Below, in pieces: positions 1-64,000 of a stretch of 64,000 nucleotides of DNA. A program made the position numbers and the translations under genes. Each line of letters starts with the position of its first letter. Positions within the stretch are counted from its first letter, which is position 1. The stretch is from Rhizobium jaguaris (GTDB lineage Bacteria > Pseudomonadota > Alphaproteobacteria > Rhizobiales > Rhizobiaceae), in contig NZ_CP032696.1 of NCBI RefSeq assembly GCF_003627755.1, positions 434,001 to 498,000 of the forward strand, given 5' to 3'. The notes under the pieces were generated by a model. The model had not been told where the DNA came from. It searched no databases and worked only from the letters and a program-made list of their open reading frames with translations.

Positions 1-308
1 AAGGCGCAATACCAGGCGCCGCGTTCATCGTCATTGAACCGGTTGCCGCCCGGGCGGGTGTAGGTGAACGCCGCGTTGATGAAAGTGTGACCTGGCCGGC
101 CGAAGACGAGCTCCTTGGGATCAAGATCCAAAAGCCCGCCTTGCTGGGCTTGAAGGCGGCCGCTGGTCGCTCCCTCTAGTTCGGCTAGATCCTCCAACGC
201 GCCATGGCTCGGCACAAGAGCCAACAACACGGGTTCCTTGAGCCGTGCGGTAGATATAAGGCGGACAGTGTCGCGCTGAACGATATCTGCGCGGGCAGGC
301 TCGATCAA
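1..308 (-). CDS. RES-domain toxin (partial, cut by window edge)
   Basis: The reading frame gives an N-terminal part of a RES-family protein: residues read RLKEPVLLALVPSHG, then a segment ending RPGGNRFNDDERGAWYCA. The R...N...E-G-W-Y pattern is the start of the RES fold. RES toxins are ADP-ribosyltransferase-like enzymes that degrade or modify NAD+ and are held in check by a Xre/MbcA-type antitoxin, which is the gene immediately upstream. The best start is a TTG at 308-306 that overlaps the antitoxin stop in a TTGA junction, which implies translational coupling. The rest of the protein lies beyond base 1. Family membership rests on a short stretch, but the partner gene supports it. Confidence 0.75.
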   Translation of the reverse strand, partial: MIEPARADIVQRDTVRLISTARLKEPVLLALVPSHGALEDLAELEGATSGRLQAQQGGLLDLDPKELVFGRPGHTFINAAFTYTRPGGNRFNDDERGAWYCA

Positions 309-754
309 AGGCCACCTCGCAACGCGTCAATATGGCGCCTTACGAGCAGGAGTTTCGGAATGCCACCTTCGATCATCACGTCAATCGGCCGCCGGCCTTC
401 GAAAAGCGGTCCCTTATTGGCAAGCTTCACCCATTCATCGGCCAATGGTTCCGAGAACAAAAGCCGTAGGCCCTTGAAAATTCCGATTAGGGCGCTGACC
501 CTTGTCAAACTGTCTTGGGAGAGGCTTCCCGTCCACTCTCCTTTTTTCATTCTGAACCACGTTCGTTCCGATACATCGCCCAGGAGGGCACATATCTCAC
601 CGCTGGTGAGGCGCCAAATCTCAGCCAACCGGACAACTCCAGACACAGCGGCTGGCGTCAGCCTTTCGCGCGCGTTTTCGTCGCCGAGATTAACAGGCGC
701 CTGCGGTACTCCATTATCTCGAACTGCATGTGCTACGACCATGGCGGCCTCCAT
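305..754 (-). CDS. Xre/MbcA/ParS-type antitoxin (DUF2384)
   Basis: This 149-aa protein has a central helix-turn-helix-like region (SGEICALLGDVSERTWFRMK) and a C-terminal MbcA/ParS toxin-binding region (LADEWVKLANKGPLFEGRRPIDVMI), where the G-x-P-x-D pattern is typical of RES-partner antitoxins. It would bind the RES toxin encoded next and repress their shared promoter. The ATG at 754 has no ribosome-binding site. The ATG at 742 is preceded by GGAGG with 5-nt spacing and is the likelier start (145 aa). An inverted repeat directly upstream is the probable operator. Confidence 0.8.
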   Translation of the reverse strand: MEAAMVVAHAVRDNGVPQAPVNLGDENARERLTPAAVSGVVRLAEIWRLTSGEICALLGDVSERTWFRMKKGEWTGSLSQDSLTRVSALIGIFKGLRLLFSEPLADEWVKLANKGPLFEGRRPIDVMIEGGIPKLLLVRRHIDALRGGL

Positions 755-758
755 CTGA

Positions 759-772
759 CAGTAAATATACTG
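759..772. promoter_or_regulatory. Inverted repeat, probable toxin-antitoxin operator
   Basis: CAGTA-AATA-TACTG has perfect 5-bp arms and lies 4 bp upstream of the outermost antitoxin start codon. A symmetrical site here fits autoregulation by the Xre-type antitoxin. The role is inferred from position and symmetry only. Confidence 0.45.
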
Positions 773-907
773 CCAAATGGCAGAACTTCAAGAGCGTGAG
801 AGAAGATCCAGACTCAGCCACAGAGTGGAAGACTCGCCTAAAAGCCGATGACGAAGTTTGATCGACAACGGAAAGCGCATAGTCAAAAAAGCGCCTGCGA
901 GCCTCGA

Positions 908-3900
908 TCAAGGTGTGGGTTCGATGACTTTATGCAGAGCTGGGGTCATCTCTGGCGATTTCTTCGTGTCGCCGGCCAGATCGCCTTGCAAATTACCGAG
1001 CTCCGTCTCCCGCCCGCAGGTCGCGTGGCGTCGCCGCGTCTGGCGGCCGAGCGATCTGAATGCAGTGTGTAGATCGTCGATGAAGGTGAAGATGACCGGG
1101 ATGACGATGAGGCTGAGAAGTGTCGAGATCATCACCCCGCCGATCACCACGATGGCCATCGGCTGCCGGAAACTCGAATCGCCGCCCGTCAGGCTGAGAG
1201 CGACCGGAAGCATGCCCGAGGCCATGGCAATGGTGGTCATGACGATCGGCCGCGCTCGCTTCTGGCAGGCATCGACGAGCGCATCGAACCGGGACATGCC
1301 TTGGCGACGTGACATGATCGCGTATTCGATAAGGAGGATGGAGTTCTTCGTTACTACGCCCATGAGCATGAGCAGCCCGATGACGGCCGGCATCGAGAAG
1401 CTCGTTCCAGTCATCACCAGCGGCACCAGTGCGCCGCCGAGCGAGAGCGGCAGGGCCATCAGCAGAGTGAGCGGCTGCAGGAAATCGTGGAACAGCAGGA
1501 CGAGCACCGCATAGATGCAGAACACGCCGATTGCCATCGCGAGGGCGAAGCTCTGGAACAGCTCCGAACTGCGCTGAAGTTCGCCGTGTTCCACCAGGGT
1601 AACGCCCGGCGGCAGGTGCTGGAGCGCCGGCAGCGCCTTCGCCTCGCGGTTGACGTCGCCCAGAATGCGGCCATTGAGTTCAACGGAAATCGTGGCATTG
1701 CGCATGCGGTCGATGCGGTCGATCTCAGACGGGCTGCCGGCAATGCGGATATCGGCAATCGAACCGAGATCGACATTGCCGTTCGTTCCCGCCACCCGCA
1801 TGTTCTTGATGTCGTCGAGCTTCGTGCGTGTGTCGGGGTTGAAGCGCACGACGATCGGGATCTGCCGCTGTGGCAGATTGAGCTTCGGAAGATCGGAGGA
1901 ATATTCTCCGTTCGTCGCCACGCGCACTGCGCTCGCGATCGCATTCGACGTTATGCCGAGTGCTGCAGCGCGCGTAAAATCAGGCTTGATCTGGATCTCG
2001 GGGGCTTGCCTCGACGCAGTCGACGTCACTGCTCCAATGCCATGAAGCGTCCGAAGCTGCTCCTCGATCGCCGTGCTCGCGCTGTCGAGCGCACTGGCAT
2101 CGTCGCTGGCCAGCGTGATCTCGAGCTTCGTGCCGTTGCCGATACCGACGGCGACCCGCACGCCAGGCAGGACGGAAAGCGCTTGGCGAATATCGTTTTC
2201 GATTTCCGACTGCTTGCGGTCGCGCTCGGAGATGGGCGTCAGCGTAACGACGATCGCGGCGGATCCGACACTGCTCATGGCGACCTTCGCACCGCCGTCC
2301 GAGGATGCCGAGCCGACAGCCGTAAAGACATGCGTCACGTCGGGGAGCTTACTGACGATATCTGCGGCCTTCCTGGTTGCGGCGTCGGTTTGTTCGACGG
2401 TGGCACCGGGCTGCAGGGTGAGCGTGATCTGCGTGCGTGCGTCGTCAGCAGCGGGCAGGTATCCCGTTCTTAAGAGGGGGATGATGGAAAGCGAAAGTGC
2501 GACGACGGCGGCGGTCGTCGCCACCGTGGTCTTCCTGTGTCTCAGAGCTGCCCTTACCATCGCAATATAGCCGCGCATGATGGGGCCATTTCTTGCCTCC
2601 GTCCGATGAACCTTCATGAAATAAGCTGCCATCATCGGGGTCAGCAGACGCGCGACTATCAGCGAGGCGAGGACCGCGACTGCTGCCGTGATGCCGAACT
2701 GACGGAACAGGAGGCCCGGTATGCCGCTCATGAACGCCGTCGGCAGGAAGACCGCCACCAGCGTGAAGGTAGTGGCGATGACGGCGAGCCCGAGCTCGTT
2801 GGCCGCTTCCAGCGCGGCATCGAGCGGCCGTTTGCCCATCTGCAGGTGGCGGGCGATGTTCTCGATCTCGACGATGGCATCGTCGACGAGGATTCCGACG
2901 ACGAGCGACAGCGCCAGCATGGTGACGACGTTCAGGCTGAAACCAGCAAAATACATGACGAGGAAGGTCGGAATGACCGACAGAGGCAGCGCCACGGCCG
3001 AGAGGATCGTCGCGCGCCAGTCCCTGAGGAAGAGCCAGACGACGACGATCGCCAGGATCGCCCCTTCATACAGCATGTGCATCGAACCATGATAACTATC
3101 GAGAACTGCCCCGATCATGCTGTAGACTGGGTTGATCTGCACATTCGGATGCGCCCTTGCGAAGTTTTTCATTGCCGCGTCAACGTCAGCCGAGACACTG
3201 CTGTCGGAAAACCCGTTCGAACGCTTGATCTCGACCGCGATTATGGGTTTGCCGTCGAGATATGCCGTCGAGGATCGCTCGGCGAAGCTGTCCTTGACGG
3301 ATGCGACGTCATCGAGGCGAACCTGCTGCCCGTTAGCGAGCGGAATTCGAAGCTCGCTCAGGGCCTCGACCGACGCTACGGCGCCGAGCGTGCGCAATGT
3401 CTGGCGTGTGCCGCCAACTTCTCCGAGGCCGCCGGACGTGTCAGCCTGCACGGCTTTGAGCTGCGAGGACACGGTGGCTGCCGTAACACCAAACGACGCC
3501 ATCGTCGCCGGATCGAGGTCCACGTGAACCTCGCGGCTGACTCCGCCGATGCGGTCGACCTGCCCCACGCCCGGGACCGACAGGAGTGCTTTGGTCAGAT
3601 CGTTGTCGACAAACCAGGACAGCTCAGTCTCGTCAAGATCGGCCGAGCGGACCGCAAAGGTGACCAATGCAGAGCTCTGTACGGTGGCCTTGGTAACGCT
3701 GGGCGTCTCCATCTGCGCCGGCAGGGCGGCCTTTACGCTATCGACGGCATTGCGGACTTCGTTCAGCGCCGCTTCGCTGTCCTTTTCCAGCTTGAAGGAG
3801 ACCTTGATCGAGACGGTGCCGTCGGTGATCGTCGTGATGATGTGATCGAGGTGGCTGAGGGAGGTGAGACTGTCCTCGATTGTGCGGGCAACCTGCGTCT

Positions 3901-4081
3901 CAAGCTGCGTCGGTGCCGCGCCATCGAGCGTGGCGGTAATGCTGATGGTGGGCAGGTCCATGTCCGGAAAGTACTGGACCGCCAGCTGTTTGAAAGCCCA
4001 AAGCCCGCCAAATCCAAGCATCACAAACAGCAATATCCCCGGTATGGGGTTGCGGATCGACCACGCGGAGAAATTCATCAA
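908..4081 (-). CDS. nolG: RND efflux permease NolG
   Basis: This 1057-aa AcrB/MdtC-type resistance-nodulation-division permease would be the inner-membrane proton-driven pump of a tripartite exporter. It starts MMNFSAWSIRNPI, followed by the first membrane helix. It has two large periplasmic loops and the TM4 motif region with the GILVDDAIVEIENI segment, whose two Asp residues serve proton relay. The C-terminal half ends in a helix with GGVMISTLLSLIVIPVIF, normal for the family. The start overlaps the nolF stop by 4 nt (ATGA), so the two are coupled. In Sinorhizobium meliloti nolFG lie in the nod-box-driven nodM operon, and the same association with nodM here justifies the symbol. The nodulation substrate has not been defined in the family. 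Confidence 0.88.
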   Translation of the reverse strand: MMNFSAWSIRNPIPGILLFVMLGFGGLWAFKQLAVQYFPDMDLPTISITATLDGAAPTQLETQVARTIEDSLTSLSHLDHIITTITDGTVSIKVSFKLEKDSEAALNEVRNAVDSVKAALPAQMETPSVTKATVQSSALVTFAVRSADLDETELSWFVDNDLTKALLSVPGVGQVDRIGGVSREVHVDLDPATMASFGVTAATVSSQLKAVQADTSGGLGEVGGTRQTLRTLGAVASVEALSELRIPLANGQQVRLDDVASVKDSFAERSSTAYLDGKPIIAVEIKRSNGFSDSSVSADVDAAMKNFARAHPNVQINPVYSMIGAVLDSYHGSMHMLYEGAILAIVVVWLFLRDWRATILSAVALPLSVIPTFLVMYFAGFSLNVVTMLALSLVVGILVDDAIVEIENIARHLQMGKRPLDAALEAANELGLAVIATTFTLVAVFLPTAFMSGIPGLLFRQFGITAAVAVLASLIVARLLTPMMAAYFMKVHRTEARNGPIMRGYIAMVRAALRHRKTTVATTAAVVALSLSIIPLLRTGYLPAADDARTQITLTLQPGATVEQTDAATRKAADIVSKLPDVTHVFTAVGSASSDGGAKVAMSSVGSAAIVVTLTPISERDRKQSEIENDIRQALSVLPGVRVAVGIGNGTKLEITLASDDASALDSASTAIEEQLRTLHGIGAVTSTASRQAPEIQIKPDFTRAAALGITSNAIASAVRVATNGEYSSDLPKLNLPQRQIPIVVRFNPDTRTKLDDIKNMRVAGTNGNVDLGSIADIRIAGSPSEIDRIDRMRNATISVELNGRILGDVNREAKALPALQHLPPGVTLVEHGELQRSSELFQSFALAMAIGVFCIYAVLVLLFHDFLQPLTLLMALPLSLGGALVPLVMTGTSFSMPAVIGLLMLMGVVTKNSILLIEYAIMSRRQGMSRFDALVDACQKRARPIVMTTIAMASGMLPVALSLTGGDSSFRQPMAIVVIGGVMISTLLSLIVIPVIFTFIDDLHTAFRSLGRQTRRRHATCGRETELGNLQGDLAGDTKKSPEMTPALHKVIEPTP

Positions 4082-5151
4082 TGTGTCTCCGCAACCTTCA
4101 CGAGGTCATTGTCCGACAGAAACGCTCCGCCCGCTGTGACGACTTTTGACGACCGGTCTATGCCGGCGACGATCTCGACTTCGCCATTGTTGCGGCGGCC
4201 CGTTTCTACCCGGATCCTTCGCACCCGTTGACCCTCGCCGGACGTGAAGACGTAGCTTATCCCGTCCCGGAACACGATCGCCGTTTCGGGAACTGTAAGC
4301 GCCGGAGTGGTCTGCAATTCGATGTTGCCCATGACGTAAAGGCCGATCCGCGGACGGATATCGGCGGGAAGCGCTACATAGACGACCGCCCGGCTGGTAT
4401 CGGTGCTCACCGAAGGCCCAACCAGTCGGACCTTGCCTTCAATTTGGAGACCGTCGGGCCCGTTAATCGTCGCCTTCAGGCCTTCCGAAATCCTTGGAAG
4501 GTGGCGAGCCGACACTTCCGCCTGCCATTCGACCCGCTGCTGGCGAACCAAGCGAAATAGCTCGGTGCCGGTGGAAACGACCGCGCCGAGGTTAGCGGAA
4601 CGCGACGTTATCAGACCGTCGTCCACGGCCGTAATCGTTGTCTGCGCAAGCTTGATCTTTGCACCGTCGAGCGCCGCCTCTTCGGATGCGAGGCTCGCAG
4701 TTGCGGTTTGCTCATCGGCAAAATATTCGGTGATTTTCTCAGCGGAGACAGCACCGGAAGACCGCAACTGCCGCGCCCGGTCTGCGTTGGCCGTGGCTTT
4801 GGCGAGATTTGCCTTGGCCGTCACGACTGCAGCTTCCTGTTTGCGAAACTCGGCCAGAACGCTGTCCTGCGATAGCCGCACCAGCGTCTGCCCCTTCTTC
4901 ACCACAGATCCGACATCGACCAGAACGTCCGTGATGCGCAGGCCGCTCGTTTCCGAGGCGATGATTGCATCCTGCCATGGCTTCAGCCAGCCGCTCGCCG
5001 GAACGGTCTCCGGCCAATCCCTTTGCCCGGGTTGCGCCAGGGAGACGGTGAGCGCGGGTGCGCCGGCCTGTTCGGCCATGCCATTGCGGGAAGGAAACTG
5101 GAGTGCTGCACAGACAAGGACGGCGGCAAGTAGGATATACGGCTTTCTCAA
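4078..5151 (-). CDS. nolF: RND periplasmic adaptor NolF
   Basis: This 357-aa membrane-fusion (HlyD/AcrA-type) protein would bridge the NolG pump to an outer-membrane channel. It has an N-terminal hydrophobic segment (YILLAAVLVCAALQF) acting as signal or anchor, a biotinyl-lipoyl-like half motif (DVLVDVGSVVKKGQTLVRL), a central alpha-helical hairpin (about residues 95-165, Ala/Glu-rich) and a beta-barrel domain. The start is an unusual TTG at 5151 preceded by AGGAA. It is the first gene of the nolFG pair. The upstream 430 bp hold a subtilase fragment and no obvious promoter, so expression may depend on read-through from the nod box ahead of nodM or on an undetected promoter. Confidence 0.87.
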   Translation of the reverse strand: MRKPYILLAAVLVCAALQFPSRNGMAEQAGAPALTVSLAQPGQRDWPETVPASGWLKPWQDAIIASETSGLRITDVLVDVGSVVKKGQTLVRLSQDSVLAEFRKQEAAVVTAKANLAKATANADRARQLRSSGAVSAEKITEYFADEQTATASLASEEAALDGAKIKLAQTTITAVDDGLITSRSANLGAVVSTGTELFRLVRQQRVEWQAEVSARHLPRISEGLKATINGPDGLQIEGKVRLVGPSVSTDTSRAVVYVALPADIRPRIGLYVMGNIELQTTPALTVPETAIVFRDGISYVFTSGEGQRVRRIRVETGRRNNGEVEIVAGIDRSSKVVTAGGAFLSDNDLVKVAETH

Positions 5152-5279
5152 CTGGCAATTCCTCGCAGTTCACCGGCATCCGCGCGCAACTGTGGTGTTA
5201 AAAGTTGGAATGTCGGCCATGGTGCAAAGTAGAAAAGTCTGACGGCGTCGAAAGTGACAAAACTGAACTGTTTGAGCCA

Positions 5280-5473
5280 TTTTTGCGGCACCACTGATTT
5301 CCGGCTATCGCGCCATTCCGGGCGGCAAATTCTCGTCGGCGACAGCGGTACAGATCGCCAATCAATTGCTGGATACAGCCGGGACCGACACACTCACCAG
5401 CTAGAACCCGACGACCTACGGCCGCGGCGAGGCTAGCCTTTCGAGGGCACTGGCACCCGATTGGATCAGCTAA
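5280..5473 (+). pseudogene. Subtilase C-terminal fragment (duplicate, with internal stop)
   Basis: Translation gives ISGYRAIPGGKFSSATAV, then QIANQLLDTAGTDTLTS, an in-frame TAG stop, NPTTYGRGEASLSRALAP and DWIS stop. This is the last 60 or so residues of the secreted subtilase at 8740-9696, in opposite orientation and diverged. No start codon or catalytic region is present, so it is a dead partial copy. It sits between the FMN reductase gene and nolF, interrupting the nodM-nolFG transcription unit on the other strand. Confidence 0.85.
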
Positions 5474-5526
5474 AAAAACAGCCAAGGTTGCTTGCGAGGC
5501 GTTGAGTGCCATAAAATCGCCTCGCA
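5280..5526 (+). repeat. Copy 1 of an inverted duplication (subtilase 3' end plus hairpin)
   Basis: This segment matches the minus strand of 8687-8935: subtilase 3' codons, stop, about 20 bp of spacer, then a hairpin TGCGAGGCG-N16-CGCCTCGCA (arms at 5493-5501 and 5518-5526). The similarity stops abruptly beyond the hairpin. The two copies face each other across nodM and the FMN reductase gene, about 3.2 kb apart. Confidence 0.8.
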
Positions 5527-5577
5527 AAGTTCGCCCGGGGTAATAGGGCCTATCTCGGCGACGTTTGCTGCATCTGC

Positions 5578-6108
5578 TCATCCGATCGCGCGGGCTGCTT
5601 CCTCAACGGCCCGGCCTACGCGCATGCGGATGGGCTCGGAAATCACCTCCCCGTCGGCGAAATCCTTACGGGTGGCATAGATTGCGGTCGGCATCGCAAG
5701 CGCTTCAAAGAAGCCGAACAGAGGGCGCAACTGATGCTCGACAACAAGCGAATGACGTTCGCCTCCGCCCGTTGCAGCGATGATGATCGGCTTGCCTCTC
5801 AGCGATGTTGGGTCGAGCAAATCGAAGTAATGCTTAAATAGGCCGGTGTAACTGCCCTTGTAGGTGGGTGAGCCTACGACCAGGGCATCGGCCTCGAGCA
5901 TCTGGTCCACCACGCAGCGCGCGTCAGCGGTGAGGTCGTCTAACCGCCTGGCTTTCAACAGTGAAGGTCCAAGGTCGTTGACATCGAAGGACAGCGAAGA
6001 CGCTCCCGTTTTGATTGCCAGTTGCGCAACGATATGGTCGACGAATGAGCGCGTCGTGGACGGACGTGTTATGTTCCCCGAAAAGCCTAGTATCTTCGTT
6101 TGCGGCAT
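5578..6108 (-). CDS. NAD(P)H-dependent FMN reductase (SsuE/MsuE type)
   Basis: This 176-aa flavodoxin-fold protein has the FMN phosphate loop near the N terminus (GFSGNITRPSTTR) and the family motif GSPTYKGSYTGLFKHYFDLL. It should reduce FMN with NAD(P)H and hand FMNH2 to a two-component monooxygenase such as an alkanesulfonate or methanesulfonate enzyme. No monooxygenase gene is present in the window. It lies 70 bp downstream of nodM on the same strand and could be read from the nod box. It is not part of the classical nodM-nolFG order, so it looks like an insertion into that operon. Confidence 0.8.
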   Translation of the reverse strand: MPQTKILGFSGNITRPSTTRSFVDHIVAQLAIKTGASSLSFDVNDLGPSLLKARRLDDLTADARCVVDQMLEADALVVGSPTYKGSYTGLFKHYFDLLDPTSLRGKPIIIAATGGGERHSLVVEHQLRPLFGFFEALAMPTAIYATRKDFADGEVISEPIRMRVGRAVEEAARAIG

Positions 6109-6178
6109 GTCGATCTCCCAAATGCTGAGCGGCTATAGCCATCTCACTCTGTCATTCGTCTCTTACGGAAATGGCCGC

Positions 6179-8005
6179 CTATTCGACGGTAACTGATTTC
6201 GCCAGGTTGCGCGGCTGATCGACGTCCGTGCCCACAAATACGGCCGTATGATAGGCGAGCAATTGAACCGGCAGCGAGAAGATCATCGGCGCAATGATCT
6301 CGTGCACATTCGGAAGAACGATTGTATGCATCGTGTCGAGCTTCAAGGCGGCAGCGCCCTTCTCGTCAGTGATCAAGATGATCCGTCCGCCGCGGGCCGC
6401 GACCTCCTGCATGTTTGAAACAGTCTTATCGAAAAAGCGGTCGTGCGGTGCAATCACGATAACCGGCATGTTCTCGTCGACGAGAGCAATCGGACCGTGT
6501 TTCAATTCGCCGGCAGCATACCCTTGCGCGTGGATATAGGAAGTCTCCTTCAGCTTCAGCGCGCCTTCCATGGCCAGGGGGAAGCTCGTGCCGCGGCCGA
6601 GATAAAGCACGGCGCGGCACTTTGCCAATTCACGCGACAGACGCTCGATCTTTGGTTGGATGCTGTCGAGCACTTGCGCCATGACGCGCGGCATCTCGGC
6701 AAGGCGTTCGACCAGTATCTGTTCCTCCTTCTCCGTGACGGCGCCACGCGCCCTGCCCGCAGCAACTGCGAGCGCTGCCAGGATGGCGAGTTGGCAGGTG
6801 AAGGCCTTTGTGGACGCGACGCCGATCTCCGGTCCGGCGAAGATCGGGAACACAGCGTCGGACTCCCGCGCTATCGTGGATTCGCGGGTGTTGACAACCG
6901 CACCGGTCTTCAACCCGTGCTCCTTGCAATAGCGTAGGCAAGCAAGCGTATCGGCTGTCTCGCCCGATTGTGAGATGAAGAGAGCAGCCGCTTGTGGCGA
7001 GAGCGGGATTTCGCGGTACCGGAATTCTGACGCAACGTCGATTTCGACCGGCAGACGCGCATAGCGCTCGAACCAGTACTTGCCGATCAGCCCGGCCAGA
7101 TAGGCAGTGCCGCAGGCGGAGATCGCCAGGCTTTGAACGTTGGCGAAGGCGATGTCGCCCGAAACCTCGACCACGCGATTGTCGAGGAAGTTGATGTAGT
7201 GGCTCAGGGTATCGGAGATGGCCTCCGGCTGGTCGTAAATTTCCTTCTCCATGAAATGGCGATAGTTGCCTTTGTCGATCGGATGGGCCGCCGCCATCGA
7301 GACTTGCCGCGGTCGGGTCACGGACTTGCCGTCGATATCGAAGATATGCACGGCAGTCTTGCCGATGACCGCCCAATCGCCATCGATCAGGTAGGTGATC
7401 TCGTTGGTGAAGGGCGCCAGCGCAATCGCATCCGACCCAAGGAACATCTCGTCGACGCCGTGACCGATTGCGAGCGGCGGACCATTGCGCGCAGTCATGA
7501 TGGTTGAAGGGTCGTCCTCGAAGAGCAGAGCCAGCGCATAAGCGCCCCTGACGCGCTTCAGCATCGCATGCACGGCCTCCCGCCGGCCCATGCCGCCCCG
7601 GCGAAATCTTGCCACGAGATGCGCGATGACCTCTGTGTCGGTGTCGGTTTGGAACTCGGCGCCGGCCGCGGTCAGTTCATCCTTCAATTCGGCAAAATTC
7701 TCGATGATCCCGTTGTGGACGACCGCGATGCCGTCTGTAAAATGCGGGTGGGCATTGCGCTCCGTCGGCGCGCCATGGGTTGCCCAGCGCGTATGGGCAA
7801 TGCCGATTGTGCCCGCCAGAGGCTGTTCTTTCAGCTTGGCCTCGAGATTGACGAGCTTGCCCTCGCAGCGCCGGCGATGGAGCGCTCCACCGTCGATAGT
7901 CGCGACGCCTGCCGAATCGTAGCCACGATATTCAAGGCGCTTCAACGCGTCTACCAGCCGTTCCGAAACCGGCTGATGGCCGACAATACCCACAATCCCG
8001 CACAT
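6179..8005 (-). CDS. nodM: Glucosamine-6-phosphate synthase NodM
   Basis: This 608-aa glutamine:fructose-6-phosphate amidotransferase is the paralogue of housekeeping GlmS that supplies glucosamine for the Nod-factor chito-oligosaccharide backbone. The mature enzyme begins MCGIVGIVG, with Cys2 as the glutaminase nucleophile. The glutaminase domain (1-240) has HTRWATHGAPTERNAHPH. Two SIS sugar-isomerase domains follow (STKAFTCQ, then the C-terminal DQPRNLAKSVTVE signature). Length is normal for the family. The ATG has a strong GGAGAGGG site. The nodulation assignment, rather than plain glmS, rests on the nod box 200 bp upstream and the neighbouring nolFG and nodN remnants. Confidence 0.92.
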   Translation of the reverse strand: MCGIVGIVGHQPVSERLVDALKRLEYRGYDSAGVATIDGGALHRRRCEGKLVNLEAKLKEQPLAGTIGIAHTRWATHGAPTERNAHPHFTDGIAVVHNGIIENFAELKDELTAAGAEFQTDTDTEVIAHLVARFRRGGMGRREAVHAMLKRVRGAYALALLFEDDPSTIMTARNGPPLAIGHGVDEMFLGSDAIALAPFTNEITYLIDGDWAVIGKTAVHIFDIDGKSVTRPRQVSMAAAHPIDKGNYRHFMEKEIYDQPEAISDTLSHYINFLDNRVVEVSGDIAFANVQSLAISACGTAYLAGLIGKYWFERYARLPVEIDVASEFRYREIPLSPQAAALFISQSGETADTLACLRYCKEHGLKTGAVVNTRESTIARESDAVFPIFAGPEIGVASTKAFTCQLAILAALAVAAGRARGAVTEKEEQILVERLAEMPRVMAQVLDSIQPKIERLSRELAKCRAVLYLGRGTSFPLAMEGALKLKETSYIHAQGYAAGELKHGPIALVDENMPVIVIAPHDRFFDKTVSNMQEVAARGGRIILITDEKGAAALKLDTMHTIVLPNVHEIIAPMIFSLPVQLLAYHTAVFVGTDVDQPRNLAKSVTVE

Positions 8006-8204
8006 ACCCTCTCCGCGCTTCTTCGCATGTCGGTCACGGCGCTCACATACTCCGTCAAGCTGGAGTGAGCGAAGCTACAATCACTCTCGGATCGCCATGA
8101 CCGGCGATCATTCCTTCAACGCGCTGGCAAAATCCATGGCAAGAATTGTCGTGGTGCCACGCTTGATTTCGGTCAAATTCAGCGTTTTCTAATGGCACTC
8201 GGCC

Positions 8205-8251
8205 GATTGGAAAAATTGATTTTTTGGATCATACCTATCCACGCCATGGAT
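8205..8251 (-). promoter_or_regulatory. nod box (NodD-binding promoter element) of nodM
   Basis: Read on the minus strand, the 47 bp run ATCCATGGCGTGGATAGG, then TATGATCCAAAAAATC, then AATTTTTCCAATC. All blocks of the rhizobial nod-box consensus are present in order and at proper spacing: ATCCAY, GATR, ATC-N-AAA-N-AATC, ATTTT-N-CCAATC. The element is 200 bp upstream of nodM and points toward it. NodD with a host flavonoid would activate transcription from here. Confidence 0.9.
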
Positions 8252-8441
8252 TGGCCGCGCGAGTTTCCGCGGTTTGGACCCATGTTGAAATTCGGCTTGC
8301 GGAACACGCAGGACGATCCGGCGCATCATCTGGCCGCAGCAATTTCACTCAGAAGGCGTCCTTTGCAGGTGCAGCCAGCGACGGCTCCAGGTTTCTTTCC
8401 CTGAGAACACAGGTCTTTGCCGGGATGCCGGGGCCGCCGCC

Positions 8442-8672
8442 TTAGACAAAACCAGTCAGGTTCTTGGGTTCGAATTTAACGATTGTCTGCCAAATCGCAC
8501 TCAGCGCCAGCTTTCCTTCACCCTCGATCTCCACCGTTGCTTCATCGGTGACCATCAGCATGCCGGCGCCGCGGAGGCGCGCCTCGGCTGTGGTGAAGCG
8601 ACCGCGCACGCCTGCGGGCTCTTGACCGGTGCCATGAACCGCACCTTGTTGAAGCCGCAATTAATGCCCAGC
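8442..8672 (-). pseudogene. nodN: nodN C-terminal fragment, frameshifted
   Basis: The minus strand first reads INCGFNKVRFMAPVKS, then after a frameshift near 8610-8620 GVRGRFTTAEARLRGAG, a short stretch, and TVEIEGEGKLALSAIWQTIV before a TAA stop. This is the C-terminal half of a NodN/MaoC-type hydratase. The N-terminal part is missing; the fragment ends where the subtilase-linked duplication begins. nodN normally belongs to the nodM operon, so this is a disrupted relic left by the rearrangement. Confidence 0.7.
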
Positions 8673-8686
8673 GTCTACTCTCGGAT

Positions 8687-8935
8687 TGCGAGGCGATTTG
8701 ATGGCACTCAACGCCTCGCAGGTAACTTTGGCTCTTTGTTTACCTGATCCAATCGGGTGCCAGTGCCCTCGAAAGGCTAGCCTCGCCGCGGCCGTAGGTC
8801 GCCGCGTTATAGTTGACGAGTGTGTCAGTCCTGGCTGTATCCAGCAACTGATTGGCGATCTGTGTCGGCGTCGCCGACGGGAACTTGTTGCCAAGGATAG
8901 CGGAATAGCCCGAAATCACGGGTACCCCATGAGAT
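8687..8935 (-). repeat. Copy 2 of the inverted duplication, with hairpin
   Basis: This is the intact-gene copy of the repeat also found at 5280-5526 on the opposite strand. Its hairpin arms TGCGAGGCG (8687-8695) and CGCCTCGCA (8712-8720) lie just beyond the subtilase stop codon. The hairpin could act as a terminator or as the end of a mobile segment; no T-tract follows it. Confidence 0.75.
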
Positions 8936-9696
8936 GTTCCGAACAGTCCAGTTTTGTCGCCTTCGACACCAACCGTCAGGAACTGGTTCTGCACCTGCGG
9001 ATTCGAACCGGCATAATTCGAATAGGAGGCCAACGATGCCTTATTCTCGGGAGTACCATTGTGGTCGAGCGCACCCACAAAGATTGTCGATGGCGTTCCA
9101 AACAGGCTGACGGCTAGATAATCAGCATCCCCTTTACTGTTCACGGTGCCCATTGGTATGCCATCGTTGCCGGCAGACTTTGCGACGACCGCATTGCCCA
9201 CCCGAGCTGCATCGACAATCGATTGCTCAAGTGGAGACCGGCTCACTGGCTCCGGATAGCTGTAGCTCAAGTTGATGACATTGAGGCCGTCGTGCAGCGC
9301 GATCGGGGCCTCTTGGATGTATGCATTCCGGAACATGTTCGCACCAGGCGCCACCATGCCCGCTTCCTCAAAGACCCATTCGCCATGCCGCTGTCTTTGT
9401 GGGCCACGACCGAGATCGCCATCTACCATATCCGAGGATCTGAAATCATCCACGATCGTTATCGATACGCCTGAACCTGTATAGCCTGACGCCCAGGCTT
9501 GCCCAATATCCGGACTCATCCAGCAAAAGGTGTTGTCGGCATTTTGTGCGCACGCCGAGGCGCTGCCTTCCATGGTTGGTGTGTCGGCCTTTCCTTTGAC
9601 ATGGGCGCCAAGCTCGCCGGCAAAACCTGTTGCTGCCAGCAGGCACATAACGAGACCGCTAAGGAACGCTATAGGGAATAATAGTGATTTCTGCAT
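8740..9696 (-). CDS. Secreted subtilisin-like serine protease (S8 family)
   Basis: This is a 318-aa subtilase. The catalytic Asp is in SITIVDDF, the His in RQRHGEWV followed by the usual VAPGA, the oxyanion Asn in AKSAGNDG, and the Ser in FGTSHGVP. The His motif (HGEWV instead of HGTHVAG) is atypical. A clear Sec signal peptide opens the protein (MQKSLLFPIAFLSGLVM, ending ATGFAG), so it acts outside the cytoplasm. The start at 9696 is chosen because GGAGGTTAGT precedes it; longer frames upstream have no ribosome-binding site. No prodomain is evident. It is probably co-transcribed with the secreted protein 62 bp upstream. Its 3' end is duplicated at 5280-5473. Confidence 0.85.
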   Translation of the reverse strand: MQKSLLFPIAFLSGLVMCLLAATGFAGELGAHVKGKADTPTMEGSASACAQNADNTFCWMSPDIGQAWASGYTGSGVSITIVDDFRSSDMVDGDLGRGPQRQRHGEWVFEEAGMVAPGANMFRNAYIQEAPIALHDGLNVINLSYSYPEPVSRSPLEQSIVDAARVGNAVVAKSAGNDGIPMGTVNSKGDADYLAVSLFGTPSTIFVGALDHNGTPENKASLASYSNYAGSNPQVQNQFLTVGVEGDKTGLFGTSHGVPVISGYSAILGNKFPSATPTQIANQLLDTARTDTLVNYNAATYGRGEASLSRALAPDWIR

Positions 9697-9758
9697 ACTA
9701 ACCTCCTGTCTGCATTGTTCTTCGTTACCAAATCTGCCGCCCACACCTTTCATCATCG

Positions 9759-10328
9759 CTAGAACTGACCTCTGAACCAGAGACTGAGTTTCAGTCGGCT
9801 CGGATGGAGTTTCACCAAATGTTTTAGGGTGTCCGCTACCGGTAGTTCGGAAGCCGCCAAGCGGCAATTTACCTTTTGAACGCCGCCAAGTCGGTAGCTG
9901 GCGGTACACGGTTGTTCCGTCAGGTCACCACCCAAGATCGAATTGGCCGTGAAAGTAAGCGTCGTGGAGGGCGTCGGCCGCTTTTGTACAATGAAGCCGA
10001 GTTGCACATCTGGGTCGATTCGGACCTTTTCGGCACGCTGACCTGTGCTTGCGCCCCACAGCAGACCGAAATCGTCGGACAGCTGGGTCAACATTTCGAA
10101 TTGCATGTCGACCCAGTTGCTATGGTACATCTTGCTTAACGGCACCCATGTGCCATTCGTCAGCTCGTATCCGCCGCGTTCAAGACGACGGGCGATGGTG
10201 GTTAGGTCTGACCCCCGGTTGATACCGACGAGGCTGGTCTCTTGTCCATTGGCAGTCATTGCGAAAAATGCCATCGCCAGAAGTGCCAAACCTGCCCACA
10301 ACACATATTTTGGGCACCGTGAATTCAT
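9759..10328 (-). CDS. Secreted protein of unknown function, subtilase partner
   Basis: The protein is 189 aa from the ATG at 10328, with a good signal peptide (YVLWAGLALLAMAFFAMTANG, cleavage after the NG/Q region). The mature part is rich in beta-type residues (WVPLSKMYHSNWVDMQF, TPSTTLTFTANSILGG), contains two late cysteines, and ends in an aromatic-Phe pattern (LSLWFRGQF). An outer-membrane-associated beta structure is possible. I do not recognise the family. It directly precedes the secreted subtilase on the same strand (62-bp gap), so the two may work together in the periplasm or outside the cell. Confidence 0.65.
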   Translation of the reverse strand: MNSRCPKYVLWAGLALLAMAFFAMTANGQETSLVGINRGSDLTTIARRLERGGYELTNGTWVPLSKMYHSNWVDMQFEMLTQLSDDFGLLWGASTGQRAEKVRIDPDVQLGFIVQKRPTPSTTLTFTANSILGGDLTEQPCTASYRLGGVQKVNCRLAASELPVADTLKHLVKLHPSRLKLSLWFRGQF

Positions 10329-10807
10329 CGCACAACCGATTGGCGCACTATTGTTGGAGGGCACTTCTTGGGCAAACACCCGATGGCAATAACCGCGAAA
10401 GCATGGGCGACAACGGACAACGCAATCATTCTCAGCAATATCACTTATCTCCAGTCGTTCCGTCTCATTGAGACATTTCTCGGCTCTTTCCGAGTAAACA
10501 GCTCTCGCTGCATCTCGGTGACTGGCATCAAAATTCATGCCAACTTTAACGCAAGATTGGTCAGGAAGCGTCTGCCTTTGCTTTCATTAGCTTAGAAAAG
10601 AAGGGCAAGGAGTTCGCCAAACGAAGCTCTGTCGAGAAATCGACAAAGCCGACACAATTGGAATGGTTTTGATGATACTGAGCGCGAGCGAACCTATTGT
10701 GTGCACGTCCGTCAACGGCTTTTTCATTGATTCCCTCCCGCAAGATGGGTGACAAAAATGCGCGAATCTGTTTCTCCCTAGGCCGTCGTATTGCGGAAGA
10801 TGCTAAT

Positions 10808-11083
10808 ATGAATGTTATAGACAACGATGTACGTTTGCTCGCTGTTATGCGGCGCTATTTTAGCGTGAAGAAAGAGCTTGCCGATTTGAAATCGTCGCTC
10901 GAAGAAAAGCGCAAAGCGGCAGGAATTGCGGTCGGAGAGTTTTACCACGTCTGCGCTGAAAGCGAGCATGCAAACGATGTGAGTCGAACGGTTAGGCTGA
11001 GACGGGAGATGGATTTTCTGATGAGCCTCGCCGAAAGCTGGGCAAGGGGAGACATCATTAATCTCGACACATCAGCCAACTGA
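10808..11083 (+). CDS. Small protein with coiled-coil segment, unknown
   Basis: The protein is 91 aa starting MNVIDNDVRLLAVMRRY. A Lys/Glu/Leu-rich helix follows (KKELADLKSSLEEKRKAAG), likely a coiled coil, and a second helical region (TVRLRREMDFLMSLAESWAR). GGAAG lies about 7 nt before the chosen ATG; a longer form from 10697 is open but lacks a site. No family recognised. Confidence 0.45.
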   Translation: MNVIDNDVRLLAVMRRYFSVKKELADLKSSLEEKRKAAGIAVGEFYHVCAESEHANDVSRTVRLRREMDFLMSLAESWARGDIINLDTSAN

Positions 11084-11086
11084 TCC

Positions 11087-11126
11087 CGCGAGTACGCGAG
11101 TACGCGAGTACGCGAGTACGCGAGTA
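11087..11126. repeat. Tandem octamer repeat (CGCGAGTA)5
   Basis: There are five perfect head-to-tail copies of CGCGAGTA, starting 4 bp after the stop of the preceding small gene. The unit is 8 bp, so copy-number slippage would shift spacing without matching a codon frame. Confidence 0.95.
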
Positions 11127-11457
11127 TTGCGGTTGCAGCGCTATTTGGCAACCAAGCCAAGGGAAAATGGATCGGCTACTCGATTCATCGCCTGTAAAAT
11201 GGCCCGGGAATGCAATAGCATCATAATGATGCCGGCTCGACCCAGGACCCACTTGCCCGGCCCATTGTGCTGAGCCTTCCTCTTCGTGCGGGATTGCAAC
11301 CCTCATGTCTTTAGATCCCCACTAGAAGAAGACATCAGCTCTAAATTGAATGTTTTTGCCCGGCTGGCCCTCCGTTCGTGTCGCTTCGCTAGCGGACCGG
11401 AGGTATGGCACGGGTTATCGGCGAGAACGCTCGGCTACGCCCGATTTCGATCGGTAA
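11127..11457. other. No gene seen
   Basis: This stretch after the microsatellite holds only short open frames without ribosome-binding sites or recognisable similarity. No strong promoter or terminator is apparent. Confidence 0.5.
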
Positions 11458-12477
11458 TCACGCAACAAGAGCTTGTACCGTTACCCAACAAAAACGGATG
11501 TCATATCTGCTCGATGCGATACACGTCATAGGCGCATATCTACGGTCATTTTTAAACATCTTATCGGTGTGTGAAACAACATTTCCGCCGCTTTTTATTC
11601 CGCAGTGTGGGGCGTCATCGGATGAGATCAATAGGCGGGATACGCATATGGGCCAGGCGGCAATAATCTGCGGCTGGTCTTTTTCTTCGTATATCCCTAT
11701 CCAGACCGCAGGAGCGGCGGTCACGCAACCGCCTGGGCTTCCCGTGATCTCCACCAGAGAGCCGCACATGAAGGCGGCCTCCTCCGACGCAAGAAACGCG
11801 ACGAGGGCCGCCACCTCTTCCGGTTTCCCGATGCGCCCAAAGGGAACGAGCTTGTCGAGGTCAGCGATCGTCCGGCCGGAGCGCGTAACTCCGGCTTCGA
11901 GCATAGGCGTATGGATTTCTCCGGGGCAGACAGCGTTTACGCGCACCTTGTCGGGTGCGTAGTCCCTCGCAAGGTTCTGAGTGAACCCAGCTACCGCGGC
12001 CTTTGTGGTGTTGTAGGCAATGTGGTTCGGCGCGGGATGAAGGCCCCATTGCGATGCGGTATTCACGATCGCGCCGCCGCCAGCCTGTATCATGTGGGGA
12101 AGCGCTGCCCGGCACAAATGGAACATCGAATCCAGGTTGACAGTGAAGCTTGCCTTCCAATCCTCATCGGAGAGCGACAGCAGATTGCCGCGTCGATTGA
12201 TCCCTGCGTTATTGACGAGGACGTCCAGTCGGCCTTTCAGCTCGAACGACTTCGCCACGAGCTCGAAACATTCCTCCTTCTTCGAGATGTCCGCCCCGAT
12301 CGCAACCGCCGTTCCGCCCGCCGCGTCGATCTTGCTGGCGACGTGCGCCGCCGCCTCGACGTTAACGTCGGTCACGACAACGAGCGCGCCCTCGGATGCC
12401 AGCCTGCCCGCGATTGCCGATCCTATGCCGCCCCCTGCTCCCGTGACGACGGCGACCTTCCCTACAAACCTCTTCAT
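11458..12477 (-). CDS. SDR-family oxidoreductase with aberrant C-terminus
   Basis: Residues 1-245 are a classical NAD(P)-dependent short-chain dehydrogenase. The cofactor motif is TGAGGGIGSAIAG, then NNAG (LVNNAGINRRG), a catalytic Ser in VNTASQWG, and YNTTK. After the family's usual ending (FMCGSLVEITG) the frame runs on for about 90 residues unlike any SDR (from about 11750 down to 11458). The 3' end therefore seems replaced by unrelated DNA through recombination. This is the last gene of the catabolic operon, 16 bp after the second SDR. Substrate unknown. Confidence 0.75.
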   Translation of the reverse strand: MKRFVGKVAVVTGAGGGIGSAIAGRLASEGALVVVTDVNVEAAAHVASKIDAAGGTAVAIGADISKKEECFELVAKSFELKGRLDVLVNNAGINRRGNLLSLSDEDWKASFTVNLDSMFHLCRAALPHMIQAGGGAIVNTASQWGLHPAPNHIAYNTTKAAVAGFTQNLARDYAPDKVRVNAVCPGEIHTPMLEAGVTRSGRTIADLDKLVPFGRIGKPEEVAALVAFLASEEAAFMCGSLVEITGSPGGCVTAAPAVWIGIYEEKDQPQIIAAWPICVSRLLISSDDAPHCGIKSGGNVVSHTDKMFKNDRRYAPMTCIASSRYDIRFCWVTVQALVA

Positions 12478-12493
12478 CGAAATTTCCTCCTCG

Positions 12494-13252
12494 CTATCGA
12501 ATGTAGCTTCCGCCGTTAATGTCGAGCGTCGCTCCGTTCAGTGACGCCTGACCGGGCCGCAGAACGAAGGCGACCAATTCCGCCACCTCTGCCGGTTCCG
12601 CCATCTCTCCGATCGGGATGTCCGCAACGGCTGCAGCCTTTCCGTGGACGGCGATGAACTCTTCGGCCATGTCGGTTCGGACCCAGCCAGGCGCGATGGC
12701 GACGGCCGTCACGCCGTCCTCGCCGAAGCTGCGGGCGATCGACTTGGTCAGATTGACGAGCGCCGCCTTGGTTGCCCCATAAGGCATCGCGTCAGCCGTA
12801 TACCCTCGCTGACCCGCCCGGCTGGCCATATTGACGATCCGCCCGCCGCCATTCGCCTTGAAGTGCTGGATCGCTTCCTTGCAAAGATCAGCCGCGGCGA
12901 AGAAATTGATCTGGAATTCGCGCTGCCATGCGGCCTTCCAGTCAGACGCCGAGGCTTCGATTGAAATCTCCGTGCGGATGCCGGCATTGTTGACGAGGCC
13001 ATGGACCCGACCGGTCGCCGCGACGGCCATCTCCCAAAGTTTGAACGGGCCCTCCGGCACCGACAGGTCGGCCTGGACGATCCAGCCATTGCCACCGACT
13101 TCCGCGAGGAGCGCTTCCGCGCTCGCCTGATCGCGGCCGTAGTGGATGACCGGTCGCGCGCCATCCTCCGCGAGCTGCCTCACGATCGCCGCGCCGATTC
13201 CACCGGACGCTCCCGTGACCAGAACGACCTGTCCTTCGAGGGTCTTCTTCAT
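12494..13252 (-). CDS. SDR-family NAD(P)-dependent oxidoreductase
   Basis: This 252-aa SDR has the cofactor loop TGASGGIGAAIVR, VNNAG (GLVNNAGIRTE), a catalytic Ser in VNMASRAGQ and Tyr/Lys in YGATKAAL. It ends INGGSYIR. Classical FabG-like length. It lies 9 bp after the racemase-family gene and 16 bp before the other SDR, so it belongs to the same transcript. It may oxidise or reduce an alcohol intermediate of the same catabolic route; the substrate cannot be read from sequence. Confidence 0.85.
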   Translation of the reverse strand: MKKTLEGQVVLVTGASGGIGAAIVRQLAEDGARPVIHYGRDQASAEALLAEVGGNGWIVQADLSVPEGPFKLWEMAVAATGRVHGLVNNAGIRTEISIEASASDWKAAWQREFQINFFAAADLCKEAIQHFKANGGGRIVNMASRAGQRGYTADAMPYGATKAALVNLTKSIARSFGEDGVTAVAIAPGWVRTDMAEEFIAVHGKAAAVADIPIGEMAEPAEVAELVAFVLRPGQASLNGATLDINGGSYIR

Positions 13253-13261
13253 GCCATTACC

Positions 13262-14296
13262 TCATTTCAATAGGCTGACCTGCGGCCCCCAGGTGTCCGA
13301 CAACGCGAATCCGTTTCTGAATGGATCGTCGTCGGCAACACGAAGCTCCGTACGGCCATAGACATAGCCACGACCAGTGATCCGTGGCAGCACCGCCTTG
13401 CGGCCTTCGACCTCGGTCTCGCCGATGGCTTCGACCCGGAACTCGCCGCCGATGATCGACCGCGACGTCCTCATGTCACCGACCGAAACCTGGCCCCGCG
13501 CATGGAGAGCCGCAAGATTGGCGGAGCTTCCCGTTCCGCAAGGCGAGCGGTCGACCCGGCCGGGCTGGAGCGTCGTGCAGGTCCGCACGGCCCCGTCCGG
13601 TTCCTCGTCGCGGAACATGACATAGGCTATCTCGTCGACGCCCGGCAGCGTCGGATGGGAGACCTTCACCTGTTCCGCCAGAAGGCGCTTCAGCTCGATT
13701 CCGGCCTCTGCCAGTTCGCGGGCGTTCTCCGGTGCGATTGTCAGTCCCACCTGCCTCACGTCGACAAGCGCATAGTAGACGCCGCCGAAAGCGATATCGA
13801 CCTTGATCCGGCCCCAGGCTGGCGTATCAACCTCTTGCTCGAGAAGTTCGGCGAAGCTCGGAACATTGTCGAGGCTGACGCCGACACAGCGGCCGCTCTC
13901 GCAGCGGGCCCGTGCGACGATCAATCCTGCCGGCGTGTCCAGGCGGACCGTCGTCTCCGGTTCCACTATCGGAACGCGGCCGCTCTCCAGCAGAGCAGTC
14001 ACGACGCAGATGCAGTTGCTCCCCGACATCGGATGCGCGCGGTCCGCCTGCAGCACAATGAAGCCGGCATCGGCGTCGGGACGTGTCGGGGCGACCAGAA
14101 GATTCACCGACATCGCGACGTTGGCCCGTGGCTCGAAAGTCACGAAGCGGCGCAGGCTGTCATCGACATTGTTGATGTGGTTCATCTTGTCGAGCATAGT
14201 CGTTCCGGGAATCTCCGGAGCGCCGCCTGTCAGAACATGGCCAAGCTCGCCCTCGCAATGCACCAGCAGTAGTTCCAGGCTATTTTCGGATCCCAT
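13262..14296 (-). CDS. Proline racemase/hydroxyproline epimerase family protein
   Basis: The 344-aa enzyme belongs to the PLP-independent proline racemase superfamily, which moves the alpha-hydrogen of proline-type imino acids with two opposed acid/base residues. The C-terminal catalytic Cys is in DRSPCGTGSSA. The N-terminal position reads HPMSGSNC, so Ser replaces the first Cys of the usual MCGH motif. Ser/Cys pairs occur in some hydroxyproline-epimerase subgroups. With a D-amino-acid dehydrogenase and a DapA-family deaminase upstream, the most likely role is epimerising trans-4-hydroxy-L-proline to the cis-D form. ATG at 14296 has GAGG; a GTG at 14311 overlapping the preceding stop is an alternative. 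Confidence 0.82.
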   Translation of the reverse strand: MGSENSLELLLVHCEGELGHVLTGGAPEIPGTTMLDKMNHINNVDDSLRRFVTFEPRANVAMSVNLLVAPTRPDADAGFIVLQADRAHPMSGSNCICVVTALLESGRVPIVEPETTVRLDTPAGLIVARARCESGRCVGVSLDNVPSFAELLEQEVDTPAWGRIKVDIAFGGVYYALVDVRQVGLTIAPENARELAEAGIELKRLLAEQVKVSHPTLPGVDEIAYVMFRDEEPDGAVRTCTTLQPGRVDRSPCGTGSSANLAALHARGQVSVGDMRTSRSIIGGEFRVEAIGETEVEGRKAVLPRITGRGYVYGRTELRVADDDPFRNGFALSDTWGPQVSLLK

Positions 14297-14307
14297 CTCG
14301 ATGGACC

Positions 14308-15789
14308 TCACTTGATGTACCAGCCCCAGGGCTTGTCGGTGGCGTATTTGGTGATCTGCTTGGTCTCCAGATAGTTTTCGAGACCCCAGCGGCCGAGTTC
14401 ACGACCGATGCCTGATTCCTTGTAGCCGCCCCAGGGCGCTTCGGTGAACGTCGGCTGCGAGCAGTTGATCCAGACGATGCCTGCCCGGAAGGCGGCGGCG
14501 ACGCGCTCGGCTCGGATGTCGTCCTTGGACATGACGGCCGCGGCCAGGCCAAAGCGGGAGTCGTTGGCGAGTTCAATCGCCTCTTCTTCCGTCTTGAACG
14601 GTTTGACGCAGACAACCGGGCCAAAAATCTCCTCAACCCAGGCGTCACTGTCGAGTGGAACGTCAGTCAATACTGTAGGCTGCAGGTAGTAGCCCTTCTC
14701 GAATCCTTCGGGACGCTGTCCGCCGCATGCGACCGTGGCGCCTGCTTTTCGTGCGGCCTCGATCGCGGCGACGACCTGTTCATGTTGTCGCTTGGAGACC
14801 AGAGGGCCGAGGAGAACGCCCTCGTCCAGACCGTTGCCAATCTTGATCTTGCTCGTCTTCTCGACCAGACGGGCAAGAAGGCGTTCGTAGATGGTTTCCT
14901 GCACGAGGACGCGTGACGTCGCCGAGCAAACCTGCCCCTGGTTCCAGAAGATGCCGAACATGATCCATTCGACTGCCTCGTCGATGTCGGCGTCTTCGAA
15001 GACGACGAACGGCGACTTGCCACCGAGTTCCAGGCTGACGCGCTTGATGTCGCGGGCGGCCGCAGCCATGATCTTCGAGCCGACCGGGCCGGAGCCGGTG
15101 AAGGCGAGCTTGTCGACGCCCTTGTGGTCGATGATCGCCTGGCCCGCAACCGAGCCGGAACCCGTAAGGATGTTCAGGACGCCTGCAGGAAGACCTGCCT
15201 CGTCTGCGACGGCTGCGAGTTCGAGGGCCGTCAGCGAAGTCAGTTCGGCTGGCTTGAGAACGACCGTGCAGCCGGCGGCAAGCGCCGGAGCGACCTTCCA
15301 GGCCGCCATCAGCAGCGGATAGTTCCACGGGATGATTGCGCCCGCGACGCCGACCGGTTCCTTGACAGCCTTGGACGTGAACCTGTCGTCCGGAAGAAGG
15401 ATCGTCTCCTCCGGATTGTTGTCGAGCTGTTCGGCAAGGCCTGCGTAGTAGTCGAAGCAGCCTGCCGCATCCGAGATATCCCAGTCCGCCTCAGGGAATG
15501 GTTTGCCGTTGTCTAGAACTTCCAACCGGGCAATTTCCGACTGGCGGGCGCGGATTCCCTCGGCAATCGCGCGAAGGTATTTGGCGCGCTGAGCGCCCGT
15601 GAGCTTAGGCCAGCCATCCTTGTCGAAGGCACGGCGGGCGGCCTTGACGGCGATGTCGACGTCTTCGGCCGTCGCCGCTCCTATTGTCTGGATGACCTCC
15701 TCGGTTGCGGGATTGGTCACCGTGCAGGTGCCTCCCTTGACCGGCTTCATCCACTTGCCATCGATGTAGAGTTCGCTTTGCATCTTCAT
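14308..15789 (-). CDS. NAD(P)-dependent aldehyde dehydrogenase
   Basis: This 493-aa ALDH has the cofactor region GAIIPWNYPLLMAAWK, then KPAELTSL, the general-base Glu in LELGGKSP, and the nucleophilic Cys in NQGQVCSATSRV. It ends in PWGWYIK, a tail typical of betaine/amino-aldehyde-type ALDHs. In the hydroxyproline route it would oxidise alpha-ketoglutarate semialdehyde to alpha-ketoglutarate. The tail leaves open an aminoaldehyde or betaine aldehyde substrate. It follows the FAD dehydrogenase by 31 bp on the same strand. Confidence 0.88.
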   Translation of the reverse strand: MKMQSELYIDGKWMKPVKGGTCTVTNPATEEVIQTIGAATAEDVDIAVKAARRAFDKDGWPKLTGAQRAKYLRAIAEGIRARQSEIARLEVLDNGKPFPEADWDISDAAGCFDYYAGLAEQLDNNPEETILLPDDRFTSKAVKEPVGVAGAIIPWNYPLLMAAWKVAPALAAGCTVVLKPAELTSLTALELAAVADEAGLPAGVLNILTGSGSVAGQAIIDHKGVDKLAFTGSGPVGSKIMAAAARDIKRVSLELGGKSPFVVFEDADIDEAVEWIMFGIFWNQGQVCSATSRVLVQETIYERLLARLVEKTSKIKIGNGLDEGVLLGPLVSKRQHEQVVAAIEAARKAGATVACGGQRPEGFEKGYYLQPTVLTDVPLDSDAWVEEIFGPVVCVKPFKTEEEAIELANDSRFGLAAAVMSKDDIRAERVAAAFRAGIVWINCSQPTFTEAPWGGYKESGIGRELGRWGLENYLETKQITKYATDKPWGWYIK

Positions 15790-15820
15790 TCCCTTTTGCT
15801 GTCGTTGATCGCCCCGGGGC

Positions 15821-17059
15821 TTAGAATCGGTCTACGCGATAGGGTCTCATGTCGACGGGCGGCTTCCGGCCCGTAATAAGGTCGGCCATGAGACGGGCGG
15901 TGGTAGCGCCGTAGGTAAGTCCCAGGTGTCCGTGGCCCGTTGCATACCAGACGTTGCTGCGCTTGGCGGACTGCCCCATGACCGGAATGGTGTCCGGCAT
16001 TGCCGGGCGGTGCCCCATCCATTCGGAGGCCCCCTCGACCTTGAGATCCGGTAGGGCTTCCTTGGCGCGCTTCACCAGAACCTTCGCACGACGGTAGTCT
16101 GGTGCGGCATCAAGGCCCGCCATTTCGACCGTGCCACCGACGCGGATGCCGCCTGCAGTCGGAGTGACCATGAAAGCGCGCGCTGGCCAGATGAGCGAGT
16201 GGCGCATCGAGACGCCGGGGGCCATGATCTGTGTGTGATAGCCACGCTCGGTCTCGAGCGGGATAGGTTCACCAAGCATGGCGGAGAGACGGCCAGTGAA
16301 GGCGCCCGCGGCAAGGACTGCGCCGCCCGCCTGAAGCTTCCGGCCATCGCGGAGGCAGATCGACTTGACCGCAGTGGCATCGTGCTCAAACCCGACAACG
16401 TCGCCGGTCTCCATCGTTCCGCCCAGTTGTTGAAACTTCTCAGCCAGCGCGAGGACCAGCTTGTAGGGATCTGAAACGGAGCGATTGTCCGGGAAGAGAA
16501 CGGCCTTGCCAATCCTGGTGGTGATCGCGGGCTCCAGGTCGCGGATCGCGTTGCCACCAAGAACCTCGTACCGGAACCCGAAACGGTCGAGGATTTCAAT
16601 GTGCTCGTGATCGGCCTTGAACTCAGCCTCGTCGGTGTAGAGGCTGAGACATCCTTCCGCCGACAACATGTGCTGCAGGCCGGTCTCCGCAAGCAACGCG
16701 TCGAGGTCTTCATAGACGCGGCTGCAGAGAATGGAGCCGGCCGCCTCGAGCTCGCGAAGCTTCGAAGGGCGACTTGCCGCGATGAAGCGCAGGAACCAGG
16801 GTATCAATCTTGGCATGTAGGACGGGCGGATGCGAACCGGCCCTTCCGGATCGAGCATCCATCCGGGCATCTGCGCCCAGATGCCCGGTCGCGAGGCCGG
16901 CATGAATTCGGTGACAGCGATGCTAGCCATGTTGCCGTAGGACGCGCCCTTGCCCGGGGCGCTCCGGTCGACGAGAACGACAGACTCGCCGCGGCGCTGT
17001 AGCTGGTATGCGATGGCGGTACCGATGATCCCGGCGCCGACTACGACGGTCTGTGCCAC
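15821..17059 (-). CDS. FAD-dependent D-amino-acid dehydrogenase (DadA-like)
   Basis: This is a 412-aa DAO-family flavoprotein. The N-terminal dinucleotide motif is VGAGIIGTAIAYQL with VLVDR at the second strand, and the C-terminal FAD contact region is GHGHLGLTYGATTARL. The likely reaction is oxidation of cis-4-hydroxy-D-proline to a pyrroline carboxylate, with electrons passed to the respiratory chain. It starts at a GTG (17059) preceded by GAGGGA. It lies 61 bp after the DapA-family gene. Confidence 0.85.
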   Translation of the reverse strand: MAQTVVVGAGIIGTAIAYQLQRRGESVVLVDRSAPGKGASYGNMASIAVTEFMPASRPGIWAQMPGWMLDPEGPVRIRPSYMPRLIPWFLRFIAASRPSKLRELEAAGSILCSRVYEDLDALLAETGLQHMLSAEGCLSLYTDEAEFKADHEHIEILDRFGFRYEVLGGNAIRDLEPAITTRIGKAVLFPDNRSVSDPYKLVLALAEKFQQLGGTMETGDVVGFEHDATAVKSICLRDGRKLQAGGAVLAAGAFTGRLSAMLGEPIPLETERGYHTQIMAPGVSMRHSLIWPARAFMVTPTAGGIRVGGTVEMAGLDAAPDYRRAKVLVKRAKEALPDLKVEGASEWMGHRPAMPDTIPVMGQSAKRSNVWYATGHGHLGLTYGATTARLMADLITGRKPPVDMRPYRVDRF

Positions 17060-17120
17060 TTTGGTCCCTCAATGTTATGGCGGCGGCCGAGACGGAGGTT
17101 GTCCCGATCGCCGGTGCATC

Positions 17121-17999
17121 CTACCAATTGAGGATCGGCTGCATCGCAGCCCTGAATTCGGCCTTTTCTTCGGCGCTGAGCTCGCCGAGGGGCGCCCTGC
17201 AGTTGCCGACCGGCAGACCTTGGAGCTCGCAGCCGTACTTGACCTTCTGCACGAACTTGCCGCTCTCCAGGATGTTCATCGCGCGATAGAGAACGATCAT
17301 CTTCTCGCGCGCGGCGTTTAGATCGCCTGAGCGGAAGGTGCGGTCGAGATCGACGCAGGCCTTCGCCATGCAGTTGGCCGGACCGCAGATCCACGCGTCG
17401 GCACCCCAGAACATGAAGTCGAGTGCGATATCATCCGAACCGGAGACGAGGGCGATGCGGCCCTTATACCGCGAGTGAATGTCGATCGCCCGCTGGAGGG
17501 AACCGGAGCTCTCCTTTATGCCGAGAACACGCGGATCGTCAGCAAGAGCATCCAGGATATCGAAACCGATCTCCACGCCATCCTTATAGGGATAGCTGTA
17601 GAGGATGAGATTGATGTCGGTCTCCCCGAGCACTCTTTGGAAATGAGCGAGGAGCTCCTCCTGGGTCGGGCGGGTGTAGAACGGTGTCGCGAGCAGAACG
17701 GTGTCGTAACCGATCTCCTTGGCCTGCAGCGTGTTCTCGATGACCTCGCGGGTCGCGGGAGCATTTGTACCAGCAATCAGGATTTCACCTTCATTAGCGA
17801 AGTCCTTGACGAACTTCAGCACTTCGAGGCGCTCGTCATTGGACAGCGCGGAGTATTCGCCCGTAGATCCCATCGGAACCCAGCCTGTGACCCCCGCTTC
17901 GCGCATGGCGGTAAGATGCTTCTCATAGGCCTTGAAATCGACCTTTCCGTTCGCGTCGAACGGGGTGATTAGCGCGGGCATGACGCCGGAAAGCTTCAT
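17121..17999 (-). CDS. DapA-family lyase, probable pyrroline-4-hydroxy-2-carboxylate deaminase
   Basis: The 292-aa TIM barrel of the DHDPS/NAL superfamily has a Schiff-base Lys in VLGIKESSGS, a catalytic Tyr in LILYSYPYK and the substrate loop MGSTGEYSALS. Class members handle 2-keto-acid-like substrates. Between a D-amino-acid dehydrogenase and an ALDH it best fits the deaminase that converts pyrroline-4-hydroxy-2-carboxylate into alpha-ketoglutarate semialdehyde and ammonia. True DapA is unlikely because no lysine-pathway genes are nearby. It follows the second permease by 25 bp. Confidence 0.82.
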   Translation of the reverse strand: MKLSGVMPALITPFDANGKVDFKAYEKHLTAMREAGVTGWVPMGSTGEYSALSNDERLEVLKFVKDFANEGEILIAGTNAPATREVIENTLQAKEIGYDTVLLATPFYTRPTQEELLAHFQRVLGETDINLILYSYPYKDGVEIGFDILDALADDPRVLGIKESSGSLQRAIDIHSRYKGRIALVSGSDDIALDFMFWGADAWICGPANCMAKACVDLDRTFRSGDLNAAREKMIVLYRAMNILESGKFVQKVKYGCELQGLPVGNCRAPLGELSAEEKAEFRAAMQPILNW

Positions 18000-18024
18000 T
18001 AGTTCATTCTCCTGTATCGATTGC

Positions 18025-18690
18025 TTAGATTGCGAGCTTCTCGAGGATCCGCCCTTCGACGAGCGTGACGGCGCGCGTCAGAGGGAAGGCGATCACGAAG
18101 TAGATCAGAGCGACGACAGTCAGCACTTCGACAGGCCGCGCGGTGTTGTTGGAGATGTTCTGTCCGACGAACATCAGGTCGGCCATGCCGACCGCTGAGA
18201 CGAGCGCGCTCTCCTTAAACAGGCTGACGCAGTTGGAGAGCAAGGTCGGGATAGCTCGCAGCACCGCCTGCGGAAGAATCACGCTCGTAACCTGGACCCG
18301 GCGTGGAAGACCAAGCGCAACGCATGCGTCGAACTGCTCCGGCCCGATGGACTTGAGACTTGCCCGGAACGTCTCGCTGGTGATCGCTCCCATGTAGAGC
18401 GTCAATGCTATGACACCTGACATGAAGTTCGAAAGTTCGACACCAAGGATCAGTGGCAGGCAGAAGAAGATCCAGAAAAGCTGGATCAGGACCGGCGTTC
18501 CGCGGAAGAACTCCACATAGATGCTAGAGATGAAACGAAGCGTCGTGCTGCGAGAGGTTCTGGCGAGGCCTACGAAGAACCCCAGCGAGCAACCCAGCAG
18601 GATACAGACAGCGGTGAGCTCAAGTGTCGTCAGTAACCCTAGAAGAAGAGCATGTTCGAACCGTGCAAGGACGGAGAAATCGAGCGACAT
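18025..18690 (-). CDS. Amino-acid ABC transporter permease (HisM/GlnP family) 2
   Basis: The 221-aa inner-membrane protein has about five helices and the ATPase-contacting EAA-type loop around SIGPEQFDACVALGLPRR, and carries the polar-amino-acid permease motif VEFFRGTPVLIQLFWIFF. ATG 18690 follows AGGAGG; longer frames upstream are not supported. It pairs with the permease immediately upstream (10-bp gap) to form a heterodimeric channel. Confidence 0.88.
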   Translation of the reverse strand: MSLDFSVLARFEHALLLGLLTTLELTAVCILLGCSLGFFVGLARTSRSTTLRFISSIYVEFFRGTPVLIQLFWIFFCLPLILGVELSNFMSGVIALTLYMGAITSETFRASLKSIGPEQFDACVALGLPRRVQVTSVILPQAVLRAIPTLLSNCVSLFKESALVSAVGMADLMFVGQNISNNTARPVEVLTVVALIYFVIAFPLTRAVTLVEGRILEKLAI

Positions 18691-18700
18691 CACAGCCCTC

Positions 18701-19363
18701 CTAGCTTGCGAGCAGTTGACGGCGGCGTTCCAGCAGGCCCACGATCTGGGTGACTGGAAATGACACGGCAAAATAGATGAGAGCGACGACCGTGAAGGTC
18801 TCGATGGGACGGTAGGTCTCTGTCGCCAGCGACTTTCCTTCGTACATGAGATCGGCGATCGCCACGATGGCCACAAGCGCGCTCTGCTGGAAGATGACAA
18901 TCCCGTTCGTCAGAAGCACGGGGATCGAGGCCCGGAACGCAGTCGGAAATACGATGTACATGACGCGCTGCCAGGGATTGAGCCCGAGCGCGATTCCTGC
19001 ATCGAGTTGCTCCTTGGGAACCGCCTGGATGGAGGCACGATAGGCCTCGGCGTTGAACGCAGTAAGATTGAGCCCAAGCGCCATGACGCCCATGGTGATC
19101 GGGTCAAGAAAGACGTCGAACAGCATAGGCACGCAGTAGAAAATCCAGACAATCTGCACGAGTGCCGGCGTGCAACGGAAGAATTCCACGAACAGCATGA
19201 AGGGCAATCGCACCACGCGGTACGGACTCATCAGCAGCAGTGCAAGCCCGAAGCCGGCGACGATGCCGATGATGTTGGCCGCGGCGGCAAGTTCCAGCGA
19301 GACCACCAATCCTCTTAGTAGAGGTGCGAAAGACACGGAATTGAAGTCGAAAGTATAGTTCAT
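18701..19363 (-). CDS. Amino-acid ABC transporter permease (HisM/GlnP family) 1
   Basis: This 220-aa paralogue of the neighbouring permease has FVEFFRCTPALVQIVWIFY and the EAA-type loop AVPKEQLDAGIALGLNPWQ. The start at 19363 is preceded by GGAGGCGGTC. It lies 11 bp after the ATPase gene. With the binding protein and ATPase it makes a complete importer for a polar or cyclic amino acid. Confidence 0.88.
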   Translation of the reverse strand: MNYTFDFNSVSFAPLLRGLVVSLELAAAANIIGIVAGFGLALLLMSPYRVVRLPFMLFVEFFRCTPALVQIVWIFYCVPMLFDVFLDPITMGVMALGLNLTAFNAEAYRASIQAVPKEQLDAGIALGLNPWQRVMYIVFPTAFRASIPVLLTNGIVIFQQSALVAIVAIADLMYEGKSLATETYRPIETFTVVALIYFAVSFPVTQIVGLLERRRQLLAS

Positions 19364-19374
19364 GACCGCCTCCT

Positions 19375-20157
19375 CTATTGCTTGATGTGGAAGACGCGGT
19401 CGATGAACTCCTTGGTACGCTCCTCCTTCGGAGAGCCGAGCACCTGTTCCGGAGGACCGTCCTCGACGACAACGCCGCCCGCACAGAAGATCACCCGCGA
19501 CGCAATATTCTTCGCAAACCACATGTCGTGCGTGACGATCATCATCGGCATGTTCTGCGAGGCGAGCTGCATGATGACGTGTTCGACCTCGCTGACCAGC
19601 TCGGGGTCGAGGGCCGACGTCACTTCGTCGAAGAGCATCAGCTTCGGATCGAGCATCAAGGCGCGGGCGATGGCAACACGCTGCTTCTGGCCACCGGAAA
19701 GTTGTGCCGGATAGGCCGTCGCCTTTGCACCGAGGCCGAATCTCTCAAGCAGGGCCTGTGCGCGGGCTTCCGCCTTGGCCTTCGGCTCGCCGCGCACCTT
19801 GCACGGCGCGAGGACAAGGTTTTGGATGACGTTGAGATGCGGGAAGAGCGTATAGTGCTGGAACACCATGCCGATCGAACGCCGGACTTCCGTGTCGATG
19901 ACGGTCTTCTTGCCCCGTCCATCGGACGAGATATAGGGCTTTCCGTCAAAGCTCACGCTTCCGCTGTCGATTTGTTCAAGACCCATCATGACGCGCAGGA
20001 GCGTGCTCTTGCCGCCGCCGCTGGGACCAATGACGACGACGCGGTCGCCGGGCTTCATTTCGATGTCGATGCCCTTGAGCACCTGAATTGCGCCATAGCC
20101 GTAGCTTTTGTGCAGCGCCTGCATTTTCACGAGGGGTAGGCTGGAAGACATGGTCAT
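19375..20157 (-). CDS. Amino-acid ABC transporter ATP-binding protein
   Basis: The 260-aa ATPase has Walker A GPSGGGKST, Q-loop MVFQHYTLFPH, signature LSGGQKQRVAIARAL, Walker B LMLFDEVTSALDPE and switch His in IVTHDMWFA. This is the GlnQ/HisP subfamily that energises uptake of polar amino acids. It is the second gene of the operon, 65 bp after the binding-protein gene. Confidence 0.92.
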   Translation of the reverse strand: MTMSSSLPLVKMQALHKSYGYGAIQVLKGIDIEMKPGDRVVVIGPSGGGKSTLLRVMMGLEQIDSGSVSFDGKPYISSDGRGKKTVIDTEVRRSIGMVFQHYTLFPHLNVIQNLVLAPCKVRGEPKAKAEARAQALLERFGLGAKATAYPAQLSGGQKQRVAIARALMLDPKLMLFDEVTSALDPELVSEVEHVIMQLASQNMPMMIVTHDMWFAKNIASRVIFCAGGVVVEDGPPEQVLGSPKEERTKEFIDRVFHIKQ

Positions 20158-20222
20158 GGCCGATCTCGGTTTGTCTGAAAGCGAGAACGGGCGCCGGCGG
20201 CGTGAGCCGACGCCCGGCTGGA

Positions 20223-21062
20223 TCAGTTGGAACCCTTGAGGACCTGATCGACGGCTTTCTTGATGAGCGCGTCCACCTGGCCTGTCGCAACCTTTTCTTC
20301 CAGGAAGATGTTCACCACTTCGACGTCGGCAGCCGACATGTTATGCGGCAGGCCGAAAGACACACCCTGCTTGGCAAGCGCAGGGGTCGGGTTGAGTGCG
20401 ACCGCCCAGTCGGGATTTGCCTGCGTAAGAAGCAGATTGGTGTCGGAGGCGTCGACCAGAACGTCGGCACGCTTCGAGGTCAGGGCCAGCCGCGTCTCGT
20501 CGTTGCCGGGAAGACGCATGATCGTGGCGTTCTTGACGGCAGCCGAGATGGCCTTGTCCTGCGCGGTGCCGGACATGACCGCCATGGTCACGCCTGCCTT
20601 GTCCAGATCGGCGACGGACGAAGCACCCTGCGGGATCTTGGGGTTATTCTTGTTGTAGGCGAGAGAGATCTGGTACTCCATCGCCGGGATCGAGAACTGC
20701 ACGGCCATGGCGCGAGCCGGCGTCCGGTTCAAGGCCAACGACACGTCCCACTTGCCAGCCTGAAGGCCGGCCACGATGTTGTCCCACGTGGTGTCGACGA
20801 ACTCGGGCTTCACTTTCAGAACCTCGGCGAATTCACGGCAAAGATCCGCATAGAACCCGGAGTACTCGCCCGTTGCCGGATCACGCATGATGTAGGGCGG
20901 AGCGACGGCGGCGCCGCACTTAAGCACGCCTGCTTTCTGCACGCCCTGCCAGTACCCTTCGGCCGTTTGGGCTTGAGCTGCGGTTATGGAAAGGCCTCCC
21001 ACCAGGGCGAGCGCGGGCATCGCCCGCAGTGCGGACGTTATCATCTTCGAAAGCATCGGCAT
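20223..21062 (-). CDS. Amino-acid ABC transporter substrate-binding protein
   Basis: This 279-aa periplasmic family-3 solute-binding protein has a signal peptide (LRAMPALALVGGLSITAAQAQ) and the fold motifs VLKCGAAVAPPYIMRDP, GEYSGFYADLCREFAEVL and DTTWDNIVAGLQAGKWDV. It heads the catabolic operon, so its ligand is probably the compound degraded by the downstream enzymes. ATG 21062 has an AGAGGA site. Confidence 0.87.
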   Translation of the reverse strand: MPMLSKMITSALRAMPALALVGGLSITAAQAQTAEGYWQGVQKAGVLKCGAAVAPPYIMRDPATGEYSGFYADLCREFAEVLKVKPEFVDTTWDNIVAGLQAGKWDVSLALNRTPARAMAVQFSIPAMEYQISLAYNKNNPKIPQGASSVADLDKAGVTMAVMSGTAQDKAISAAVKNATIMRLPGNDETRLALTSKRADVLVDASDTNLLLTQANPDWAVALNPTPALAKQGVSFGLPHNMSAADVEVVNIFLEEKVATGQVDALIKKAVDQVLKGSN

Positions 21063-21129
21063 TCCTCTTTTGCTATGCGCGAAGCGCGTTGTTCCACTCG
21101 TCGGCTGAAGCCGTTTCTGTTGTTTTTTG

Positions 21130-21176
21130 TGTCGGCTACGTGTCGACTGGCTATTAGTTGTCAACAGGGTGTCGAC
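21130..21176. promoter_or_regulatory. Cluster of four TGTCRRC half-sites between divergent promoters
   Basis: TGTCGGC (21130), TGTCGAC (21141), TGTCAAC (21159) and TGTCGAC (21170) are spaced 11, 18 and 11 bp, so the outer pairs sit one helical turn apart. They lie between the binding-protein gene and the divergent GntR gene. This is a likely operator for that GntR/FCD regulator; the binding is inferred. Confidence 0.5.
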
Positions 21177-21255
21177 AAAGTCAAGCGAAAATTTTATATT
21201 GCTGTGAAACTGGATTTCTGGCCCAATGCGCCTTCCGTGAGCGAAAGGGACTTAA

Positions 21256-21975
21256 GTGTCTGACGAAATTGAAGTGAAGCGAACCCGAGGAACGGGCTCG
21301 AGAAGCGTCTACGAAACACTGCGCAACGAGATCCTCTCCCTCGCGCTACCGCCGGGCCAACTGCTCGACGAGACGACGCTCGCTGAGCGCTTCAACATGT
21401 CCCGCGCGCCGGTCCGCGAAGCACTGATCCGGCTGGGGTCCGACGAACTGGTCGTGACCCTCTCGAACCGAAGCACGATCGTCTCGCCTATCGAGATCGC
21501 GACGTTTCCCAAATATGTCGAGGCTCTGGACATTGCACAGCGCATGAACACGAGGCTCGCTGCGGCACTGCGCACCGACGCCGACCTCAAGGTGATCGCC
21601 AAGCGCGACAAGGCCTTCGCGGCCGCGGTCAAGACCGGAAACCATCTGGCGATGTCGGAAGCCAACAAGGAATTCCACATGGCGATCGCCCATGCCGGCA
21701 AGAACCCGTATCTGGCGACGTTCTACGAGAAGCTTCTCTCCCAGGGCCAGCGCATGCTTCATCTGCATTTCGAGTATTTGGAAAGAACCCACGAAGGCTA
21801 CCTTCTGACAGACGAACACAGCCAGATGCTGGAAGCCATCCGCGATCGGAATGTTGACCGCGCCGACGAGCTCGCTCACGCCCACACGCGCCAGTTCCAG
21901 CAAAACTTCATCAACTTCATGCGGGAGAACTACACGACCGACGTAGCGCTCGGGCCGCTCAAGGCTGCCGAGTAG
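21256..21975 (+). CDS. GntR-family (FadR/FCD) transcriptional regulator
   Basis: The 239-aa protein has an N-terminal winged helix (VYETLRNEILSLALPPGQLL then LAERFNMSRAPVREALIRL) and a C-terminal all-helical FCD ligand domain with metal-ligand-type residues (D, H in EFHMAIAH, H in TDEHSQM, H in AHAHTRQF). It is divergent from the uptake/catabolic operon and overlaps its control region, so it is the probable local regulator responding to the substrate. The start is a GTG at 21256. Confidence 0.88.
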   Translation: MSDEIEVKRTRGTGSRSVYETLRNEILSLALPPGQLLDETTLAERFNMSRAPVREALIRLGSDELVVTLSNRSTIVSPIEIATFPKYVEALDIAQRMNTRLAAALRTDADLKVIAKRDKAFAAAVKTGNHLAMSEANKEFHMAIAHAGKNPYLATFYEKLLSQGQRMLHLHFEYLERTHEGYLLTDEHSQMLEAIRDRNVDRADELAHAHTRQFQQNFINFMRENYTTDVALGPLKAAE

Positions 21976-21978
21976 AGT

Positions 21979-22761
21979 ATGGCGATTTCAAGCATCGGCT
22001 TCGTCGGAACCGGAGCCATAACCGAAGCCATGGTCCGCGGAATCCTCGCTGAACCGCCCTTCACGGCACGAGTCTGCCTCTCCCCGCGTAACGAGCAGAC
22101 CGCCGGCCGCCTTGCATCCGAGTTCGCACCCGTGGAGGTCGCAAGGGACAACCAAACCGTGGTCGATAGCACTGACCTTGTTGTCCTGGCGATACGTCCG
22201 CAGGTCGCCGAGGCGGTCGTCAAAGATCTCCTCTTCCGTCCAGGCCAGCTCGTGATCAGCCTCGTCGCGGCGACAGAAAGACAGACGCTGCTCGACTGGA
22301 TCGGTGCGGACGTCCGTCTGGTTCAGGCAATCCCGCTGCCCTTCGTCGCCACCAGGCAGGGCGTTACGGCAATCTATCCTCCGGACACGGACGTCGCCGC
22401 GCTCTTCGACGCGCTTGGTGCCGCGGTGCAATGTGCGTCGAAGAAGGAGTACGATCTCCTAGCGGCCGCGAGCGCGCTGATGTCGACCTATTTCGGTGTG
22501 ATAGAAGCTGCAACCGTTTGGCTTGAAGGCAACGGGTTGGAGAGATCGAAGGCGCAGGCCTATCTCGCGCCTCTCTTCGAAAGCCTGGCAAGACGCGCGA
22601 GCGAGAGTTCGAAGACCGCCTTCTCCGAGCTCAGCCGAGAGTTTGCCACCAGGGGCGGTTTGAACGAACAGGTGTTGGCCGATTTTCAGACTGAGGGCGG
22701 GGCCGCAGCGCTGCAGACGGCGCTGGACCGCGTGCTCGCCCGCATCGAGGGCCGCACTTAG
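21979..22761 (+). CDS. Pyrroline-5-carboxylate reductase family protein (ProC-like)
   Basis: This 260-aa NAD(P) enzyme begins ISSIGFVGTGAITEAMV (Rossmann GxGxxG/A) and has the C-terminal helical domain with RGGLNEQVL, the analogue of the ProC substrate-binding PGG/GLxxx region. It starts 3 bp after the regulator's stop, so the two are co-transcribed. In an imino-acid degradation locus it could reduce a pyrroline carboxylate intermediate. Similarity to true ProC is only moderate, so the exact substrate is open. Confidence 0.75.
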   Translation: MAISSIGFVGTGAITEAMVRGILAEPPFTARVCLSPRNEQTAGRLASEFAPVEVARDNQTVVDSTDLVVLAIRPQVAEAVVKDLLFRPGQLVISLVAATERQTLLDWIGADVRLVQAIPLPFVATRQGVTAIYPPDTDVAALFDALGAAVQCASKKEYDLLAAASALMSTYFGVIEAATVWLEGNGLERSKAQAYLAPLFESLARRASESSKTAFSELSREFATRGGLNEQVLADFQTEGGAAALQTALDRVLARIEGRT

Positions 22762-23306
22762 AAGGTCGGCGGCGTGCAGGCGCTAATGACCTCACACGGG
22801 ACCGGGCCCACACACCGGAAGCGATGCGGGCGTCGGCTTTCGAAGTAGTAGGCGTCACCCGGGCCGAGGATTTTCCGCTCGTTGTCGACCGTGACCTCAA
22901 GTCTTCCGGAAAGGACGATGCCTCCCTCTTCGCCGTCGTGGACCAACGGAACCTTCCCGGTGTCCGCACCCGGCTGGTAGCATTCCTTCAGCATCTGCAG
23001 GCTCCTGCCGAACATGCTCTCGCCAACCTGGCGGTAGGAGATCCCGCCCTTGCCGATTTCGACCAGTTCTTCTGACGCATAGAACGCCTTCCTGGGCGTT
23101 TCCGGCTCGAGCGCGAAGAACTCCGCCAATCCGATAGGGATCCCATCGAGGATGCGCTTCAACGCCCCGACCGACGGGTTCGAGTTGTTCGATTCGATCA
23201 ACGAAATGGTGGAGTTCGGGACGCCTGTTTTCTTCGCGAGTTCCCGCTGGGACATGTTGTGGGCGGTGCGCACATAGCGCAGACGGTTTCCGATATCAAT
23301 CGACAT
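22758..23306 (-). CDS. XRE-family regulator with C-terminal cupin (PuuR-like)
   Basis: The 182-aa protein has an N-terminal HTH (RLRYVRTAHNMSQRELAKK, then GVPNSTISLIESN) and a C-terminal cupin barrel (VHDGEEGGIVLSGRLEVTV, GPGDAYYFESRRPHRF). This architecture is typical of regulators of polyamine or amino-acid metabolism. It is divergent from the omega-aminotransferase gene, which is its likely target. It is convergent with the ProC-like gene and overlaps it by 4 bp. ATG 23306 is preferred over a longer frame reaching 23339. Confidence 0.85.
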   Translation of the reverse strand: MSIDIGNRLRYVRTAHNMSQRELAKKTGVPNSTISLIESNNSNPSVGALKRILDGIPIGLAEFFALEPETPRKAFYASEELVEIGKGGISYRQVGESMFGRSLQMLKECYQPGADTGKVPLVHDGEEGGIVLSGRLEVTVDNERKILGPGDAYYFESRRPHRFRCVGPVPCEVISACTPPTF

Positions 23307-23447
23307 GGCCGGCTGTTCTGGTTGTTCAAGATAGACCAAACATTAGAATCGGAGCATCGATATTTCAATTGTTTACGCCACACAAGAAAAGGACTTGTTC
23401 GCTCTGCCGAAATGCCCGAATTCTTCACCGAGCCGAAGGAGGGCACG

Positions 23448-24782
23448 ATGGACCAAATCAACATGAAGAACGAACCCGCACTCGACAACTTCTGGATGCC
23501 GTTCACGGCCAACCGCCAGTTCAAGGCAGCGCCTCGCCTGCTCGCCTCCGCCGAAGGGATGTATTACACCGATGTCGACGGCAATCGCGTTCTCGACGGT
23601 ACGGCCGGCCTCTGGTGCTGCAACGCCGGCCACGGCCGCAAGAAGATATCGGAGGCGGTCGGGCGCCAGCTTTCCACGATGGATTTTGCGCCGACATTCC
23701 AGATGGGCCACCCGATCGCCTTCGACTTCGCAGCCAAACTTGCGAAGATCGCGCCCGGCGGTCCCTCTGCCGAGCTTGACCGCGTCTTCTTCACGGGCTC
23801 CGGTTCGGAATCGGTGGATACTGCCTTGAAGATCGCGATTGCCTATCAGCGGACAATCGGCCAGGGGACCCGCACCCGCATCATCGGCCGCGAGAAGGGC
23901 TATCACGGCGTCGGCTTCGGCGGCATTTCGGTCGGCGGCCTCGTGAACAATCGCAGGGTCTTCCCGCAGATCCCCGCAGACCATATGCGCCACACGCTCG
24001 ACCTTGACCGCAACGCCTTCTCCAAGGGCCTGCCGGAACACGGCGTCGAACTCGCCGATGATCTGGAGCGCCTCGTCCAGTTGCACGGCGCCGAAACCAT
24101 CGCGGCCGTCATCGTCGAGCCGATGTCGGGCTCGGCGGGTGTCATCCTGCCTCCGAAGGGCTATCTCGAAAAACTCCGCGCAACCGCCGACAAGCATGGA
24201 ATCCTGCTGATCTTCGACGAGGTGATCACTGGCTTCGGCCGTCTCGGAACGCCGTTTGCGACCGACTACTTCGGCGTCGTTCCCGACCTCGTCACGACGG
24301 CGAAAGGCTTGACGAACGGTACCATTCCGATGGGCGCGGTCTTCGCCAGCCGGAAGGTCTACGATGGCCTCATGGTCGGCCCCGAGAACGCCATCGAGCT
24401 GTTCCATGGATACACGTATTCCGGCCATCCGGTCGCCTGCGCAGCGGGCATCGCGACCCTCGACATCTACGAGGAGGAAGGCCTTCTTACGCGTGCCGCC
24501 ACCCTCGCCGACTACTGGCAGGACGCGCTGCATTCGCTGAAGGATCATCCCCACGTCGTCGACATCCGCAATCTTGGCCTCGTCGGCGCAGTCGAAGTCG
24601 CGCCTCGCGACGGCGCTCCGGGAACACGCGCCTATGACGTCTTCGTCGACTGCTTCCGGAAGGGTCTGCTGATCCGCGTGACCGGAGATATCATCGCTCT
24701 CTCGCCGCCGCTCATCGTCGAGAAGAGCGAGATCGACACGATCGTCTCCACGATCAGCGACGCCCTACAGCGCGTAGCATAA
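23448..24782 (+). CDS. Class III aminotransferase (omega-amino acid:pyruvate type)
   Basis: This 444-aa PLP enzyme has the phosphate-binding segment FFTGSGSESVDTALKIA, YHGVGFGGISVGG as in beta-alanine/omega-amino-acid:pyruvate aminotransferases, DEVITGFGRLG (Asp for the pyridine nitrogen) and the Schiff-base Lys in VTTAKGLTNG. The start at 23448 follows AGGAGGGCAC. It would transfer the terminal amino group of an omega-amino acid or polyamine derivative to pyruvate. The divergent XRE-cupin gene is its likely regulator. Confidence 0.9.
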   Translation: MDQINMKNEPALDNFWMPFTANRQFKAAPRLLASAEGMYYTDVDGNRVLDGTAGLWCCNAGHGRKKISEAVGRQLSTMDFAPTFQMGHPIAFDFAAKLAKIAPGGPSAELDRVFFTGSGSESVDTALKIAIAYQRTIGQGTRTRIIGREKGYHGVGFGGISVGGLVNNRRVFPQIPADHMRHTLDLDRNAFSKGLPEHGVELADDLERLVQLHGAETIAAVIVEPMSGSAGVILPPKGYLEKLRATADKHGILLIFDEVITGFGRLGTPFATDYFGVVPDLVTTAKGLTNGTIPMGAVFASRKVYDGLMVGPENAIELFHGYTYSGHPVACAAGIATLDIYEEEGLLTRAATLADYWQDALHSLKDHPHVVDIRNLGLVGAVEVAPRDGAPGTRAYDVFVDCFRKGLLIRVTGDIIALSPPLIVEKSEIDTIVSTISDALQRVA

Positions 24783-24922
24783 TCGATCGTTGCTTGAACT
24801 AGGCCACGGCGGAAATGACACCATTGCTGCCACGCGGAGAGCGCGATGCGCGAAGGTCGTCCATTGGCAGGTTTGAACATGACGGCATTGTGCTTGTTTT
24901 CGCCCATTGCCCCCGTCAATCT

Positions 24923-24936
24923 TGCGGATTTCCGCA
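24923..24936. promoter_or_regulatory. Palindrome TGCGGA-TT-TCCGCA, possible DctD-binding site
   Basis: Perfect 6-bp arms lie about 90 bp upstream of the sigma-54 promoter of dctA. Rhizobial DctD enhancer sites have a GCGGA...TCCGC core, so this is a good candidate upstream activating sequence. The link to DctD is from family knowledge, not shown here. Confidence 0.55.
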
Positions 24937-25010
24937 CGCGATTATGTTGCGCTCCGGCGCTCGAGGAAAAATGCCTCACTATTTCAGGGTGCTGATCGAG
25001 CCACGGTCGG

Positions 25011-25027
25011 TTGGCATGCCATTTGCC
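25011..25027 (+). promoter_or_regulatory. Sigma-54 (RpoN) -24/-12 promoter of dctA
   Basis: TTGGCATGCCATTTGCC has GG at 25013-25014 and GC at 25025-25026 with the obligatory 10-bp interval, matching TGGCAC-N5-TTGC closely. Transcription would start near 25037, about 86 nt upstream of the dctA ATG. Confidence 0.85.
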
Positions 25028-25122
25028 CGATCGCTCTATAAGGCAGCGGCCGCTGTCGATCGTTGGAAAGGTGGGCTGGGAGGCCCGGCCTGTTGCCGGA
25101 CTAGGCCCGCGTGGAGGATATC

Positions 25123-26448
25123 ATGGCCGCACAACATTCCGCGGAGGTCCGCGGCAAGACACCGCTCCATCGGCATCTCTATGTTCAGGTCCTCGCGGCG
25201 ATCGCTGCGGGCATCCTGCTCGGGTATTTCTATCCGGACGTCGGCACGGAGCTCAAACCGCTCGGCGATGCCTTCATCAAACTGGTGCGCATGGTCATTG
25301 CGCCGGTCATCTTCCTGACGGTGGCAACCGGCATCGCCGGCATGTCGGACCTGAAGAAATTCGGCCGCGTCGTCGGCAAGGCGCTTCTTTATTTCCTTGT
25401 GTTCTCGACGCTGGCACTGATCGTTGGCCTCATCGTCTCGAACGTCCTGCAGCCGGGTACCGGCATGCATATCAATCCCGCGACGTTGGACACAAAGGCC
25501 GTCAACAACTATGCGGCGCAAGCACATGACGCCTCCGTCGTCGGCTTCCTGATGAACATCATCCCGGACACCATCGTCGGTGCCTTCGCCAAGGGCGACA
25601 TTCTCCAGGTCCTGTTCTTCTCGGTGGTCTTCGGCATCGCGCTGGGTGCTGTCGGCGAACGTGGCCGCCCTGTGTTGGATTTCTTGCAGGTGCTGACGGC
25701 GCCGATTTTCCGGATGGTATCGATCCTGATGAAGTTCGCGCCGATCGGCGCTTTCGGCGCCATGGCCTTCACCATTGGCAAATACGGCATTGGTACGATC
25801 GCCAACCTGGCATTCCTGATCGGCACCTTCTATCTGACGTCGCTGCTGTTCGTGCTCGTCGTGCTCGGGGCGGTCGCGCGCTATAACGGCTTCTCGATCC
25901 TGGCGCTGATCCGCTACATCAAGGAAGAGCTGCTGTTGGTGCTCGGCACCTCGTCTTCGGAAGCAGCATTGCCCGGCCTGATGAACAAGATGGAACGTGC
26001 CGGCTGCAAGCGCTCCGTCGTCGGTCTCGTCATTCCGACGGGCTATTCCTTCAATCTCGACGGCACCAACATCTACATGACGTTGGCAGCACTTTTCATC
26101 GCCCAGGCGACCGATACGCCGCTGACGTTCGGTGACCAGATCCTGTTGCTGCTGGTGGCAATGTTGAGCTCGAAGGGAGCGGCCGGCATCACCGGCGCCG
26201 GTTTCATCACGCTCGCCGCCACGCTCTCAGTCATCCCCTCGGTGCCGATCGCCGGTATGGCACTGATCCTCGGTATCGACCGCTTCATGTCCGAATGCCG
26301 CGCGCTGACCAATCTCGTGGGCAACGCGGTAGCCACCATCGTTGTCGCACGCTGGGAGAACGAACTTGATCGATCGCAGCTTTCCGCCGCGCTTTCAGTC
26401 CTAGCACCCGTTGACGCCAACCCCACGAATACCGAGCCGGCCGAATAA
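25123..26448 (+). CDS. dctA: C4-dicarboxylate transporter DctA
   Basis: The 441-aa Na+/H+:dicarboxylate symporter of the DAACS family has the same length as characterised rhizobial DctA. It contains the conserved serine-rich hairpin ([19 protein letters not shown]), TM7 motif [11 protein letters not shown] and hairpin 2 ([18 protein letters not shown]). It imports succinate, malate and fumarate, the carbon source plants give bacteroids. The ATG at 25123 is preceded by GGAGG. A sigma-54 promoter and a palindromic activator site lie upstream. No dctBD genes are in the window, so regulation would be in trans. It may be a second, symbiotic-plasmid copy. Confidence 0.93.
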
Positions 26449-26965
26449 TGCCTCCCAGGGCGACTACCGCATATTAGTGCGGTTTGGCGCGGTCCGGTTT
26501 CCAGATCGCGCCTCTTTTGTTTTATCGACAAGCGACGGCTTTGTTGCCTGCGCCGAGGAAGCCCCCTCCTCCCTCTATTGTCGGCTTCGCGACGCGCCGT
26601 TATTCGGCATAATTCCCAAAACGATGGCCATCAGGCCTTCGTCGTCCTGACCGGGATAGCGGCCCAGATTAGCATTGAGCCTGCCGTGGCCGGTGTTGAT
26701 GGAAACGCTGTAGTATTCGCCGACCAAGCCCCTCGGGCGAAGCCTTCACGGGCCGCTTGACCGGCCTGGCCGGCGATGTCATGGAGCGAACAAATGGAAA
26801 CGGCCCGGCTAGGGCCTCATAGCCGGTTGCCTCCGCCGCCGGCCGGCAAGCGATCGTGACCGCGCTCTATGCCGATGGCCCGAACGGAACGAATGATATT
26901 CGAGACATCCCGATCAGGTGGTCGTTTCCCACAGCATGCGATTAATCACATCACACGAGCGATCG
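26449..26965. other. No gene seen
   Basis: This is GC-rich sequence with short open frames lacking ribosome-binding sites or recognisable similarity. It separates dctA from the toxin-antitoxin pair and may be decayed coding DNA. Confidence 0.5.
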
Positions 26966-27409
26966 CTATGGACTCTTAAGAACGCTATGTCCGAGATCCC
27001 ATGGATTCACGAGTGCAACTCCCAGGCCCTCAAAATCTTTGATATTGCGCGTGACCAGCGTCATTCGACGGGTGAAGGCTGTCGCCGCGATATAGGCGCC
27101 GTTGATCGGTTTGGGATTGGGCACATGCCATTGGGCCGCCTGAACGGCCGCCGCCTCGTCCAGAGGCACGATGCGGCCGGAAAACGCAGTGAGAACGGTC
27201 TTTTCCAGCCAGTTGCGCAACACCTTGCCGGCGGCTGCATCATTATGTTCGACGAGCCGAACGCCGATCTCCAGCTCGTGCAAGACGACAGATGAAATGA
27301 AGGTCTCGGCCGGATCGACGGTTTCGTTCCAGACTACGATATTGAGATCAGCCTTGCCGCTCGCGACCTTGCGCAGTTCGGACACGACATTGGTATCGAG
27401 CAACAGCAT
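26966..27409 (-). CDS. PIN-domain toxin (VapC/FitB type)
   Basis: This is a 147-aa PIN-domain ribonuclease. Its acidic Mg2+ ligands are Asp in LLLDTNVVSEL, Glu in LHELEIGV, and Asp/Asn residues in the C-terminal LVTRNIKDFEGLGV segment. The likely action is cleavage of a structured RNA such as tRNA. It overlaps the antitoxin stop by 1 nt (TGATG), so the pair is translationally coupled. Confidence 0.88.
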   Translation of the reverse strand: MLLLDTNVVSELRKVASGKADLNIVVWNETVDPAETFISSVVLHELEIGVRLVEHNDAAAGKVLRNWLEKTVLTAFSGRIVPLDEAAAVQAAQWHVPNPKPINGAYIAATAFTRRMTLVTRNIKDFEGLGVALVNPWDLGHSVLKSP

Positions 27410-27663
27410 CAGGATAGGTCGACCGGCCGGGCATGTTCCGTACGCTGCGGGAGCGGCAAGTCAACGCCTTCCGCTCCCGGCGCTGCCAGCATGTCACCGA
27501 GCGTCCGCACTTTCCCTGTCAGCCGCTTGTAGTCGTCGTACGACAGGAGAACATGCGCAGGCCGACCCCTGTCGGTGATGATCACAGGCCCGTCCTTGGT
27601 GGCGCGCTTTGCGCGTCCAAGGTCCTGATTAAGTTCTCGTCCTGATAGCGTGGTGACGGTCAT
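27409..27663 (-). CDS. Phd/YefM-family antitoxin
   Basis: The 84-aa protein begins MTVTTLSGRELNQDLGRAK and contains GPVIITDRGRPAHVLLSYDDY, the Phd/YefM DNA-binding fold. The C-terminal tail would wrap the PIN toxin. ATG 27663 follows GGAGGCTCGTC. A longer frame reaching 27699 is rejected because it would run through the operator palindrome. Confidence 0.88.
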   Translation of the reverse strand: MTVTTLSGRELNQDLGRAKRATKDGPVIITDRGRPAHVLLSYDDYKRLTGKVRTLGDMLAAPGAEGVDLPLPQRTEHARPVDLS

Positions 27664-27680
27664 GACGAGCCTCCAATAAT

Positions 27681-27698
27681 TGTGGTTACGTAACCACA
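27681..27698. promoter_or_regulatory. 18-bp perfect palindrome, antitoxin operator
   Basis: TGTGGTTACGTAACCACA is a perfect dyad 18 bp upstream of the antitoxin ATG. Phd/YefM antitoxins bind such dyads to repress their own promoter. Confidence 0.75.
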
Positions 27699-27699
27699 T

Positions 27700-28404
27700 T
27701 TAATCCGCATGGGCCGGAATTGCAAGATACAGCCGCTGCGGGGCAGCATCGCAATCCTGAAACAATGAAGAAGATTGGAGAAATCAGCATAGCACCGGCC
27801 GTCGGCCGGGCTATCGGGAATTCTCGATGCGCAAGGAGCCGCACGAGCTTCAACATTGTGTCCCGAAGGGGAGCTAGACCGAGTGCCCCCGGTCTTTGCG
27901 CTCCGTTTTCATGGAAGGGGTGGGGAGTTTCGAGACGTGGGGCGCCAGGGCATCCTCGCACCTGGCCCGCGCCGCTGGATGCGCTCAGGGACAGGCAAGC
28001 GGCCGGATCGATATTGACATGGCATTGGCTCGGCGCGGCCTCTCCCTCGATCGAGACCTGCCTAAATCTGTCGTGAGGGTATGTCTTAGAAGAGCCTGAG
28101 CTACCCGGTCTTTTCGACATCAAAGGACGGTTCTTTTGATCCGACGGCGCTCGGTTTACCAGGCTGCACAACGTCAATGCCGGGCGCTTGATCGGCGACC
28201 GAAAGCCTCCTTCTTTCAGCTGGTCGAGCGTCCAGCCCCTTCTCTTCTCGATACGTCATGCACGTAGGCGAGCGTTCGCGCCGAGTGGCCGGAAACAAGA
28301 AGGGAGATGCGCTGGCAATGCTCAAAACATAGCCGACCGACGTTGTCTGACTGGCCTTCATGGGCTCCAAGAGCAATCTGGATGATCGAGATGCCGCATA
28401 GCAA
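27700..28404. other. No convincing gene
   Basis: Overlapping open frames exist on both strands but none has a good ribosome-binding site or a recognisable motif. A minus-strand 62-codon frame (28216-28404) is the best of them and cannot be assigned. Confidence 0.4.
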
Positions 28405-28758
28405 CTACGGCCCCTCGGTCTTCTTGATCTTTTGCCGAGAAGGCTTTTCGCCCGTCGTTATCTCGATCTCCGGCATGGAGCGCGCGGAGGATTGCGAGTT
28501 TTTCGGCGTTTTCTTCGACCGTGGAGATTTTTCGCGGGATCGATCTATATAGCCGCTTTCTCCTGCACCTTGAAGCAGCGCCGCATCATCCCGATCATCT
28601 TTGCCCTGCCGGTCTTGCGGCGTCTCATGCAGGTCGTCACCGTCCAGCTCATCGCAGGCTTGTTGCCAATGGCGCAGGTCCGCACCCTCCGGCCGGCCTT
28701 CGCTTTCCCAGATTTCGTAAGCACGGCGCTGGATTCGTTCGTGTCTGTCAACGGCCAT
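28405..28758 (-). CDS. DUF2934 domain-containing protein
   Basis: This 117-aa protein contains the DUF2934 signature near its N terminus (IQRRAYEIWESEGRPEGADL, then RHWQQA), common in rhizobia, often stress-linked, and biochemically uncharacterised. The C-terminal half is Lys/Ser/Arg-rich and probably disordered (SREKSPRSKKTPKNSQSS). A GGGGGAGA site precedes the ATG. Confidence 0.7.
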   Translation of the reverse strand: MAVDRHERIQRRAYEIWESEGRPEGADLRHWQQACDELDGDDLHETPQDRQGKDDRDDAALLQGAGESGYIDRSREKSPRSKKTPKNSQSSARSMPEIEITTGEKPSRQKIKKTEGP

Positions 28759-28941
28759 GACATTCTCCCCCGAAGCAGAATAACCCTTTGAGAACGATCT
28801 GGAGAGGATTGCGGTTCCGTCGACACCACCTGGTGTCGACCATCGGTGGAATCTAGCGGATGAGGAACCCTCTTCTTCTTCATGTGAAGCGGCAGGTCGG
28901 TATACGGACCGCTTCTCGCTTAAGGCGTCTCGAAGGCGATA

Positions 28942-29208
28942 TCAACGTCTCGATGTCGCAGAGCTTGGAAAGAGAGGTTTTTGACAATATTGATCTTCCA
29001 TGATCCGCAATTCGCGATCGAACTCATCAATGATCCGCTGCACCCATGGCTCAACAACGGCGCCCGGCTCGGGCAGTTGCTCTTTATGACCGCGGCTATC
29101 TCGGAGAGATTTTCTCCGTTTGGGTGAGGCGTAAATTTCTCTGATCACGGGGGTTATCCGAATTGCTTCGAACGGACAAATGGATCGCAATTCATGCTGC
29201 AGCTCCAT
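28942..29208 (-). CDS. Hypothetical protein
   Basis: This 88-aa open frame starts MELQHELRSICPFEAIRITP and has a charged C-terminal helix (VQRIIDEFDRELRIMEDQ). It sits just downstream of the luxI-type gene on the same strand. No family recognised and coding is uncertain. Confidence 0.35.
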   Translation of the reverse strand: MELQHELRSICPFEAIRITPVIREIYASPKRRKSLRDSRGHKEQLPEPGAVVEPWVQRIIDEFDRELRIMEDQYCQKPLFPSSATSRR

Positions 29209-29242
29209 GGAAGGACCGAAAATTCAAAGTCGCTCCGTTCCG

Positions 29243-29971
29243 TCAGCACGAGCTCACCTCTCGATCGGCCAAATAAGCCTCGTTATTCTTATGGGTCGGA
29301 CGGACGCGCGCTCGCGCGAGGAAAGGTAAGTGCCCCAGCGTGACTTCGGGCCTCAACGGATTTCGCAATTCGGGCTCGAGTGAGAGCGTGCTTGCCTCGA
29401 TCGAATAGAGGCGATGATGCTGCATCAAGCCACATAAAGAAGGCTTAGCCTGAATTGGCATGATAAGCTCCTGGCCCAAGACCGAGGGCAAGCTGAGCTT
29501 GGTGACCTCCCAGCCCGTGGAAATTAATAGATCGACCAGCTTCGGGTGCGTTTCCACGATCAGCGAAGTAATGCCCGCAACGAGACAGAACTCCATCACT
29601 CCGGTCATCAAAACATGCGAGGCGGGTATGTGATTGATAAGTCCGGCGCCTTCGGCGGCGACGCACCGGGTCCACTCATAAATTTCCGGTGCACGGGGCC
29701 AGGCCTGGCCGTTCATGATATGAGGATAGATATCAGACAGGAGATGCGGCTCGGTCGTCGGCAGCAATCGAGAATATCCTACAACGGCATCTTCACAGAA
29801 AAGTACAAGATGAAGAGCCTGCTCATGATCGAACTGATCGATTTCGCGACCATCGCTTCTGCGAAGTGCTTCCCAGCCGAAGCGCTCTACGAATTGCTGG
29901 TGCCGAAAGCGCCAAATCTTCTCCATTGCCTGGGGATCCGACGCCGAACGACCTACGTAAAGCCTTATCAT
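29243..29971 (-). CDS. Acyl-homoserine-lactone synthase (LuxI family)
   Basis: The 242-aa autoinducer synthase makes an N-acyl-homoserine lactone from SAM and an acyl-ACP. The invariant residues are visible: Arg and Phe in FRHQQFVERFGW, Asp-x-x-Asp in REIDQFDHE, Arg in VGYSRLLPT, and Glu/Arg in YEWTRCVA. It is about 30 residues longer than typical LuxI at the C terminus. The ATG at 29971 starts the conserved domain (MIRLYVGR). It follows the luxR-type gene by 70 bp on the same strand, the usual cognate arrangement. Confidence 0.9.
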   Translation of the reverse strand: MIRLYVGRSASDPQAMEKIWRFRHQQFVERFGWEALRRSDGREIDQFDHEQALHLVLFCEDAVVGYSRLLPTTEPHLLSDIYPHIMNGQAWPRAPEIYEWTRCVAAEGAGLINHIPASHVLMTGVMEFCLVAGITSLIVETHPKLVDLLISTGWEVTKLSLPSVLGQELIMPIQAKPSLCGLMQHHRLYSIEASTLSLEPELRNPLRPEVTLGHLPFLARARVRPTHKNNEAYLADREVSSC

Positions 29972-30041
29972 CTTTGCCCCTATTTTGGGCGAAACAGTGC
30001 ACGATATTGCGCGCGACATAAATAAGTAGAATTACCCAGCT

Positions 30042-30785
30042 TCAGCGAAGGATTCCAACGCGAAAACTCTCCGCGATCATCTGCGCCGCATTAACGACAT
30101 CAAGTTTGCGCTGCACATTCAAAATCTCATTCTGAATGGTTCGGTGGGAGCGTCCCAGAATTTCCGCGATCTCAATGGCTGTTTTGCCTGCCGCGCACCA
30201 CTGAATAATTTCACGCTCTCGAGCAGTGATCCGCAATAGGCTTCTGTTTCGCGAACTCGCCTCCTTTGCTATCAGGCCACGCAACGCATTGTGGGCGTAG
30301 ATCGACAAGATATGCAATGCGCCTCGAGCGGCGCTGGAGAGATCGACTTTTTCGGCACCGAACGTCACAATCGCCTGAACGCCGCTCGCTGTATGCAATG
30401 GCACGCTGTAGCCGTCTTTCATTTTGAATTCCCTGGCTTCGTTCATGACACGGCGTGCATGACGGCCAAGATCTTGGCCTCGCAATGCCTCCGACCAAAC
30501 AAAAGCACCGTCCTGCATTTTACAGAGCTGAATAATGGGATCTGCGTGAACGTAATTCTTCGACAAATAGTGTTCAAACCATTCCAACGGCCATCCATTC
30601 AACATGAAGTAAGAATCGATACGCTCCGTGGCCAAAGGTATGCCGGATATAGCGAAACAATCAAAGCCGAAGTATCGTGCGGATCTGTCGAGTGAGCCGA
30701 GTATATCTTCCTTGCTCTTTGCAGTCGCGGTTTCCGACAGAAATTCGAACATTACTCTTGCGGTCGCCACAGCTTCGCTGTCCAC
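30042..30785 (-). CDS. LuxR-family quorum-sensing regulator
   Basis: The 247-aa protein has an N-terminal autoinducer-binding domain with conserved Trp/Tyr/Asp positions ([20 protein letters not shown], then DPIIQ) and a C-terminal LuxR HTH ([19 protein letters not shown], then [18 protein letters not shown]). It should sense the acyl-HSL made by the adjacent synthase and regulate transcription. Targets are unknown. No clear lux-box dyad was found upstream. Confidence 0.9.
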
Positions 30786-31773
30786 TCGCCCCTCCCCACT
30801 ATTTCAGATAGTCTATGAGCATATTAGCTGAAAGAAGTATTACTTTCATGACCACCGCCCAACGATCGCCGGCTGTATATGCTATTTTTATAAAACGTGA
30901 ACATGAAAAGGGAAAATCTGCGGAGGAGACGGTTCGGTCTCGTACCCCACCGACATATATGCGGACAACGCACCGTCAGCGTTTCATTCGCATGGACAGG
31001 CAGCTTTGCCAGGTGGCCCTTCGATGCGCTCAAAGCTAAGCAATATTGCTTATTTACCGTTACGTGAGGTCGCTGTTAAAACCAACACAAGTAAGCAAAT
31101 TGCAGCCAAAGGGCGCGGGCTTGCCGGATCTCAATGACGGTCCTCACTTGGAGGCATTGCCAGCGCAAAGGCATTGCCGGGCCGATCTTTGGTCATCTGG
31201 AAAGAAAATTTGAATAACGACGCCGGCAGGGTCGAACCTGCCGGCGTGAGGTCTGAGCGCTGACATCCGTTGAGAATTAACTCGCCGTCGCGGGAGATTT
31301 GAACATAGCTTGACGCGGCGCATATCGCGGAGCCTTGAGCTCCCCCGAAAAAACGCCTGGCACGCCAGAGGTAACTGGGCTGAATGCCATGGTTCGTAGG
31401 TTCGCAACTCACCCGCCTCCCTGCTGAGCAGAATATCGATCACGATTTCGCGAATTTCTTCATAGCTGTGAGCGCCGGCCTGGAATAGGCTGTGTGGCGG
31501 CGAAATCGTTGCGGGACTGGAACTATACCCCAGGACAGAGCGCCGACGCATTGCTCGTTCTTGTTTCAGCTTGAGCACCAATGCGCGTAAGCTGCTGTCG
31601 GCGGATGATCGCGTGAAGATGTCGCCTCAATTCTTCCCGCAGTAGCCTTGTCCTGTTTCGCACCGTTTTCCATGTCATCAGAACCAAGAACGTCGGTGAG
31701 AGTTCTCTCGCGCTGCCCCGAAACGGTAAAGCCGCAAATTAGTCAGTTGAGTGCCGCGCTACCTCCGAGGGCA
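30786..31773. other. Region without a convincing gene
   Basis: Short frames on the minus strand at 31131-31412 and 31144-31581 overlap in different registers, which may reflect a frameshifted relic. Neither has a recognisable domain. No RNA gene or terminator stands out. Confidence 0.4.
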
Positions 31774-32412
31774 TCATTTTCCCGGCGGAAACTTCGTTCG
31801 GCTACCAGCGCCGGTGTGAAAGCGTAATCCATCCATAAACAAGCCCACCATCCGCTGCGGATCGGTCGGCTCACCGCAACTGGGCGGCACGCATAGCATC
31901 GCAACCCCGTGCAGGAGTTCGCTTGCCTTCACTCCAGGCCGTATTTCGCCCTTCGCGGCCGCCGCGTCGAGGAGGCTTTGAACCAAGGGCCCCAACCGCT
32001 GCTGGAAATGTGCAGGCAATCCCTCAAGCGCTGGATCACCCGAATTGAAGGCTGCCGCAAGCCCGCGGTGGGCTGCGATAAAATCAACATAGCGCTCGAC
32101 CCATCGCTCGAGCGCCTCGCCCGGAGGGTGCTGCGTGGCCAGCATCTTCGCTGCCTCGACGGACTCGTCGACCTCCTTGCGGAAAACCGCGACGACAAGA
32201 TCGGAACGCGTCGGAAAATGGCGGTAAAGCGTGCCGACGCCCACCCCGGCCCTGTCCGCGATTTCGCGTATGGGCACATCCAGCCCGGCGTCGGCAAAAA
32301 CCTCCGATGCGGTTTGAATAAGCGAACCGATGTTGCGCCGCGCATCAGCCCGCCGGCGCCGACCCGCCGCCTCTGTCTCAGCCTCGCTCAACGATTTTGG
32401 ATCTTCGGACAC
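31774..32412 (-). CDS. TetR-family transcriptional repressor
   Basis: This 212-aa regulator has an N-terminal HTH (IQTASEVFADAGLDVPIREI, then ADRAGVGVGTLYRHFPTRSD) and a C-terminal helical ligand domain. The start is a GTG at 32412 with AGAGGT upstream. The frame stays open to 33363, but that extension is antisense to the SDR gene and has no site. It is divergent from the SDR at 32521 and probably represses it through the repeats in between. Confidence 0.88.
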   Translation of the reverse strand: MSEDPKSLSEAETEAAGRRRRADARRNIGSLIQTASEVFADAGLDVPIREIADRAGVGVGTLYRHFPTRSDLVVAVFRKEVDESVEAAKMLATQHPPGEALERWVERYVDFIAAHRGLAAAFNSGDPALEGLPAHFQQRLGPLVQSLLDAAAAKGEIRPGVKASELLHGVAMLCVPPSCGEPTDPQRMVGLFMDGLRFHTGAGSRTKFPPGK

Positions 32413-32439
32413 TTCTACCTCTTGATAAGCGGAATGTGA

Positions 32440-32476
32440 TTCCGTATATCCGTAAACGGACGATCGTTCCGTATAT
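32440..32476. promoter_or_regulatory. TetR operator candidate: repeated TTCCGTATAT flanking a dyad
   Basis: TTCCGTATAT occurs at 32440-32449 and 32467-32476, 27 bp apart, on either side of the dyad TCCGT-AA-ACGGA. The site lies between the divergent TetR and SDR genes, as expected for an autoregulatory operator. Confidence 0.6.
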
Positions 32477-32520
32477 GGCACGAAGGATCGTTTATGCCAA
32501 GCCCAAACGGAGAATGATAG

Positions 32521-33264
32521 ATGAATAACAAACCAGTCGCGCTCGTCACAGGAGCAAACAAAGGGATCGGCCTCCAAATCGCGAAAGACCTCACGCAGCA
32601 CGGTTTCACAGTCCTGATCGGTTCGCGACGCTTTGAAGCCGGCGAGAACGTCGTTCAAAGCGTCGGGCCTGACGCCCGGACAATCCAGCTTGATGTCACT
32701 GATGAAGCGTCGATCGCCCAGGCGGAAGCACGCATCCGAAAGTCCTATGGCCGGCTCGATGTTCTCGTGAACAATGCAGGCGTCGGCCATGGGGGCGCGG
32801 CGGGACGAAGCAACGCCCAGATCATGGCGGAAACGCGGTTGTCTGTCGTCGATTCGGACGAGCTCCAGACCGTATTCGCCACAAACGTTTTTGGCGTCGT
32901 CGCTGTCACACAAGCGATGCTGCCGCTCCTTCGCGAGGCGCCCGCGGCAAAAATCATCAATATATCGAGCGCTACTGGTTCGCTGACGCTGAACAGCGAT
33001 CCTTCCAACCCTCTTCGCCAATATACGAGCACCTACACGGCCTCGAAGAGTGCCCTGAATGCGATCACGCAAGCGCTCGCGATTGAGCTCGAAGGCACCA
33101 ACATCAAGGTTCATGCTGTTTGCCCGGGTCTCACCGCCACGGACATGAGCGAATATGGCGGCCCGGTTGAGGACGCAGCGCGCGAGCCGGTGCGGGTCGC
33201 CTCGCTTGCATCGGAAAGCCCCACGGGCACGTTCTCGAATGCCCAGGGTGCGCTGCCCTGGTGA
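32521..33264 (+). CDS. SDR-family oxidoreductase under TetR control
   Basis: This 247-aa short-chain dehydrogenase has cofactor loop TGANKGIGLQIAKDL, VNNAG (LVNNAGVGHGG), catalytic Ser in NISSATGSL, and Tyr/Lys in YTASKSALN. It resembles carbonyl-reductase-like SDRs. The next gene downstream is a medium-chain reductase, so the pair may detoxify a reactive carbonyl or quinone signalled through the TetR protein. Confidence 0.87.
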   Translation: MNNKPVALVTGANKGIGLQIAKDLTQHGFTVLIGSRRFEAGENVVQSVGPDARTIQLDVTDEASIAQAEARIRKSYGRLDVLVNNAGVGHGGAAGRSNAQIMAETRLSVVDSDELQTVFATNVFGVVAVTQAMLPLLREAPAAKIINISSATGSLTLNSDPSNPLRQYTSTYTASKSALNAITQALAIELEGTNIKVHAVCPGLTATDMSEYGGPVEDAAREPVRVASLASESPTGTFSNAQGALPW

Positions 33265-33379
33265 TCCAGTCAGTGCCGGCCGATCGCTGATGTCAATGGC
33301 CGCGCCGCGTCCGAATAGAACCCCGTAGTTACCCCAATAGTGTCGTGACATTGCGGCCTGCAACCATCAGGAGAAGCTC

Positions 33380-34381
33380 GTGCCTACAACTGCAAGAATT
33401 GTGCAATTCCATCGTCTTGGAGGCCCGGAGGTTCTCCAGGTCGAAACCTTGCCGATCCCGGAGCCCGGAAAGGATGAAGTCCGCCTTCGCATTAAGGCGT
33501 TCGCCTTGAACCGCGCGGAAGCGCTTTTTCGTCAGGGGCACTACCTTATTCAGCCTCAGTTTCCGTCAAGGCTCGGTTACGAGGCCGCCGGCATGGTCGA
33601 GGCCGTCGGCCCGGGAGTGGACGAGAGCCTGATTGGGAAAGTCTTTAACACCGTTCCCAATTTCAGCTTCAGTCGTTATGGCGTCTACGGTGAAGTCGCT
33701 ATGGTACCTGTCACATCGCTTGGCGCTTATCCGGATAAACTCACCCCAGAAGAGGGTGCATCCATCTGGATGCAGTATCTCACCGCCTACGGGGCCTTGG
33801 TTCATCTCGGACATGTCGCCAATGGTGACTTTGTCTTGCTTCCAGCGGCCAGCAGCAGCACCGCGATTGCGGCGATGGAGGTTGTTAATGCCGAAGGCGG
33901 CAAAGCTATCGGCATTACGCGGTCTGCGAAGAAGAAGGCCGAACTCCTCTCACTCGGGTATGACCATGTGATCGTCAGCAATGACGAGGACGTCGTGAAA
34001 CGCGTTGCCGATATTACCGACGGCAACGGCGCCCGGATCATCTACGATCCTGTTCTCGGAAGTGGAATGGAGATCCTGGCTCGGGCGGCTGCTTACAAGG
34101 GGATCTACTTCGCCTACGGTCTGTTAGACCTGCGACCGACACCCTTTCCGGTTTGGCCGACCATGTCGAAAGCACTCACGCTTCGAGGCTGGGCGTTCCC
34201 GGAACTCTTCCGCGACGCCGAGGCGTTGCAAAAGGCGAAGGATTACATTTTCAAACATCTGAGTGACGGCATCCTGAAGCCGAAAATCGCCAGGGTGTTT
34301 GCGTTAGACCAAATTGTCGAAGCTCATCGCTTCATGGACTCGAACGATCAGATCGGAAAAATAATCGTGAGGGTTGAATAA
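33380..34381 (+). CDS. Zinc-independent medium-chain reductase (NADPH:quinone reductase-like)
   Basis: The 333-aa MDR-superfamily enzyme has the N-terminal GroES-like fold (FHRLGGPEVLQVETLPIPEP, FPSRLGYEAAGMVEAVGPGV) and a Rossmann region (LLPAASSSTAIAAMEVV). Catalytic-zinc ligands are absent, as in quinone oxidoreductases. It starts with GTG preceded by AGGAGAAGCTC. It lies 115 bp after the SDR and probably belongs to the same regulon. Confidence 0.85.
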   Translation: MPTTARIVQFHRLGGPEVLQVETLPIPEPGKDEVRLRIKAFALNRAEALFRQGHYLIQPQFPSRLGYEAAGMVEAVGPGVDESLIGKVFNTVPNFSFSRYGVYGEVAMVPVTSLGAYPDKLTPEEGASIWMQYLTAYGALVHLGHVANGDFVLLPAASSSTAIAAMEVVNAEGGKAIGITRSAKKKAELLSLGYDHVIVSNDEDVVKRVADITDGNGARIIYDPVLGSGMEILARAAAYKGIYFAYGLLDLRPTPFPVWPTMSKALTLRGWAFPELFRDAEALQKAKDYIFKHLSDGILKPKIARVFALDQIVEAHRFMDSNDQIGKIIVRVE

Positions 34382-34746
34382 TATTTGTCGCCGGCAACTG
34401 TCTCGGCCTTCCTCACTTTGCGCTCCCCTGCGCCCGGCAACGACGGTGTGAAGGGCGCGACGGGGCGCTTCGGTAAGGTGTCCGCGACGATATTCGAGGT
34501 GGCGGCTGCGAAGCCCGCCACCGGTAAGAATGGGTCAATCTCTGCCGCTAGCCCTGCAACCGCGGTTCCTACAGAGCGGGGCGGATTGCTGAGGTAGCCA
34601 AGGGAGCTGGCTTTGCCTGGAACCATGTTCGGACGGAAACCAATGTGGAGCTCTCTTTCCGGTAAGGGACCAGAGCGCATCCATTCCCTGTGGGTAGGAT
34701 GTGCTGTGGATGCGATAATCCCGCCGCATGGCTTCATCGCCAAAGC
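34382..34746. other. No clear gene
   Basis: A minus-strand open frame covers 34348-34743 (131 codons) but overlaps the 3' end of the reductase gene, lacks a good ribosome-binding site and matches nothing I recognise. Confidence 0.35.
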
Positions 34747-35196
34747 TTACCGCCAGACCGCACCCCCAAATTGGCCGGTCGCGTCTTTCCGGGTAATGCC
34801 GGAGAGATCGCAATGATTGGCGTTTTCCGATCTGGGAGCTTGGATGAGCCGCGCGCTTTTGACCGGCGCCTTGATCATGCAATAGGCGTTGAATCGCGCG
34901 GGCAGTCCTGGCAGCGTATTGCCCAGATTGCCATTTGGCCTGCAGTTGACGCTCGCCCCTTCCATGCGTCCGGATGGGTCCACGGGCTCGCCGCTGAAGT
35001 CGCATGTCTTGCCGGTTGACGTTCCCGGCGCTCCAACTGGGCCGGGAAGCGTGACACCGCGAATTACCACGCCTGTTTCGACAGGCTTTATGCCGGCCTT
35101 GGCTTTATGGTGCTCCTCAGCCGCGATCGTCTGCGCTACGGTGACGGCCAGGGCGAAAGCCGATACGAATCCGAACATCCTTACTATCGCAGTCAT
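34747..35196 (-). CDS. Small secreted protein of unknown function
   Basis: The 149-aa protein has a clear signal peptide (FGFVSAFALAVTVAQTIAAEE). The mature region has four cysteines (GKTCDFSGE, NCRPNG, NAYCMI, NHCDLSG), possibly two disulfides, and Gly/Pro-rich linkers. No family recognised. Confidence 0.55.
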   Translation of the reverse strand: MTAIVRMFGFVSAFALAVTVAQTIAAEEHHKAKAGIKPVETGVVIRGVTLPGPVGAPGTSTGKTCDFSGEPVDPSGRMEGASVNCRPNGNLGNTLPGLPARFNAYCMIKAPVKSARLIQAPRSENANHCDLSGITRKDATGQFGGAVWR

Positions 35197-35291
35197 TGCG
35201 CTTTCTCCTCTTTTGCGGGCCGATAGGATGCGATTCCAGGCCCCGTTACACCGTTGGAAAGAAAAGGAATTTGCGTAATCCTTTCCTGTCG

Positions 35292-35879
35292 TTACCGAAA
35301 CCTGATGAGATAGTTGACGGCAACGTTCTTGGGACGCGTTTCGGAGGCCGTACGTGCGGGAGTTTCCGGTGAGCCTGTAGCCTTGCTTGAAATGGATGTT
35401 CCCGCGGCACTGCCCTGCTGCGAAATTCCTGCCGGCGTCGTCACGTCATAGGAATGCGTATGGACTTGCATGGCATCGCACTGGAGCGAGCCGACAACGT
35501 TCGCGACATTGTTGCCGGTCGGATCCAACCGCTGCTTCGCATCCGGGTCCATGCCCGCGCCGGCATCGAAGCCGCGCAGGAACAACCCGCGGTAGTCCGG
35601 AATCCGGAACTCCAGATCGGGGCCCGCATTGCGCTCTCCGTAGAGTCCCCCGAGAACGGCATACAGTTCCGGATATGCGACCGCCCTCAGATAGCGTCCG
35701 TCGCACAGCATCCAACCCTGGGCCTCCACGTAGCTGAGGGGCGCGCCGGCCTTTGTTCCCGCCGTCGCGCCCGAGCTTGCGCAGGCCGCGTTGGCCCAGA
35801 TCGTATTCCGCGAACCCGAGACAGGATCGACTTGGCCTGCAAAAGGGCACACAGCACCGATAGGAGGTCCTGCGAACAT
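35292..35879 (-). CDS. Phage tail collar domain protein
   Basis: This 195-aa protein has the collar-domain signature GWMLCDGRYL, FRIPDYRGLFLRGFDAG and, at the C terminus, ETRPKNVAVNYLIRFR. Such domains form fibre tips in phage and tailocins and are also found in free-standing bacterial adhesin-like proteins. No other phage genes are nearby, so it is a stand-alone copy. AAAGGA precedes the ATG. It shares strand with the RhiA-like gene upstream. Confidence 0.82.
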   Translation of the reverse strand: MFAGPPIGAVCPFAGQVDPVSGSRNTIWANAACASSGATAGTKAGAPLSYVEAQGWMLCDGRYLRAVAYPELYAVLGGLYGERNAGPDLEFRIPDYRGLFLRGFDAGAGMDPDAKQRLDPTGNNVANVVGSLQCDAMQVHTHSYDVTTPAGISQQGSAAGTSISSKATGSPETPARTASETRPKNVAVNYLIRFR

Positions 35880-36020
35880 CGTTGCGTCCTTTGATGAAGA
35901 TGCATTTGTGAGAAACGGAGTGCCTCGGTCGTAAGTGGCGTTTTGCCATCAACGGCGGGCACTCCATTCCCGGCTGCTCCGCCTTGTCATTTGCGGAGCG
36001 GGGGCCAACTGATCCGGTCG

Positions 36021-36716
36021 TTAGGTCGGATCGACCTCCCAGGTATTGTCCTCCCGCAGCGTGCCCACGAGATCGAAGACGGCGGAGGGGAATTTCGCTT
36101 CCCTGGTCTGGGTGATCGTGTCGATGCTCAGAACCGTGCCGATGTTCACATTCGTTCCCGCAGCAATCCAGTAGCTCGGCGTCGGCGTGAACGTGTGCTG
36201 CAGATTTGTGCCGGCTTGAACGACGTAGGTTCCTGTTCCAGACATCCCGATGCCGACCGAGAAGCGGCTGTTTGGCACATTTGCGGCATCATTGATGACC
36301 AGGGACCCGGCAGGATCACCCTTGACCGGATCGCTCAAGCCGGGGCCGCCATTCAAGGAAAACGTGGTCGTGTTTTTGCCGCTGGGGCTGCCGTCCTGAA
36401 CACCGGACGCGAGAAAATCCACGCCAGGAATCAGCTGCCCGGTGTCGCTCCAGACGAAGTTATAATCGATTTCCCAAGTGAATTTGATTTGGTTGCCAAC
36501 CCGGATTTGATACGGAGAGCAAAACCACGCCAACGAGAACACATTGGCGACAGGCTGCGGCATCTTCTGATAGACATAGAAGGTCCAAGGTTGAGCCGAC
36601 TTGTTCTTTAACAACAAGGAATATTGCGTTCCTTGGGCGAGCGCCGCGCTTGCTGGCTGCGACGCACGGGCGTGATCTGTCAGTTCCTTGTTTGCATAGC
36701 TGATGTGCAAGGACAT
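36021..36716 (-). CDS. RhiA-like protein
   Basis: This 231-aa protein has no signal peptide and is rich in beta-strand residues. Segments such as LLLKNKSAQPWTFYVYQKMP, NVFSLAWFCSPYQIRVGNQI and YNFVWSDTGQLIPGVDF fit my memory of the RhiA family, the abundant rhizosphere-expressed protein of Rhizobium leguminosarum. There rhiA is controlled by the LuxR-type RhiR. A LuxR/LuxI pair lies about 6 kb away here. The start follows GGGAGAAACAA. The family call is from recall and should be checked by search. Confidence 0.55.
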   Translation of the reverse strand: MSLHISYANKELTDHARASQPASAALAQGTQYSLLLKNKSAQPWTFYVYQKMPQPVANVFSLAWFCSPYQIRVGNQIKFTWEIDYNFVWSDTGQLIPGVDFLASGVQDGSPSGKNTTTFSLNGGPGLSDPVKGDPAGSLVINDAANVPNSRFSVGIGMSGTGTYVVQAGTNLQHTFTPTPSYWIAAGTNVNIGTVLSIDTITQTREAKFPSAVFDLVGTLREDNTWEVDPT

Positions 36717-37020
36717 TTGTTTCTCCCTTCCTGAGTGTATTTTCCCACCTGACTCTGGATTGAATATCTTGACGTCAGTACCTCATGCGGATTCAACTAA
36801 TTGGAGTGCTTATTCGCTGCACAATCTAACTGCTATAATTATTACTGGATAACGTAAATGAGTAGAAATACTCCCTGCCAGAGCCGAGCAAAGTGACGAG
36901 CAGACCCGTCTGGCGACGAGCCTGGGTGGCCAAATATCGAGTCGGCGGAATCCCGAAAGCTGCTTTGTCAATGGAAAAAACGATGAGGTTCGAGATCCGA
37001 TTATTGTAAGCAGCGGCTTA
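36717..37020. other. AT-rich upstream region of the RhiA-like gene
   Basis: This non-coding stretch of about 300 bp is more AT-rich than the surroundings and should hold the rhiA-like promoter. I could not identify a convincing lux box, nod box or -24/-12 element. Confidence 0.4.
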
Positions 37021-37059
37021 CTACTTAATCGTTTGCCTGCACGAAGCTGAGCTCACATG

Positions 37060-37290
37060 ACATAACTCTCGGAAGTGATTAGTTCCCGTCGACGCCCCGT
37101 GATAATTGGAAAGGTCGTACCATTGTCTTTTCCAGGTGGCATCTGAAACGGCACGAGCCAAATGGCGGTAAATACCGAGATCGGCGAGATAGTCGAGGCG
37201 GTGCACCACGCCCTGGAAATCGCCGACACCATCGCCATTGGAGTCCATAAAGGTCCCGACGGCCAAAGTGTTAGATGACTGGGTCTTGTT
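37060..37290 (-). pseudogene. Alpha-amylase/trehalose synthase-like N-terminal fragment
   Basis: The frames read LAVGTFMDSNGDGVGDFQGV, VHRLDYLADLG, then in another register WLVPFQMPPGKDNG, then YDLSNYHG. This is the start of a GH13 catalytic barrel broken by two frameshifts, with nothing of the rest of the enzyme. It is a decayed remnant. Confidence 0.7.
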
Positions 37291-37519
37291 CCGGAGATCG
37301 TTGATCATGCGCATCTCCCGCGGTCTGGTCTGCCCAGTGGGCAATGGCATAGCCACTTGGATTGTTCCGGCAGATGGAATCGATGATCTTCATCAAAGAA
37401 GATCCCGCGCCAATCATTTTGACGGCCTAATGGCTTGGCGGAACGTTCTGTCGCCATGGAGGTTTGAACGGCAGATCAAGAAACTCATGCCGTTCCGCCG
37501 TCTTGAAAGGAGACCGAAA

Positions 37520-37708
37520 ATGCCGACAAATACACCGAAATCTGATGAAACGCCGCGTGGTCCAAATCCATCGCCTGCGGGACCACATCGCACCCGGGAA
37601 AAGCCGCCTGTGACGCCGGCGCAGGATCCGGAAGGCAATAAAAATCCGAATGGTCCACCGCTTGATCCAGCACTGTTGCCAACGGGCGATCCGTCCGGAG
37701 CGGCGTGA
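37520..37708 (+). CDS. Small Pro/Asn-rich protein
   Basis: This 62-aa protein is almost entirely low complexity (TPRGPNPSPAGPHRTREKPP, NKNPNGPPLDPALLPTGDP) and so probably disordered. AAAGGAGACCGAAA ahead of the ATG is a strong site. Function unknown. Confidence 0.45.
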   Translation: MPTNTPKSDETPRGPNPSPAGPHRTREKPPVTPAQDPEGNKNPNGPPLDPALLPTGDPSGAA

Positions 37709-37851
37709 ACAGCGTTGGAAAGGTGACGAGCCCGTTTAGGTCGCGCGGTTTTGGTATGCTGCTGCGATCACAAGACACCGATCTTCATTGGGTTCTATGC
37801 ACAGCCTTCTGTTGCCGAGGCGAGTCGCGCCGACTATAGCGCCAGGTCACA

Positions 37852-38094
37852 TCACCCGCGTTTGGCGAATATACGCCTCCGGCATTTCTTGTTGCTGCAA
37901 CGCAAGCGCCGGATGTTCAGGATTATCATGACCGTGCGCCCCTGCCATAGCAGATCAGCGAGCCGCCGCTCGTAGCGACGATGAAGGCGACGCGAAGCTT
38001 TGCGGCACTCTGGACATTTGGCTCCCGTCGATCGGAAGCGACAATTGATCGATATTGCCTCTTTGGATTGTTGTATGCGGCGTCCACGCCCCAT
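37852..38094 (-). pseudogene. ISL3-family transposase N-terminal fragment
   Basis: The 80 codons give a zinc-finger-like CPECRKASRRLHRRYERRL, ADLLWQGRTV and RRLRCSNKKCRRRIFAKRG. These are the N-terminal features of ISL3 transposases. The catalytic DDE domain is absent; the frame ends abruptly. Confidence 0.75.
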
Positions 38095-38169
38095 CGAATT
38101 TTCAGTTGCAGCGGTCTGAGGTTGATCTACGGGCCGTCAAATGAGCTCACCGAAGAGTACCTGACGAGC

Positions 38170-39822
38170 TCATTGTGAGGCTCTGATCCGTTGCGCATAA
38201 GCCCATGGCATCAGGGCGTCGATGTCTTTGGCGAGGTGGCCGTTTGCGAGGCGGGTGAAGAGGTCGCACAGATAGGCGTAGGGCTCAACGCCGTTCATTT
38301 TACAAGTGCCGATCAGGCTGGCAAACCGGGCCCAATTGCGGCCCCCTTCATCGTGCCCCGCAAAGAGCGCATTGCGGCGGTTCATGGCGGGTCGGCGGAT
38401 CGCGTTTTCCACCAGGTTGGAGTCGATATCGACGTGGCCGTCGTCCAGGAACAGCCGGAAGCCGTCCTGCCGCGTTAGCATATAAGCCAGGGCTTTTCCG
38501 AGGTCAGACTTGCGTGAGATGCGCTTGGCTTGCGCTGCCAGCCAGGTGAAGAACTCGTCCACCAGCGGGAGGGACAGGTCCTGTCGAACTGCCCGGCGAT
38601 GTTTGGGATCTGAGCCCCGGATACTGTCTTCGATCTTGTAGAGCGCGGCGATCCGCACCAGCGCCTCGTCGACGATGGGCGATCCACTCTTTGGCGTGGC
38701 CTTGATCAGCTTCCTGCGTCCGTGCGCCCAACAGAAAGCCAGCTTCAAGGGGTCGCCACCCATCCGGTCCGACGTGGCGAGGTGAGAGTAACCACCGTAG
38801 GCATCCACCTGGATTGTCCCGTTGAAGCCGTCGAGGATTTCAGCGGCATATTCGCCTTTACGCCCAGGTCGATAATGGAACACCACGCCCGACGGCGCGG
38901 AGCCATTCCAGCCGCGATCGTCACGCAACACGGCCCATAGATAACCGGTCTTCGTCTTGCCGCGCCCCGGATCCAACACCGGAGCCGTGGTCTCGTCGAC
39001 ATAGAGCCGCGCGCTTTCCGACAGCAGCCGTTCGGCCATGTGGTCGACCACCGGTGCGATTTCGCTGCCCGTGCGCCCAAGCCAATCGGCCAGGACCGTG
39101 CGGTCTATCGGCACCCCGTGTCGCGCCATGACTTCGGCCTGCCGGTTGAGCGGCATATGTTCGGAATGCTTGGAGACGGCAATCTCAGCCAGAAGGGCTT
39201 CCGTCGGCCAGCTCCCTTCCAAGAGATGCGCCGGCGCTCTGGCTTGGACGACGCCCGTTCGACCCTTGGGGCATGCGTATTTCGGGCGGATCGTGACGAT
39301 CACCTCGTAGCGTGCCGGAATCCGGTCGAGCCGTTCCGTCCGATCTTCGCCGATCCGGACCATGTTGCCGCAACCACAGGGGCAGACAATACTGTCGGGC
39401 TCAATCACCTTCTCGACCCGCGGCAGGTGTTCGGGCAGTGCACGGGCCTTACGCTCCTTGCGAGGAGCGGCCTTTTCCGGATCGGATGCGCTGGCTTCGA
39501 TCTTTTTCTCGACGGCGGCGATCCGCGCCTGTGTTTCGGCAATCGCCGTTTCAAGGTCTTCCAGCGCCAGTTCCATCTGCGCCGGATCGAGCTTTTCCGA
39601 TTTCGGCCCGAACTTGGTGCGCCGATAGTCGTGAACCTGCCCCTCAAGCTTCTCGATCAGTTCCTTCAGCTCGGCGATGAAGGCGTCCTTTTCGGCCACC
39701 ACAGCCTGCTCATGCTGACGCGCAGCACGCTCGACCGACAGCTCGAACTGCATCGCCGCAAAGGCTTTGATAACCTCTGGCGGAAGGTCCGGAAACAGGC
39801 TGAGATCAAGGCGCGACGACAT
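38170..39822 (-). CDS. tnpC: IS66 transposase TnpC
   Basis: This 550-aa DDE transposase has an N-terminal leucine-rich coiled coil (residues about 25-100), zinc-binding CPCGCGNMVRIG, the catalytic region with YVDETTAPVLDPGRGKTKTG (first Asp), QVDAYGGYSHL (second Asp) and HVDIDSNLVENAIRPAMNRR (Glu), and the C-terminal IS66 helix LFTRLANGHLAKDIDALMPW. Full length and apparently intact. Confidence 0.93.
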   Translation of the reverse strand: MSSRLDLSLFPDLPPEVIKAFAAMQFELSVERAARQHEQAVVAEKDAFIAELKELIEKLEGQVHDYRRTKFGPKSEKLDPAQMELALEDLETAIAETQARIAAVEKKIEASASDPEKAAPRKERKARALPEHLPRVEKVIEPDSIVCPCGCGNMVRIGEDRTERLDRIPARYEVIVTIRPKYACPKGRTGVVQARAPAHLLEGSWPTEALLAEIAVSKHSEHMPLNRQAEVMARHGVPIDRTVLADWLGRTGSEIAPVVDHMAERLLSESARLYVDETTAPVLDPGRGKTKTGYLWAVLRDDRGWNGSAPSGVVFHYRPGRKGEYAAEILDGFNGTIQVDAYGGYSHLATSDRMGGDPLKLAFCWAHGRRKLIKATPKSGSPIVDEALVRIAALYKIEDSIRGSDPKHRRAVRQDLSLPLVDEFFTWLAAQAKRISRKSDLGKALAYMLTRQDGFRLFLDDGHVDIDSNLVENAIRRPAMNRRNALFAGHDEGGRNWARFASLIGTCKMNGVEPYAYLCDLFTRLANGHLAKDIDALMPWAYAQRIRASQ

Positions 39823-39884
39823 GCGGCCTTATAGCAAGGCAGCACAAAAAAGCCAAATAAAACAATGCAAAGACGGCCGGATAT

Positions 39885-40238
39885 TTACCCTGCCGCCGAC
39901 GGCGCGGTCACCCGCTGTGCCATGACCCGTCGCCAGTCAAGACCTTCGAACAAAGCCTCATATTGACCCCTGGAAAGACGCATCGTCCCATCCTGAACCT
40001 TGGGCCAGGCAAAGTTTCCATGTTCAAGAATTTTGTAGGTTAGCACCATTCCGGTGCCATCCCACACCAGGATCTTCAGGCGATCCCCGCGCTTCGACCG
40101 GAAGATCACCGTCACCCCGGAATGCGGGTCGAGCTTCAACTCGGTCTGCACCATCAAGGCCAGCGCCTGATGCCCACAGCGGAAGTCCACCGGACGCGTT
40201 GCAATCAGGATCGGCAGTCGTTGGCCCGCGACGATCAT
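39885..40238 (-). CDS. tnpB: IS66 accessory protein TnpB
   Basis: This 117-aa IS66 ORF2 protein has the signature PVDFRCGHQALALMV, FRSKRGDRLKILVWDGTGMV and WPKVQDGTMRLS. It overlaps tnpA by 4 nt and is required for IS66 transposition. Confidence 0.92.
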   Translation of the reverse strand: MIVAGQRLPILIATRPVDFRCGHQALALMVQTELKLDPHSGVTVIFRSKRGDRLKILVWDGTGMVLTYKILEHGNFAWPKVQDGTMRLSRGQYEALFEGLDWRRVMAQRVTAPSAAG

Positions 40239-40678
40239 GCCGTCCCTCGCATGGCTCGTACCAGAGCCGCCACACGTTCAACCGGCACATCGCCGGGAAC
40301 CCGCATCACAACATCCGGGCCGATCTCCAACGTCAAGACCGGCCAACCCGCCTCCGGCAGCGGCGGCGCCAAAACATTCACCGCCTCGCTCGGCTCTGCC
40401 GCAACCGCCAAAGGCACAAATGCAGGCGCGGCATCGCCGCTCTCCGACAGGCCCGACATAGCCTCAAAAGGCAGGGCCAGAATGCCCTCGCGCACTTGCC
40501 GGCGCCACAAGGAAAGCTGGTGCGGCACAACGTCATGACGGCGCGCGACATCAACAACACGAACACCAGGCTCAAGGCTTTCCGCCACGATCCGCGCCTT
40601 CACATCATCCGGCCAGCGCCGGTTTCCGCGGCGCGGCTCGACAATTTCGTAGCGGCCAACAAATCCATCATCTGCCAT
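40235..40678 (-). CDS. tnpA: IS66 accessory protein TnpA
   Basis: The 147-aa IS3/IS66-type HTH protein contains RRWPDDVKARIVAESLEPGV and VARRHDVVPHQLSLWRRQVR. The start at 40678 (MADDGF) is preferred to a longer frame reaching 40723. The IS terminal repeat lies 90 bp upstream. Confidence 0.88.
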   Translation of the reverse strand: MADDGFVGRYEIVEPRRGNRRWPDDVKARIVAESLEPGVRVVDVARRHDVVPHQLSLWRRQVREGILALPFEAMSGLSESGDAAPAFVPLAVAAEPSEAVNVLAPPLPEAGWPVLTLEIGPDVVMRVPGDVPVERVAALVRAMRGTA

Positions 40679-40942
40679 GCCAATCTCCAGATAGTCCTGG
40701 AAACCTTCTCGCACACGCAGCAAGCCTCAAAATACAGCCAATCCAATGGGGCGGAGACGGCGCTTACGGATTGTTGGACATGATCGACGACCAAAGACGG
40801 CGGGATCAACGGTGGAACACGCTTCGCCATTTCCTTGCACCTGCTGATTCGCGTGTCGAATCAATAGGATTCAGAAAGTTGCAACGAAATTGCGGAAGAG
40901 CCCACTTCTTAGCTCAGGATTTTTCACGCGGCGTTGACAATT

Positions 40943-41040
40943 GTGGCAAGGCACGGCCGGCATCAGTTCCGCAGGCAGCGCCAGAAGACCCTGACGCGCC
41001 TGCCGCCGCCAGTCCGAAAGCTGATGCGCAGCGAGTTCAT
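40943..41040 (-). pseudogene. IS66 TnpA fragment
   Basis: About 30 codons read AAHQLSDWRRQARQGLLALP then AELMPAVPCH, a piece of another IS66 tnpA without start or stop. It marks an older insertion next to element A. Confidence 0.7.
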
Positions 41041-41166
41041 AGGTGAGCGCAGGACGCTGATTGGAGCTGCAGGCGTACAGCTCCTTCCGCGAAGTTCACC
41101 GCGCGGCGCCTCCGCCGAGGTGTAGACAACTATGCACTAAACGCAAACTACACCCGCCGTCGGATT

Positions 41167-41297
41167 TGTCGGCTCTGCGACAGGGTGGCGTTCGGCTCAC
41201 AGGTCGTCCCACTCATATTTAGCCGACTGAACAAGGTGTGGAAATTATTTCTGAGCTTCCTCTGCACAGTTGGCACGACTTTTGAGTCTCCATTTCT
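41167..41297 (+). promoter_or_regulatory. nif-type promoter (copy 1): NifA site plus sigma-54-like core
   Basis: TGT-CGGCTCTGCG-ACA (41167-41182) is an exact TGT-N10-ACA NifA upstream activator site. About 98 bp downstream, TTGGCACGACTTTTGAG has GG at 41272-41273 and matches the rhizobial nifH core TGGCACGACTTTTGC except that A replaces the C of the -12 GC. Transcription would begin near 41296, upstream of the ATG at 41383. A homologous copy precedes the NRPS gene (52466-52602). The -12 change may weaken or abolish the promoter. Confidence 0.65.
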
Positions 41298-41382
41298 AAG
41301 ACGGCAGGATCTGCCGACCCGATACTCGCGTCTTGGGTCATTGCGGTGGACGACGACGACAGATCGTCAGATAGGATCGCGT

Positions 41383-41748
41383 ATGGAGACCTACGCACTA
41401 GGCGACCTCGAGCTGCAGCCGGGTCAGTTGACGGTGTGGCGACCCGACATGCCTGACCCAGTACACCGGCGGCATGATTTGCGTCGCCCGTCTTATGTTC
41501 AGGAGGAACATCTCGGCTATTTAGCGTATGGCCAGCCGGCGTGTGCCGATCCGCGTGAGACATATCTGTGGATCAGCCGATCGCATAAGGGGATTTATGT
41601 GAGCTTCCGTCACCCGCAGACGGCAACCGCGCGAACCGCGGTAGTTGGCTGTCTCAACAAAGTCAGTTCACTGGCCAACTCGATCAGCGGCGCCACGCCC
41701 GGGTCAGGCGCACGGCGGATTACTCTGGCCGGGACACATTCGTTATGA
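41383..41748 (+). CDS. PapA/condensation-domain-like N-terminal fragment, coupled to glycosyltransferase
   Basis: This 121-aa frame begins METYALGDLELQPGQLTVWR and contains DLRRPSYVQEEHLGYLAYGQ. That resembles the N terminus of PapA-type acyltransferases and related stand-alone condensation domains, which share a -L-W-P- stretch followed by PSYxQExHL. The remaining 60 residues do not look like the domain and no HHxxxDG motif is present, so it is probably a truncated relic that may still be translated. Its stop overlaps the next ATG (ATGA), so translating it would couple expression of the glycosyltransferase, which lacks its own good ribosome-binding site. AGGA precedes the ATG. Confidence 0.45.
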   Translation: METYALGDLELQPGQLTVWRPDMPDPVHRRHDLRRPSYVQEEHLGYLAYGQPACADPRETYLWISRSHKGIYVSFRHPQTATARTAVVGCLNKVSSLANSISGATPGSGARRITLAGTHSL

Positions 41749-43136
41749 TTGCCGCTAGAAGGAAATGCGCAATATTTATTTCATTCGATGGTGTGTCGGT
41801 GTCAGGCATCACCGTCGAAGCGGTAAAGATCGCAAAAAAACTCACGGAAAAAGGGTTCAAATGCTACCTGGATCTGGGATACGACATCAACATAAGTAAA
41901 GGAAATTTCGGAAGACCGTACAAGTTTGAGGCCGCCCTTTATCACAAGTGTTTTGAATTGGCACGTGTTGCGGATCTTTCTAATATACCTAACTATACCA
42001 TCGAATTTCTTGATAAGATAAATAAGGTACTAATTAGCGAGACACTTGCCGTATCACGCGATGCAAGGGCGGCGATACTTACGTCAGTGGACGAGGTTGC
42101 CGCGGAAGTAGCGCTTAAAATTGAGGCCCTATGGAAATATCTGAATGTCAGCAAAGTTATCGTCGAAAACGGAACGCTGCCTGAGAATATCATATATTCC
42201 CGCGCGCTACTCCTCGCGATTGAACAGTACGGACGCGCCAAGAATTTGGGGAATTTTGTCATCTGGCGCGACCATGACCTGATGTGGAGCAGCGAAAAAA
42301 AATCGATGAAATACGGCGCTCCGCCGTATCCGTATGCGACTAAACCGGTCAAATCGCAATACATCACCTATGTTACGCTGAATGAAAAACTACGAGATGA
42401 ACTGGAAGAATGGTCCAACTTTGAGGTTGAGGTTCAAGTCGGGAAAAATGCATACAATTTTTCCGAGTGCTCTCGCCGTAATATCAGGCCATTATTGGGT
42501 ATTCGCAAGAGCGACATTCTGATTGCTAGAACAACGCGTCTGATACCTCAAAAGCGAATCGACAGAGATATCGACCTGGTAAATCGTTTGAATCTCCTTC
42601 TCCGCGAACGCGGTGAACGTAAACGCATATTTCTGGTGATTGCTGGAGATAAAAATGAAAACTATTCTCATTATATTGAGCTTGAGCGGTTGGCAAAAAC
42701 GCTGGATATCGTGCAGCACATTAAATTTACCGGACCCCTGCATCACGACTTTATGCCTACCGAAGGCAACGAGTTCACGATAGAGGACTTGTATTACTCT
42801 TGTGATCTAGTGTCATTTCTCACCTCCTATGACTACGACAGCTACGGCAACCCTATCGGGGAGGCAATTAGCCAAAAACGCTGCTATATCACCACGAGCT
42901 ATGAATATTATCACGAGGTGTATGGTCGACATGGATTTGTGGCCCCTATGTTGGAAATCTCAGGCACTCGTGATGAGTTATCCGACCAACGATTTGTCGA
43001 TGAGGTATTCCTCTTTCTCACAAACAATCAGTTGATGAGGGCCGTTGCGGAGAAGAATTTTCAGCAGGGAAAACGCGTCCTTTCCAACGACCTCTTTGAG
43101 GTATTGAATTTGAAAGGCTGTGAAGAAAATGCGTGA
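41745..43136 (+). CDS. GT4-like glycosyltransferase
   Basis: The 463-aa GT-B-fold enzyme has an N-terminal half opening with CAIFISFDGVSVSGITVEAV. The C-terminal nucleotide-sugar half has LIARTTRLIPQKRIDRDIDL, FLVIAGDKNENYSHYIELE and the acidic E-x7-E-like segment DYDSYGNPIGEAISQKR. It should transfer a sugar from a nucleotide donor; acceptor unknown. Base composition is strikingly AT-rich with ATA/AAT codons absent from the flanking genes, a sign of transfer. It overlaps the next gene by 8 nt. Confidence 0.8.
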   Translation: MIAARRKCAIFISFDGVSVSGITVEAVKIAKKLTEKGFKCYLDLGYDINISKGNFGRPYKFEAALYHKCFELARVADLSNIPNYTIEFLDKINKVLISETLAVSRDARAAILTSVDEVAAEVALKIEALWKYLNVSKVIVENGTLPENIIYSRALLLAIEQYGRAKNLGNFVIWRDHDLMWSSEKKSMKYGAPPYPYATKPVKSQYITYVTLNEKLRDELEEWSNFEVEVQVGKNAYNFSECSRRNIRPLLGIRKSDILIARTTRLIPQKRIDRDIDLVNRLNLLLRERGERKRIFLVIAGDKNENYSHYIELERLAKTLDIVQHIKFTGPLHHDFMPTEGNEFTIEDLYYSCDLVSFLTSYDYDSYGNPIGEAISQKRCYITTSYEYYHEVYGRHGFVAPMLEISGTRDELSDQRFVDEVFLFLTNNQLMRAVAEKNFQQGKRVLSNDLFEVLNLKGCEENA

Positions 43137-44406
43137 CACCACCTTCGTATCAGTTGTGCTTCCAGTCTTTAACGAGGGCACGCGTATTACCGATGTACTT
43201 GAGTCAATTTATCGCCAGAGTACGCTGAGAGAATTGATTACACGCGGCAGTTATGAGCTCATAATCGTCGACAACAATTCGACGGACAATTCCGTAGCGC
43301 AAATTAATGCCCTGGCAGCGAAATATTCTTCGGTAGACACACATATTATCGAGGAAAAAGTGCAGGGCGTTTCATCCGCCAGAAAGCATGGCATGGATTA
43401 CGCGTCTTTTAGAGCCAAGGCTCGAGATAGCCGACTCGGGACCAGAAATAAGCACTACATCGTTTCTGCTGACGCTGACTGTACGGTCGATGCGTATTGG
43501 CTTCATCACCTTATCGACAAAATGGTGAAAGAAGATGGGGACTTGGGAACTTGTAAATACTATTACAACAAAAAAAGTTTTCGTCAGCGTCCCAATCTCT
43601 TCAGAGAAATTGAGAAGACATTACGCTGCCGGGATTTCTCTTTTAAGTTATTTGGTGGATTTCCGGATGGTAAAGGTTTTGCCGTAGAGCGGGAATTCTA
43701 TGAAAAAGTAGGCGGTATTGAAATCTTCTATCAGTTGAACAAGGGTCGCTTCGTTGAACATTTATCGGACGACTGGGATTTCGGTATCAAGGTAGTTGCC
43801 TGCGGCGGCAAGCCCGTTTACGCAGAAGAGTCTTGCGTTCAGGTCAACAGCCGACGCATCGATATTATTCTTGATGAGGTGATCACCGGGGCCGCCTATG
43901 GCAAGGACGGTATCATTTTCATGAAGGATGTGCGACCCGACCGCGGTACCGGGAAGAAAATCTTGCGTGACACGACAGAAGAGCAATCTAAACAAGCGTG
44001 GTTTTACTCAATAAAAGATTACGTTCCTAAAAATATTATATTGCCTGCGTTATTGAACCCAAAAATCTTGATAGACAATGTCGAAGTTAGGAGCTTCTTT
44101 ACCGAACTGGTGGCCGACAGACTGTATAAACGAATTGATGCAATCAGACACGAGATGCGCCTTATCGATTTCAAGGCTATTCATTCCTATAAAACTCCAT
44201 CCTATCGGCTCTATTTTGAGTTTCGCGATGAGATATTTGCCGCGTTGCGCCGTGCAGTCGGCGATGACGTTGGTTTTCCTCCTGCATTACCTGCTTGCTT
44301 TGATAATGTCAGTTCGGCCGATTTTAACCGCTTCGTTTGGTACTTCTGTGAAGATCGCGAATCTGGCGAAGCACATAATTACTTTGCCAACGGAGGGGTA
44401 TTTTGA
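43129..44406 (+). CDS. GT2-family glycosyltransferase
   Basis: This 425-aa GT-A enzyme starts MRDTTFVSVVLPVFNEGTRI and has LIIVDNNSTDNSVAQI (nucleotide site) and the metal-binding DxD in YIVSADADCTVDA. Family-2 inverting transferases use UDP- or GDP-sugars. A 200-residue C-terminal extension of unknown role follows the catalytic domain. It overlaps the GT4 gene and abuts the radical SAM gene, forming one tight AT-rich operon. An upstream GTG at 43120 is an alternative start. Confidence 0.82.
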   Translation: MRDTTFVSVVLPVFNEGTRITDVLESIYRQSTLRELITRGSYELIIVDNNSTDNSVAQINALAAKYSSVDTHIIEEKVQGVSSARKHGMDYASFRAKARDSRLGTRNKHYIVSADADCTVDAYWLHHLIDKMVKEDGDLGTCKYYYNKKSFRQRPNLFREIEKTLRCRDFSFKLFGGFPDGKGFAVEREFYEKVGGIEIFYQLNKGRFVEHLSDDWDFGIKVVACGGKPVYAEESCVQVNSRRIDIILDEVITGAAYGKDGIIFMKDVRPDRGTGKKILRDTTEEQSKQAWFYSIKDYVPKNIILPALLNPKILIDNVEVRSFFTELVADRLYKRIDAIRHEMRLIDFKAIHSYKTPSYRLYFEFRDEIFAALRRAVGDDVGFPPALPACFDNVSSADFNRFVWYFCEDRESGEAHNYFANGGVF

Positions 44407-45843
44407 ATGACCAATGCGATGGCGTCTTTACGCGACCTCGATCCCCAGTATCCAGTGCCTTTAGTCCACGAATTTCTTTCCAGGCCAGAAAATAAGGCAT
44501 ATCTGGACTATGCCTACAAAGACCCGTTCGGCTGTCATGTTTTCCCGGGAGATATAGAAGATTACCCACTGTCGTCTTTCTTTGCAGACATGAATAGCGA
44601 AATTGCCAGAGCGCCGCAAATTCATCTGTGGGCATACATTCCCTGCTGCCGCTACCGCTGCCACTTTTGCCAGTTTCCGACGATCACTCTCAATCCCCAC
44701 ACAGCGTCTTCACAGGCAGTCATGAAAGATCTGGTTAATCTGAATATCAAAGAAGCCAGACTGTGGCTGGCGAAGGTGCCGAGCCTTGCTGCTGTGGAAG
44801 TTGGAGAATTCAATATTTTTGGTGGCACTCCCTCGCTGCTGCCTGAATCCGAGCTGCGTAGATTAGTTGCGTTTTACAAAGACCATTTCAATTTCTTTGC
44901 TGCGACGATGCGGTTTGAAGGCGAACCTGGAACGCTGACAAAATCATATCTTTCGCTACTACAGGAGCTTGGTTTCACCAAGGTGAGCTTTGGAGCTCAA
45001 TCTTTTGACGACCGATTTATTTCTGGTTCTGGTCGTATGCATTCCGCGAAAGAGTGCATTGAAACGATATACGACGCGCGGGAAGTCGGTATTGACTGGG
45101 TTAGTGTTGACCTCATCTACGGCATGCTGGGACAGAGCGTGGACGACGTGGGATATGACATGGAGACAACCCGCCAACTGGATCTTTCCCATGTCGTCTG
45201 CACCAAGCTGCATCTGGAAGAATTCATGAAAATCCGTACCGGCGTATCTGGGGAGCGTCGAAGTGTATGGCAGAAAGCAGGGCTAGGTAATTGCAACAAC
45301 ATGAGCTTTCCTGGTCTGGGAAAGCAATATCAAATGCGCGAGCTGATCGAAAAAAATTTGAAGGGCGCCTATCGTGAACATCCTACCATGTATTTTTATC
45401 GACACGATCATCAGCCGGAAAAATGGAAAGGCCTCATTACCGATCTAGACAAGCAGTACCCTGAAATAGCTGTCGGCCTCGGGGGTAGTTCAAAATGCAC
45501 GAAAGCCGAAGCGATCAATATCACTAGTTACAATGCCTACAAGGGCGCATTGCATGAAGATCGCCTCCCGATCCAGGAATGCCGCGGCATGTCACCGGTT
45601 CACCGGGAGGTTACTGCATTTAAAATGGCGCTCTCGACGCTCAGTCCGGTAGATAATGGCGTATTCAAGCAACGTTTCGAGGGAAAGAGCTTTTTTGACA
45701 ACGAAATGATCAATTGCACTTTGAGCGGGCTAGTGGGAAAGTCGCTGGTTGTCATTGAAAGCGATGTCGTAACTCTAACCCCCTATGGCGTCACGCTAGT
45801 CGAAGCGATCATCAATACGCAGTTTGCGCCAGCATACAGATAG
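44407..45843 (+). CDS. Radical SAM protein, HemN/HemW-like
   Basis: The 478-aa enzyme has the [4Fe-4S]-SAM motif CRYRCHFC in IPCCRYRCHFCQFP, the C-x3-C-x2-C of the HemN/HemW superfamily. GGTPSLLPESELRR and FEGEPGTLTK (SAM/Glu contact) are further family hallmarks, as is VSFGAQSFDDRF. The C-terminal part ends in a winged-helix-like segment (SGLVGKSLVVIESDVVTLTP). Coproporphyrinogen oxidation is unlikely beside two glycosyltransferases; HemN-like enzymes in biosynthetic clusters often methylate or rearrange a metabolite. It starts directly after the GT2 stop with GGAGG upstream. Confidence 0.85.
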   Translation: MTNAMASLRDLDPQYPVPLVHEFLSRPENKAYLDYAYKDPFGCHVFPGDIEDYPLSSFFADMNSEIARAPQIHLWAYIPCCRYRCHFCQFPTITLNPHTASSQAVMKDLVNLNIKEARLWLAKVPSLAAVEVGEFNIFGGTPSLLPESELRRLVAFYKDHFNFFAATMRFEGEPGTLTKSYLSLLQELGFTKVSFGAQSFDDRFISGSGRMHSAKECIETIYDAREVGIDWVSVDLIYGMLGQSVDDVGYDMETTRQLDLSHVVCTKLHLEEFMKIRTGVSGERRSVWQKAGLGNCNNMSFPGLGKQYQMRELIEKNLKGAYREHPTMYFYRHDHQPEKWKGLITDLDKQYPEIAVGLGGSSKCTKAEAINITSYNAYKGALHEDRLPIQECRGMSPVHREVTAFKMALSTLSPVDNGVFKQRFEGKSFFDNEMINCTLSGLVGKSLVVIESDVVTLTPYGVTLVEAIINTQFAPAYR

Positions 45844-46027
45844 TATTCTTCATGGCGACGGTATGAGATAATTAGCGCTCTGTCCAGCGAGCGGTCTAAC
45901 CTCGCAAAATTCCCTAACGTAACGCCTTGAGATCTACAAACAGGATAACGTTCCCTTTAGCGTATCCATCCGAGCACGCCGAGCAGGACCGCGGGATTTA
46001 GAGCGTCGCGCGTGGTAACATCGGTTC
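45844..46027. other. Junction between unit 1 and IS66 debris
   Basis: No gene. GTAACGCCTTGAGATC at 45919 may be a diverged IS66 terminal repeat for the minus-strand IS66 remnant that follows. Confidence 0.3.
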
Positions 46028-46261
46028 ATGGAGATCGATGAGGACAAAATCGACGACGCAGTTTTGGCGTTGCTATGGTTGGCGCTGCATAACGAGCGTT
46101 GCGCCTGGAAGGGTTTTGATTGGGTAACGACGGATCGGCTTCACAAGAAGGGCATGATCGGCGACCCAGTCAACAAGTCGAAGTCATTGGCGTTGACCGA
46201 TGAAGGCCTGGAGCGCTCGGAAGCGTCGTTCCGGAAGCTGTTTACGCGGCCGTCGCAATAG
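46028..46261 (+). CDS. DUF6429-family protein (IS66 passenger)
   Basis: This 77-aa protein, MEIDEDKIDDAVLALLWLAL followed by WKGFDWVTTDRLHKKGMI, matches the short family regularly found beside IS66 tnpC in rhizobia. It is convergent with an IS66 tnpC remnant and overlaps its end. Function unknown. Confidence 0.7.
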   Translation: MEIDEDKIDDAVLALLWLALHNERCAWKGFDWVTTDRLHKKGMIGDPVNKSKSLALTDEGLERSEASFRKLFTRPSQ

Positions 46262-46449
46262 CGGTCTTTTGTGCCTTCCATTCCCAGGGCAGTAGTTCGT
46301 GCAGGTGAGAGACGGGAAGATCGGCGATACGGGCGAGCACGTCGGCGAGACATGCCTTCGGGTCGACGTCGTTGAGACGGCAGGTGGTGATGAAGGTCAG
46401 CATGATGGCGGCACGATCGGCTCCACGCTTGGGACCGGCGAAGGTTCAA
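46242..46449 (-). pseudogene. IS66 tnpC C-terminal fragment (element B remnant)
   Basis: The minus strand reads GPKRGADRAAIMLTFITTCR, LNDVDPKACLADVLARIAD, and LPVSHLHELLPWEWKAQK before a TAA stop. This is the IS66 transposase C terminus; the rest of the gene is missing. It is a different IS66 from the one inserted next to it. Confidence 0.85.
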
Positions 46450-46458
46450 TTCCGGCGC

Positions 46459-46478
46459 CTATGGAAATATTTCCATAG
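46459..46478. repeat. 20-bp perfect palindrome at an IS66/IS66 junction
   Basis: CTATGGAAATATTTCCATAG is fully self-complementary. It sits between oppositely oriented IS66 tnpC fragments. It could be a recombination scar or a protein-binding site. Confidence 0.8.
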
Positions 46479-46479
46479 A

Positions 46480-46632
46480 AGGCGCAACTCGCTGTTTGCT
46501 GGCAGTTGCGGGGGAGCAGAAAGCTGGGCGGTCCTCGCGTCTCTTCTTCAAACAGCCCCGCTCAACGGACTTGATCCCTATAAATGGCTGGTTGACGTCC
46601 TTGAAAAGATCGTCTTCAACGACGTGAAAAGC
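46480..46632 (+). pseudogene. IS66 tnpC fragment, 5' side of a nested insertion (element C)
   Basis: The plus strand reads RRNSLFAGSCGGAESWAVLA, SLLQTAPLNGLDPYKWL and VDVLEKIVFNDVKS. It is interrupted by element D and continues in frame at 51459, so the two halves together form a normal IS66 TnpC C terminus. Confidence 0.85.
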
Positions 46633-46709
46633 GTAAGCGGACAGGCCATCCCACGTAGCATCGAGACGCGAAATCGCTCATTTTCAGCATGAATCATGCT
46701 GGGAATCCT

Positions 46710-47093
46710 ATGAGTGAAGATATGAATCATGGCCGTACGTTCGAAATTCTGACGGCGGAGCCGGTGCGAAAGCGGCGAAAGCCGAAGTTGCGTTCTGATG
46801 AGGACAAGGCTTTGATTTTGGAGCAAGCTCTCGCTCCTGGCGCTAATGTCTCTGCGGTCGCGCGTGCCCATGGGATGGACCCGTCGCAGCTTTTTGGATG
46901 GCGTCGAGCAGCGCTTGCGTCTGGTTCGGTTCAGCGCCTGAAAGCAACCGAAAACGATAAGGCCTTTACTCGTTTCGAGGCGGTGCGGACGGACACTGTC
47001 GAGATCCAGGTGGGCGACACGACACTTCGCGTCAGCGCTTCGATCGATCCGGTGCTGCTGAGCGGCATCGTCAGGGCGGTACGGCAAGCATGA
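46710..47093 (+). CDS. tnpA: IS66 TnpA (element D)
   Basis: The 127-aa HTH protein contains LRSDEDKALILEQALAPGAN and VARAHGMDPSQLFGWRRAAL. The ATG at 46710 has GGGA upstream. It overlaps tnpB by 4 nt. Confidence 0.9.
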   Translation: MSEDMNHGRTFEILTAEPVRKRRKPKLRSDEDKALILEQALAPGANVSAVARAHGMDPSQLFGWRRAALASGSVQRLKATENDKAFTRFEAVRTDTVEIQVGDTTLRVSASIDPVLLSGIVRAVRQA

Positions 47094-47434
47094 TCGCTTC
47101 GGGTGTCGTGGTCTATGTGTCGTGCCAACCGGTCGACTTCCGCAAAGGCGCGGCCTCGCTGATGGCCCTGGTGCGCGATGGCGGCCTCGACCCCTTTAAC
47201 GGTGCTCTTTATGTATTCCGCTCGAAACGTGCAGACCGGATCCGCATTGTTTGGTGGGACGGCAGTGGGGTCTGCCTTTACGCCAAAATAATCGAAGAAA
47301 ATGGCTTCTGCTGGCCTGTCCCGTCTGCTGCCCGCGTCCGTCTCGATCATGCGCAATTAATGGCACTTCTAGCCGGAATGGATTGGAAAAAGATCCGCCC
47401 CGCCAAGGTGCGCCGGCCACTTTCGATCGGCTGA
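47090..47434 (+). CDS. tnpB: IS66 TnpB (element D)
   Basis: This 114-aa IS66 ORF2 protein has CQPVDFRKGAASLMALV, FRSKRADRIRIVWWDGSGVC and WPVPSAARVRLDH. Intact. Confidence 0.92.
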   Translation: MIASGVVVYVSCQPVDFRKGAASLMALVRDGGLDPFNGALYVFRSKRADRIRIVWWDGSGVCLYAKIIEENGFCWPVPSAARVRLDHAQLMALLAGMDWKKIRPAKVRRPLSIG

Positions 47435-47509
47435 TGACGATGTGCGGCAAGTTGAATCATGTTGCTGTAAGTGTTGGGAAATCGGCTGATTCTATGCTCT
47501 ATTACGCGC

Positions 47510-48427
47510 ATGGTTTTACCCGGTCCAGACCTTCCTGACGACGTCGATGCGCTGAAAGCGATGATCATCGCTTTGAACGCAGAGAAGGCTGCGACTGACG
47601 CCGAAATTGCCCGAATGAAGGCTGTCCAACAAAAAGCCGACGAGCGGATCACCACTTTGACGGCGATCTTGAAGGTTTTGCAGCGGGCCCAAAACGGGAC
47701 GCGCTCCGAGCGACTGCGGCTGGCGATCAACGACGAGCAGATAGACTTCGCGTTTGAGGAGGTCGAGACTGGCCTTGCGGCGATTGATAGCGAACTTGGC
47801 CAAGTGGGCAAAGAGCGGCCAAAAAGGGAGGCGCGGCCTCGCAAAGGTTTTGCCGCCCATCTCGAACGCATCGAGGAAGTGATTGAGCCGGAGATTCCCG
47901 ACGACTGCCAAGGCTTGGAAAAGGTTCTGATCGGCGAGGACCGATCCGAGCGGCTTGATGTCATACCGCCGAAGTTCAGGGTCATCGTCACACGCCGCCC
48001 GAAATATGCGTTCCGCGAACGTGATGGCGTGCTTCAGGCTTTGGCCCCCGCGCATATCATCGAAGGTGGGCTGCCGAGCGAACGGTTGCTGGCCTATATC
48101 GCCGTGTCGAAATATGCCGACGGTCTTCCGCTCTACCGCCAGGAGGCGATCTATCTGCGCGACAGCGTGGCTCTAAGCCGCTCCTTGATGGCCCAATGGA
48201 TGGGGCATCTGGGCTTCGAGCTGCGGATCTTGGCGGATTACATCTTGGAACGCATCAAAGCCGGAGAGAGGGTTTTTGCGGACGAGACCACCTTACCGAC
48301 GCTGGTCCCCGGCTCTGGTAGAACGATGAAGGCGTGGTTATGGGCCTACGCTTGCGATGACCGACCGTTTGGCGGGTCTGGCCCGCCGATGGTTGCCTAT
48401 CGCTTCGAAGACAGCAGGGGTGGCAAG
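47510..48427 (+). pseudogene. tnpC: IS66 tnpC (element D), 5' part, split by IS21
   Basis: This is the N-terminal 306 codons of TnpC: coiled coil, LNAEKAATDAEIARMKAVQQ, then the first catalytic Asp in VFADETTLPTLVPGSGRT, ending at FEDSRGGKC where the IS21 insertion begins. Beyond 48427 the frame reads IS21 DNA and soon stops. The 3' part resumes at 50765. Confidence 0.92.
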
Positions 48428-48478
48428 TGTCAATGCCGAGTGAAATTTCCCCAGAAGTGCCGAAGTAAAATTCCCCAA

Positions 48479-50625
<2,147 letters not shown>

Positions 50626-50764
50626 TCCCCTCTCGACCATCGAGAGCAGTATCAGTGATGACGCGCCGCCGGTCTTCCGGGGCGCGCCCCGGAAGACCGG
50701 CGGCAACGCTAAACTGGGGAAGATTCAAACGGCACTTCTGGGGAGTATTCATCCGGTATCAACA

Positions 50765-51450
50765 GCAAGTGTGTCGCGCGTCATCTCGCCGGGTTCAGCG
50801 GCATCCTGCAAGTGGATGGGTACTCGGCTTATACCAGCATGCTCAAGGAGCGCGCCAAGTCCGGCAGCAATGAAACGATCAAGCTGGCCGGATGCTGGGC
50901 ACATTTACGCCGAAAATTCTACGAGCTGCATGTCGGCGGCATTAATGACGCTGCAACAGCGTCGATCACAGCGATGACGGAACTTTGGAAGGTCGAGGAC
51001 GAGATCCGCGGCAGTGATGCCGAAACCCGTGCCACACGTCGTCAGGAGACGTCCGCTGGCATCGTCGCCGATCTCTTCCACTTGTGGGAGAAGGAACTCT
51101 CCAAAGTCTCCGGAAAGTCCAAGACTGCGGAGGCGATACGCTACGCCCTGACACGCCGGGAGGCGCTGGAGCACTTCTTGACGGACGGTCGCGTCGAAAT
51201 CGACTCCAACATAGTCGAGCGTGCCATCCGACCCCAAACAATTACGAGGAAGAATAGTCTCTTTGCCGGTAGCGAGGGCGGCGGAGAGACATGGGCCACG
51301 ATCGCCACACTTCTACAGACGGCAAAAATGAACAACGTCGATCCGCTTGCCTGGCTATCTCAAACGCTCACCCGCATCGCAAATCGCTGGCCAGCCGCTG
51401 ATATTGAGCTGCTCATGCCATGGAACTTCGAACCAGACGCCGTCGGCTAA
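50765..51450 (+). pseudogene. tnpC: IS66 tnpC (element D), 3' part
   Basis: It continues the interrupted tnpC: GILQVDGYSAYTSMLKERAK (second Asp), VEIDSNIVERAIRPQTITRK (Glu), and a final LTRIANRWPAADIELLMPWN. Precise removal of the IS21 and one GCAAG would restore the full protein. Confidence 0.92.
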
Positions 51451-51458
51451 CCGCTTAC

Positions 51459-51547
51459 TGAAAAGCCACGAGCTTGACCAGCTTTTGGCCTGGAATTGGA
51501 AAAAGCAACGAGAGGCGGAAGGGAAATCCTTGGCGAGAGCAGCGTGA
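51459..51547 (+). pseudogene. IS66 tnpC fragment, 3' side of the nested insertion (element C)
   Basis: The frame reads VKSHELDQLLAWNWKKQREA, EGKSLARAA and stops. It is the in-frame continuation of 46480-46632 once element D and one TGAAAAGC are removed. Confidence 0.85.
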
Positions 51548-52152
51548 AACAACCCCGGCGCCTACCGATAATGTCCCTTGACGAGCTGGAGGGCTGGTTC
51601 GACACGGCCAAGCCAGCACCGCATTGCAGGGGCGTCTCCATGTTGAACGGCTTTCTGACGGGGCTGGCCGCAGGGCCGGTCTTCCTGCTGCCCAATGACT
51701 GGATGTGGCATGTTGTCGGCGAACACGAGCAGCGAGCATTCATCGGCAACAAAATGCAGGCTGTTATTGATACGATCGTTGATCACTATAACCTGATAGC
51801 ACACCAGCTCACCAGAGCTGGTGCTTATGCGCCGATCTACATGCGTACGGATGGCGAGGAGGTTCTCGCTGATGATTGGGCGGACGGGTTCTTTGGCGCG
51901 ATGAACCTCAGCCTTGAGCAATGGGCACCGCTGTTTGCGGATAAGAAGGCCGGCGAGCCGCTCCTTACCATCTTGACGCAAACCACCAATCCGCAACTGG
52001 CTGAGATCATTGCGACGGCTTACCCTAAGCCACTGGAACCCCAACTACTGTTTAAAGAAGCCTGGCGAGCGTTACCCAAAGCCGTCGAGGCCATTTACGC
52101 CTATAGCAAGCCCCTGCGCTTTAACCCCGCCGCTCCTGCAAACCAGGCTTAG
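51544..52152 (+). CDS. UPF0149/YecA-family protein (IS66 passenger)
   Basis: The 202-aa protein has the YecA/UPF0149 core: LDELEGWFDTAKPAPHCRGV, SMLNGFLTGLAAGP and ADDWADGFFGAM. It begins with a GTG overlapping the stop of IS66 element C tnpC (GTGA), so it was a co-transcribed passenger of that IS66. Function in the element is unknown. An ATG at 51571 is an alternative start. Confidence 0.8.
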   Translation: MKQPRRLPIMSLDELEGWFDTAKPAPHCRGVSMLNGFLTGLAAGPVFLLPNDWMWHVVGEHEQRAFIGNKMQAVIDTIVDHYNLIAHQLTRAGAYAPIYMRTDGEEVLADDWADGFFGAMNLSLEQWAPLFADKKAGEPLLTILTQTTNPQLAEIIATAYPKPLEPQLLFKEAWRALPKAVEAIYAYSKPLRFNPAAPANQA

Positions 52153-52154
52153 TA

Positions 52155-52191
52155 AGTTATCAGCATGAGTATCATGCCTATGCTGATAACT
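52155..52191. repeat. 12-bp inverted repeat after the YecA gene
   Basis: AGTTATCAGCAT (52155-52166) and ATGCTGATAACT (52180-52191) are perfect inverted arms around a 13-bp loop. Located 3 bp after the stop codon, it may terminate transcription; no T-tract follows. It could also be a recombination site. Confidence 0.7.
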
Positions 52192-52465
52192 GCAGAAGAT
52201 CCCACGAGCCTGCAAACGCGACAAGGCCGTCAATAAATATAGCCGTGGGGCGCTCGTGCCGGATACGCTTATTCCGTCATACCGGTAACCAACGACACGG
52301 CGCGACAGAGCCCCGCGTTTCGTCTCCGCCGTTTTTGAATGCAATGGAGAATGCAGATTGTGACCGTAACGCCTATCGGCACACCGGTGCCACAACCTGC
52401 ACCCGCCGTCGTTCGTTGATGGCCCTGCCCGCTCCTCCAAGAAAACACAAGTGCGCCGCCTCCAT
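52192..52465. other. Non-coding region upstream of the NRPS promoter
   Basis: No gene seen. The stretch CACCCGCCGTCG near 52410 is shared with the region upstream of unit 1 (near 41152), so homology between the two upstream regions may start here. Confidence 0.4.
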
Positions 52466-52602
52466 TGTCGGGTTCGTCAATTTCGCGACACGCCCCTGTC
52501 CGATGTAATCCTATCTCACTTTCATTAAACAATTGAAACACAACGATGTTTTTTGCCTGAGCGCCTCGGCATAACTGGCATGACTTTTGAAGCTTTCTCG
52601 AT
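52466..52602 (+). promoter_or_regulatory. nif-type promoter (copy 2) of the NRPS operon
   Basis: CTGGCATGACTTTTGAA has GG at 52577-52578 and, as in copy 1, GA instead of GC at -12. A TGTCGGG...CGCGACA element (52466-52490) lies at the same distance upstream as the NifA site of copy 1, but its TGT and ACA are 19 bp apart rather than 10. Similarity to copy 1 continues through TGAGC-N-CCTC-N-GCA before the core and TCTC-N-ATTTC after it. Start of transcription would be near 52601, 63 nt before the NRPS ATG. Confidence 0.6.
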
Positions 52603-52663
52603 TTCGACAGGACAGGAATTGCCAGCGGTGAGCAACTCACCGCCGCGACCTACGAGGAAACTT

Positions 52664-55600
52664 ATGCTTAACGAAGGCCGGACTGCGAAGTCCGAATTTG
52701 TCGGAAGTCAGCTCATCGATTTAGTCGCAGCTATAGATGAAATTGCCGTGTCGTTCCCGGACAGGATAGCGATTAAGCACGGTGGGGAAGAACTGACATA
52801 TGGTGACCTGCGCGTGCAGTCGGATCGAATTGCGAGCACGCTCCGGGAGCGCTGCGCGCAGGTCATTGGCTATTGCGGTGAACGAAACCTCCATTGGGCA
52901 ACCACAGTCGTCGCAATTCTGAAAAGCGGCTCAACATATTTGCCGCTCGATCCATCCTTGCCGGCCTCCCGCATTTCTTCGATGATCGAGCAGAGTGAAT
53001 GCACCCTGGTCATCGGGCCGGAAAGACCTGACGCGCTTGGTCTGTTTCAGGAAAACGGCAACTGCAGCCGAGAATTCTTAACGGTTCAGACAGCGCTACT
53101 CGGCGGCCGTGCCTCTGCTGCGATGCCAACTTCGGTTGAAAGCCGCCTCGCCTACATTCTTTTTACGTCCGGCTCGACGGGCAAACCCAAGGGAGTAATG
53201 GTCAAGCGTGCAGGCTTAAACAATCATTTAACGGCCAAGATAGTTGCACTCGAGCTCAGCGATAAGGACTGTGTTGCACAAACTGCTTCACACGGCTTTG
53301 ACATCTCACTGTGGCAGCTTTTGGCAGGGTTATGTGTCGGCAGTCGCGTCGCGATCATAGATGATGCGACCGTGAGATCTCCGTTGGCCCTTCTTGAGGC
53401 ACTGCAGGCACATCGCGTAACAATTGTCCAATTCGTCCCATCGGTGCTCGCGGTATTCGTCGAATATCTGCAGACCCTCTCAGCCGACGAGCGGCTTCTT
53501 GGCGTCTTACGCATGGTGTCCACGGTCGGCGAGCCGCTGACGCCCGCATTGGCGCGCGGTTGGCTGACACTCTTTCCTCAAATACCAATTCTCAATCACT
53601 ACGGCCCGACCGAATGTGCGGATGGAGTTACGCATCATTTGGTATCTCTCCCGCCCAGCACAGCCGACGCATATGTCCCCATCGGTAAGCCGATTGCCAA
53701 CCTTAGGGTGTATGTCGCCAACGGGTTGCGTCTGTGCAAGACGGGGGAAGTTGGGGAAATTTGTGTTAGTGGAGCCGGTGTCGCTGATGGTTACGTCAAC
53801 GATAAGGGGCGTACCATGGAAGCGTTTTCGGCAAATCCCTTCTCGGAGCACCCATCGTATCGGCAGCTCTACAAGACCGGCGATCTCGGACGCCTCAGGG
53901 CAGACGGCCTGCTGGAGTGCCTTGGTCGACGAGATCGTCAGATCAAGATCCGCGGGCACCGGATCGAACTTGGAGAGATCGAGTCTCGGCTCTGCGCCCA
54001 TCCTTTGGTAAATGCGGCCGCCGCTATTGCGCCGGTCCCAGAGAGCTTGAAGCTCACGGCTCGGGATATAAACAACAGCGACCGACAAACGGAACCACGA
54101 CGAATCGTGGCCTATGTGTCGGCTTCTGCCGAACTTTCGGAGCGTGAGCTCAGGAGCTTTGTTGCCGAAGCGCTTCCTGCCTGCATGCTGCCGGAACGCA
54201 TCATTCGCATCGACCGGATTCCTGTTACCCGAAACGGGAAAGTGGATCTCGCGTCCTTGCCTGATCCGACGACCATTCGGCCGGAGCTGCCGAATCCCTT
54301 CGAGGAACCAAAGACGGAACTCGAAAGCACCCTACGGCGTATTTGGTCCAGCGTTCTTCGGATCAAGGATATCGGCGTCAGCGACCAATTTATGGATCTC
54401 GGAGGCGACTCGCTCCGAGCGATGCTTATATTGGCTCAGGTTCAGAGGCAGCTCGGGACAAAGGTGGACTTCAGGATCGTCCTGAATGGGACCGTCAGGT
54501 CGCTTGCGGCATCGATATCGCGCCAATCCGGCACGACGCAGACGGTGCTACCAGCTTGCGGGAAGCTCAAACGATCACCCCTGACGCGAGTGCAAGAACA
54601 CCTTTGGTTCCTCTGGCAGCTCGATCCGACCGCAAAAAACTACATGATTCAGGGCGGTGTGCGTATCCGAGGTGCCATCGATCTGATCGCATTCAATAAA
54701 GCCTGGAGCGACGTTGTTCAGACGCATGACGCGCTTCGCGCACGTTTCATCGACGAAGAGTGGCCGGTTCAGATTTTTGATGATCCGCCGAGCGCCGATC
54801 TGGAGTTGATAGACGCCACCCACCTAAGTGAACAGCAGGCCGAGGAACTTGTGTCGGAACTGCGACGGACGGAGCTCAACAACCCTTTTGATCTCAGCCA
54901 GGGCCATTTGTTTCGAGCGCGGATGATCCGTCTTGGCGCGGACGATCACCTCGTGCTGATAACTGCGCACGAAATCATCATAGATGCATGGTCAATTTCG
55001 GTCCTGCTCAGAGATTTGCAAACGAGATACTCCCAAGCCGCCGCCTTCTCTCCGACGGATCGCCCATCACTGTCGACCTATGCGCTCTGGGAAAGTGCAA
55101 ATGTCACGCCGGAGTCGTTGAAGGGCCAACGCCGCTATTGGCGTCGGCAAATAGGCGACAATCCTCCTGTACTTTCGATCGGGAACGATCGAGTGCGGCC
55201 GAAAGTGGGCTCCAACCGCGGGAACTCGCATGCGGTTCTTCTTGGCGGCGAGCTGTCTGACCACGTGCGAGACTTTGCGCGCCGGCAAAGGTGCACGACT
55301 TCGGCTGTCCTGTTGGCATGTTTCAAGCTTCTATTGCGCATGTATAGCGGCCAAGACGACGTTGTCGTTGGCATGCCGCACGTCGTGCGTAGCCAACCAG
55401 GCACCGAGGAAATCGTGGGCTTTTTCCTCAACATGCTGCCAATCCGAACGAAGATCGACATCAATCAGTCTTTTGCGGCTCACGTAGCTCACGTGCAGGA
55501 CCTCATAAGCGATGCCATCGCGAACTCGGACTATCCATTCAGCTGGATGGTCAGAGATACCCGGTTCCTGCGCGAACATGGTCGATCGCCGATCTTCCAA

Positions 55601-58600
55601 GTCATGTTCAACATGTACTCCGAGCCTCCGGAGCCATCGGGCAAGCGCGATCTGGAACTGACATTTCGCGAATACGACACGGGTTACGTTAAGTTCGACC
55701 TTACCCTTTATGCACAAGACGAAGGCGATGAAATTGCAATGCAACTGGCTTATGCGCAAGACACATTCTCAAGCGATGTGATCGCTCGCATGGCCGATAA
55801 TCTTCGCCATCTCATTGCTGCCTGTGTCGAGAGGTCTGCCGAGTCGATTGTCGCCCTGAGCGGCCCCAGCCCGTCGGAAATCGCCACCCTAAACTCGCTC
55901 AAGGGCGACGAGCAGTCATTCGAGAAGGAGCCTTCGCTTGTGGAGGCGTTCAATCAGGTAAGCGCTTCAAACAGCGATCGGGTGGCGTACTTCGGCGAGT
56001 TCGGAGCAATCACGTTTGGCCAACTGCACCACCGAATGGCTACAATCCAGTCGCTTCTGCGAACTTGCGGGGTGGGAGCGGGTGACATCGTTGCCATGCT
56101 GGTCGACCGGTCGCCGGATGTAGCGGCAACAACCTTGGCAATCAGGAATTTGCAGGCAACGATCGTGCCGATCTCGCCTGATTACCCAAGGGAACGGGTC
56201 GGCCACATCGTAAGACATAGCGGCGCGAGGCTCCTTATTCATGCGGGCACGGACGCGGAGGTGGATTTCGGCGTGCCGTGCGTTGATCTGGCTGTCCTCC
56301 AAGCTGCATCCGGCCCTGGCCGGGTCTGGCACCGAACTGTCGAGTTGCCCAATCAGGACGCAGCGAGCTTAATTTACACTTCATCCTCGACTGGGAAGGC
56401 GAAGGGCGTTCTCGTACCCGAATCTGCGATACTCAACCGGCTGAACTGGATGTGGCGATGCTTCCCTTTCGACGGCTTCGACGTGATGGTGGCACAGAAG
56501 TCAGCGACACTCATTGCCGCGCTATGGGAGTATTTTGGAGGGCTGCTGAAGGGAGTGCCCACGCTGATCCTGACGCAGGAGCAGGTGCTCGACCCCGACC
56601 TCTTGTTGAGGGCATTGGCACAGCATCGCGTCACGCGGTTGTTTGCCGCTCCGCCCATTCTGTCCGGTTTAATCGCTTCTCAAAAGCGACATCCGGAAAC
56701 AACCAACTTGCGCCTGGTCACAAGCAGCGCCGAACTGATGCCGCCATCGCTTCCGATTCGCTGGCGAGAGTGCTTTCCAGATGTGCCGCTGTGGAATTTT
56801 TACGGCACGACCGAGTGCGCGTCCAATGCAGCAGTGTACCGAACATCAGACGCCGACGACGGCTCTTCAGCTGTGCCGGTCGGGCGCCCGATCGACAATG
56901 TAAAAGTCTACGTTCTTGACGCACACTTGAAGCAGGTTCCCGTCGGAGTCGCAGGTGAACTCTGCGTTGCCGGACGCTGCGTGAGCACCGGGTATTGGAA
57001 GGATCCAGAGCGAACAAAACACCGTTTCGTTTCAAATCCGTACGACGAAAGTCAATACAGCATCCTTTATCGCAGCGGTGATATCGCCCGCGTCTCCGCC
57101 AAAGGCCTCCTGGAGATTTGCGGTCGAGCAGATAACCAAATTCAGCTTCGGGGTTTCCGAATTGAGCTGGAGGAACTTGAAGCCGCGCTCGTCGCTCATT
57201 CCGGCGTTGCGCAGGCCGCCGCATTTGTCCAGGGCGAGGACGATGATCGGCGACTGGTTGCCCTTGTGGTCCCAGCTCTCGACGGCCTGACCTCTGGAGC
57301 CATCGTGAACCACCTGCGGCAGACACTGCCCTCCTACATGATTCCGTCGGATGTTCGGATCGTGCACCGTATGCCGCTCACCGCGAGCGGGAAGATAGAT
57401 CGGGCTCGTCTCTCTTCCGTCTCGTCCCGCAAGATGCGAAGGACCAAATCCGCTAAGCCGCGAACGGAGAGGCAGCGACTCCTTGCCGATATCTGGCACG
57501 AGCTGTTGGGCGCCAAATCTGTCGGCATCGATGATAGCTTCTTTGATATCGGCGGAAATTCGCTCCTCAGCGTGCGGTGCGTTACACTGGCGCGTAAAGC
57601 GGGACTGAACTTGACCGTCAGCCAACTGCACCGGACACCAACAATCCGCGAGCTGGCAACGCACCAGTCCGCGGCCACGACTTATGCCGAGCCCGTTTCC
57701 GATGAACCGCTGCCAATGACCCCTGCAGTCTCACATTGGAATAGTCGTGTCGGAATCGGCGATCACTACAACATCGGCGATCTCTTCTTCATGCCCGCCG
57801 GCCTCTTGAATGTCTCCACTCTTGAACATGCGCTTGCGCATATCACCGGCCGGGAGGAAGGACTGAGGCTCCGAATCGTGCAAACAGAGAACGGCCTCTC
57901 TCAGGCGATCGGATCGATACCCCGAGCCCTCGTAGAGGAAATAGACCTTGTCGGTGTAGACACATCGGAACAACGCGCGGTCATTGAGCGCTCCTGTGCG
58001 GAGCGTCAGCGCTCGTTTCGATTTGACGGTCGCACACCCCTTATCAGGGTCTCAGCTTTCCGGACGTCGGAAAGCGGCGATTACTATTTGCTCGTTCTGC
58101 TGCATCACTTCGTAGCAGACGGGGTCGGATACAGATTGTTCCTGAGTGCACTGGACGCAGCTTACAAGTCGTTTGCTGCCGGCCAAACCGGAGCGGTTAC
58201 AGAGAACACGACCCTGACCCAATGGCTGAAGCGTTTGGACAAATACGCGAATGGCGAAGCCGAAACGGAGCTGGAGCACTGGGAAGGCATTCGATATGAG
58301 CGATTTGACATGGGTGTGAGCGACGCCGGGTCGTGTGCGGCGGGCTTTTCAACCGAAACGGCCAAACGCCTCCATCATGCAGGCTCGGAGGAGCATATCG
58401 ATGAAGACTTCTGCACGCCACTCTGGAAAGACCAGGCGACATATCATCTAAGGATCAATGAGGAGACAACGGGGAAACTTCTCAAGGTTGCGGCGAGGTC
58501 TGCACATTGCGAGGATTTTGATCTCGTGCTGGCGGCTATTTCGGGGGCATTTGGCCGCGCTTTTGGAAATTATTCCCTCTGGATTGACAGCCTCACCTCG

Positions 58601-59122
58601 ACGAGGGGACATCTATTCGAGGATATCGACCCGTCTCAAATCATTGGTTACGTCGGTGAACTGGTGCCACTTCCGTTATTCCTTACCGGAATGGAGTCTC
58701 GCCTGGACCGCGCCCGCTCCATATATCGGCAACGCAGCTCACTGCCGCGCCAAGGCATAGGTTTCCGTGCTCTGAAGTTCTTGAACCAGAACCCTGCTTT
58801 GCGCGAGCGGATCGATCGTCTGCCGTTACCCCGCATCGGGCTAAACTATCGAGCTAGGCTACAACATCATTATCCCCGCCGTCTGCTATGCAAGGATCCA
58901 GATCCATTGTGGCTCGGCGAAGATATGGATCAGTCAGTTATGAACTACCTCTTCTGGTTTCGCATCGGATACCAATCGGGTGAACTACGAATCGAAACGA
59001 GATATGATCCACGGCAAGTCGGCTTCGAAACGACCCGCGATCTCTGCACAATCTTCCGCGACGAACTCCTCCAGACTGTCGATGCATTAGGAGAGCCCGC
59101 ACAACGAGCCAACTACGGATGA
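52664..59122 (+). CDS. Nonribosomal peptide synthetase, A-T-C-A-T-C
   Basis: This is a 2152-aa synthetase from the ATG at 52664 (GAGG upstream); a frame from 52553 would begin inside the promoter. A1 (about 20-540): FTSGSTGKPKG, HYGPTEC, YKTGDLGR, GKVDL. T1: LGGDSL near 579. C1 (about 635-1070): the active-site motif is HEIIIDAW, with Glu in place of the catalytic second His. A2 (about 1085-1580): TSSSTGKAKG, FYGTTEC, YRSGDIAR, GKIDR; the A4 segment TLIAALWEYF lacks the Asp that binds an alpha-amino group. T2: IGGNSL near 1628. C2 (about 1670-2130): intact HHFVADG. There is no initiating C domain and no thioesterase, so the terminal C domain probably releases the product onto a soluble amine or alcohol. 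Confidence 0.93.
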   Translation: MLNEGRTAKSEFVGSQLIDLVAAIDEIAVSFPDRIAIKHGGEELTYGDLRVQSDRIASTLRERCAQVIGYCGERNLHWATTVVAILKSGSTYLPLDPSLPASRISSMIEQSECTLVIGPERPDALGLFQENGNCSREFLTVQTALLGGRASAAMPTSVESRLAYILFTSGSTGKPKGVMVKRAGLNNHLTAKIVALELSDKDCVAQTASHGFDISLWQLLAGLCVGSRVAIIDDATVRSPLALLEALQAHRVTIVQFVPSVLAVFVEYLQTLSADERLLGVLRMVSTVGEPLTPALARGWLTLFPQIPILNHYGPTECADGVTHHLVSLPPSTADAYVPIGKPIANLRVYVANGLRLCKTGEVGEICVSGAGVADGYVNDKGRTMEAFSANPFSEHPSYRQLYKTGDLGRLRADGLLECLGRRDRQIKIRGHRIELGEIESRLCAHPLVNAAAAIAPVPESLKLTARDINNSDRQTEPRRIVAYVSASAELSERELRSFVAEALPACMLPERIIRIDRIPVTRNGKVDLASLPDPTTIRPELPNPFEEPKTELESTLRRIWSSVLRIKDIGVSDQFMDLGGDSLRAMLILAQVQRQLGTKVDFRIVLNGTVRSLAASISRQSGTTQTVLPACGKLKRSPLTRVQEHLWFLWQLDPTAKNYMIQGGVRIRGAIDLIAFNKAWSDVVQTHDALRARFIDEEWPVQIFDDPPSADLELIDATHLSEQQAEELVSELRRTELNNPFDLSQGHLFRARMIRLGADDHLVLITAHEIIIDAWSISVLLRDLQTRYSQAAAFSPTDRPSLSTYALWESANVTPESLKGQRRYWRRQIGDNPPVLSIGNDRVRPKVGSNRGNSHAVLLGGELSDHVRDFARRQRCTTSAVLLACFKLLLRMYSGQDDVVVGMPHVVRSQPGTEEIVGFFLNMLPIRTKIDINQSFAAHVAHVQDLISDAIANSDYPFSWMVRDTRFLREHGRSPIFQVMFNMYSEPPEPSGKRDLELTFREYDTGYVKFDLTLYAQDEGDEIAMQLAYAQDTFSSDVIARMADNLRHLIAACVERSAESIVALSGPSPSEIATLNSLKGDEQSFEKEPSLVEAFNQVSASNSDRVAYFGEFGAITFGQLHHRMATIQSLLRTCGVGAGDIVAMLVDRSPDVAATTLAIRNLQATIVPISPDYPRERVGHIVRHSGARLLIHAGTDAEVDFGVPCVDLAVLQAASGPGRVWHRTVELPNQDAASLIYTSSSTGKAKGVLVPESAILNRLNWMWRCFPFDGFDVMVAQKSATLIAALWEYFGGLLKGVPTLILTQEQVLDPDLLLRALAQHRVTRLFAAPPILSGLIASQKRHPETTNLRLVTSSAELMPPSLPIRWRECFPDVPLWNFYGTTECASNAAVYRTSDADDGSSAVPVGRPIDNVKVYVLDAHLKQVPVGVAGELCVAGRCVSTGYWKDPERTKHRFVSNPYDESQYSILYRSGDIARVSAKGLLEICGRADNQIQLRGFRIELEELEAALVAHSGVAQAAAFVQGEDDDRRLVALVVPALDGLTSGAIVNHLRQTLPSYMIPSDVRIVHRMPLTASGKIDRARLSSVSSRKMRRTKSAKPRTERQRLLADIWHELLGAKSVGIDDSFFDIGGNSLLSVRCVTLARKAGLNLTVSQLHRTPTIRELATHQSAATTYAEPVSDEPLPMTPAVSHWNSRVGIGDHYNIGDLFFMPAGLLNVSTLEHALAHITGREEGLRLRIVQTENGLSQAIGSIPRALVEEIDLVGVDTSEQRAVIERSCAERQRSFRFDGRTPLIRVSAFRTSESGDYYLLVLLHHFVADGVGYRLFLSALDAAYKSFAAGQTGAVTENTTLTQWLKRLDKYANGEAETELEHWEGIRYERFDMGVSDAGSCAAGFSTETAKRLHHAGSEEHIDEDFCTPLWKDQATYHLRINEETTGKLLKVAARSAHCEDFDLVLAAISGAFGRAFGNYSLWIDSLTSTRGHLFEDIDPSQIIGYVGELVPLPLFLTGMESRLDRARSIYRQRSSLPRQGIGFRALKFLNQNPALRERIDRLPLPRIGLNYRARLQHHYPRRLLCKDPDPLWLGEDMDQSVMNYLFWFRIGYQSGELRIETRYDPRQVGFETTRDLCTIFRDELLQTVDALGEPAQRANYG

Positions 59123-60525
59123 GCCCGCCGGAGCGATCGATGAAGAGCAAAGAAGAGCGCATGGCTTCGCCGGCGGAGCATACCAGTTTGTCGGACGGCA
59201 AGGTGTCCAGCCTCATCATGCGGCTTGCCATTCCCTCCATTATCGGTTTGTCGATCAATGCACTTCAGCAGTTCGTGAATGCAATCTTTGTTGGAAGGCT
59301 CGGCGCGCAGGCTATCGCCGCCGTCAGCGTAGCTTTGCCCTTGGTCGTCCTGCTCACCGCAGTCGGGCAGGGGATCGGCGTCGGCACGGCATCGTTCGTG
59401 TCGCGCAATCTTGGCGCCGGCAATTCCTTGGAGGCGAATCGCGGCGCGAGCTTGGCGCTCGCTCTAGCGGCGCCGATCGGAGTGACACTTACCGGCGCTC
59501 TGCTTTTCGGTTTGCGCGACGTTCTTGCTTTGCTCGGTGCCAGTCCGACAATAATGCCAGCCGCACTCGACTACGCATCGACGCTCCTATTTGGTTACAC
59601 TCTGATGTTGTTGAATATGGTCAACGGGTTTGTCGCGAGGGCTGAGGGCAATACACGCTTCAGCATGTGGACCATGATTACGGCTTTTGCGCTGAATGCC
59701 CTGCTCGATCCGATTCTGATTTTTTCCCTGCATCTCGGAATTCGTGGGGCGGCGCTCGCAACATTTTTGGCGCAGCTCGCCGCCACTGGCCTCTACATTC
59801 TATATTTCGTGAAACAATTGGGAATTGTCCGTGTCCGCATCTCCTACATAACTTTGGGGGGTGGCCGCGTAAAACAGCTCGCCGCCATCGGCGCGCCTGC
59901 AACCATCACAGGTATTTTGTCTGCTCTTGCGTTCGTGCTCTTGAACAGGGCAGCTGCACAATTCGGCGACAATTCCGTTGCCGCTGTGGGCATAGCTGCA
60001 CGATTGTTGACAATCGGGGCCCTCCCGATCATGGGCCTATGCATAGGCTCCCAGGCGGTTCTCGGTTTCAGCTGGGGAGCACAGGATTTCGCTCGAGTAC
60101 AGAGGGCCGCGAAGTTCATGCTCTCCATAGCGGTTGCATTTTCAGTTACCTTTTCTGCTGTGGTCGTGATTTTTGCTCGGCCAATCGTCCGACTTTTCAG
60201 CAGCAGCGAGGACATGACTGAAATCGCTGTCTCGACCTGCATCATGTTCCATCTCTTTTTCGGGCTTTTTGGTGTTCAGCATGTAGCGATAACGATGCTT
60301 CAGTCCTTCGGGAAAGCACGTCTGAGTGCGGTCGTTTCCTTCGCGAGGCAAGGATATCTGTTCGTACCAGCCATACTGCTATTGCCCGCAATTTGGGGCT
60401 TCAAAGGACTGTTAATCAGCCAGGCAACTGCTGAACTCGCGGCCGGGCTGCTCGCGGTGTTTGTCATAGTCAGGCAGTTCGGCGATCTCAAAGGAATGCT
60501 CGTTTCCCGGCAAGCGGTTGGTTAA
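59119..60525 (+). CDS. MATE-family efflux transporter
   Basis: The 468-aa protein has about 12 membrane helices in two homologous halves, the first opening LIMRLAIPSIIGLSINALQQ and containing FVGRLGAQAIAAVSVALPL, the second VKQLAAIGAPATITGILSAL. It is a Na+- or H+-driven MATE exporter (NorM/DinF-like). Its ATG overlaps the NRPS stop by 4 nt, so the two are translationally coupled. The obvious role is export of the NRPS product or self-protection. Confidence 0.9.
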   Translation: MSPPERSMKSKEERMASPAEHTSLSDGKVSSLIMRLAIPSIIGLSINALQQFVNAIFVGRLGAQAIAAVSVALPLVVLLTAVGQGIGVGTASFVSRNLGAGNSLEANRGASLALALAAPIGVTLTGALLFGLRDVLALLGASPTIMPAALDYASTLLFGYTLMLLNMVNGFVARAEGNTRFSMWTMITAFALNALLDPILIFSLHLGIRGAALATFLAQLAATGLYILYFVKQLGIVRVRISYITLGGGRVKQLAAIGAPATITGILSALAFVLLNRAAAQFGDNSVAAVGIAARLLTIGALPIMGLCIGSQAVLGFSWGAQDFARVQRAAKFMLSIAVAFSVTFSAVVVIFARPIVRLFSSSEDMTEIAVSTCIMFHLFFGLFGVQHVAITMLQSFGKARLSAVVSFARQGYLFVPAILLLPAIWGFKGLLISQATAELAAGLLAVFVIVRQFGDLKGMLVSRQAVG

Positions 60526-60716
60526 GGCTGAGAGTTGATGCGAACGTGGCAATGATTACGGATCCGCTTGGGATTGACCAGCCAATCCAAAAACGAGTGT
60601 CATGCTTACCCATGGCAATTTGATTTTAACGCCGAGGGCGAGATGCGCCAATCCGCCAGCGCGATTTTGGGCGAGTTCCCGAACAAGCAGGACGTGCTCG
60701 AATGAGAGGAAATCTC
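60526..60716 (+). other. Gap with a possible small reading frame
   Basis: In one register the DNA reads HAYPWQFDFNAEGEMRQSAS then AILGEFPNKQDVLE stop, protein-like in composition, but without an ATG at its start. Its TGA overlaps an ATG at 60702. It could be a remnant or a short leader peptide; not assigned. Confidence 0.25.
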
Positions 60717-61427
60717 ATGCTAGAAAAGCTGCTCCCGCCGAATGTTGCTGTGCAAACTTCTCGAGCAAGTGACGGCCCCGAAATCCAAGTGATGGCCGAA
60801 GAAGAGAGTGCAATTGCCACAGCGGTCAAAGGCAGAAGGCGTGAATTTTCGATCGGGCGGGCATGTGCCAGGGCGGCATTGTGCAAACTTGGCTTTCCGT
60901 CTTGCCCGGTCCCAAGCGGGCCTAACAGGGAACCGCTTTGGCCGTCTGGAATCGTTGGCAGTATAACTCATTGCGTCGGATTCTATGCAGCGGCGGTGGC
61001 CATGAAGAAGGACTTCATTGCGCTTGGAATCGATGCCGAAGTCGATGCAGAGCTGCCCACAGGAGTGTTGTCGCTCATTTCGAGCGACGAGGAGCGACAT
61101 TGGATCGCGAATGCATCCGGGCATGTCAATTGGGGACGGCTGCTCTTCAGCGCTAAGGAGAGCATCTTCAAGGCGTGGTTTCCGCTTACACGTGAATGGC
61201 TGGACTTCGAGGATGCCGTGGTCACCATCATTCCGGACGACGGCTCATTCGTCGCTCAGCTTCCACACACGTGCGTGCCGGCAAAGGATTGTCCACGGGA
61301 ACTCCGCGGCCGCTTCATGATTTCAAATGGCCTAATACTAACCGCAGTATTGCTTGACGGGCCGCAACCATTGGATGAATCTTTTGCGGTTGAATGGGTC
61401 GCAGCAGACGGCGTCGAGCCTGGATAA
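60717..61427 (+). CDS. 4'-phosphopantetheinyl transferase (Sfp/EntD type)
   Basis: This 236-aa enzyme activates carrier domains by adding the coenzyme A phosphopantetheine arm. Family motifs are present in order: GRACARAAL near the N terminus, GSITHCVGFYAA, the Mg2+-binding GIDAEVDAE, and LLFSAKESIFKAWFPLT. AGAGGA precedes the ATG at 60717. Encoded right after the NRPS and MATE genes, it is presumably dedicated to T1 and T2 of that synthetase. Confidence 0.92.
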   Translation: MLEKLLPPNVAVQTSRASDGPEIQVMAEEESAIATAVKGRRREFSIGRACARAALCKLGFPSCPVPSGPNREPLWPSGIVGSITHCVGFYAAAVAMKKDFIALGIDAEVDAELPTGVLSLISSDEERHWIANASGHVNWGRLLFSAKESIFKAWFPLTREWLDFEDAVVTIIPDDGSFVAQLPHTCVPAKDCPRELRGRFMISNGLILTAVLLDGPQPLDESFAVEWVAADGVEPG

Positions 61428-61930
61428 TAAGGCGTTGCGGGGTTTGCTCCATGGCACAGCGAAGTTTCAACACGCACACACAAGACCAACTTTCTTCGGA
61501 CCGGTTCGACAGAGAATCTCGGCTTTGACTGTTTTAGTGTCGGCCGATGCGATGCTTTAAAATGTGTCGAGGAGTATGGCGAGCGCATGAGAATAAGCCG
61601 CTGCTTTGATGGCGCAACGTAACCGCCCGATTGTGACCGTGGGGAATATGTCTTGACACGCTCGACGACCTTTTCGTCGAGGACGAAGCAATCGAGGAAC
61701 TCTTGCCATGTTTCCGCAGACCTACGCGCGTCGCTAAGCATCTGCCTGAGTTCGTCAACGCCATCGTCTGTCAAAGCTGACGTACTCTCGTCGTCTCCAG
61801 TCACGACGCTGATGATATTGCCATAGGTCAGGTTGTCATCATTGCTGATGATCTCCCGGAGAAGGTCGACATCCTCATTGAGGATTTCGGCGACATAGTC
61901 GATGGTGAAGACGAAGCGGACCGTTGCCAT
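61256..61930 (-). CDS. IS66 passenger protein, C-terminus run-on
   Basis: The first 95 or so residues form a coherent protein (MATVRFVFTIDYVAEILNED, then GNIISVVTGDDESTSALTDD, and DELRQMLSDARRSAETWQEF) of a type seen next to IS66 tnpC. Its ATG overlaps the tnpC stop. After about 61620 the frame leaves the element and runs antisense through the PPTase gene, so the tail is not genuine and the native C-terminus was probably lost at the insertion boundary. Function unknown. Confidence 0.45.
   Translation of the reverse strand: MATVRFVFTIDYVAEILNEDVDLLREIISNDDNLTYGNIISVVTGDDESTSALTDDGVDELRQMLSDARRSAETWQEFLDCFVLDEKVVERVKTYSPRSQSGGYVAPSKQRLILMRSPYSSTHFKASHRPTLKQSKPRFSVEPVRRKLVLCVRVETSLCHGANPATPYYPGSTPSAATHSTAKDSSNGCGPSSNTAVSIRPFEIMKRPRSSRGQSFAGTHVCGS
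61428..61618. other. No gene seen between the PPTase and IS66 element E
   Basis: This stretch of about 190 bp has no open frame of note and no clear terminator. It ends at GTAACCGCCCG (61619), a plausible diverged IS66 end. Confidence 0.4.
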
Positions 61931-63555
61931 CAGGCGGCCTCGGCGCAGATGACTGCCACCGTCGGCACCCAGTTCCATGGGAGCAGTTCGGCGAGGCGAT
62001 TGATCTTGTGATCCTGAATGCGGTCGAGCACGTCAGCCAGATAGGCCTGAGGATCAAGGCCATTCATCTTGGCGGTCTCGATAATTGTCATGGCCCGCGC
62101 CAGGGTTTCTGCTCCAGTGTCAGCGCCCGCGAAGAGCCAGTTTCGTCTTCCAACGCCGATCGGACGCAACGCCCGTTCTGCGGCATTGTTATCGATTGCG
62201 ACACGGCCGTCTTCCAGGAACAGGCAGAATGAGGACCACCTGCTCAGGCCATACCTGAAAGCGCCAGCCAGATCGCTCTTGCCGGGGATACGGGTCAGTT
62301 GCGCTTCGGCCCAGACGCGCAAGGCTTCGACCTTTGCCTTGCTGTGCTTCTGGCGCGCGGCGAGACGGATATCGGCAGACTTGCCTGCAACCTCGCGCTC
62401 GATGTCGTAAAGCGCGCCGATACGGTCGAGCGCCTCGCGGGCGATCTCGGATTTGTTCGAGGTCCAGATATCATGGAAGTCGCGCCGCCAATGCGCCCAA
62501 CATGAAGCTTCCTGGAAGCGGCGTGTCCCGTCCGGTCCGGCCTCATACAACTTCGCGTAGCCTTTGTAGCCGTCGGCCTGAAGGATGCCGCTCGCCTGCT
62601 TGAGGTGACGGTGAACGTGCTCTTCCTTCCAGTCGGGAGCAAAATAATAGACCGCACCGGGCGGAGCTATGCCCGCCCATGGGCGTTGGTCCCGGACATA
62701 GGTCCAGAGCCGGCCCTTCTTCACCCCTTTCCCCAGCCCCTTGTCGCGCAGAGAACGATCCAGAACCCGGATCGGCGTGTCGTCGGCGTGGAGAAGGTCG
62801 CTGCTCATGATCGCCGCCTCGATCAACTCGATCAGCGGCAGGAGCACCCGCATGGCGCGGCCGCACCAATCGACCAGCGTGCTGTCGGGGATATCAACGC
62901 CCATGCGGGCGAAGATTTCGTTCAGGCGATAGAGCGGCAGGTGGTCGTCAAACTTCGAGACCAGGATGTAGGCGAGCAGTCCAGCGCCCGCCATGCTGCC
63001 CGGTATCGGACGGCTGGGCGCGGGCAACTGCACCATCTTCTCGCAGCAGCGGCAGGACTTCTTCAGCCGAGCAATCTCGATGACCTTCATCTGTGCGGCG
63101 ATCATGTCGAGGATTTCGCTGACGTCTTCACCGACAAGCCGCAGTTCGCCACCGCAATCGGGGCAGTGCGTGCCAGGATCGAGTTCCCTGCGCTCGCGAG
63201 CGGCCTTGTCCGACACGCGCGGACGGCGGCGCATGGTCTTTTCCGGCATGCTTGCCTCAGACTCCGCACGCACGGTTTCCTCGACGTCGGCGAGCGGCTC
63301 GCTGCTGCTTTCCGAGGCGGCAATCATCAGGTCCTCCAGCGCCAGTTCCAACTGCTGGATTTCCCGCTCGATTTTTTCCGACGATTTGCCGAAGCCATGT
63401 TTCTTCAGCCTGGCGATGCGCAGCCGCAGCGATTGGATCAACTGGTCATGCGCCTGCAGGGTCGCCGACATCTTCGCGTTTTTCGCCTCAAGCGCAGCGA
63501 TCATTGCCTTCAGGAAGGCCGGATCATCGGGAAGATTTTGGCTCGCGCTCGACAT
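61930..63555 (-). CDS. tnpC: IS66 TnpC (element E)
   Basis: This 541-aa transposase has an N-terminal coiled coil (KAMIAALEAKNAKMSATLQA), zinc motif HCPDCGGELRLVGED plus KKSCRCCEKMV, catalytic DLLHADDTPIRVLDRSL, GILQADGYKGYAKLY and VAIDNNAAERALRPIGVGRR, and ends AELLPWNWVP. The start at 63555 (MSSASQN) is preferred over 63570. Full length. Confidence 0.93.
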   Translation of the reverse strand: MSSASQNLPDDPAFLKAMIAALEAKNAKMSATLQAHDQLIQSLRLRIARLKKHGFGKSSEKIEREIQQLELALEDLMIAASESSSEPLADVEETVRAESEASMPEKTMRRRPRVSDKAARERRELDPGTHCPDCGGELRLVGEDVSEILDMIAAQMKVIEIARLKKSCRCCEKMVQLPAPSRPIPGSMAGAGLLAYILVSKFDDHLPLYRLNEIFARMGVDIPDSTLVDWCGRAMRVLLPLIELIEAAIMSSDLLHADDTPIRVLDRSLRDKGLGKGVKKGRLWTYVRDQRPWAGIAPPGAVYYFAPDWKEEHVHRHLKQASGILQADGYKGYAKLYEAGPDGTRRFQEASCWAHWRRDFHDIWTSNKSEIAREALDRIGALYDIEREVAGKSADIRLAARQKHSKAKVEALRVWAEAQLTRIPGKSDLAGAFRYGLSRWSSFCLFLEDGRVAIDNNAAERALRPIGVGRRNWLFAGADTGAETLARAMTIIETAKMNGLDPQAYLADVLDRIQDHKINRLAELLPWNWVPTVAVICAEAA

Positions 63556-63617
63556 GAACCTGACTACCACAGGTCAGAGCCAACATCCATAAAAACACGC
63601 AGATTCAGTGGGATAAT

Positions 63618-63965
63618 TCAACTAACGCGGGCCGGAGGAGAGCCCCAGTCCGGCCGCCGCCAATCAATCCCTTCCCAGAGCATCGCCAGTTGAGCAGACG
63701 TCAACCGGGCTGCCCCATCTACTGCCGACGGCCATGGAAACCGCCCTTTCTGCAGGATTTTATAATAAAGGCAGAACCCCTGACCGTCAAAATACAAAAG
63801 CTTCAAACGGTCGCCCCGCCTCCCGCGAAACGCGAAGACCGCACCTCCCGTCGGCTTCTGGCGCAGCACATCCTGGGCAAGAGCAGCCAGCCCCTCGATC
63901 CCCTTGCGCATGTCCGTGACACCGCAGGCAAGGTAAACCCGAACACCTGTCCCAGGCCCGATCAT
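63618..63965 (-). CDS. tnpB: IS66 TnpB (element E)
   Basis: This 115-aa IS66 ORF2 protein has ACGVTDMRKGIEGLAALAQD, FRGRRGDRLKLLYFDGQGFC and WPSAVDGAARLTSAQ. It overlaps the tnpA stop by 4 nt (ATGA). Confidence 0.92.
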   Translation of the reverse strand: MIGPGTGVRVYLACGVTDMRKGIEGLAALAQDVLRQKPTGGAVFAFRGRRGDRLKLLYFDGQGFCLYYKILQKGRFPWPSAVDGAARLTSAQLAMLWEGIDWRRPDWGSPPARVS

Positions 63966-64000
63966 ACCGCCTCGATTGCCCGGATCAGGCGCTTCAGAGC
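63962..64000 (-). CDS. tnpA: IS66 TnpA C-terminus (partial)
   Basis: The last 12 codons read ALKRLIRAIEAV stop, matching the usual IS66 TnpA ending and the 4-nt overlap with tnpB. The rest lies beyond the window. Confidence 0.7.
   Translation of the reverse strand, partial: ALKRLIRAIEAV

Follow-up and report, generated by a model that had tools for sequence, protein, structure and literature searches.

Two biosynthetic units on the Rhizobium jaguaris symbiosis plasmid lie behind candidate NifA-activated, nifH-type sigma-54 promoters

Introduction

NifA is commonly seen as turning on nitrogenase along with various accessory functions. The locus studied here, a 64,000-nucleotide stretch of Rhizobium jaguaris DNA (the window), raises the question of whether NifA also governs small-molecule biosynthesis, and whether two neighboring gene units under its control would make one product or two. 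One unit comprises a PapA remnant, two glycosyltransferases, and a radical SAM enzyme, while the other comprises a nonribosomal peptide synthetase (NRPS), a MATE exporter, and a 4'-phosphopantetheinyl transferase (PPTase). A sequence-only reading had proposed that both share a duplicated nif-type promoter and belong to a single nodule-specific pathway. We consider it likely that the units are instead independent, each transcribed from its own NifA-activated, nifH-type sigma-54 promoter and turned on together with nitrogenase in bacteroids; the products are proposals. Features given with window coordinates are on the plus strand, except the transposase genes, for which the coordinates mark the span only.

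Results

Both units are preceded by nifH-type promoters. Promoter 1 has a sigma-54 core (−24/−12; GG...GA) at 41271–41285 (TGGCACGACTTTTGA), with A at −12, and an exact NifA upstream activator site, TGT-N10-ACA, at 41167–41182 (TGTCGGCTCTGCGACA), with 104 bases from core start to site start. Promoter 2 has its core at 52576–52590 (TGGCATGACTTTTGA) and a NifA-site-like CGT-N10-ACA with one mismatch at 52475–52490 (CGTCAATTTCGCGACA), which begins 101 bases 5' of the core. Both cores and the exact site of the first copy are thus present as the sequence-only reading had described them. From the core positions, transcription would be expected to start near 41296 and 52601, respectively.

Both copies read TGGCAYG-N4-TTGA, that is, GG at −24 with the correct spacing to −12, where both have GA instead of GC. 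In the strain's own nifH promoter the core is the same, A likewise stands at −12, and a NifA site lies at −105; PMC3538637 gives GA at −12 for the nifH promoters of M. loti and R. etli. We thus treat GA as an accepted variant; that A at −12 is a general defect is ruled out by the strain's own nifH promoter. The earlier assignment of the cores to the nifH type holds, since the nifH promoter shows an identical form. Promoters 1 and 2 share with these three rhizobial nifH-type promoters the GG at −24 and the TTTTG-A element that places A at −12. Some 100 bases before the core there is also a NifA site, or in promoter 2 a sequence resembling one. They differ in driving biosynthetic operons rather than nitrogenase genes and, for the second copy, in the mismatch within the NifA site.

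The promoters are rare in the genome. The pattern TGGCAYGAYTTTTGM has three matches in the 8,025,568-base (8.03 Mb) genome, all on replicon C3: the two cores at 41271 and 52576, and C3:406457. A reversed-pattern control had no match in the same genome. C3 carries 12 composite sites (a core within one mismatch, and an exact NifA site whose first base lies between −80 and −130), compared with two in total, or 0.2 per shuffle, in ten Markov-1 shuffles of C3. Allowing one mismatch in the NifA site gives 21 on C3 and 1 to 7 per shuffle. nifA, rpoN, nodA, and nifH are all encoded on the symbiosis plasmid with both units.

These counts bear on whether the resemblance is due to chance, or whether the promoters are dead relics in an IS-rich region with unit 1 degenerating, as the decay of its PapA gene might indicate. 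The motifs are short, the PapA remnant has an internal deletion, and IS elements separate the units. Nevertheless, such matches are very scarce, the same promoter stands before orthologues, and the GT4, GT2, radical SAM, and NRPS genes are open reading frames with conserved motifs. We thus regard chance or decay as extremely unlikely.

NRPS-operon orthologues outside the Bradyrhizobium-type genus carry the same kind of promoter. Outside the Bradyrhizobium-type genus, such a promoter was found at 17/17 NRPS-operon orthologues examined, which are mutually related and represent about six lineages. The NifA site is exact at 12 of them and has one mismatch at five, and its spacing of 95–107 bases is kept at all 17. 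For comparison, the background is 55 in 4858 sequence windows if one mismatch is allowed, and 7 in 4858 for exact matches. Orthologues from other lineages have an exact TGT-N10-ACA where promoter 2 has CGT-N10-ACA. Within the Bradyrhizobium-type genus, an adjacent core with an exact NifA site occurs at only 4 of 30 sampled NRPS loci; another three of the 30 pair an exact site with a core no better than two mismatches, and in one the site lies at −1140. Four loci of the sister NRPS group have no such promoter within 1.5 kb. For the glycosyltransferase–radical SAM cassette, L056, one of eight non-rhizobial loci, also yields a hit when a single mismatch is tolerated in the core and in the site, which counts against the favored reading. 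The four beta-rhizobial loci have no core of at most one mismatch within 1.3 kb, and NifA dependence there may thus be indirect.

The P. phymatum cassette orthologue and a B. diazoefficiens peptide synthetase respond to NifA in nodules. Bphy_7706 and Bphy_7707 of Paraburkholderia phymatum STM815 (pBPHY02) comprise an orthologous radical SAM enzyme (69% identity) and glycosyltransferase pair. Transcript data in PMC8305402 list both as reduced in nodules of a nifA mutant (−4.07 and −4.98, respectively), and those in PMC5979394 list Bphy_7707 at −3.6 in nodules of an rpoN mutant. By these values, the P. phymatum cassette is NifA-dependent in nodules and its glycosyltransferase is RpoN-dependent. 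It differs from unit 1 in that the glycosyltransferase genes are fused, no PapA remnant was seen, and no recognizable core lies nearby; a promoter was sought in the upstream sequence, both by scan and by eye, and not found. Table 3 of PMC4926349 lists blr2108, a probable peptide synthetase of B. diazoefficiens, as NifA-dependent in nodules. We liken it to the NRPS by this published description, not by sequence.

The proposed metabolite had been called undescribed, which holds in part. Published transcript tables already record NifA dependence for the cassette orthologue and for blr2108; in the open-licence PMC papers examined, such tables are present and a product of either unit is not described. 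A search of PMC5748707 and PMC9554594 for gene names or product terms yielded nothing on the cassette.

The activator could also be one other than NifA (e.g., NtrC or DctD), with the NifA-like sites incidental. The second copy lacks an exact site, and other sigma-54 activator genes are present, in the form of seven more strong hits that fall short of the nifA model's cut-off. The conserved spacing at the 17 NRPS orthologues and the published nifA mutant values for P. phymatum argue against such an activator, which we find very unlikely. The NifA/sigma-54 type of both promoters is well supported by the match to the strain's own nifH, by recurrence at orthologues, and by the published data on P. 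phymatum nodule mutants. These same three lines agree with the bacteroid regulon suggested by the sequence-only reading, and both promoters are probably active in bacteroids. We infer that they depend on NifA and RpoN in this strain.

Promoter duplication is not demonstrated. The two 190-base upstream regions align with z = 7.6 (reference: 200 random C3 190-mers against promoter 1, with a mean of 0.25, a standard deviation of 1.04, and a maximum of 5.27). With core and NifA site deleted, z falls to 5.3. This ranks second of 36 motif-deleted pairs among nine C3 nif-type promoters, where the top pair, formed by two others, reaches 6.1. The motif-free likeness of the two regions is thus high for nif-type promoters without exceeding what other pairs of them show. 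Both promoters score far higher against their own orthologues (9.3 for promoter 1 with L010; 19.4 and 11.5 for promoter 2 with L057 and L063). Of the claim of a shared, duplicated promoter, the alignment stands and the duplication is not shown.

Unit 1 encodes two glycosyltransferases and a HemN-fold radical SAM enzyme. The first gene (41383–41748) is a PapA-like acyltransferase remnant, in which residues 1–52 of a 454-residue homologue (P0250) are joined to residues 394–453. The retained parts are 80–81% identical to intact P0250, while residues 53–393, the central part with the active-site region, are absent and no Pfam match is found. An intact PapA acyltransferase is ruled out by the incomplete condensation-type domain and the missing Pfam match, and the gene is the true fragment it had been taken for. 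The other gene calls of both units are likewise borne out. The GT4-type glycosyltransferase (41745–43136) is barely above the cut-off of Pfam PF13692 and lies beside GT2 and radical SAM genes in other bacteria too. The GT2-type glycosyltransferase (43120–44406) matches PF00535 at 4.5e-21.

The radical SAM enzyme (44407–45843) has a CX3CX2C motif (C81, C85, and C88) that is invariant in 30 aligned relatives, with no Cys at residue 90 in the alignment. The motif of HemN coproporphyrinogen oxidase is CX3CX2CXC. The protein has the HemN fold along its chain (1olt; TM 0.72/0.79), with only 18% identity to HemN and without that motif, and it scores 74.3 bits against an NCBIfam hemN cut-off of 324.95. 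The missed cut-off, the absence of the fourth Cys, and the low identity rule out identity with HemN. Residues 71–268 match NocN (9p2u), a class C radical SAM enzyme, at E = 5.5e-19. IS66 and IS21 transposase genes (47471–50706) lie between the units.

Unit 2 encodes a conserved NRPS with its own exporter. The NRPS (52664–59122), with a start consistent with the annotated starts of orthologues, is arranged A-T-C-A-T-C and has two stretches each of PF00501 (adenylation), PF00550 (carrier), and PF00668 (condensation). It is followed by a MATE family exporter (59119–60525; PF01554 and TIGR00797 above cut-off) and a PPTase (60702–61427; PF17837 and PF01648). The canonical condensation-domain motif is HHxxxDG. 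The first C domain has HExxxDA in 62/62 aligned sequences, and the last has HHxxxDG here, in 57/58 close relatives, and in 3/4 of the sister group. To derive the adenylation codes, motifs were aligned to the code positions of gramicidin synthetase; the two codes are DIWQSVHDGK and VAWATSFSNK, and we name no substrate from them. The predicted codes are almost invariant, even in the 37%-identical sister group.

Condensation, adenylation, and carrier domains are shared with described NCBIfam NRPS systems such as solanimycin SolG and AusA, from which this NRPS differs by its A-T-C-A-T-C order with a terminal C domain. Among the 25 best NCBIfam matches, it misses every curated system cut-off by far, and the general adenylation-domain model alone passes.

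The units also occur apart. Among plasmid records, 13 have a close NRPS (at least 60% identity with the condensation region; nine at 60–80%) and nine have the radical SAM gene, with no overlap. Plasmids of S. fredii GR64 and NXT3 also carry the NRPS. The radical SAM gene is also absent from 10/10 tested NRPS-positive Bradyrhizobium-type genomes. Among family genomes with the cassette, the NRPS is present in five of six tested (G000, G394, G395, G396, and G045, but not G230). The claim that both units feed one metabolite is not supported by this co-occurrence test. A single pathway, in which the two glycosyltransferases and the radical SAM enzyme would tailor what the NRPS makes and a duplicated promoter would serve both units, would fit the position of the units as neighbors on one plasmid, the second-ranked promoter likeness, and the five family genomes. 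These points are outweighed by the disjoint records, the ten genomes, the exporter and PPTase within the NRPS operon itself, and the closeness of each promoter to its orthologues, and we think a single pathway unlikely.

Discussion

We favor two independent units, and we infer every chemical step of either from sequence features. In bacteroids, low oxygen and active NifA would turn both units on together with nitrogenase. The products of unit 1 would probably build a small glycoside modified by the radical SAM enzyme, most likely through SAM-dependent carbon methylation or a related reaction. Unit 2 would yield a small two-unit product. The PPTase would arm the NRPS carriers; module 1 would load an alpha-amino acid, and module 2 a substrate that makes no standard alpha-amine contact, either a beta-amino acid or some other acid. 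Release would fall to the terminal condensation domain, and export to the MATE protein.

The NRPS is the larger finding, given its nod-linked distribution (63 of 265 genomes of the Bradyrhizobium-type genus, 63/63 of which are nodA-positive) and its nearly constant predicted codes. It is conceivable, though somewhat short of probable, that NRPS-MATE-PPTase makes one conserved, exported symbiosis metabolite across Rhizobium, Sinorhizobium, Mesorhizobium, and Bradyrhizobium, NifA-switched in several of them. Marked by an unusual HExxxDA first C domain and a non-alpha-amino-acid module 2, this system may provide a later-acting, nodule-stage signal or protectant with a reach comparable to that of Nod factor. 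Within the nodule, NifA appears to control gene sets devoted to making small molecules. In the genus tested the NRPS is confined to genomes with nodA, and the substrates predicted for it differ little among rhizobia. Removing it from a single tractable strain could therefore uncover a metabolite common to these symbioses, along with what that metabolite does to the plant.

Both units lie behind nif-type promoters on the symbiosis plasmid

The Rhizobium jaguaris genome (G000) comprises 8.03 Mb in four contigs. The symbiosis plasmid is contig C3 (550,563 bases), on which lie the genome's single nifH above the family cut-off (C3:256460), nifA (C3:215665), one copy of rpoN (another lies on C1) and three NodA genes (C3:97357, C3:149744 and C3:196339). 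R. tropici CIAT 899 likewise has three NodA places. The window also encodes a GlmS/NodM-like protein with glutamine amidotransferase and SIS domains (6179-8005, - strand), and another replicon holds a non-ribosomal peptide synthetase (NRPS) open reading frame of 11,090 residues (C4:80956-95445).

Inspection of the sequence confirmed both -24/-12 sigma-54 promoter cores where the sequence-only reading had placed them. The first promoter, P1 (core 41271-41285), has an exact NifA site (TGT-N10-ACA) 104 bases upstream of its core; P2 (core 52576-52590), the promoter of the NRPS-MATE-PPTase unit, has one with one mismatch 101 bases upstream. The pattern TGGCAYGAYTTTTGM has three matches genome-wide, all on C3, and its reversed form has none. 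The A at -12 in P1 and P2 deviates from the sigma-54 consensus; since the genome's own nifH promoter (TTGGCACGAGTTTTGA, with TGTCGGACCCGCGACA 105 bases upstream) also carries it, this is the local nifH form. An excerpt of PMC3538637 states the same A for M. loti and R. etli nifH.

Twelve cores with an exact NifA site occur on C3, compared with two in ten shuffles together. A further nif-type promoter, at window 10542 (C3:444542, - strand; core TGGCATGAATTTTGA, exact NifA site at -103), faces an open reading frame with a subtilase-type match (8740-9909, - strand). The third exact core (C3:406457, position 8457 of locus L004; exact NifA site at -92) has an MFS_3 exporter downstream (L004 8730-10052). 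Another core with an exact NifA site (C3:349246, position 9246 of locus L038) lies upstream of a 332-aa open reading frame that looks, by eye, D-Ala-D-Ala ligase-like; Bphy_7633 of P. phymatum, named D-Ala-D-Ala ligase, is given at -8.45 in nifA nodules (PMC8305402).

P1 and P2 had been read as a duplicated promoter. They do align over 190 bases (z 7.6, or 5.3 once the core and NifA motifs are removed), but duplication is not demonstrated: the motif-deleted score ranks second among 36 pairs of nine nif-type C3 promoters, behind a pair at 6.1. A P1-type and a P2-type promoter from other strains (L010-L060) reach z 6.5, and orthologous pairs score higher (P1-L010 9.3, P2-L063 11.5, P2-L057 19.4). 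These alignments neither demonstrate nor refute that P1 and P2 descend from one promoter.

The NRPS operon and its promoter recur in nodulating genera

The NRPS has the domain order A-T-C-A-T-C and is followed by the MATE and PPTase genes. Relatives at 75-91% identity are present in 13 plasmid records; a search with the condensation region recovered these 13 (60% or more), followed by eight at 39-40% (the sister group) and by others at ~32%. At each of the 13 loci the 600 bases upstream contain a core preceded by a NifA site at a distance of 95-107 bases; the site is exact at 10 loci and has one mismatch at 3. Among other 600-base windows of these loci, 55/4858 reach the one-mismatch level and 7/4858 the exact level. 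Four further NRPS genomes have such a promoter, two exact and two one-mismatch. The 17 promoters are not independent and represent about six lineages. nifH is also on 12 of the 13 records; for the thirteenth, M. huakuii 583, it is listed on a different M. huakuii record. The Mesorhizobium loti 582 NRPS is frame-broken (L068 6001-12427), with 11 stops in the read frame.

Among the best 120 of 665 relatives, all named proteins of at least 63% identity come from Rhizobium, Sinorhizobium/Ensifer, Mesorhizobium or Bradyrhizobium, and the remainder are at 29-35%. In the genus of genome G562, which from named protein relatives we infer to be Bradyrhizobium, 63 of 265 genomes carry the NRPS. NodA at E < 1e-60 (139 genomes; 160 exceed the family cut-off) is found in 63/63 of these vs 76/202 others (Fisher p 3.5e-22, uncorrected for relatedness of the genomes). 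A sample of 30 loci, drawn from 64 places in this genus, includes four with an adjacent core and an exact NifA site; at three others an exact site accompanies a core that matches no better than with two mismatches, and one has a site at -1140. These sparse promoters count against NifA control of the NRPS. A probable peptide synthetase, blr2108, is given at -4.6 in nifA nodules, where nifH has no value (PMC4926349 Table 3, in part), and also appears in excerpts of PMC6515984 and PMC8632152; it is a possible counterpart of the window NRPS.

NRPS specificity codes are nearly constant. Code positions were set by motif alignment to the gramicidin synthetase numbering in the window protein and 57 of 120 listed proteins (2100-2230 residues; shorter and longer ones excluded). 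Module 1 reads DIWQSVHDGK in 57/58 and DIWQAVHDGK in one; module 2 reads VAWATSFSNK in 53, IAWATSFSNK in four, including the window, and VAWGTSFSNK in one. The four sister-group records examined, out of eight, are at 36-37% identity and all have NRPS and MATE genes (PPTase annotated in three). Their codes are DIWQSVHDGK (3/4) or DVWQSVHDGK (1/4) and VAWAASFSNK (3/4) or VAWAVSFSNK (1/4). No nif-type core lies within 1.5 kb at these four loci; the operon on the Rhizobium sp. T136 plasmid (L084 1-10510) follows nifN-nifX-fdxB and is separated from these genes by an IS630 element. The first condensation domain carries HExxxDA in 62/62. Together with the near-constant codes, this makes it likely that all 62 synthesise one product or close variants of it. 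In module 2 the Asp that would contact the alpha-amine is missing, so its substrate may be a beta-amino acid or some other acid.

The glycosyltransferase-radical SAM cassette recurs in other genera and is NifA-responsive in P. phymatum

P1 is followed by the remains of PapA, then by genes for GT4, GT2 and a radical SAM protein. What is left of PapA matches two stretches of the 454-aa homologue P0250, residues 1-52 and 394-453, at 80-81% identity; the versions in Sinorhizobium 8-89 (L009) and 6-70 (L010) decayed in other ways. This homologue and P0002, a radical SAM protein, both come from R. mesoamericanum, and for each the longest contig listed has 25,119 bases, so an intact PapA-like gene is probably near the cassette there. 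GT4, GT2 and the radical SAM gene are grouped in Sinorhizobium, Kosakonia, Arsenophonus and Pseudochrobactrum, and on plasmids of Sinorhizobium garamanticum, Duffyella, Paraburkholderia and Cupriavidus. The radical SAM gene is ~14 kb from nodA in P. phymatum, P. phenoliruptrix and P. sabiae. The modelled protein (pLDDT 89.3) has the HemN fold along its chain (TM 0.72/0.79); an identity as HemN was rejected despite this match, the NCBIfam HemN cut-off being missed by far. Its Rhizobium calliandrae CCGE524 counterpart is 99% identical, on a contig that starts within GT4 and was therefore left out of the promoter comparison.

In L009 the promoter ahead of the cassette is of nifH type, and both its core and its NifA site are exact. 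Immediately before the cassette are nifH, nifD and nifK remnants (217-3472), by eye apparently frame-broken or truncated, and the nifK-like frame includes a piece of a PapA-like gene. In L010, which lacks an exact NifA site, an exact core lies 1.1 kb ahead of GT4; S. garamanticum (L050) has core and site, one mismatch each, 177 bases upstream; in G045 the closest such site is 3.2 kb off. Among eight non-rhizobial loci, L056 alone qualifies when core and site may each have one mismatch, and a scan of four beta-rhizobial loci found no core with one mismatch or fewer within 1.3 kb.

The predicted expression change in nifA and rpoN mutants was borne out by P. phymatum orthologues, the adjoining Bphy_7706 (radical SAM) and Bphy_7707 (glycosyltransferase), which are BPHY_RS38020 and RS38025 in L053. 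According to excerpts, log2FC in nifA mutant nodules is -4.07 and -4.98, respectively, with nifH (Bphy_7753) at -7.40 (PMC8305402), and Bphy_7707, the one of the two covered, is at -3.6 in rpoN mutant nodules (PMC5979394). In P. phymatum nodules the cassette depends on NifA, whose action on it may be direct or indirect.

The two units are neighbours, probably under shared regulation

The literature searched yielded no described product of either unit. The sequence-only reading suggested that both units make one metabolite. Six genomes of the family that carry the cassette were tested, and five of them (G000, G394, G395, G396 and G045) also have the NRPS; G230, with a radical SAM protein 54% identical, does not, and the S. 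garamanticum plasmid pairs the cassette with a sister-group NRPS only. None of the 13 plasmid records that contain the close NRPS is among the 9 that contain the radical SAM gene, and the cassette is absent from all 10 NRPS-positive Bradyrhizobium-type genomes searched, both of which speak against a single metabolite. The two units are best seen as co-regulated neighbours rather than one pathway.
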